Shown: positions 1 to 32,008 of the stretch, in pieces
Position numbering within the stretch: position 1 is the first letter of the stretch
Layout: each line of letters opens with the position of its first letter
DNA from: a virus
Length of the DNA stretch: 32,008 bases
IMG/VR virus record: IMGVR_UViG_3300007554_000011
Location: 1 to 32,008 of that record
Direction: 5' to 3' (one strand)
Notes under the pieces: model-generated
What the model was told of the DNA's origin: nothing
Seen by the model: the letters and a program-made list of their open reading frames with translations, nothing else
Databases searched by the model: none
Translations under genes and position numbers: made by a program

Positions 1-764
1 CTACTGATGAAGAAGTTGATGAAGCTTCAGATGAAGAAGTTGATGAAGCAACTGATGAAGAAACAAACGAAAATTTTGACCTAGACGAATTTGAAGTTGA
101 AGCAGACCCAATGGACATGGGCGGCGATCCAACTGACGATATGATGGGTGACATCGAAGCAGGTGATGACGAAGGTGAAGAAGGCGAAGAAGAAGGCGAC
201 ATTGAAGATCGTGTTGTAGACCTTGAAGACGCATTAGACGACCTAAAATCAGAATTTGAAAAAATGATGGGCGACGAAGAAGGCGAAGGCGAAGGCGATG
301 AAGAAGGTGATGATGAACCTGAAGAAGAAGCATTTGCATTTGAAGCAACTGATGAAGAAGTTGACGAAGCTTCAGACGAAGAAGTTGACGAAGCTTCAGA
401 CGAAGAAGTTGAAGAGTCAGCAAAGTCAGACAGAGAACAAATGCGTGAGTACGTCGATAAAGTAGCAGGCGGACACGGCGCAGAGAAAAAAAGCACAGGC
501 GATAATGGAGACAGCGGTAAGTCACCAGTAGCAAGTGCAAATAACATGGGTGGCACATCAGCTAACATCTTAAAAGGTGGAGAAGCAGGTAGTGGCGACC
601 ATGCTGGTTTAGGCGATTTAAACGCTAAAGACCAAGATGGCGGAAACATCAATGTACCAGGCGGTAAAGCGTCTAAAGCTGGCAAATCAGAGCCAGGACA
701 CGGTGCAGAGAAAAAAGGGAAGCCAGAAGCAGCTGACAACAAGAAATCTGTAGTCGGCAAATAA
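1..764 (+). CDS. Acidic prohead-core-like protein, 5' truncated by window edge
   Basis: The reading frame is open from base 3, so the gene begins outside the window; the ATG at 111 is internal. About 253 residues are visible. The first two thirds are extremely rich in Glu and Asp and contain two blocks of an 8-residue repeat of the type (T/S)DEEVDEA. The last 100 residues change character, becoming Gly, Lys and Ser rich and low in complexity, with GHGAEKK occurring twice. No membrane segment, signal peptide or cysteine is visible. In T4 the genes between portal 20 and protease 21 encode small acidic core proteins (67 and 68). By position and charge this is a candidate functional counterpart that would act inside the prohead and be degraded by gp21, but no sequence homology to gp67 or gp68 is claimed. 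It ends 10 bases before gene 21, consistent with co-transcription. Confidence 0.6.
   Translation, partial: TDEEVDEASDEEVDEATDEETNENFDLDEFEVEADPMDMGGDPTDDMMGDIEAGDDEGEEGEEEGDIEDRVVDLEDALDDLKSEFEKMMGDEEGEGEGDEEGDDEPEEEAFAFEATDEEVDEASDEEVDEASDEEVEESAKSDREQMREYVDKVAGGHGAEKKSTGDNGDSGKSPVASANNMGGTSANILKGGEAGSGDHAGLGDLNAKDQDGGNINVPGGKASKAGKSEPGHGAEKKGKPEAADNKKSVVGK
3..62 (+). repeat. 24-bp in-frame tandem repeat, block 1
   Basis: Two full copies and a half copy of a 24-base unit encode (T/S)DEEVDEA in the frame of the acidic protein. The block reaches the left edge and may continue outside the window. The same unit recurs at 348-419. Confidence 0.85.
348..419 (+). repeat. 24-bp in-frame tandem repeat, block 2
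   Basis: Three consecutive copies of the same 24-base unit, the last one degenerating to VEES. Copies 1 and 2 differ from block 1 mainly at synonymous third positions (GAT to GAC). This suggests an old duplication under selection for acidic residues. Confidence 0.85.
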
Positions 765-774
765 GGGAAACTGA

Positions 775-1410
775 ATGCAAAACTTTCTAAGAGAGCATCT
801 GACATTTGACCAAGCGAATATGGTCGTTGAGTCTGCTGAAAATTCCAATGGAGGAAAAGACTTATACCTAAAAGGTATTTGTATACAAGGCGGTGTGCGT
901 AATGCTAACCAACGTGTTTATCCTGTAAACGAAATTGGCAGGGCTGTCAAAACTCTTAATGACCAAATCCAGGGAGGATATAGTGTTCTTGGAGAAGTTG
1001 ATCATCCAGAAGGCCTTAACATTAACCTAGACCGTGTATCACACATGATTACTGAAACGTGGATGGACGGACCTAACGGTTATGGTAAATTAAAAGTATT
1101 ACCAACCCCAATGGGACAACTAGTGCAGACAATGCTGGAAAGCGGCGTCAAGCTAGGTGTTTCATCTAGGGGCTCTGGTAACGTAAGTGAAGACGGTAGC
1201 GGAAACGTTAGCGACTTCGAAATTATTACAGTGGACGTTGTTGCACAACCAAGTGCACCAGGTGCGTACCCAACGCCAATTTACGAACACTTGATGAACA
1301 CCCGCGGAGGGTACCAGGCATTTGAACTAGCACAGGCAACTAAAGAAGACACCAAGGCACAAAAATATTTAAAAGAGAGCTTATTAGGAATAATAAGCGG
1401 GCTCCGATAA
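775..1410 (+). CDS. 21: Prohead core protease gp21
   Basis: 211 residues, almost exactly the length of T4 gp21 (212). This serine protease cleaves scaffold, core and capsid proteins inside the prohead after (L/I)-x-E sites. Seen here: the conserved N-terminal block RNANQRVYP near residues 42-50, a DHPEG motif whose His77 is the likely catalytic histidine, and GVSSRG at 128-133 containing the likely catalytic serine (Ser130 or Ser131). The VDVVAQPSAPGAYP segment near 153-166 is also typical of this fold, which is related to herpesvirus assemblin. The start has an AAGGGA ribosome site at 763-768, six bases upstream. Position directly before gp22 and gp23 supports the call. Confidence 0.93.
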   Translation: MQNFLREHLTFDQANMVVESAENSNGGKDLYLKGICIQGGVRNANQRVYPVNEIGRAVKTLNDQIQGGYSVLGEVDHPEGLNINLDRVSHMITETWMDGPNGYGKLKVLPTPMGQLVQTMLESGVKLGVSSRGSGNVSEDGSGNVSDFEIITVDVVAQPSAPGAYPTPIYEHLMNTRGGYQAFELAQATKEDTKAQKYLKESLLGIISGLR

Positions 1411-1424
1411 CTGAGGAGAATAAT

Positions 1425-2522
1425 ATGTTGGAAGCATTAAAATCACTCTTCGAGAGCAGCGCACTTTCAGAAGAAGTACAAGCAGAAATACAAGAAGCAT
1501 GGGACGCGAAGATCACTGAGAATCGCCAACTTGCTACCGCTGAACTTCGTGAAGAATTCGCAAAGAAATACGAGCATGACAAATCTACGATGGTGGAAGC
1601 TATTGATAGTATGTTGTCAGAAAAATTAGCAGAAGAAATTGCTGAATTTTCAGATGATCGTAAACAACTTGCTGAGGCAAAAGCAAAATATGCAATAGCA
1701 ATGCGTGAAAACGCAGACCTAATGCAAAAATTTGTAATGGAAACTCTTGGTAAAGAAGTTGGTGAATTACACGAAGACAAGAAGGCAATGGCATCTAAGT
1801 ATGCACAGCTTGAGGAATTTGTAATAGAAGCTCTTTCTAAAGAAATTGCAGAGTTCTACGAAGACAAAAAAGATTTAGCAGAAACGAAAGTACGTTTAGT
1901 ACGTGAAGCTAAAGAACACTTCAAGAAAGTTAAAACTAACTTTGTTGAAAGAAGTGCAACCGCTGTATCTGAAACTGTTGATAAGGTCCTTAAAGGGGAA
2001 ATTACACAACTTAAAGAAGATATTGAAGAAGCACGAAGAAACGATTTTGGTCGCAAAATATTTGAAGCATTCAGTAATGAATATTCAGGTAGCTACCTAA
2101 ATGAAAAAAGCGAAAGTGCCCAGCTATTGAAAGTTGTTGAGTTGAAAAACAAACAACTAGCAGAAGCAAAAGCATTTGCTGCAAAAGCTAAAAACTTAGC
2201 AGAAGCTCAGGCAACTGAGAACAAGCAAATAGTTGAAGCAGCAAGACGCGAAAGAACCATAAACGAATTGATTGCACCATTAGGCAATGATCAACGCGAC
2301 ATTATGACTGACTTACTGGAAAGTGTACAAACTGATAGATTACAAAGATCTTTTGATAAGTACCTACCGTCTGTAATAGATGGCCATACTCCAGCAAAGC
2401 GTAAGGCAAAAGTATTATCAGAGGCGAAAGAAATAACAGGCAACAGAGAAAAAACAACGACACATGTCAAAGCAGACGAATCAAATGTATTAGATATACG
2501 CCGTCTAGCTGGATTAAATTAA
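1425..2522 (+). CDS. 22: Prohead scaffold (core) protein gp22
   Basis: 365 residues, very rich in Glu, Lys and Ala, with predicted long coiled-coil helices and no cysteine. It would be the main scaffold around which gp23 assembles, later cut to pieces by gp21. It is longer than T4 gp22 (269 aa). Part of the extra length is an internal repeat: blocks at about 63-86, 103-126 and 132-155 share a pattern like F(V/L).E.L.KE(I/V).E...DKK.L....K. The C-terminal part (280-365), with NELIAPL and a basic stretch followed by LDIRRLAGLN, looks like the conserved end that contacts the shell. L-x-E motifs such as LSE at 331-333 are candidate gp21 sites. An AGGAG site at 1414-1418 precedes the ATG. The gene lies 14 bases after gene 21 and 7 bases before gene 23. 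Confidence 0.92.
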   Translation: MLEALKSLFESSALSEEVQAEIQEAWDAKITENRQLATAELREEFAKKYEHDKSTMVEAIDSMLSEKLAEEIAEFSDDRKQLAEAKAKYAIAMRENADLMQKFVMETLGKEVGELHEDKKAMASKYAQLEEFVIEALSKEIAEFYEDKKDLAETKVRLVREAKEHFKKVKTNFVERSATAVSETVDKVLKGEITQLKEDIEEARRNDFGRKIFEAFSNEYSGSYLNEKSESAQLLKVVELKNKQLAEAKAFAAKAKNLAEAQATENKQIVEAARRERTINELIAPLGNDQRDIMTDLLESVQTDRLQRSFDKYLPSVIDGHTPAKRKAKVLSEAKEITGNREKTTTHVKADESNVLDIRRLAGLN

Positions 2523-2529
2523 GGAGAAA

Positions 2530-3708
2530 ATGATGTCAGAACTATTAGAAAGTCGCTGGACAGAAACCAAAGACGCTCTTCTTGAAGGCCTAGACGGTAA
2601 CAAGAAAAGTGTGATGGCTGCCACACTAGAAAACACTCGCAGATATTTGTCTGAGAGTGCAACAGCAGGTGCAACTTCAGCTGGTAACGTAGCAACACTT
2701 AACCGTGTTATCCTACCTGTTATCAGACGTGTTATGCCAACTGTTATTGCCAACGAATTAGTTGGTGTACAACCAATGACTGGCCCAGTCGGTCAGATTC
2801 ACACGTTACGTGTACGTTACGCAGATGCTTTTGATAGCACAAACGGAACAGACACAACAGCTGGTGAAGAGGCATTAAGCCCATTTAAGATTGCTGAAGG
2901 CTATTCAGGCGCAGCGGACGATAAAGCAGCTCAAACAGCAGCTTTAGAAGGCCAAGCTGGACGTAAGTTAAGCATTCAAATCTTAAAGCAAACTGTAGAA
3001 GCAAAGTCAAGAAAGCTATCAGCTAGATGGACTTTTGAAGCTGCACAGGATGCACAATCAATGCACGGTATTGACGTTGAAGCAGAAATTATGGCTGCTT
3101 TAGCACAAGAAATTACCGCTGAGATTGATCAAGAAGTTTTAGCAAGCCTTAACAGCCTAGCTGGTAATGCCGCTGAAACATATGACCAAGCTGCTGTATC
3201 AGGTACAGCTACATTTGTTGGTGACGAGCATGCTGCATTAGCTGTTCAAATCAACCGTGTTGCTAACTTGATTGCACAGCGTACACGTAGAGGCGCAGGT
3301 AACTACGCTGTTGTTAGTCCTTTTGCACTAACAATTCTACAAAGTGCAACAACTTCTGCGTTCGCAAGAACAACTGAAGGTACTTTTGAAGCTCCAACTA
3401 ACACTAAGATGGTTGGTACTTTGAACAATGCAATGAAAGTGTACGTTAACACTTACTCAGCTGATAACGCTGATGTACTTGTTGGTTATAAAGGAGCATC
3501 TGAATCAGACGCACCTGCATTCTATTGCCCATACATTCCATTAATGAGTAGTGGTGTTGTATTAGATCCGTCAACATTTGAACCAACTGTGTCATTTATG
3601 ACACGTTACGGTTATGTTGAACTGTCTAACACAGCTTCGTCACTTGGTAATGCAGCAGATTACTTAGGTAAAGTTGCAATTACTAATGGTAACGTTAGCT
3701 TTAGCTAA
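2530..3708 (+). CDS. 23: Major capsid protein gp23
   Basis: 392 residues, a short version of the T4 shell protein, HK97 fold by family. The diagnostic stretch IANELVGVQPMTGPVGQIHT near residues 73-92 matches the conserved gp23 core. The C-terminal part carries YCPYIPLM and TFEPTVSFMTRYG, also typical. A likely gp21 maturation site is YLSE|SATAG, cutting after Glu42; it aligns with the LTE|AE site of T4 gp23. Two ATG codons lie in tandem. With GGAG at 2523-2526 the spacing is 3 bases to the first and 6 to the second (2533), so the real start may be the second, giving MSELLES. The gene ends just before a strong terminator, as expected for the most abundant virion protein. Confidence 0.97.
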   Translation: MMSELLESRWTETKDALLEGLDGNKKSVMAATLENTRRYLSESATAGATSAGNVATLNRVILPVIRRVMPTVIANELVGVQPMTGPVGQIHTLRVRYADAFDSTNGTDTTAGEEALSPFKIAEGYSGAADDKAAQTAALEGQAGRKLSIQILKQTVEAKSRKLSARWTFEAAQDAQSMHGIDVEAEIMAALAQEITAEIDQEVLASLNSLAGNAAETYDQAAVSGTATFVGDEHAALAVQINRVANLIAQRTRRGAGNYAVVSPFALTILQSATTSAFARTTEGTFEAPTNTKMVGTLNNAMKVYVNTYSADNADVLVGYKGASESDAPAFYCPYIPLMSSGVVLDPSTFEPTVSFMTRYGYVELSNTASSLGNAADYLGKVAITNGNVSFS

Positions 3709-3725
3709 GTTTTATTAAAACTGAG

Positions 3726-3753
3726 AAATAGGACCTTCGGGTCCTATTTTTTT
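3726..3753 (+). terminator. Intrinsic terminator after gene 23
   Basis: A perfect 10-bp stem (3726-3735 with 3740-3749) closed by a TTCG tetraloop is followed by a T run to 3753. It closes the capsid transcription unit 17 bases after the gp23 stop codon. It is the only clear Rho-independent terminator seen in the window. Confidence 0.95.
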
Positions 3754-3781
3754 GACTTAAAGTCCTTTACTGTTTTAGATT

Positions 3782-3794
3782 GATAAATACTATT
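3782..3794 (+). promoter_or_regulatory. T4-type late promoter
   Basis: GATAAATACTATT differs from the T4 late -10 consensus TATAAATA only at the first base. The 13 bases are identical to those at 11870-11882. Transcription would start near 3795 and read the 150, 337, 123 and 176 aa genes. In T4 such sites are used by the gp55 sigma with gp33 and the gp45 clamp. Confidence 0.75.
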
Positions 3795-3880
3795 GTCAAA
3801 TAGTGTGCCGCAAGGCGGACTTATGCTGTACCCACAGCGTAGCTCATAGAACGGGCATAGGACTACTTTTTATAGGAGAA
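3795..3880 (+). promoter_or_regulatory. Structured 5' leader upstream of the 150-aa gene
   Basis: About 90 untranslated bases, GC-richer than the surroundings. A 7-bp hairpin is formed by 3823-3829 and 3834-3840 (one G-U pair, loop ACCC). A second small hairpin is CCGC/GCGG at 3808-3818, or alternatively GCC-GCAA-GGC at 3807-3816. Longer-range pairs are possible between TAGT 3801-3804 and ACTA 3862-3865, and between TGCC 3806-3809 and GGCA 3854-3857. AGGAG at 3874-3878 is the ribosome site. No tRNA or known riboswitch class was recognised. The pairing is read by eye and no function is assigned. Confidence 0.5.
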
Positions 3881-3885
3881 AAAAA

Positions 3886-4338
3886 ATGGGAAGACCACTT
3901 AATAAAAGATTTTTTGGACCAGCTACAGCAGATGGTAATGAAATCAAAGTAGACTTTTATAACGGTGCAGCCGTTGTTGAAGGCTATATCGTAAAGCAAT
4001 TAGGATCTAAAAAGTTTCGTGTAGCGGCTATCGGTACACCAGCAACAACTTACGATCGTGTATTAACAACTGGTAAACTACCAGCTACGCTAACTGGCAC
4101 AGAAATGTCCATTAGTGTAAAAGGTGATGACGGTGAAACTTATGGAGTAAGCAAAATTGCAGGACGTAAAGTAACACTAGCACAACCAAGTGCAACAGGT
4201 GCAAACGCATTAGATGGAACATCTATTTCGTGGAACTTTACAACTAGTGATGGCGATTACGCTGTTGAAGTTGAAGAAGCTGGTGCCGATGATACATTAA
4301 TCGGAACTGACGATTCAGACTTTACTGAAGACGCATAA
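3886..4338 (+). CDS. Virion structural protein, unrecognised family (150 aa)
   Basis: A small protein starting MGRPLNKRFFG, a start I associate with small conserved structural proteins of marine T4-like phages. The body is Thr, Gly, Val and Ala rich with an alternating pattern suggesting beta structure, and the last 25 residues are strongly acidic (DDTLIGTDDSDFTEDA). There is no cysteine, signal peptide or membrane segment. It is the first gene after the terminator and late promoter, with AGGAG at 3874-3878, and lies 10 bases before the next gene. The late promoter and neighbours suggest a virion or assembly role. Head decoration or tail-associated roles are both possible and the sequence does not decide. 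Confidence 0.7.
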   Translation: MGRPLNKRFFGPATADGNEIKVDFYNGAAVVEGYIVKQLGSKKFRVAAIGTPATTYDRVLTTGKLPATLTGTEMSISVKGDDGETYGVSKIAGRKVTLAQPSATGANALDGTSISWNFTTSDGDYAVEVEEAGADDTLIGTDDSDFTEDA

Positions 4339-4348
4339 GGAATAACTT

Positions 4349-5362
4349 ATGGACAAGTATCTTAGAGTAGCAGACGGCAATTACAGAGTAGTTGTTAAGA
4401 GCGGTGGTAGAATTACACTAGACACAGGAACAGAAGTTGGTGATGTTTACATTACTGGCAACTTAACTGTTGAAGGCACGCAAACTACTCTAGATACTGT
4501 CAACAGTACAATTGAAGACAACATAATTGAACTAAACAAAGGCGAAACCGGAAATGGCATCACTAGAGATGGCTCTTCCGGTATTCGTGTTGATAGAGGA
4601 ACAATTGAAGACAGCCAATGGCTGTTTGTCGAAAGTATAAATTGGACAGATACACAGAACAGTGGTACTACAGACTTAGGCGCATGGAGTGTAAGATCTC
4701 CGAGTGGAAGAGTAGGCGGTATCGAAACAGTAAGTATTGTAACACCGGGTGTTGATTTAAACCTAATGGGGCAATACAATTTATCAGGTAACGTAACACC
4801 TAACCCTGGTATGTTAACTGTAAAAGGTACAGCTAGTTATGAAGCTAGAGTACTAGATGACGATCACATTCCAAATAAGAAATATGTTGACGACACGGTA
4901 TCAAACTTCTTTGGAACTGTTGTTCCAAACAGAATACAAGTAGGCGACACTAAAGTACATGTATACGATAATTCAGTATCAGGACCAAGTAGAATTGAAA
5001 CAGAAATAGACGGCACTCTTATACAAGATGTACGTCCAAATTATTCAGATCAATACGGTATTAGGATTGAACAAACTCTATACGGTACTGAAATAAAAAC
5101 ACTTGGCACAAGTCAAGAAGACTTAATTTTAAGTGCAACAGGAACAGGACATGTTGTTGTTGATGATAATTTAAGACTAGGATATACACCGCATGAAGGC
5201 GTTGACGGTGTAACAGATCCAGTAGAACCATCAGACGGAATACTATTTTATGCTAAGCCGTCACAAGCTGCAGGAACAGGAATGTATTTCGTTAATGCAG
5301 AAAGTCAACGTGATGAAATAATAAGTAAAAATAGAGCATTAATTTTTAGTATGCTTTTTTAA
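4349..5362 (+). CDS. Putative short tail-fibre or baseplate-associated virion protein (337 aa)
   Basis: Residues about 33-67 carry the common phage fibre pattern VYITGNLTVEGTQTTLDTVN followed by IEDNIIELNKGETGNGI. Near 175, DDDHIPNKKYVDDTV is another fibre motif. At about 240-275, ...LGTSQEDLILSATGTGHVVV is a diverged copy of the (D/E)LELRA.GTG repeat that fills the two giant fibres downstream. The C-terminus, EPSDGILFYAKPS followed by TGMYFVNAESQRDEIISKNR, resembles the conserved end of fibre-like proteins in marine T4-like phages. The protein is almost all predicted beta structure. It shares a transcription unit with the 150-aa gene and the two genes after it. A fibre or baseplate role is inference from motifs. 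Confidence 0.7.
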   Translation: MDKYLRVADGNYRVVVKSGGRITLDTGTEVGDVYITGNLTVEGTQTTLDTVNSTIEDNIIELNKGETGNGITRDGSSGIRVDRGTIEDSQWLFVESINWTDTQNSGTTDLGAWSVRSPSGRVGGIETVSIVTPGVDLNLMGQYNLSGNVTPNPGMLTVKGTASYEARVLDDDHIPNKKYVDDTVSNFFGTVVPNRIQVGDTKVHVYDNSVSGPSRIETEIDGTLIQDVRPNYSDQYGIRIEQTLYGTEIKTLGTSQEDLILSATGTGHVVVDDNLRLGYTPHEGVDGVTDPVEPSDGILFYAKPSQAAGTGMYFVNAESQRDEIISKNRALIFSMLF

Positions 5363-5371
5363 GGAAACAAT

Positions 5372-5743
5372 ATGGCAATAGTAAATGAAGCAATAACTGA
5401 TCAAGGCGGCGGCGACTACAGACACATTATGTTAACTGTGCCTGCAAATAAGTCATATGCTATTACAAATATTTTAATTTGTAACACATACGATCCAAGT
5501 GCAGCAAATCCAGAAAATGAAACTTGTGAATTTGATTTACATTTTGTCCCGGCAAACGGATCATACAGTGATACAGTTACTTCAGTAGTTAGAAGATTAT
5601 CTCTACCTGCAGGAGAAACATTCACATTAGACACAGAAAAAGTTGTGATAGATGCAGGCGACAGTGTACAAGTTAACGGTGGACCTTCAGCAAGTGGTAC
5701 AGGCAGATTAGCTTGTACAGTGAGTTATTTGGATATTACATAA
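5372..5743 (+). CDS. Small beta-rich virion protein (123 aa)
   Basis: A compact all-beta protein without signal or membrane segment. The pattern NKSYAITNILICNTYD near 24-39, then a Leu-rich strand and VVIDAGDSVQVNGG near 90-103, recurs in loose form in the 109-aa protein at 17646 and the 106-aa protein at 31518. The three are probable distant paralogues. Its stop codon overlaps the next start (TAATG), which implies translational coupling. A cap, adaptor or small decoration protein for the neighbouring fibre is a guess from its position. Confidence 0.65.
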   Translation: MAIVNEAITDQGGGDYRHIMLTVPANKSYAITNILICNTYDPSAANPENETCEFDLHFVPANGSYSDTVTSVVRRLSLPAGETFTLDTEKVVIDAGDSVQVNGGPSASGTGRLACTVSYLDIT

Positions 5744-6273
5744 TGAGATTACTCAAGGCACAAAATACAAATAGAAGAACTATCTATGGTAGAGGTGTAC
5801 AGTTTGATGTAGATGATCAAGTGTATATGGAATCTACTAACAGTATACGTGTGCCTAAAGGTACAACAGCTGAACGCCCTGCTAATCCTGAAAATGGACA
5901 CTTTAGATATAATACAACAGATGATAGATTTGAAGTATACGAAGCTGGTGTATGGGCAGGCGTTAGAGGAGCAACACCTGTGCTTGTTGGAATTACACAA
6001 CAAGGTTTAGGCAATGGCGATGCAACTGAAACTGTATTTGGTCCATTAGCAAGCGGAGATCCTGAATTTCCTGTTCCAGTAGCCGCAGAGAATGTTTTAG
6101 TATTTGTTGAAAACGTATTTCAAATATCAACTACAAACTATACACTAGAACAAAGTGTAAGCGGTAACTTAACCGGCCCCGGCACACCATATGCCGATGG
6201 TTGGTATCTTAAATTTACTTCCCCAGTAGACTTGGGCAAACCAGTAACAGTCCTACATAACTTCGATAAGTAA
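5743..6273 (+). CDS. Fibre-like virion protein with RYN-type module (176 aa)
   Basis: The start is the ATG overlapping the upstream stop (TAATG), giving MRLLKAQNTNRRTIYG. An upstream in-frame TTG at 5713 would overlap the previous gene and is less likely. Residues about 39-72 hold GTTAERPANPENGHFRYNTT and FEVYEAGVWAG, the common phage fibre module that also ends giant fibres A and B. The second half (about 105-176) has VLVFVENVFQISTTNYTL and later WYLKFTSPVDLGKPVTVLHN, resembling a beta-sandwich found in tail proteins. It is the last gene before the late promoter of fibre A. A tip or connector piece of the fibre apparatus is plausible. Confidence 0.65.
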   Translation: MRLLKAQNTNRRTIYGRGVQFDVDDQVYMESTNSIRVPKGTTAERPANPENGHFRYNTTDDRFEVYEAGVWAGVRGATPVLVGITQQGLGNGDATETVFGPLASGDPEFPVPVAAENVLVFVENVFQISTTNYTLEQSVSGNLTGPGTPYADGWYLKFTSPVDLGKPVTVLHNFDK

Positions 6274-6277
6274 ATCC

Positions 6278-6285
6278 TATAAATA
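6278..6285 (+). promoter_or_regulatory. T4-type late promoter with very short leader
   Basis: An exact TATAAATA, 4 bases after the previous stop codon and 21 bases before the fibre A start. TAGGAG at 6292-6297 lies essentially at the predicted transcript start, so the leader is only about 16 bases. Confidence 0.85.
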
Positions 6286-6306
6286 CTACTGTAGGAGAAC
6301 AGTAAT

Positions 6307-9300
6307 ATGTCACAAGTAGGTAGAATATCAGGTCCATTATTATTTGCCAATCTGGAAAGAAATGGCGTTGACCTTGCGTTCGAAACAGACTTAATTTATC
6401 TTGATGTTAGTGCCGGCAAGATTGGTATTAATAACTCTTCTCCTAGTAATGATTTACAGATTTTAGATACTACAAGGACAGTATCTTTAATAACTGATAC
6501 ACAAGCAGACATTGCAAACATTAATATTCAAGACACAACTATACAGCCGTTTCCTGGCAATTTGTTTCTTGATTCACGTTATAAAATTACAGCAAGTAAT
6601 ATACAAACAGGCGATGTGTTTATTGATGATAATTATATTTCAACTACAAATAGTAATTCGAACTTAGAACTAAGACCTAACGGAACAGGGCGAGTTGAAG
6701 TATATAATAACTTAGAAGTTAACGGAGATATACACGCAGATGGTAATATTACACTTGAAGGTAATATTACATTTGGTGATTCAGTTGCACAAGACACTAT
6801 AACATTTGAAACTGATATTACAAGTGATATAGATCCTAATACAACAATACCACAATCAATATACGATTTAGGTAAAGCAGACAAACGTTGGTTAGAAGCA
6901 AATAATAGACTAACAAACATTTCAAGAATTAATGCTACAGACTTTGCACTAGGCGGCGTTGATCTTACACTATCGCCTGGAAAAACTATTTACGTTGCTA
7001 AGAATGGTGATAATGACAGCAGTGGTACAAACATACAAGCACCTTTTGAAACAATAGATTATGCTGTAACACAAGCAACTTCAGGAGATACTATATATGT
7101 TCTTCCAGGAGAGTACGAAGAAAGTTGTCCTATAGTTGTTCCTGCAGGAGTAACTGTTATAGGCCACGATGTGAGAAATACAATAATTTCTCCACCAAGC
7201 AGTGCAAGTACTACAGACATATTTCATCTTAATGGTGAAACAACTGTCCAAAATTTTACAATTAAAGATTTCTTTTATAATAGTGGCACTGATGTAGGGT
7301 ATGCATTTAGATTTGCACCTAACGCAACTGTTACATCACGTAGTCCTTACATACAAAATATTACAGTAAGCACACAAGGTACAACTACAAGTGCAAGCGA
7401 TCCAAGAGGATTTGCAAGTGCTGATGCAGGTAAAGGTGCATTAGTTGACGGTGCAAGTGTACTAAGCACAAGCAATGATGCAAGTATGTTATTCCACGCT
7501 GTAACATTTATTACACCAGGTGTTGATGCACTTACAATGACTAATGGTGTAAGAGTCGAATGGTTAAATTCATTTACATACTTTGCTAATAGGGGATTGT
7601 ATGCTGTCAACGGCACCACAGGACATTTAAGTACAGACGGGTCGACAGTACTTTATGGTGCTGAATTAAGATCAATAGGATCAGCAAACGTATATGGAAA
7701 CAAAGGTGCTGTAGCAGATGGCGCAGACACATTAATGTATCTTATTCAACACAACTTTGGATACATAGGTGCAGGAAAATTTGTTGACAATGATCCAAGT
7801 AGAGCAATACAAGTAAACGAAACTGAAGAATTAAATTCAGGTACAATATACTTTAGTTCAACAGACCACTTAGGAAACTTTAGAGTCGGTGAACAGTTTT
7901 TTGTTGATCTAGACACAGGTAATAGTACACTAACTATTGACGAATCAACAGTTGATGCATTAGCCGGACTGAACGTAACTACAAACGGCAACATTGCAAT
8001 TATCGACGGTACAAAAGTACAAAATCAAAATATCAGATTAAGCGGCAATACAATAGAAAGCCTAAGCGGTGGCATGACTATTGATAGTCCTGTATCTACA
8101 TTTATTAATTTAAATGGTGATACTAGTCTTACTGGAAACTTAGACATTACAGATAACTTTAGTTTTGATGGTACATTATCTTTAGCAGGCGACCAGCCAA
8201 CTGATACAGTTACATTTAATACAGAATTTAGTCAAGACTTAGAACCTAATCAACACGATACTTTTACATTAGGTAAGGAAGATAAGCGTTGGAATTTTGC
8301 ATATGTAAATGATGCAGATTTAAATGGTATAACAATTGAAACAAATTTTATTACTACAACTGATAGTAATGCTGACTTAGAATTAAGACCTAATGGAACT
8401 GGCAAAGTAAACATTACCGACGATGTAGGAATTGGCAATGATATTACTGTTGGCGGTACGTCTACATTCCAAAACTTACAAGTTGCTACTATTGATGTTG
8501 ATGCTGATATTACAGCAACAGACTTTACTATTAGAAACTTTGATATACAAGGTAACCTAGGTCAACTAGGTCGCACTCAATTTGAAAATATAGTAATTGA
8601 CGATAACTTTATTTCTACTACAGTAAGTAATAGTGATTTAGAATTACGTGCTGCAGGAACAGGTGAAGTTACAACGGAAGAATTTGTAAGAATTAATAAT
8701 ACACTATTTAATGAAAGTACAACTACAACTGGTCCTGTAACCGTTTCAGGACAAACAACATTTACTACGTTAACAACAGATGATATTACAATAAACAGTA
8801 ATAGTATACAAGTTAATAATACTAATCAAGATCTTAATGTTAGTGCATCAGGTGATGTAAAAGTTAATAACAGTGATGTTTTAATTGAAGAAAATCTTAC
8901 AGTAGAAAGTAATACTAACTTTGCTGATTTAAATGTTATAGGCAATCTACAACATACTGGTAACAGAACACACACTGGTAATTATAATATTGCAGGTGAA
9001 ATAAGCAACGGTAATATTTTAATTGAAGATAACTTTATTACAGCAACAGAATCAAACAGTGATTTAGAACTTCGTGCTAATGGCACTGGAGAAATTTACA
9101 TACCTGATAGTGTAACTGTAAACAATAATTTAGATGCAAACGGAACAAGTACATTTAGTAACTTTACTGTTACAGGAACATTTGCACCAGGATTTTCATA
9201 CGTTGACGGCGATAGAGGGTTTACAGGCAACTTAACAGTTACACAAAATATTGACGTTACACAACAAGCACAGTTTGAAGAAATATTAATTGATGATAAT

Positions 9301-11847
9301 TTTATTACTACTACGTCAAGTAATGCAGATTTAGAACTTCGTGCTGTAGGCACAGGCGAAGTATTAATACCAAACAACAATGTAGAAATTACAAATGATT
9401 TAAGTGTAGCAAATGCACAAGTTGTAAATGTTAATATTGCACAAGACTTAGTGTTAAATGAATTAATTATACCACCTAGCATTATAGAAATAGATGATAA
9501 TTTTATTAGCACAAGAATATCAAATGCTGATTTAGATTTACGTGCAGACGGTAATGGAAATATTGTGTTCACTGATAATACAACTATTACTAACGCACTT
9601 AATGTTAACACACTAAGCACTTTAGATGATGTTGAAATTACAGGCATTACGAATATTAATGGCAATACAACATTTAATAATGATTATACTGTTACAGGTA
9701 CACTTACTACAGACGAACTAGTTCTTACTGAAAGCAAACAAGAATTTGAAGGTATTACTATTGATGGCAACGTTATTAAAAGTGTTAACAGTAATAGTGA
9801 TTTAGAACTACGTGCAAATGGTACAGGTAAAGTTGTTTTTCAAGAAGATGTTGTTTTTGAAAATGATGTAAGCGCAGATAATCTTACAGCATTTAATATT
9901 ATTGCAGACCAAGATTTTGAAGCAGCACTATTAGATAGTGACGATGTTGAATTTTTTAATAATGTTGTAACAACTACATTAAGCAATAGTAATTTAGAAT
10001 TACGTGCAAATGGTACAGGTATAATTGATGTACAAAATGATTTAGATATTACAAACAATTTAACTGTTAATGATCTAACAACAATTAATAATGTTGTAAA
10101 TATCAGCGATCCAGTTACAGTGAATAATAATGTAACAATGACTGGTGATTTACAAACTACTTCCGGTGCTACAATTAATGGTACATTTACATCAGCACAC
10201 ACAACAGGTCCTTTAGAATATGATCGAATTGCAAACTTTTATATTACTAATAATCAAATTATGTTGGATTCAAATGCAAGCGACCTTACATTAAATGCAA
10301 GCGGAACTGGAGTTGTATCTTTAACAGATACAATAGTAAGTCAAGATATGTCAGCAAATGCTGCATCGTTTGGTAGTTTACGAATATTAGATAGTGTTGC
10401 ACTAGAAAACATGGTCAGTTCAACTGATATTGAAATATTTGACAATGTTATAACAACAACAAATAGTAATAGTAATTTAGAATTACGTGCTGCCGGTGAT
10501 GTAGAAATTGATAATAATTTTGATGTAACAAGCAACGTAGTAGTTGATGGTGCAAATAGTTTACAAGATACTAATATTAATGCAACACTTAATATTAACT
10601 CTAATGTTAATCAAAGCGGCGACAGAGATATTACAGGCAATGTTTCGGTAACAAACTTAACTGTAGATAGACAAACCGATTTAGGAAACTTTACGTTTGA
10701 AGACAGTACATTAACAAATAATAATGCTGGTGATTTAACATTTACAGCATCAGGAACAGGCAATGTAGTTATCGAACAAGGCGGTGCTAATAACGTTTCT
10801 GCAACTAGAGCATTGAGTGATGGGTTTATTATTAACAATGTTGTTACAGCAAATAAATTTGTAACAACGGATGATATAGAAATATTCCAAAATGTAATTA
10901 CAACTACAAACAGTAATAGTAATTTAGAGTTGCGTACATCAGGCACTGGCACTGTGTTTATTGAAGATTTAGAATTTGATGCCTCTACGTTAACGTCCAA
11001 TGATGATATTATAATAGCATCTGAAAATGTTATTTTTGATAATGTGCGCTCTATATCACTTCCACAAGGTGATAACTCACAACGTATTGTAGCAACAGGC
11101 GGAACGTTTGTACTAGACGGTGGTAACGGAGTTAATGATCCGCATCTATCTACAGTATCAGGCGGAAATGCAACAACTGTGTTTGGCCCAAGTGATGTAT
11201 TTTATGATGCAGGAACATCATTAGAGCCTAACGGTAATCCGGGTGATTTAAGATTTAATACTGAGTCTAACTTATTTGAAGGATTTAGTCAAGCAAATCA
11301 ATATTTTGGTGGTGTGTTTAGTGAAGATGCTCGAACTAATGTACAAACTAATAACAACGAAATAGAATTTACAATATCAGATACAAAAGTAGGTAGTGTT
11401 GCATATGACGGTGTAACTATTAATACGTCATTACAAACAGCAAGTTTAATTATTGAAAACAATACTATAACAGCACCTGTTAATACATCATTACAATTAA
11501 CACCAAATGGCGCGGGTACTGTACAATTCTTTGATCATACTAGATTAAACGATAACAAGATACAAAACTTAGCAAACGACGGTCCGTTAACACTAGAATC
11601 TACTGATGACGGTTATATTAAGATCAATACTCTTGTAAACGGGTTTGTAGTTCCAGTTGGTGATGATACAAATAGAGGATTAACACCTGTAGTTGGCGAA
11701 TTGCGCTACAATACTACCGCCGGTGATAATGGCGGCTCTGAAGTTTATAATGGTACTGAATGGGTATCTGTTGCAGGTGATAACAGTCAAGCAGACGCAC
11801 TAGTTATCGGTGAAGCTATTGATGAATGGACTCTTATACTAGGGTAA
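6307..11847 (+). CDS. Giant tail-fibre/adhesin A with beta-helix and DLELRA repeats (1846 aa)
   Basis: The N-terminal 45 residues (VGRISGPLLFANLERNG, then DLAFETDLIYLDV) are nearly the same as in fibre B and probably form the virion anchor. Residues about 225-540 are a pectin-lyase-like right-handed beta-helix: KTIYVAKNGDNDSSGT, then GDTIYVLPGEYEE and IPV-type turns, closing with STDHLGNFRVGEQFFV near 518-533. From about 675 to 1560 comes the repeat array, about a dozen copies of I.IDDNFI.TT.SN.DLELRA.GTG.V, alternating long and short units. The C-terminus has two RYN-type modules (about 1643 and 1795) and ends TLILG. There is no peptidase or hydrolase motif, signal peptide or membrane segment. 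It has its own late promoter. Host binding is inferred from architecture. Confidence 0.85.
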   Translation: MSQVGRISGPLLFANLERNGVDLAFETDLIYLDVSAGKIGINNSSPSNDLQILDTTRTVSLITDTQADIANINIQDTTIQPFPGNLFLDSRYKITASNIQTGDVFIDDNYISTTNSNSNLELRPNGTGRVEVYNNLEVNGDIHADGNITLEGNITFGDSVAQDTITFETDITSDIDPNTTIPQSIYDLGKADKRWLEANNRLTNISRINATDFALGGVDLTLSPGKTIYVAKNGDNDSSGTNIQAPFETIDYAVTQATSGDTIYVLPGEYEESCPIVVPAGVTVIGHDVRNTIISPPSSASTTDIFHLNGETTVQNFTIKDFFYNSGTDVGYAFRFAPNATVTSRSPYIQNITVSTQGTTTSASDPRGFASADAGKGALVDGASVLSTSNDASMLFHAVTFITPGVDALTMTNGVRVEWLNSFTYFANRGLYAVNGTTGHLSTDGSTVLYGAELRSIGSANVYGNKGAVADGADTLMYLIQHNFGYIGAGKFVDNDPSRAIQVNETEELNSGTIYFSSTDHLGNFRVGEQFFVDLDTGNSTLTIDESTVDALAGLNVTTNGNIAIIDGTKVQNQNIRLSGNTIESLSGGMTIDSPVSTFINLNGDTSLTGNLDITDNFSFDGTLSLAGDQPTDTVTFNTEFSQDLEPNQHDTFTLGKEDKRWNFAYVNDADLNGITIETNFITTTDSNADLELRPNGTGKVNITDDVGIGNDITVGGTSTFQNLQVATIDVDADITATDFTIRNFDIQGNLGQLGRTQFENIVIDDNFISTTVSNSDLELRAAGTGEVTTEEFVRINNTLFNESTTTTGPVTVSGQTTFTTLTTDDITINSNSIQVNNTNQDLNVSASGDVKVNNSDVLIEENLTVESNTNFADLNVIGNLQHTGNRTHTGNYNIAGEISNGNILIEDNFITATESNSDLELRANGTGEIYIPDSVTVNNNLDANGTSTFSNFTVTGTFAPGFSYVDGDRGFTGNLTVTQNIDVTQQAQFEEILIDDNFITTTSSNADLELRAVGTGEVLIPNNNVEITNDLSVANAQVVNVNIAQDLVLNELIIPPSIIEIDDNFISTRISNADLDLRADGNGNIVFTDNTTITNALNVNTLSTLDDVEITGITNINGNTTFNNDYTVTGTLTTDELVLTESKQEFEGITIDGNVIKSVNSNSDLELRANGTGKVVFQEDVVFENDVSADNLTAFNIIADQDFEAALLDSDDVEFFNNVVTTTLSNSNLELRANGTGIIDVQNDLDITNNLTVNDLTTINNVVNISDPVTVNNNVTMTGDLQTTSGATINGTFTSAHTTGPLEYDRIANFYITNNQIMLDSNASDLTLNASGTGVVSLTDTIVSQDMSANAASFGSLRILDSVALENMVSSTDIEIFDNVITTTNSNSNLELRAAGDVEIDNNFDVTSNVVVDGANSLQDTNINATLNINSNVNQSGDRDITGNVSVTNLTVDRQTDLGNFTFEDSTLTNNNAGDLTFTASGTGNVVIEQGGANNVSATRALSDGFIINNVVTANKFVTTDDIEIFQNVITTTNSNSNLELRTSGTGTVFIEDLEFDASTLTSNDDIIIASENVIFDNVRSISLPQGDNSQRIVATGGTFVLDGGNGVNDPHLSTVSGGNATTVFGPSDVFYDAGTSLEPNGNPGDLRFNTESNLFEGFSQANQYFGGVFSEDARTNVQTNNNEIEFTISDTKVGSVAYDGVTINTSLQTASLIIENNTITAPVNTSLQLTPNGAGTVQFFDHTRLNDNKIQNLANDGPLTLESTDDGYIKINTLVNGFVVPVGDDTNRGLTPVVGELRYNTTAGDNGGSEVYNGTEWVSVAGDNSQADALVIGEAIDEWTLILG
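9016..10960 (+). repeat. Repeat array of fibre A
   Basis: Units begin near 9016, 9283, 9484, 9757, 9946, 10240, 10429, 10690 and 10876. Spacing alternates about 270 (range 261-294) and about 190 bases, a super-unit of about 450-480 bases. Earlier, less regular copies lie near 6613, 8329, 8591 and 8800. Each unit encodes the motif DDNFI(S/T)TT.SN.(D/N)LELRA.GTG or a diverged form. Confidence 0.85.
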
Positions 11848-11869
11848 GTCAACCCTTTTCTCTTTAATT

Positions 11870-11882
11870 GATAAATACTATT
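11870..11882 (+). promoter_or_regulatory. T4-type late promoter with long leader
   Basis: GATAAATACTATT, the same 13 bases as at 3782-3794, lies 108 bases before the fibre B ATG. It would drive fibre B, the two small proteins and perhaps fibre C. Like the other copy it begins with G instead of T. Confidence 0.78.
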
Positions 11883-11990
11883 AATGCAAAGTACGACCAT
11901 ACTTGCAGGGTCAAACTGTGGTTAGCCAGCAAAGAGCGAAAGCTGAAAATTTAGGCTAGAGGGACAGGATCCCCGTGCAAAGGAGAGAAT
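11883..11990 (+). promoter_or_regulatory. Structured 5' leader of fibre B with competing helices
   Basis: About 108 untranslated bases between late promoter and ATG. Helix 1: GCAA(A)GTA 11886-11893 with TACTTGC 11900-11906. Helix 2: TTGCAGGG 11903-11910 with CCC(G)TGCAA 11972-11980. It shares TTGC with helix 1, so the two exclude each other, and it ends at the base before the ribosome site AGGAGAG (11981-11987). Inside helix 2, TAGCC 11923-11927 pairs with GGCTA 11954-11958 and AGC 11928-11930 with GCT 11942-11944. GGGA/TCCC (11961-11973) and GACC/GGTC (11895-11912) are further options. No known riboswitch was recognised; a regulatory role is inference. Confidence 0.5.
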
Positions 11991-14900
11991 ATGGCTGTAG
12001 GTCGCATATCGGGTCCGCTCTTGAAGTCGAATCTAATTCGTAATGGAATAGATTTAGCTTTTGAGACTGACTTATTATATTTAGATGTCAACAATCAGCG
12101 TATTGGGATTAACACCAATGCTCCTTCACACGATTTACACGTAAACGGTACAACACGCACAACAAACTTAATAGTAGATAATATTGCAGAAATTGCAGAT
12201 ATTACTATTTCTGGTAACACAATACAAAGTGCTAATACACTTAATCTTCTTACTACAGGATCAGATAGTGTTGTATATCAAAGACAGTTAGACATTCAAA
12301 GCATATCAATTTTTGATAATGTTATCAACACCAACGACTCAAATGCAAACTTAGAATTAAGACCAAATGGAACTGGACAAGTTGAAGTATTTTCAAACTT
12401 AGAAGTTAATGGTGATATCCATGCAACCGGTAATATTAGTGCAGACGGTAATATTACACTTGGTGATGCAGATACTGACAATGTTACATTCAACGCAGAA
12501 GTAGCAAGTGATATTATACCTGATGTTACTGATACATATAGATTAGGTAACTCAACTAAGCGTTGGGATCAAGTTTGGGCAAACACTGTAAACGCAGACA
12601 CTGTAAACGCAGACAGTTTAGTACTAGATGGTATAGACATGACATTGCGTCAAGGCAACATTTTTTATGTTGCTAAAAATGGCGACGATGCTAGAACAGG
12701 AACACATCCACAAGATCCATTCCTTACTATTGGGCAAGCAATAACAGCTGCATCAACTGGCGACACAATTTACATTTACCCAGGTGCTTACGAAGAGATA
12801 TTTCCACTTACAATTCCGGTAGGAGTAACAGTAAAAGGCCACTCATTAAGAAGTGTTACAATTACACCTACATCCGGTACAAATACAAATGATGCATTTT
12901 TACTTAACGGTGAAACAACTGTTGAAGATGTAACAATAAAAGATTTTTATAGCCCAGGCTATGCATTTAAATATGCAAACAATATGCTTGTTTCAAGCAG
13001 AAGTCCATACATAAGAAACGTAACGGTTATTACAAAAGGTAGTGTATTAACAGCAGAAGATCCAAGAGGCTTTAATCAAGGCGATGCAGGTGCAGGTGCA
13101 TACTTAGATGGCAGTGTTGTTAACGCAAGTTCAAAAGAAGCAAGTTGCTTATTTCATGCTGTAACATTTATTACACCAGGCGTTGATACATTAATAGCAA
13201 CAAATGGTGTTAGAATAGAATGGCTAAACTCATTTACATACTTTGCTAACAAAGGCTTGTACGCATTAGACGGAACAGCAGGAAAGTATAACGATGGTAA
13301 AACTAAAGTTAGACTTGGCGGCATAGCTGGAGGGTCGTTCGGCGCAGGCGACACAATTACATTTACATCAACAGATACTTCGACAACTATTGTTGTTACA
13401 GCAGAAAGTGTTGACAACGACATTATTGTAATTGATGGCAAAAATATACAATTTATAGATTTTGATACAACGCCACAAAGTATTTCAAATGGTGCAGGCG
13501 TAACAGCAACAACAATTTTAAATCATGATGTAAGAGACTTTGGTGCTGAAATACGTATGATTGGTAGTGCTAGTGTTTATGGCAACTACGGTTTATATGG
13601 TGACGGCCCAGGTGTTATAGTTTACGCTATCGGACAAAACTTAGCGTACATTGGTAATGGTAAAGAAGTTACTAATGATGCAGGTACTGTATTACAAGAC
13701 AACGAAGTAATAGAATTAAATGATGCTAAGATAAGATTTAACACAGTTGACCACAAAGGTGATTTTAGAGTAGGTGATCTATTTTACGTAAACCAAGATG
13801 ACGGTACTGTAAACTTTGTTGCAAATGCACTTAATGTAGACTTAACACAAGGAGTTACATTTACAAGTGGCGGCAACTCAACGTTTGTAAGCGGTGATAG
13901 AATTGACACTGGTAACTTGCGTATTAGCGGAAATACTATTGAAAGTTTAGCTGGTAATATTAATATTAATCCACTTACACAAACATTAAACTTAAACAGT
14001 GACGTAAATGTTGCAGGTAGTTTAGATGTAACTGGTAATGTTACAATCGGCGGAAACATTACAATAGGTGACGAAGCAAGTGATACAATACAAATTATAG
14101 CAGGCATTGACAGTGATCTAATACCAAACATTGATACAGCATACAACTTAGGTGCTGATAATAAAATGTGGAAGTGGTTGTATGCAAATGGCGCTGACAT
14201 GGGCGACATTAGAATTACAAACAACTTTATAGAAACTACAGTTTCAAATGCAGATTTAGAATTACGTGCTAGTGGAACAGGTAGAGTTTTAGTTCCTAGT
14301 GCAGACGTAGAAATATCAGGTGAGCTTTCAGTAGGCGGCGACAGTGTTTTACAAGATGTAGACATCCAAGGCGACCTAACTATTACAGGTAACATTGTAC
14401 AAACAGGTGACCAAACAGTTATTGGTGATGTTAACGTAGGTGCTGATCTTACTGTTACTGGACAAGCACAATTTGAAGAAATATTAATTAACGATAACTT
14501 TATTACAACTACTTCAAGTAATACAGATTTAGAACTTCGTACTAATGGCACAGGCGAAATATTAATACCAAATGATAATTTTAGAATTAGCAATAATTTA
14601 TTTGCTAACGCTATAGAAGCAAACACATTAATTGGAACTACAATTGATGCGACAAACTTTACAAATAGCACAATTGATATTAATAACAATAATATTACTG
14701 TATTAACACCAAATACAGATCTTAATATTGATGCGGCTGGCTCCGGTGATGTTAAAATTAATGGCAGTGATGTTGTTATAGAACAAAACTTAACAGTCAA
14801 CGGCACAACTAATTTAAAAGATACAACTGTTAACGGTAGCATTACGCATGTTGGAAATGTTACACAAACAGGCAATTTTAATATTGCAGGCGAAATAAGC

Positions 14901-17642
14901 AACGGCAATATTTTAATTGAAGACAATTTTATAACAACCACTGACAGTAACAGTCCATTAGAACTACGTGCAAACGGAACAGGAGAAATACTTGTTCCTA
15001 ATAACAACGTACAGATTAATAATGACCTTACAGTAAGTGGCGACACTGATTTGCAAGATACTGTAGTAAACGGAACATTTACACTAACAGGTGATTTTAA
15101 TCAAACTGGTGACAGTAATATTACTGGTGATGTTAATATTACACAAAACTTAGATGTGTCGGGCCAAGCACAGTTTGAAGAAATATTAATTGATGATAAT
15201 TTTATCACAACAACTACTTCAAACACTGATTTAGAATTACGTGCTGTAGGAACTGGCAAAGTTCTTGTACCAAATAATGATGTAGAGATTACTAATGATG
15301 TAACTGTAGGCGGCACACTAACTGTTAATGATATTACAAGTACAGGTACAATTACAGCAAATAGATTTACTACTGGTGATATATTAATTGATGATAATTT
15401 TATTACCACAACACAAAGTAATAGCAATTTAGAATTACGTGCAAACGGTACAGGCGAAATAATTGTACCTAGCAATGATGTAACATTTAATAATAACATA
15501 GATGTTATAGGTTTGTCAACACTTGCTGACACAACTATCAATGGAACACTACAAGTAACTGGCAATGTAACACACACTGGTAATATACAAGTACTTGGCA
15601 CATCAACACTTGATAGTATTATTGTTAATCAAAAATTACAACTTGAAGAAATATTAATTGACGATAACTTTATTACAACTACTACTTCAAATGCAGATTT
15701 AGAACTACGTGCAGCTGGCACTGGTAAAGTTATTGTTCCAAATGACAACGTAGAAATTACAAACGATCTTGATGTTAACGGAACATTTACTGTTAACAAT
15801 ATTACAAGTACAGGAACAATTGTAGCAAATAGTTATTCAACTGGTGACTTACTAGTAGATGATAACTTTATTACTACAACTTTAAGTAACAGTAATTTAG
15901 AACTTCGTGCTAATGGCACTGGAGATGTTTTAATACCAAATAATGATGTTACAATAGATAATACCTTAAATGTTGACGGTATAACAACTCTTGCAGCAAC
16001 TACAATTAACGGAGTAGTTACAGCCTCTAGCGATGTAGATGTAAACGGAGACTTTACAGTTAATGGTAACCATTCTATTACAGGTGGCACATTTATTAAC
16101 GGTACAGCACAATTTGAAGATATACAAATAGCTGGCAATGTTATCCAAACAACTGAAAGTAACAGTGATTTAGAAATTAGAACACAATCTGGTCAAGATA
16201 TTTTAATACCAAATAGTGATGTAAGCGTAACTGGCGACTTAACTGTTAGCGGACAACTTACTGTTGGTGATATTCAAAGCACAGGCACTATTGAAGCAAA
16301 TAACTTTACTACTGGCGATGTATTAATTGACGATAACTTTATTACAACTACAACGTCTAACAGCGACTTAGAGCTACGTGCTAATGGAACTGGTAAAGTA
16401 GTAGTACAAGACAATTTACAAGCAACACAAGACCTTACAGTAAGCGGAACGACTACTTTAAACAGTACTGTAGGCATAAACGGAACGCTTACACATGTAG
16501 GCAATACTGTACAAACAGGAAACTTTACACAAACAGGTACAACTGATGTTACTGGTAACTTAACTGTTACTGGGGATGCTGATTTTGAAGGCATAGCAAT
16601 ATCAGGTAATACTATTAGTGGCACACAATCAAATGCAAATTTAGAAATTAAAACATCAGGTACTGGAGATATACTATTTCCAAACAACGATTTACAAGTT
16701 ACAAATGACTTTGTAGTTGGCGGCACACTAACTATTGGCAATTTAACAGCATCAGGAACAATTGAAGCACAAAAGTTTTCAACTGGTGATATATGTATCG
16801 ACGATAACTTTATTACAACTACATTAAGTAATAGTAACTTAGAGTTACGCACAGCAGGAACAGGCGCTGTCCTTATTGATGACTTTGATATTAATGGAAG
16901 CACACTATCAACAAGTAGTACTTTAACTATAAGTCCTGATACTGGTTATACAAATTTTACTGGTACTGGCGCAATTAATATTCCAGTTGGTACAACTTTA
17001 CAAAGACCAGCAAGCGTTACACTTGGCCAAATTAGATATAACCAAGATTTAAATAGATTTGAAGGGTATAACGGAACTAATTGGATTATACTACAAGGTG
17101 TTGAAGATTTAGACGGCGATACAAAAGTTACAGCAGAACTAGTTGAAGGCCAAAATGATAATATTATTAGATTCTATACACAAGATACTGTAAGAGCTAA
17201 TATTGATTCAAATAGATTTTATGCAGATAGATTTGCTGTTGATGATGTACAAATTGAGCAAAATACAATTAGTACAATTACAACAGATCAAGATTTAATA
17301 TTAAGTGCGGCTGGAACTGGTAGAGTTGTAATAGAGAATTTTGCCTTCGATGGCAACAGGATAATAAATACAGTATCGAATAGTATAACTCAATTTGAAA
17401 ATACAAATAACGGTTATGTCAAGTTTGCTGGAACAGGCGGACTTGTTATACCAAGTGGTACTAGTGCAGAAAGACCTGCGGTGGCTTACAGAGAAGTAGG
17501 CATGACCAGGTTTAACACTGAAGACGACAGAGTTGAAGTATTTGATGGCATAAACTGGGCATCTTCAGCTGGTGCGGGTTCAGGTATTAATCCTGCCGAC
17601 GCAGCAGATTTAGCAATTGAAACAGTTTTATACTTAGGATAA
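11991..17642 (+). CDS. Giant tail-fibre/adhesin B, paralogue of A (1883 aa)
   Basis: Starts VGRISGPLLKSNLIRNG and DLAFETDLLYLDV, the same anchor as fibre A. Residues about 222-610 are a pectin-lyase-like beta-helix (FYVAKNGDDARTGTHPQDPF, GDTIYIYPGAYEE, SRSPYIRNVTV), ending with DHKGDFRVGDLFYVNQDDG. Unlike A it has an insertion of about 80 residues near 434-517, Thr, Asp and Ile rich. From about 740 to 1640 come about 12 copies of DDNFITTT.SN.DLELRA.GTG, the last eight in strict long/short alternation. The C-terminus repeats RYN-type modules (about 1678, and GTSAERPA near 1824) and ends ETVLYLG. A role as host-binding fibre is inferred. TAA is followed after 3 bases by the next ATG. Confidence 0.85.
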   Translation: MAVGRISGPLLKSNLIRNGIDLAFETDLLYLDVNNQRIGINTNAPSHDLHVNGTTRTTNLIVDNIAEIADITISGNTIQSANTLNLLTTGSDSVVYQRQLDIQSISIFDNVINTNDSNANLELRPNGTGQVEVFSNLEVNGDIHATGNISADGNITLGDADTDNVTFNAEVASDIIPDVTDTYRLGNSTKRWDQVWANTVNADTVNADSLVLDGIDMTLRQGNIFYVAKNGDDARTGTHPQDPFLTIGQAITAASTGDTIYIYPGAYEEIFPLTIPVGVTVKGHSLRSVTITPTSGTNTNDAFLLNGETTVEDVTIKDFYSPGYAFKYANNMLVSSRSPYIRNVTVITKGSVLTAEDPRGFNQGDAGAGAYLDGSVVNASSKEASCLFHAVTFITPGVDTLIATNGVRIEWLNSFTYFANKGLYALDGTAGKYNDGKTKVRLGGIAGGSFGAGDTITFTSTDTSTTIVVTAESVDNDIIVIDGKNIQFIDFDTTPQSISNGAGVTATTILNHDVRDFGAEIRMIGSASVYGNYGLYGDGPGVIVYAIGQNLAYIGNGKEVTNDAGTVLQDNEVIELNDAKIRFNTVDHKGDFRVGDLFYVNQDDGTVNFVANALNVDLTQGVTFTSGGNSTFVSGDRIDTGNLRISGNTIESLAGNININPLTQTLNLNSDVNVAGSLDVTGNVTIGGNITIGDEASDTIQIIAGIDSDLIPNIDTAYNLGADNKMWKWLYANGADMGDIRITNNFIETTVSNADLELRASGTGRVLVPSADVEISGELSVGGDSVLQDVDIQGDLTITGNIVQTGDQTVIGDVNVGADLTVTGQAQFEEILINDNFITTTSSNTDLELRTNGTGEILIPNDNFRISNNLFANAIEANTLIGTTIDATNFTNSTIDINNNNITVLTPNTDLNIDAAGSGDVKINGSDVVIEQNLTVNGTTNLKDTTVNGSITHVGNVTQTGNFNIAGEISNGNILIEDNFITTTDSNSPLELRANGTGEILVPNNNVQINNDLTVSGDTDLQDTVVNGTFTLTGDFNQTGDSNITGDVNITQNLDVSGQAQFEEILIDDNFITTTTSNTDLELRAVGTGKVLVPNNDVEITNDVTVGGTLTVNDITSTGTITANRFTTGDILIDDNFITTTQSNSNLELRANGTGEIIVPSNDVTFNNNIDVIGLSTLADTTINGTLQVTGNVTHTGNIQVLGTSTLDSIIVNQKLQLEEILIDDNFITTTTSNADLELRAAGTGKVIVPNDNVEITNDLDVNGTFTVNNITSTGTIVANSYSTGDLLVDDNFITTTLSNSNLELRANGTGDVLIPNNDVTIDNTLNVDGITTLAATTINGVVTASSDVDVNGDFTVNGNHSITGGTFINGTAQFEDIQIAGNVIQTTESNSDLEIRTQSGQDILIPNSDVSVTGDLTVSGQLTVGDIQSTGTIEANNFTTGDVLIDDNFITTTTSNSDLELRANGTGKVVVQDNLQATQDLTVSGTTTLNSTVGINGTLTHVGNTVQTGNFTQTGTTDVTGNLTVTGDADFEGIAISGNTISGTQSNANLEIKTSGTGDILFPNNDLQVTNDFVVGGTLTIGNLTASGTIEAQKFSTGDICIDDNFITTTLSNSNLELRTAGTGAVLIDDFDINGSTLSTSSTLTISPDTGYTNFTGTGAINIPVGTTLQRPASVTLGQIRYNQDLNRFEGYNGTNWIILQGVEDLDGDTKVTAELVEGQNDNIIRFYTQDTVRANIDSNRFYADRFAVDDVQIEQNTISTITTDQDLILSAAGTGRVVIENFAFDGNRIINTVSNSITQFENTNNGYVKFAGTGGLVIPSGTSAERPAVAYREVGMTRFNTEDDRVEVFDGINWASSAGAGSGINPADAADLAIETVLYLG
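14477..16880 (+). repeat. Long/short super-repeat array of fibre B
   Basis: Unit starts near 14908, 15178, 15378, 15648, 15845, 16117, 16318, 16587 and 16789. The spacing is 270, 200, 270, 197, 272, 201, 269 and 202 bases. Long units (about 90 aa) end with a segment like SGQAQFEE; short units (about 67 aa) end with NRFTTGD-like segments. The super-unit of about 470 bases (157 aa) occurs four times in a row. Confidence 0.9.
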
Positions 17643-17645
17643 TAA

Positions 17646-17975
17646 ATGGCAACGATATTTAAAAATAAGGTTATAAAAGATGTAGGTACTAAACCTATCG
17701 ACATCATTGAAACCAATTCATCAACTCGTGTAACAGTAATAGGATTAAGTTTAACAAATCTTACAGACAGTTTTGTTTATGTAAGTGTGTTAATCAAAGA
17801 CGATACAAGTATATCGGGTTATTATATAAAAGACTCTTTATTACCAGCAAACACAAGTTTGCGGGTAGTAGCAACAGGCGAAAAATTAATTGTTGCACCT
17901 GATAACTGCGTACAAGTAGTTTCTAGTGTAGACGATGCTGTTGATGCAATAGCAAGTTTTGTGGAGATAGTGTAA
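17646..17975 (+). CDS. Small beta-rich virion protein (109 aa)
   Basis: It starts MATIFKNKVIKDVG and is predicted all beta. The pattern TRVTVIGLSLTNLTDSFVYV, a central strand pair, then EKLIVAPDNCVQVVSS and a final hydrophobic strand matches the layout of the 123-aa protein at 5372 and the 106-aa protein at 31518. It has one cysteine and no signal peptide or membrane segment. The gene lies 3 bases after fibre B and its stop overlaps the next start (TAATG). Its placement right behind a giant fibre is shared with the 106-aa gene behind fibre D. It may cap or attach the fibre; that is inference. Confidence 0.65.
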   Translation: MATIFKNKVIKDVGTKPIDIIETNSSTRVTVIGLSLTNLTDSFVYVSVLIKDDTSISGYYIKDSLLPANTSLRVVATGEKLIVAPDNCVQVVSSVDDAVDAIASFVEIV

Positions 17976-18418
17976 TGAGTCATTATATAGGAAGCAATCC
18001 AACAGACGTAGCAAACGGATTTATCAAAAGATATTTTTACGGTTTACGTAGAAATGACGATGGCGAACTGTTTTTAGTTAGAGTTGACCAACTTGCAGGC
18101 GGAGATACAAATAGTATTACAATTAACGATTTAGGTATATCAGAAGAAAACTTCTTAGACTTTGAAGAAGGCATTGATTACTTAGACGGCATTAATGAAA
18201 GTAAAGATATTGTTTATCCAAATTTACGCTATCCACAACTACGTTGGGACGGCAGAAGTTTAACATATTATATCGAAGATGGCACAGGACATTTTGTACA
18301 GGCTGTAAGTGAAAAAGTAACTTTTGAAAATAATATTTCGTCTCCAGCATACGGTGATGGAAATGATAATCAGGTATTAATTCCTGGACAAACCGGTGGA
18401 CCAGGACCAGGATACTAG
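17975..18418 (+). CDS. Virion structural protein, unrecognised family (147 aa)
   Basis: It starts MSHYIGSNPTDVANGFIKRY and is translationally coupled to the preceding gene through TAATG. The body has acidic and aromatic strands (NLRYPQLRWDGRSLTYYIED near 82-101), and the last residues are a Gly/Pro tail (PGQTGGPGPGY). No catalytic motif, cysteine or membrane segment is visible. It ends with TAG 11 bases before fibre C, whose ribosome site GAGGA overlaps this end. The start resembles the beginnings of small structural proteins in marine T4-like phages. Its role in the fibre apparatus is inferred from position only. Confidence 0.6.
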   Translation: MSHYIGSNPTDVANGFIKRYFYGLRRNDDGELFLVRVDQLAGGDTNSITINDLGISEENFLDFEEGIDYLDGINESKDIVYPNLRYPQLRWDGRSLTYYIEDGTGHFVQAVSEKVTFENNISSPAYGDGNDNQVLIPGQTGGPGPGY

Positions 18419-18429
18419 AGGAAAAATAA

Positions 18430-21400
18430 ATGGCAGAATTTAAACTAGAACGCTTCAAATATACATGGAAAGGTGAATGGATCGCAGGCACCGTATATAA
18501 GCGTGATGACATTGTAAGAGTTGGCGGTAAATCATATGTATGTTTAGAAGGACATACAGCTGATGCTAAATTCAAAACTGACTTACTTGCAGTATTAGAA
18601 GGAAGTAATCCACCACAAGCGGCACCAAGATGGCGCTTAATGACAGATGGTAGATCTTATAAAGGTCAATGGGCTACAGCAACAACATATGCAATTAGTG
18701 ATATTGTTGAAAAAGATGGCTCGCTTTGGGTTTGTGTTAACGAACATGATTCTACAAATTTTGTTACAAACAAAGATGATTGGGCATTACTAGTATCACA
18801 TATAAAATATACAACTGAATGGGCAACAGCAACTGATTACGGTCCTGGTGCATTAGTAAAATATAACGGTATAGTTTATAAGTGTATTGAGCCGCATGTA
18901 TCAGGTTTATTCTTAGAAGATAACTTAGTAACAACACCAACAAATGTTAATGTTACTGTTGTAAGAAACGCAGAAGATACAGAAAACGTATACGCACTTA
19001 ACGGAATACCACAAGCAGAGCTTACCCTTGCTAAAGGTAAAACATATGTGTTTGATCAAAGTCCTCCAGAAGACGGAGACGATACAAACTTATTTTTCGG
19101 CGGCGGTGTAGATGCTAGTAACAATCCTATTCAAAATCCACATCCATTTTTATTAAGTTTAACCGAAAACGGTTTACATAATAGTGGCGTAGTTTACAAT
19201 GAAGGTGTAAAATATTACCTAAACGGTAACGAAGTTACACAATCATTATATGTTTCGAACTTTGCAATTGCTACAACACGACAAGTACATTTTAGTGTGC
19301 CTTACACAGCACCTACGCCAGTGTATTACTTTTGCAGATATCATGCACCAATGGGCGCAGCATTTACAATTGATACATCGGCAGATATTGCATGGGAAGT
19401 TTTCCATAGCGGCATTGAGTATGCAGGTGCATGGGCAAGAGAAACATTATATAGAAAAAATGATTTAGTATTATACGGTGGTAGTATTTGGAAATGTACA
19501 GAAACACACCAATCTGCAGCTGTAGGGCTTTTAGATGAAAATGGTAAATTAGCAGATCAGTTAGATACTACAAAATTTAATATAGAACTTCCAGGCTTTC
19601 AATACGAGTCAGAATGGTCTGATACAGCAGAATATCAACCAGGTGACGTTGTGCGTTATGGCGGTTACTTATACTTTGCTTCTAAGTACAATAGAGACGA
19701 ACAACCAGCGCAATCGCAGGATAGTACAAAGAGTTGGGTAGAATTACAATACGGATACAATTTTGTAGGTGATTGGACAGAAGGCGCAGAATACAATCCA
19801 GGTGATATGGTATTACGCGGTGGCGAGCTATATATGGCTAGAGTGTCTATTGGTGCTAGTGAAGAAGACGGAAGTACATCAGACTATTTACAAACTGAAA
19901 AATGGGAATTAGTTATTCCAAGTAAAACTTGGGGAGAAGCTTGGATAACAGGTAGAAGATACTTTGTAGGCGAAGTAGTTTATCACTTTGGTGATGCATA
20001 TGTATGTAATCAATATCATGTTGGTTCAAATGACAACTTCCCAGGCGATAACGGTAGTGGATATTTTTATTGGGATTTATTAATACAAGCAGGTCAAGTA
20101 TCAGGTTTATCAGCAAAAAGTGATTTACTTACATTTAACCTAAGCAGAACTAACGTTGGTGACGGAAGTACTATAGGACCAACATCAGTACCAATTGGCA
20201 GACCAGATCAACTGTTATCAGTAGACGGCGAAGACAATGTATTTTGGAAAGATTACTTACGTACAGCAGGCGAAATATTTGTAGGTACTCACGGTATGGA
20301 TACAAGAGGATATGGACTATCACCAGATAAGCCATTTAGATCTGTTAGATTTGCTGCTGAATATGTTGAAGCAACATTCCCTGCACTAACACCAATTAAA
20401 ATTAAAGTTAATACAGGGAGATATGTCGAAATAGGGCCTATTAGTATTCCAGCAGGCGCTGTTGTAATGGGCGATGAATTACGTTCAACAACCATTGTTG
20501 CTAATCCTCCACTCGATGATTACCAAAATGAAACAATACAACTTGAAGGAATGTGGGATTATTTTGCTAGTACACTGTTAAGTTTATTATCAAATGTAGA
20601 TGTTCCTGCATTGCCTGGCAACAACGAAATACAAAAGAAAGATGCAACAATTTTAGGTCTTTCAGAAAACAACATAATATTAGGGTTAACTGATATTATT
20701 AAACAAAAAATCGAATTCAATGCAGGAAGTGGCTCTATTGATCCAGTAATAACATCAACTAATATAATATCAGCTGATAGTCAAAGAAGACAAGCTGCAT
20801 CAAAATTAGAACTTGTAGGACCATTTTTATCACAACAAGTTGATGCATGGGCTAGACAAACATACCCAGACAAAGTATATAGAACAAACAGAGTAGCTGA
20901 AGACTTTGCACATTTTATTGCTGCTATAGTATATGATTTACGATACGAAGGTACTTATAAATCAGTATTATCAGGAGAACGTTATGCAGCAGCAATTACT
21001 GGTAGTAACTTATTAGACTTATTTAGATGTAGAGATACAACTGGTGTACGTAATACAACACTAGAAGGTTTAGACGGTTCTCTTAATCCTCCGGGCGTGT
21101 TTGACTTATACCAGCGTCCAACGTCGGGTGCATTTACAGCACTTGATCCGGGCTGGGGTCCAGCAGACGAACGTACATGGATTATGAAACGTTCACCTTA
21201 CATACAAGGCAATACTACAATTGGAGCTGCGTGTACAGGTATGCGAGTAGACGGTTTATTACATAATGGTGGTAACAAGTCTATGACAGCAAATGATTAT
21301 ACACAAGTACTAAGTGACGGTATTGGTGCATGGATATCAGATAATGGCAGAGCAGAGCTTGTGTCAGTGTTTACATACTACAACCAAGTTGGATACTTAG

Positions 21401-24400
21401 CAGAACGTGGCGGAGTTATTCGTGCAACAAACGGTAACAACTCATATGGTGCATATGGTTCAATTGCAGATGGAATTGATCCTAACGAAGTACCATTAGT
21501 TGCAGAAGTATTTAATAGAGATAACGAAGCAACTGTTTCAGGAGTTTATGCTGGAGCGTTTGGTGATGAGATCTTTGTATATGAATATGAAAACGCAGGC
21601 GAAGGATACACAACAGCATCTAGTACAATAGTTGGCGCAGGTGCAAATGCAGCTGTAATACATGAAGATATACGTCATGGATCACTATTCCAATCAAGAA
21701 TTGTTAATCCTGCAGACAGTGGATCAGTAGGCGGCGTAGGTTATACTAACGTTCAGAATCAAGCAACACAGGGCGATACAACATCAATTACATTAAATCC
21801 AAACGAAACGTCAACAGCCGCTGAGCTTGTAGGACAAGCAATATATATTATTTCAGGTACTGGTACAGGACAGTATGGTTACATACAAGCATACAATGAA
21901 CTAAACAGTACAGCAACAATTTACAAAGAAAGCGTACCTAACACTCCAGGATGGGATCATGTATTAGCAGGAACAGCAATAGAAGCTACTCTAGAATCTA
22001 ATACAAGATATCAAATCGAACCCAGAATAACATCATCTAAGCCTGACTTTACAGCAAACAATTATAACGTTTCGTCTGGTAGAGACATTATTGATATTGC
22101 ATTTAGTAATACAACATTTGAGTTTACTGATATTCCAGGAACACCAGGAAGTGGTATTGTTGAACAGCAAGACGGACTAGCGCCTGCAAACGCAGTGTTT
22201 GATATTACTAAGAATGGACTAGTGTACGAAGTAACTGTAACTGATGGCGGCTTAGGTTATGCCGTTGGTGACTCAATTGATATTTTAGGTAGTGTATTAG
22301 GTGGCGAAGATATTACTAACGACTGTCATATTAAAGTTGCTAGTGTTACTGACGATAGTTCAAACTCAATTGTAACTATTGTTGTCACAGGTAAAGGCCG
22401 TAGTGGTAAATTTGTTGCAATTGCAAAACCAAACTTTGTACTAGAAAGTGATACAGGACAAGGATGGAACGAAGTATTGTTACCGAACCAAGGAGCAATT
22501 GACTGGATTAAAGTAAGAGCAGGCAACAATAGATTTGTTGCTATTGCAAAAGGAACCGACGAAGCTGCTTACAGTTTAAACGGAACTGCTTGGACATCAG
22601 TTACATTACCATTCGATGAGGAATGGGTAGATTTAGAATTTGGCGAAGGACGATTTGTTGCTATTGCAGAAAACTCTACTACAGTAATTCAGTCATCAGA
22701 CGGTATTACTTGGACATCAAGCAATATGCCTAATGATGCTGTTGGCGATAGTGCTTCAGCAGAATGGCAAGCAATGACATATGGCAAAGGCAAATTTGTT
22801 GCTGTTGCAGGCAATGACGGCACTGTAGGACACAGTACAGACGGCACATCATGGACATTTGATAGTGGCTTTGTAGCAACAGAAAATTTACAAGTTGCAG
22901 GTTTAGCATATGGTAATAATAGATATCTTGCACTATTAGAAACAGGTGAAACATACTATAGCTTCGACGGATCAGTTTGGACACAAGGTACAGATGTTCC
23001 TTCACAAGATGGTTCAACAGTTATGCGTTGGAACGATATTAAATTTGCAGAAGGCGTATTCATGGCAATATGTGATGCAAACAATCAATTAGTAGGCGGC
23101 GACCTTAACGGCAACGACACAAACTTTGCTGCAACAACTGAAGACGGTATAGTATGGCAAGGCAGAACATTAGCTTCAACTAAGCCGTATTATGGTATAG
23201 GATTTGGTGTAGTTAATGATATAGGTAGTTGGATTATAGGTACAAAGAATATTCAAATTGGTGCAATTGCTAAAGTTGAAACAGGTGCTCAAGTTAAAGT
23301 AAGAGCAAGACTAGGAAGTGGCGGACTAATACAAACTATTAAAATACTAGATCCAGGTAGTGGATACACACAAGCAAATCCTCCAGTATTTACAATTACA
23401 GATAATAAGTTTACAGTAGGCATTGGTTGGGAAAATAGAGTAGGCTCAGGTGTACTTGCACAGCCAAGTTGGGTAAACAGAGGTATTGGATATAGATCAA
23501 GTACTACTAAAGTTACTGTAACAGGTGACGGTTATGCAGATAATATACCAGATACAAATATTATTAAGATATCAGGATTGCCTCGTGTACCAACAATTGG
23601 TAGTCAATTACTGTTTCCAATAATTGAAGATGATAACACTGAAGATCCAAATGATTTAAAGAGTTATCGTGTAGCTATAGCAACTGACTTAGGCGACGAC
23701 GGCACAGGTAATGGTACAAGACTTGTACAATTCCAAATTAGTCCACGTATGCGTAATGAAAATGATTTAGTTCACGGAACGTCAGTTACTATTAATGAAA
23801 ACTTTAGTCAGTGTCGTATTACAGGACATGACTTCTTAGACATTGGTACAGGTAACTTTATAGAAACTAACTATCCAGACATTTACGCAGGCGGTAACTA
23901 CTTTACAAGTGCTCCTGAAAACGAAGTATATGAAACAGCTGGTGGACGTATATTCTATGTAAGTACAGACCAAGATGGTAACTTTAGAGCAGGTGAATTG
24001 TTTAGTGTGCAACAGGCAACTGGTGTTGTTACAATTAGTGCTGAGTTCTTTGACTTAGATGGTCTATCAGAATTATCACTAGGTGGTGTTAGACTTGGTG
24101 GTTCAGGCGCTGTTGTTAGAGAGTTTAGTACAGACCCAACGTTTGCTGAAGACTCAAACCAAGTTATTCCAACACAAAGAGCTATTGCTACATTCTTAGC
24201 AGATAGACTAAGTGTTGGTGGATCTGACTTAGAGCTTAACGCTTTCCAAGCAGGGCAAATATATGTTGGCGGACCAGAAAACCAAATAGACAACATACAA
24301 AATAAAATAATAAACGTAGCTGTTCCAGTATATGTACCAGGAGCAGACGCATTAGGAAACCCAGCAGGATTAAGCGGATCATATGTTGGACAGATGTTAT

Positions 24401-24432
24401 TACTTCGTAACTTTGACGAGAGCATGAAGTAA
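18430..24432 (+). CDS. Giant adhesin C: CBM-like modules, cupredoxin-like insert, beta-helix, Asp-box repeats (2000 aa)
   Basis: Order of parts. Three modules of the type W......Y..GD.V...G..Y.C...H (about 8-165). A cupredoxin-like domain (about 172-318, His238, Cys302, His305, Met308). Four more modules (about 328-535). A beta-helix from about 615 (EIFVGTHGMDTRGYG), broken by a helical insert (697-897) and resuming with DPGWGPADERTW near 906. Asp-box repeats (SSDGITW, STDGTSW, SFDGSVW) at about 1322-1609. A C-terminal part with GSGYTQANPP, STDQDGNFRAGELF (about 1845) and IPTQRAIATFL (about 1913), shared with fibre D. The modules resemble CBM5/12 folds that bind polysaccharide; Asp boxes occur in sialidase-like propellers. 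No catalytic residues were identified, so binding rather than cleavage is the likely role. Confidence 0.85.
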   Translation: MAEFKLERFKYTWKGEWIAGTVYKRDDIVRVGGKSYVCLEGHTADAKFKTDLLAVLEGSNPPQAAPRWRLMTDGRSYKGQWATATTYAISDIVEKDGSLWVCVNEHDSTNFVTNKDDWALLVSHIKYTTEWATATDYGPGALVKYNGIVYKCIEPHVSGLFLEDNLVTTPTNVNVTVVRNAEDTENVYALNGIPQAELTLAKGKTYVFDQSPPEDGDDTNLFFGGGVDASNNPIQNPHPFLLSLTENGLHNSGVVYNEGVKYYLNGNEVTQSLYVSNFAIATTRQVHFSVPYTAPTPVYYFCRYHAPMGAAFTIDTSADIAWEVFHSGIEYAGAWARETLYRKNDLVLYGGSIWKCTETHQSAAVGLLDENGKLADQLDTTKFNIELPGFQYESEWSDTAEYQPGDVVRYGGYLYFASKYNRDEQPAQSQDSTKSWVELQYGYNFVGDWTEGAEYNPGDMVLRGGELYMARVSIGASEEDGSTSDYLQTEKWELVIPSKTWGEAWITGRRYFVGEVVYHFGDAYVCNQYHVGSNDNFPGDNGSGYFYWDLLIQAGQVSGLSAKSDLLTFNLSRTNVGDGSTIGPTSVPIGRPDQLLSVDGEDNVFWKDYLRTAGEIFVGTHGMDTRGYGLSPDKPFRSVRFAAEYVEATFPALTPIKIKVNTGRYVEIGPISIPAGAVVMGDELRSTTIVANPPLDDYQNETIQLEGMWDYFASTLLSLLSNVDVPALPGNNEIQKKDATILGLSENNIILGLTDIIKQKIEFNAGSGSIDPVITSTNIISADSQRRQAASKLELVGPFLSQQVDAWARQTYPDKVYRTNRVAEDFAHFIAAIVYDLRYEGTYKSVLSGERYAAAITGSNLLDLFRCRDTTGVRNTTLEGLDGSLNPPGVFDLYQRPTSGAFTALDPGWGPADERTWIMKRSPYIQGNTTIGAACTGMRVDGLLHNGGNKSMTANDYTQVLSDGIGAWISDNGRAELVSVFTYYNQVGYLAERGGVIRATNGNNSYGAYGSIADGIDPNEVPLVAEVFNRDNEATVSGVYAGAFGDEIFVYEYENAGEGYTTASSTIVGAGANAAVIHEDIRHGSLFQSRIVNPADSGSVGGVGYTNVQNQATQGDTTSITLNPNETSTAAELVGQAIYIISGTGTGQYGYIQAYNELNSTATIYKESVPNTPGWDHVLAGTAIEATLESNTRYQIEPRITSSKPDFTANNYNVSSGRDIIDIAFSNTTFEFTDIPGTPGSGIVEQQDGLAPANAVFDITKNGLVYEVTVTDGGLGYAVGDSIDILGSVLGGEDITNDCHIKVASVTDDSSNSIVTIVVTGKGRSGKFVAIAKPNFVLESDTGQGWNEVLLPNQGAIDWIKVRAGNNRFVAIAKGTDEAAYSLNGTAWTSVTLPFDEEWVDLEFGEGRFVAIAENSTTVIQSSDGITWTSSNMPNDAVGDSASAEWQAMTYGKGKFVAVAGNDGTVGHSTDGTSWTFDSGFVATENLQVAGLAYGNNRYLALLETGETYYSFDGSVWTQGTDVPSQDGSTVMRWNDIKFAEGVFMAICDANNQLVGGDLNGNDTNFAATTEDGIVWQGRTLASTKPYYGIGFGVVNDIGSWIIGTKNIQIGAIAKVETGAQVKVRARLGSGGLIQTIKILDPGSGYTQANPPVFTITDNKFTVGIGWENRVGSGVLAQPSWVNRGIGYRSSTTKVTVTGDGYADNIPDTNIIKISGLPRVPTIGSQLLFPIIEDDNTEDPNDLKSYRVAIATDLGDDGTGNGTRLVQFQISPRMRNENDLVHGTSVTINENFSQCRITGHDFLDIGTGNFIETNYPDIYAGGNYFTSAPENEVYETAGGRIFYVSTDQDGNFRAGELFSVQQATGVVTISAEFFDLDGLSELSLGGVRLGGSGAVVREFSTDPTFAEDSNQVIPTQRAIATFLADRLSVGGSDLELNAFQAGQIYVGGPENQIDNIQNKIINVAVPVYVPGADALGNPAGLSGSYVGQMLLLRNFDESMK
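18460..20030 (+). repeat. Seven CBM5/12-like modules of adhesin C
   Basis: Each module is 30-35 residues at its core: an aromatic pair, W, six to eight residues, Y, (G/D)D(I/V)V, (Y/G)GG, Y.C and often H. Examples are YKGQWATATTYAISDIVEKD and YNFVGDWTEGAEYNPGDMVL. Modules 1-3 and 4-7 are separated by the cupredoxin-like domain. The pattern matches small carbohydrate-binding modules by eye. Confidence 0.7.
18943..19383 (+). other. Cupredoxin-like domain inside adhesin C
   Basis: Residues about 172-318. The segment has a strand entry (VYALNGIPQAELTLAKGKTY), a histidine in NPHPFLLS (His238) and, after further strands, VYYFCRYHAPMGAAF with Cys302, His305 and Met308. The spacing C-x2-H-x2-M plus an upstream His is the type-1 copper ligand set. 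The domain is absent from the paralogue D. Metal binding is inferred from the ligand pattern and not shown. Confidence 0.6.
22395..23255 (+). repeat. Asp-box propeller-like repeats of adhesin C
   Basis: About six repeats of (N/G).(R/K)FVA(I/V)A ... (S/T).DG..W...... LP. Examples are NRFVAIAKGTDEAAYSLNGT, GRFVAIAENSTTVIQSSDG and GKFVAVAGNDGTVGHSTDG. The SxDGxxW part is the Asp box known from sialidase-type beta-propellers. Six or seven repeats would suit one closed propeller. Confidence 0.7.
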
Positions 24433-24454
24433 TTTATAAGGACTAGAAAAAATG

Positions 24455-24462
24455 TATAAATA
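24455..24462 (+). promoter_or_regulatory. T4-type late promoter of adhesin D
   Basis: An exact TATAAATA lies in the 50-base gap after adhesin C, 20 bases before the ATG. GGAG at 24470-24473 lies about at the expected transcript start. The leader is therefore only about 15 bases, as for fibre A. Confidence 0.85.
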
Positions 24463-24482
24463 CAATAACGGAGCATTACAAA

Positions 24483-27400
24483 ATGGCAGAATTTAAACTA
24501 GGTAGAATCAGGTTTGTGTGGAAAGACGCATGGACTTCTGCCAACACATATTATAAAGACGATGTTGTAAGGTTCGGGGGCAAAGTATATATTTGTGTGA
24601 TTGGTCATACAAGTGCTTCGGAATTCTTTACAGACTTTGAAATAGTACCACCTAAGTGGAACTTAGTGAGTGACGGTCAAACGTGGAAAGGTAGCTGGAC
24701 AATAAGTACAGGTTACGTATACGGTGACATAGTTCAATACGGTGCTAGACTATACATTTGTTCAGTAGTACATACATCACAAGCAACAGTAGCAGCTGGC
24801 TTAGAAGCTGATATTTCAAATTGGGAAATATATGCTGAAGGGCTAGAATGGAAAGGCGACTGGACAGTAGATACAAAATATCTTATTAACGATTTAGTAA
24901 AATATGGTGGACAAACTTATGTTTGTAAAGTTTACCATACATCTGCAGCAACACTAGCCGACGGGTTAGAACTTAACCAATCTAATTGGGATGTCTTTAA
25001 TGCTGGCATCGAATACAAAAGTTCATGGTCCGCTGGTACAAGATATAAAGTAAATGATGTAGCACAATATGGTGCAGCTCTTTGGATTTGTACAGCAGAA
25101 CATACAGCGGCAACATTGTTTAGTACAAACAACGCAAATTGGGAACAATTTGTAAGAGGCTTCCAGTTTGAAGCAGATTGGGAAGCATTAAGAAATTATC
25201 AAAAGGGTGATATTGTAAGATACGGTGGTAACCAATATATTGCTCTAACTAATCATGCAGAAAAGAATCCAGTAGTTGAAACAACAGACTGGCAACTATT
25301 TACACAGGGTTTAAGATTCTTAGGCGACTGGCAAGATGATAGTACTCTACAAGATTATAGAGTTGGTGAAGTTGTAAGATACGGTGGCTACACTTATTTG
25401 TGTATAGCAGATCATCAAAATGAAACACCAACAAACACAACATACTGGCAACGACTAAACACTGGTTTACGTTGGAGAGGCGCATGGGTAGATGATGTAG
25501 AATACTTACAAGGTGACGTTGCACGTTATGGTGATAACTCATATGTTTGTGTATTAGGTCACTTCTCAGAAGGCGATGACTTTTCGACTATTCAAGTTGG
25601 CGCAGGCGGTGGTGGTAATCAAAACTCACGTCCAGACTTAGATGTAAACGGCACTTACTGGCAAGTAATTGCTATTGGTAATGAAGCAAGTGTACTAACT
25701 ACAAAAGGTGATTTAGTATACTATGCAGGAAGTGGTCCTGCAAGATTACCAGTTGGCGCTGAAGGACAATTTTTACAAGTAAGTTCAAACAATACTCCGG
25801 AATGGGCATATTCAGGTGTAGCAGATGATATTTATTATGTTGCAACACACGGTACTGATGCTCCGAGTCCTACTAACGGACGCTCGCTTGATAAGCCTTG
25901 GAAAACAATTAGATATGCAGCAGAGCAAGTTGGTGCAGGTGCAAAAAATCCTAATGCTAAATCTATTTTAGAACTTAATAGATATTTCATACAACGTGAA
26001 ATGGTTGAATGGACAGATGCACAAATTACAGGTAATATAACACCATTTACTACAGGCTTTGACTATGATAGTGCAAAGTGTGAAAGAGATATGGGTTACA
26101 TTGTTGATGCACTTATCCACGATATCACACATGGCGGAAATGTTAAATCAAGAGAAGCTGCTTTATCGTATGTAAATGACACAGTAGGATCTCCGTACTT
26201 AACACAAAAAACTCAAACAGTAGCAACTATAAATCACGGATTGACAGTTATACAAGCAGTACTTGCACAAACAGCACCAGCTGTAAACTATCAAGTTAAC
26301 AATGGTGATAATTCAACAGCAGTTGTTGCACAATACTTTAATGCAACCTTAACAGCAGAAAGTGTGTATGCTGAAATAACCGGCCTTACAAAAATTATCA
26401 CAGATGCTATTACAGCAGGCGTTGCTACAGACATTCCAGCTAGATTAATTAGAAATACATTAATTAAAGTTTCAACAGGAAAGTATTACGAAGTACTTCC
26501 AATTATTGTTCCAGCAGAATGTTGTATTATAGGCGACGAACTTCGTGCAACACAAGTGCAACCAAGAAAATCAAATAATTCAACACTTACAACAGCTGAA
26601 GATTACTTGTATAGTAATACAGCAATTGAAAGAGTAGAAGCAATTATTGGTGACATTGTTGAAGGTGTTTCAGTAACAGCAACAACAGGAAATGCACAAT
26701 CACAAAGTGCTTTGTATCCGTTAACAAACAACGAAACTGGTTATGTAAGATCAGCTGTTGAACAGTTAGCAAGACTATATAGACGTAGAACAGATTGGTC
26801 ATTGGGCAGAAAAGAAGAAGCTATTGCTACATTTACATTAGCAGACGAAATGACTGATCCAGCAGATGGATATGCAAGAAACTTATTAATTGCTAACAGA
26901 GATTTTTTAAGAGCAGAATTAGTTGGATATATTACAGAAAACTATCCAGATCTAAAATATAGTAAAACAGCATGTAAGAAAGATGTTGGGTACTTAGTTG
27001 ATGCTGTGTCATATGACTTAACATACGGTGGTAACTGGCAAACAGTTAATGCTGGTGAAGCATATCATGTTGGTGCAAGTTCAAACTTACCAGCTGCACA
27101 GAAAGCGGCAACACTAGCAGCTTACGGTTACTTAAAAGGTATTATGCAAACTGTAGGTAGAAACATTACAGTTACTCCAGGTACACAGTCTGCATTTTCA
27201 CAGATACCAGGTACAGCAGGAGACGCTGGAAGTGCAACTGCAATTGGCGCACTACTAGATGACTTTATTAACATAGTTGATAACGGTACTGGAAGTGAAA
27301 CAATTACATATCCAAGTATTACTGGTGCAGCGGCAGGACTACAAACTGACCATTCACTATTAGGATCAGCAGCTTCAACAGTTAAAACAGCTACAACAAA

Positions 27401-30400
27401 CTGGATCACAGCAAACTTTCCAAACTTAACTTACGATAGTGCAAAGTGTGAAAGAGATGTTGGATACTTATTAGATGCAGCAAGATACGATTGGTGTTTA
27501 GGTACAACATTTGCATCAACTGTAGCGGCAATAAGTTACTTAAGAAAGCCAAGTGCTAAAGTAACAGGTGTACAAAAAGATGCTACACTAGGAAGTTACG
27601 AGTTTGCAAGAAATGCAGCAAGAGCTGAAGTTTCAGAAGCAATAAGTTTAGCACAGATTAACAATACATTTGTTACAACTAATGATATAATATTAGGTGG
27701 AAGTAACGAAGGTACTAACCGTGCTACTGATCAACAAGATGTGTATGCAGGTATACAACAATTAGAACTTAACAAAGAGTTTATAGCAAAAGAAGCTGTT
27801 GCATATGTAAATGATTATTATGCAGATACAGTTACAGCAACAACAGCATCAAGCGGTGCATTAACAATTACAACTACAGGATGGTTGAGACAAAATAGAC
27901 CAATCAAATTTACTGGTGTTGGAACAGAGGTCGGCGGACTAGCATTAGACACTACTTACTATGTTAAAAACATTCTAAGCTCAACAACATTCACTATTAG
28001 TGCAACTATTGGTGGAGCAGATATTGTTGTAACTGACGATACAGGTGCAATGAGTGTTGAAAAAGATTACGAATATAATGTAGCACTTTGTGAAAGAGAT
28101 ATTAAATCAATTCTAAGTGCTATGCAATGGGATCTAAAATTTGCTCCTAATTATAGAAGAACATATACAGGCGGGATTAGTTTAACTATTCCGGCAACAT
28201 ATAAAACTAGATATGCTTCTAGATATTATGTAAATGCTGTAATAGGGTCACAAGAAGAAGATTTCTACTACTTACGTAACGGTACAGGTTTAAGATTACA
28301 AACAATGGAAGGCCTAAACGGTGACATGACTGCAGAAACAACTGCAGGTACAAGTAGAATGACAGCTGGTGCTTATGCATCACTAGATCCAGGTTGGGGT
28401 CCAGATGATACTAGAGTTTGGATTACAGCACGTTCGCCATACGTACAGAACTGTACAACATTTGGTAACGGTGCAACTGGTCAACGTATTGATGGTAACT
28501 TACATAATGGCGGCAACGATTCAATTGTTAGTAATGACTTTACACAAGTTATTAGTAACGGTATCGGCGCACACATTCTTAACAACGGTAGAGCAGAACT
28601 TGTATCAGTGTTTACATATTACGCACACATAGGTTATCTAGCAGAAACAGGTGGGCGTGTACGTGCAACAAACGGTAACAACTCATACGGTGACTTTGGT
28701 TCAGTAGCAGAAGGCGTTGATCCAGATGAAACACCAACAAGTGGTATTGTTGATAACAAAACACAATACAATGCTACAATAGCATCAGCTATTACTGACC
28801 AAGATAAAATACTCACAGCAGAATTTACACATACTGGTAACGATTATACAGATGTTAACTTTAACGTGTTTGGCCCAGGTACAGGCGAAGAAGTAATTGG
28901 TGATGAATTTAGAGACGAAGCACTAATACAAGCTCGTGTTATTGATGATGCTGTAGACGGTGATGCAGGTGGTACTGGTTACTTAACAGCTGGTAATACA
29001 GCACAGGACGGTAACGCAACAAGTATTACACTTTCAGCAACAGACGGCAACTTAAACACTTCATATCCAGGTATGAAAGTACTTGTTGTTGGTGGCGCAG
29101 GTGCAGGATTATATGCTTTAATTAATACATATGATGCAGGTACAAAAGTAGCAACAGTAGTTAAAGAATCAGACGGTACAGCAGGTTGGGACCATTTTGT
29201 TCCAGGCACAACACTTGTTACACCAAACGCTTCGTCAACTTATGAAATTGAGCCAGCTGTATCATTTAGCGCACCAACAAAAACTACAACAGATGCTTCA
29301 ATAGGATCAAACGTTTATGAAGACTTTGGATTCTTTGAAACATCACAACAAGTTAACAACCAAGCAGCTACTACATATACAGGTGCAGGTTCAAACGCTA
29401 CATTTAATGTTGATAGAGTTGGATCTAAGTACTATGTAGCACTTAATAGTGCAGGTGCTGACTATGTAAGATTAGAAACTATTACTATAGCAGGTACATC
29501 GTTAGGCGGAGTAAGTCCTGCTAACGATCTAGTAATTACACTTACTTCAATAGGAGCAACTGGTAATGTTATTGATTTTGACTTTACAGGTATTGGTCGC
29601 AAGGGTGCTTATGTAGCATTAAGCGATGATACATCAGCAGCTTTAAGTTATGATTCATCAACATGGTCTAATGCAACACTACCACAACAGAGTGATAGAT
29701 TTTCATCAGGACTATTAGATGACGGAAGTTCATTATATAAATCAAGTGCATTTGTTGCTGTAGCAACAGGATCAAGTACAGCGGTGCTAAGTGAAGACTT
29801 AGCAACATTTAGTACATCAGCTTTACCAGGAGGGTTAGACACTTCAACTGGTGTTGATGTACAATACGGATACTTAGGTGCAGGTACAAACAGATTTGTT
29901 GTAATTGGACAAAACGATACAGACATTGCTTATTCAGACAATGCTGGATCAAGTTGGACAATAACAAGTTCTGCTTTACCTAACACAGGATTTACTAGTA
30001 TTACTAACGGTATGGGACTATTTGTTGCTGTACGTACAGGATCTAATCAAGTAGCTTACAGTGCAGACGGTATTGCTTGGACAGCAACTACATTGCCAGC
30101 AAGTTTAAACTGGAGCAAAGTTGTTTGGGGTAATGGTAGATTTATTGCAATAGCAAATAATAGTGTTAATGCAGCTTATAGCTTAGACGGCATTAACTGG
30201 ACAGCAACTACAATTGCTACTGAAAGTTCAGCACTACCAACAGACATTGCATACGGACAAGGTATGTTTGTAGTAACAAGTGCAGATACTAATAGTGTAT
30301 GCTATAGTGAATATGGTCTAGTATGGAATAACTTAACTGTTACAGCAAACGTAAGTGGCTACAAGTTAGCAGCGTTTGGTAATCCAGATAGAGAACCGTT

Positions 30401-31502
30401 GTTCTGTACAATAGCAGATGGTACAACAACACAAGTTGCTGTAAGCAAAATTGGTGCTAGAGCACGTGGTAGAGTAAACGTTGCAAGTGAAAAGATATTT
30501 GAAGTTAAACTTGCAGAAGCAGGAAGCGGATACGGCGCAACTCCTCCAACAATTACAATTGGCGATCCAAACAACATTGATGATGTTGTGTTCCAAAATA
30601 GATTAGGCAATGGCGCATTAGGCAATCCTAGTTTTGCAAATAGAGGAACAGGATTTAGTGCAGCAAGTATGGAAGTTGACGGAGCAACATCAAATGGTAA
30701 TGCAGACTTCTTACAAAATGGTAACTTTGTTGCTGTAAGAAGATTAACAGAAAGACCAGTAGCTGGTTCAAACATTACGTTTGCTAGTTTACCTGGACAG
30801 TTCTTTAAGTTGGTTACTGTTGTTAGTTTCCTTGGTACAAACCCAGGATCACATACAGCGTTCTTACAAATTAGTCCAAGCATGACAATAGGAGATGCTC
30901 CTACAGACGGTGACGGCGTAGTGTCAAGAATTAGATACTCGCAAGTACGTTTAACAGGACACGACTTCCTAGATATTGGTACAGGTGGATTTGTAACTAC
31001 TAACTATCCAGGACTACCATTAGAAACTCCAGACCAAACCAAAGAAACACTTGATGTTAACGGGGGACGAGTGTTCTTTACATCAACTGACCAAGATGGT
31101 AACTTTAGAGTTGGTGACTTGTTCCAAATTGAACAGGCAACTGGTGTTGCAAACTTGAATGCAGAAGCATTTAACATTGCAGGTCTACAGGAACTTACAT
31201 TAGGTGAAGTTACACTAGGTGGTAACTCAGCAAGTGTAAGTGAGTTTAGTACTGACCCATTCTTTACAGCCAACAGCGATACAGTAGTGCCAACCCAACG
31301 TGCGATTAAAGCGTACATTGAGGCACAAATTGGTGGCGGTGGTGCCGCGTTGAACGTGAATAGTGTTACAGCTGGTGACATTTTTATTAGTTCAAACATA
31401 ATTACAACGGCAAGTGGAGAGTTGATAAATATTACAGCAAATATGAACTTTACTGGACCAGTTACAGGATATCCTTTAGCGTATCAGTACTTTTTAAGAT
31501 AA
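24483..31502 (+). CDS. Giant adhesin D, paralogue of C (2339 aa)
   Basis: It starts MAEFKLGRIRFVWKDAW, like C (MAEFKLERFKYTWKGEW). Seven CBM5/12-like modules occupy about 8-370 with no cupredoxin insert. A beta-helix begins near 449 (IYYVATHGTDAPSPTNG) and is interrupted by a helical region (about 496-1226). That region contains four repeats around Cys533, Cys831, Cys989 and Cys1203, with the motif C(E/K)(R/K)D...(I/L)(V/L)(D/S)A...D. Near 1118-1195 is an inserted beta segment (PIKFTGVGTEVGGLALDTTY). The helix resumes at DPGWGPDDTRVW near 1303. Asp-box repeats lie at about 1706-1986. The C-terminus has GSGYGATPP, STDQDGNFRVGDLF (about 2201) and VPTQRAIKAYI (about 2269). A polysaccharide-binding tail fibre is the best inference. 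It is the longest gene in the window. Confidence 0.85.
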   Translation: MAEFKLGRIRFVWKDAWTSANTYYKDDVVRFGGKVYICVIGHTSASEFFTDFEIVPPKWNLVSDGQTWKGSWTISTGYVYGDIVQYGARLYICSVVHTSQATVAAGLEADISNWEIYAEGLEWKGDWTVDTKYLINDLVKYGGQTYVCKVYHTSAATLADGLELNQSNWDVFNAGIEYKSSWSAGTRYKVNDVAQYGAALWICTAEHTAATLFSTNNANWEQFVRGFQFEADWEALRNYQKGDIVRYGGNQYIALTNHAEKNPVVETTDWQLFTQGLRFLGDWQDDSTLQDYRVGEVVRYGGYTYLCIADHQNETPTNTTYWQRLNTGLRWRGAWVDDVEYLQGDVARYGDNSYVCVLGHFSEGDDFSTIQVGAGGGGNQNSRPDLDVNGTYWQVIAIGNEASVLTTKGDLVYYAGSGPARLPVGAEGQFLQVSSNNTPEWAYSGVADDIYYVATHGTDAPSPTNGRSLDKPWKTIRYAAEQVGAGAKNPNAKSILELNRYFIQREMVEWTDAQITGNITPFTTGFDYDSAKCERDMGYIVDALIHDITHGGNVKSREAALSYVNDTVGSPYLTQKTQTVATINHGLTVIQAVLAQTAPAVNYQVNNGDNSTAVVAQYFNATLTAESVYAEITGLTKIITDAITAGVATDIPARLIRNTLIKVSTGKYYEVLPIIVPAECCIIGDELRATQVQPRKSNNSTLTTAEDYLYSNTAIERVEAIIGDIVEGVSVTATTGNAQSQSALYPLTNNETGYVRSAVEQLARLYRRRTDWSLGRKEEAIATFTLADEMTDPADGYARNLLIANRDFLRAELVGYITENYPDLKYSKTACKKDVGYLVDAVSYDLTYGGNWQTVNAGEAYHVGASSNLPAAQKAATLAAYGYLKGIMQTVGRNITVTPGTQSAFSQIPGTAGDAGSATAIGALLDDFINIVDNGTGSETITYPSITGAAAGLQTDHSLLGSAASTVKTATTNWITANFPNLTYDSAKCERDVGYLLDAARYDWCLGTTFASTVAAISYLRKPSAKVTGVQKDATLGSYEFARNAARAEVSEAISLAQINNTFVTTNDIILGGSNEGTNRATDQQDVYAGIQQLELNKEFIAKEAVAYVNDYYADTVTATTASSGALTITTTGWLRQNRPIKFTGVGTEVGGLALDTTYYVKNILSSTTFTISATIGGADIVVTDDTGAMSVEKDYEYNVALCERDIKSILSAMQWDLKFAPNYRRTYTGGISLTIPATYKTRYASRYYVNAVIGSQEEDFYYLRNGTGLRLQTMEGLNGDMTAETTAGTSRMTAGAYASLDPGWGPDDTRVWITARSPYVQNCTTFGNGATGQRIDGNLHNGGNDSIVSNDFTQVISNGIGAHILNNGRAELVSVFTYYAHIGYLAETGGRVRATNGNNSYGDFGSVAEGVDPDETPTSGIVDNKTQYNATIASAITDQDKILTAEFTHTGNDYTDVNFNVFGPGTGEEVIGDEFRDEALIQARVIDDAVDGDAGGTGYLTAGNTAQDGNATSITLSATDGNLNTSYPGMKVLVVGGAGAGLYALINTYDAGTKVATVVKESDGTAGWDHFVPGTTLVTPNASSTYEIEPAVSFSAPTKTTTDASIGSNVYEDFGFFETSQQVNNQAATTYTGAGSNATFNVDRVGSKYYVALNSAGADYVRLETITIAGTSLGGVSPANDLVITLTSIGATGNVIDFDFTGIGRKGAYVALSDDTSAALSYDSSTWSNATLPQQSDRFSSGLLDDGSSLYKSSAFVAVATGSSTAVLSEDLATFSTSALPGGLDTSTGVDVQYGYLGAGTNRFVVIGQNDTDIAYSDNAGSSWTITSSALPNTGFTSITNGMGLFVAVRTGSNQVAYSADGIAWTATTLPASLNWSKVVWGNGRFIAIANNSVNAAYSLDGINWTATTIATESSALPTDIAYGQGMFVVTSADTNSVCYSEYGLVWNNLTVTANVSGYKLAAFGNPDREPLFCTIADGTTTQVAVSKIGARARGRVNVASEKIFEVKLAEAGSGYGATPPTITIGDPNNIDDVVFQNRLGNGALGNPSFANRGTGFSAASMEVDGATSNGNADFLQNGNFVAVRRLTERPVAGSNITFASLPGQFFKLVTVVSFLGTNPGSHTAFLQISPSMTIGDAPTDGDGVVSRIRYSQVRLTGHDFLDIGTGGFVTTNYPGLPLETPDQTKETLDVNGGRVFFTSTDQDGNFRVGDLFQIEQATGVANLNAEAFNIAGLQELTLGEVTLGGNSASVSEFSTDPFFTANSDTVVPTQRAIKAYIEAQIGGGGAALNVNSVTAGDIFISSNIITTASGELINITANMNFTGPVTGYPLAYQYFLR
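24504..25590 (+). repeat. Seven CBM5/12-like modules of adhesin D
   Basis: A continuous run of seven modules, e.g. QTWKGSWTISTGYVYGDIVQ, LEWKGDWTVDTKYLINDLVK and LRWRGAWVDDVEYLQGDVAR, each followed by a Y(I/V)C...H ending. The number matches adhesin C, where the array is split 3 + 4. Confidence 0.7.
25970..28160 (+). repeat. Four helical Cys-x-(R/K)-Asp repeats in adhesin D
   Basis: Spaced copies centre on AKCERDMGYIVDALIHD (Cys533), TACKKDVGYLVDAVSYD (Cys831), AKCERDVGYLLDAARYD (Cys989) and ALCERDIKSILSAMQWD (Cys1203). Each is preceded by a helical stretch of the type L..N..FI..E...Y(I/V).......Y. Adhesin C has one degenerate equivalent (VAEDFAHFIAAIVYDLRY) without the cysteine. Confidence 0.75.
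29580..30440 (+). repeat. Asp-box propeller-like repeats of adhesin D
   Basis: Six to seven repeats, e.g. NRFVVIGQNDTDIAYSDN, GLFVAVRTGSNQVAYSADG and GRFIAIANNSVNAAYSLDG, several ending (S/A)DG..WT. They correspond in position to the array in adhesin C. Confidence 0.7.
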
Positions 31503-31517
31503 TGGAGAAAAAATAAA

Positions 31518-31838
31518 ATGGCAAACGGAAGATTAGGAGTAGCTGATTTATCAGCTGCAACAAATACAACAGTATACGAAGTCCCCGCAGATAACTTTGC
31601 TGTAGTTACTTTAAGCATTTGTAATAGAGATGCAGGAAGTAGAACAATCAGAGTAGCGATGGCAAGTGCAGACACACCAACAGGCGGTGAATGGATAGAG
31701 TACGATACAACATTAGTTGGCAACGGTACACTAGAAAGATCAGGCATTGTGTTGGATGCAGGCAAAAAGCTAGTTGTGTATAGCAACAGTTTAAGTGTTT
31801 CAGCTGTAGTTTACGGTTTAGAAACATCAACAGTATAA
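31518..31838 (+). CDS. Small beta-rich virion protein (106 aa)
   Basis: It starts MANGRLGVADLSAATNTTVY. The layout VPADNFAVVTLSICNRDAGS, a central WIEYDTTL strand pair, GIVLDAGKKLVVYSNSLS and a last strand repeats the plan of the 123-aa (5372) and 109-aa (17646) proteins, so these three are probable distant paralogues. It has one cysteine and no signal peptide or membrane segment. The gene lies 15 bases after adhesin D with a GGAG site at 31504-31507, and 12 bases before another fibre-like gene. It was probably co-transcribed from the adhesin D late promoter. A small adaptor or cap role is inference. Confidence 0.7.
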   Translation: MANGRLGVADLSAATNTTVYEVPADNFAVVTLSICNRDAGSRTIRVAMASADTPTGGEWIEYDTTLVGNGTLERSGIVLDAGKKLVVYSNSLSVSAVVYGLETSTV

Positions 31839-31850
31839 GGAAGATACAAT

Positions 31851-32008
31851 ATGCGTAAAATAGGAATAGGAACAGCAGGCGATCCAGTATTAGGTAAATC
31901 ACTAATACTTGACAACACTGTAACAACTTTGGAACCAGACGCCGATTTGATACTAGATCCTAATGGCGCAGGTGAAACTAAAGTAACTGGCCATATACAG
32001 GTCAATTC
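31851..32008 (+). CDS. Start of a further fibre-like gene, 3' truncated by window edge
   Basis: ATG at 31851 after AAGGAAG (31838-31844) opens a frame with no stop to the right edge, about 52 residues. It begins MRKIGIGTAGDPVLGKSL and continues with NTVTTLEPDADLILDPNGAG, a diverged form of the DLELRA.GTG repeat of fibres A and B. It is likely the N-terminus of another fibre or structural protein. Its full length and role cannot be judged from this piece. Confidence 0.75.
   Translation, partial: MRKIGIGTAGDPVLGKSLILDNTVTTLEPDADLILDPNGAGETKVTGHIQVN

Follow-up and report, generated by a model that had tools for sequence, protein, structure and literature searches.

The stretch analyzed here, a virus record of 32 kb, is referred to below as the window. 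Two large paralogous ORFs in it, termed C and D, encode proteins bearing carbohydrate-binding-like modules, and Pfam CBM_5_12 matches seven stretches in each of them. A cupredoxin-like domain lies between the third and fourth modules of C, with three modules preceding it and four following (Table 1). The sequence-only reading had placed such a domain at 18943-19383, which corresponds to residues 172-318 of ORF C, and had named His238, Cys302, His305 and Met308 as a set of copper ligands; the interval, all four residues and the position among the modules were confirmed. Its statement that D has seven modules and lacks the domain was borne out as well by the repeat and domain HMMs, as HMM searches including all ORFs of the window returned no match to the domain in D. 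Beyond the modules, ORF C (aa ~1340-1640, ~22447-23349) and the corresponding region of D carry RFVAIA...YS.DG..W repeats, and a weak beta-propeller match falls within this part of C. Two further long paralogous ORFs, at 6307-11847 and 11991-17642, contain many 'NSNLELRANGTG' repeats and are probable fiber shafts.

Table 1. Features of ORF C and its paralogue D (coordinates are positions in the window; aa are residues of ORF C unless a protein length is given)
Feature	Position	Strand	Remarks
ORF C, tail adhesin / fiber protein carrying the domain	18430..24432	+	2000 aa; PHROG 9851 'tail fiber protein', E=5.6e-146
CBM5/12-like module 1	18466..18561	+	aa 13-44; repeat HMM
CBM5/12-like module 2	18658..18753	+	aa 77-108; repeat HMM
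CBM5/12-like module 3	18808..18903	+	aa 127-158; repeat HMM
Cupredoxin-like domain core	18982..19368	+	aa 185-313; iterated HMM; AlphaFold2 model of aa 170-322
His238, N-terminal putative ligand, HP motif	19141..19143	+	aligned to the first His ligand of plastocyanins
Cys302, invariant, sole Cys of the domain	19333..19335	+	alignment
His305, invariant	19342..19344	+	alignment
Met308, putative axial ligand	19351..19353	+	Gln in some relatives
CBM5/12-like module 4	19420..19515	+	aa 331-362; repeat HMM
CBM5/12-like module 5	19603..19698	+	aa 392-423; repeat HMM
CBM5/12-like module 6	19762..19857	+	aa 445-476; repeat HMM
CBM5/12-like module 7	19930..20025	+	aa 501-532; repeat HMM
Paralogue D, seven CBM5/12-like modules	24483..31502	+	2339 aa; without the cupredoxin-like domain

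The four putative ligands are among the best conserved positions of the domain. In a 59-row alignment of family members Cys302 and His305 do not vary, while His238 and Met308 are conserved at 96% and 89% (weighted), and the four ligand columns take ranks 1, 2, 3 and 5 of 103 by information content. The ligand set and order of cupredoxins, H...C-x(2-4)-H-x(2-4)-M, is thus present in the family. A wider tally covered 194 distinct copies or pieces, 147 of them complete; of the latter, 139 have either HCHM (124 copies) or HCHQ (15 copies), one has NCHM, and seven lack the whole set. Replacement of the axial Met by Gln occurs also in stellacyanin. One of the patterns used to recruit copies included the Cys, which biases part of this set; where recruitment relied on N-terminal patterns only, all 24 complete copies keep H-C-H-M (16) or H-C-H-Q (8). 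The seven Cys-less copies are also without both His residues and are found in at least three protein contexts, including the second domain of the T4-GC399 baseplate protein, PSS2_gp080 and a Verrucomicrobia MAG protein. Such joint loss is expected of a metal site, although the retention of the domain without its ligands indicates that copper is dispensable for certain uses. Exactly one Cys is present in 56 of the 59 aligned copies, which makes a role in an intradomain disulfide unlikely. The HxH motif of type-2/3 copper sites in multicopper oxidases was not found in residues 185-313 of ORF C.

Some ORFs carry altered or apparently split copies. In a group of similar 1411-aa ORFs (among them L130, L133 and L145) a second, altered copy at about residues 984-1140 accompanies an intact one; it keeps the first His and the Cys, and its second His is replaced by Glu, Asp or Asn. 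In the 1734-1738-aa ORFs L124 and L126 the domain is apparently split (aa 653-740 and 1046-1116), with some 300 inserted residues separating the half with the first His from the half with the C-H-M ligands.

Searches with the window copy as a single sequence against the PDB gave noise alone, and the copy does not match Pfam PF00127 (Copper-bind) at the curated score. With the family profile, pseudoazurins lead the PDB matches by an alignment that runs through C-x2-H-x2-M, and the alignment to a copper oxidase runs through the HP ligand, in each case at weak E values (0.05-0.35). The Copper-bind model is matched weakly by 5 of the 59 members (best 0.0034), and single members match amicyanin and plastocyanin models. 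A bridging case is the protein PHM2_106 of phage P-HM2, in which one domain clearly belongs to the family and a second one matches Copper-bind at 2e-4. Comparison by hhalign with a cupredoxin alignment gathered from cyanophages and Alphaproteobacteria gave a probability of 77-86%, with the two His ligands and the Cys of the family in register with those of the cupredoxins. The score of 34.0 compares with 23.5 +/- 1.2 (maximum 28.3) for 60 shuffles in which the HP and C-H-M blocks were kept, and the reversed profile reached a probability of 1%. When the C-H-M block is left out, an alignment of His on His persists in the N-terminal half, albeit weakly (P 0.011). These shuffles and the P-HM2 copy support a relation with cupredoxins beyond the motif itself. 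Several other matches were set aside. Those to the SH2 domain of SHP-2 (0.005 with the first profile) disappeared with a broader profile and shared no feature with the family, and those to Pfam TPK_B1_binding, CARDB and Lsr2 were under the cut-off and inconsistent from member to member. A 16-row alignment proved too diverse for scans of the sequence collections.

Structure prediction and a fold search had been proposed as the check on the cupredoxin assignment. AlphaFold2 modeled residues 170-322 of the window copy with a pLDDT of 86 and a pTM of 0.82. In the model His238 directly precedes a strand, Cys302 ends one, and His305 and Met308 fall in the following loop, the same placement relative to strands as in plastocyanins. 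Of the top 50 Foldseek matches in the PDB, 48 have the cupredoxin fold (multicopper oxidases, AcoP, rusticyanin, and the A domains of factor VIII, which we take to belong to this fold); the best E value was 1.6e-3, with no match at E 0.001, and query-normalized TM was below 0.5. The check thus favored cupredoxins for the window copy. For a compact, shorter relative, modeled with a pLDDT of 93.5, Ig domains matched first and amicyanin appeared at rank 32, so here the two folds, both of which are Greek-key sandwiches, were not separated. Taken by itself, the predicted fold argues moderately for a cupredoxin; the fold search is ambiguous, and it is the sequence evidence that tips the balance toward cupredoxin over Ig. 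In BFVD the model also matches Pithovirus and Marseillevirus 'beta-sandwich proteins' (A0A481Z6J5, A0A481Z7Q7, A0A481YWX9 and A0A481YVH3; E 1e-5 to 3e-4), which may be cupredoxin-like too.

The domain is widespread among marine phages. By tblastn the window copy matches 282 of 50,697 phage records, cyanophages nearly throughout, and the compact copy as query extends the range to phages of Pelagibacter and Methylophilales and to uncultured marine phages; one scan of IMG/VR for the domain gave at least 600 rows. Within the searched records, nearly all members come from marine phages. The carrier genes, from phages of Synechococcus, Prochlorococcus, Pelagibacter and Methylophilales, are annotated as tail fiber, virion structural or baseplate proteins, and include gp9-like connectors, podophage tail fibers, P-HM2 gp7 and a virion structural protein of S-TIM5. 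The T4-GC399 baseplate protein has two copies, and in PSS2 the domain stands on its own. Copper is not mentioned in any carrier annotation among the rows seen. The domain also lies within PHROGs 708 (baseplate wedge subunit), 677 (gp9-like connector), 27200 and 30742, none of which is described as cupredoxin or copper-binding; no model of Pfam, NCBIfam or PHROGs names it, and no curated family matches the window copy. Among open-licence papers we found none that deals with phage tails or virions bearing domains of the cupredoxin, plastocyanin-like or type-1 copper kind, and the PSS2 paper is silent on its copy. The sequence-only reading is supported in seeing a cupredoxin-like domain in this adhesin, although the domain is not peculiar to it but one copy of a marine phage-tail family. 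Matches also came from bins assigned to SAR11, SAR116, Maricaulis and others. These were not accepted as cellular copies; one of the contigs equals a viral contig of IMG/VR in length, and infected cells or misbinned phage are the likelier sources. The major capsid protein of the window (2530-3708) is nearest to those of the T4-like jumbo phages Phosso, Vibrio 2.275.O, Erwinia SNUABM and BF (67-70% identity) rather than to those of cyanophages, yet the tail module is one common to cyanophages.

Orthologues of C and D with 81-89% identity occur on two other contigs, with the same presence and absence of the domain, which shows that the difference between C and D predates these contigs. The earlier proposal that C gained the domain or D lost it holds as to the difference, with the qualification that this difference is old. 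A change among closer relatives is seen at the 147-aa gene that precedes C (17975-18418). Its counterpart in G150 (L260) shares the N-terminal part and has an extra C-terminal cupredoxin-like domain with HCHQ, while the counterpart in G152 resembles the window version. The module is mobile, having been gained or lost between close relatives at this gene. Overall, the domain is best read as an interchangeable accessory module, inserted in or appended to tail-fiber, gp9-like connector and baseplate proteins, and its occurrence among the tail proteins of phages that infect four host groups argues for a general tail function.

Compared with known cupredoxins, the family is closest to PF00127, above all to pseudoazurin and amicyanin, with which it shares the ligand order H...C-x2-H-x(2-4)-M and a profile similarity in register; the C-x2-H-x2-M spacing of amicyanin is identical to that of the phage domain. 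PF00127 proteins, however, are small secreted electron carriers with HN after the first His, whereas the phage domain has HP and, in the window, is embedded in a 2000-aa tail protein. The type-1 domains of multicopper oxidases (such as 6xiz and 6vox) are the top fold matches and have the G-K-x-Y-x-F...H-P stretch in common with it, but the phage domain has a shorter C-H-M loop, lacks the type-2/3 HxH ligands and gives no sign of oxidase activity.

The occurrence in a phage tail protein of a cupredoxin-like domain with the full type-1 ligand pattern, and its absence from paralogue D, are supported by these results. We consider it likely that residues 185-313 of ORF C form an interchangeable cupredoxin-like tail module that probably binds copper at a structural or adhesive site. 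The segment is predicted to fold as a cupredoxin-like beta-sandwich in which His238, Cys302 and His305, with Met308 as axial ligand, would form a type-1 copper site; judging from ligand conservation, such a site appears to be kept in most copies, that of the window included. The most likely predicted roles for the copper are to make the domain rigid or to create a copper-dependent contact patch, which would adjoin the CBM5/12-like modules in contact with the cell surface. The cytosol in which phage proteins fold is reducing and poor in free copper, and for this reason loading of the site once the cell has lysed, and not before, seems a reasonable guess. The role would be structural or adhesive and not electron transfer, for which we know of no partner here.

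The conserved residues might instead be inherited and hold no metal in the virion, the domain being purely a beta-sandwich spacer used in the manner of Ig-like accessory domains, which are common in tail proteins. The persistence of ligand-less copies in the T4-GC399 baseplate protein and in PSS2 would fit such a spacer, as would the resemblance of the compact copy's Foldseek matches to Ig domains. A mere spacer would not, however, be expected to lose its ligands jointly, nor does it account for the Cys, two His and Met being among the best-conserved columns in marine phages that infect four host groups, and we regard it as unlikely, if with some standing. Occupation of the site by another metal (Zn or Fe), or use of the Cys for a covalent link, seems extremely unlikely. 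Cys and His bind Zn as well, and the identity of the metal is beyond the reach of sequence; but within a cupredoxin-like fold His...Cys-x2-His-x2-Met corresponds to the copper pattern of amicyanin, a Zn site with Met or Gln as its fourth ligand would be unusual, and most copies have one Cys only.

Tail copper could also be offered to an outer-membrane metal receptor or redox protein of the host. The nearest published idea is the Ferrojan Horse hypothesis, in which iron at HxH sites of tail fibers is recognized by siderophore receptors (PMC11705849). The HxH sites for iron in T4 gp37 and in the tail fibers of marine phages are likewise metal sites on a tail, but differ from the phage domain in fold, in ligands and probably in metal. 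Besides this precedent, a copper version would agree with the presence of the domain in distal tail proteins, beside carbohydrate-binding-like modules, and with the finding that, among the searched records, members come almost solely from marine phages. It has no known receptor, though, the hosts are diverse, and many copies reside in baseplate wedge and connector proteins rather than at fiber tips, so that we judge it very unlikely. A broader speculation, in our view decidedly unlikely, is that marine phage virions carry several type-1 coppers on their tails and use them in infection, either as bait for metal receptors or as a contact signal in which copper would be reduced or captured at the host surface; if virions did carry this copper, phages would also represent a seawater reservoir of copper in complexed form.

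The known roles of cupredoxins are those of small electron carriers and of oxidase domains. A cupredoxin-like module serving as a tail building block in phages of Synechococcus, Prochlorococcus, Pelagibacter and Methylophilales would put the fold to a new use, and would provide a concrete copper counterpart to the idea of iron in tail fibers. A domain that has gone without a label in proteins annotated as 'tail fiber', 'baseplate wedge' and 'virion structural' gains a name and a testable site, and copper binding by virions becomes a testable property of a domain that is present in hundreds of ocean phages.
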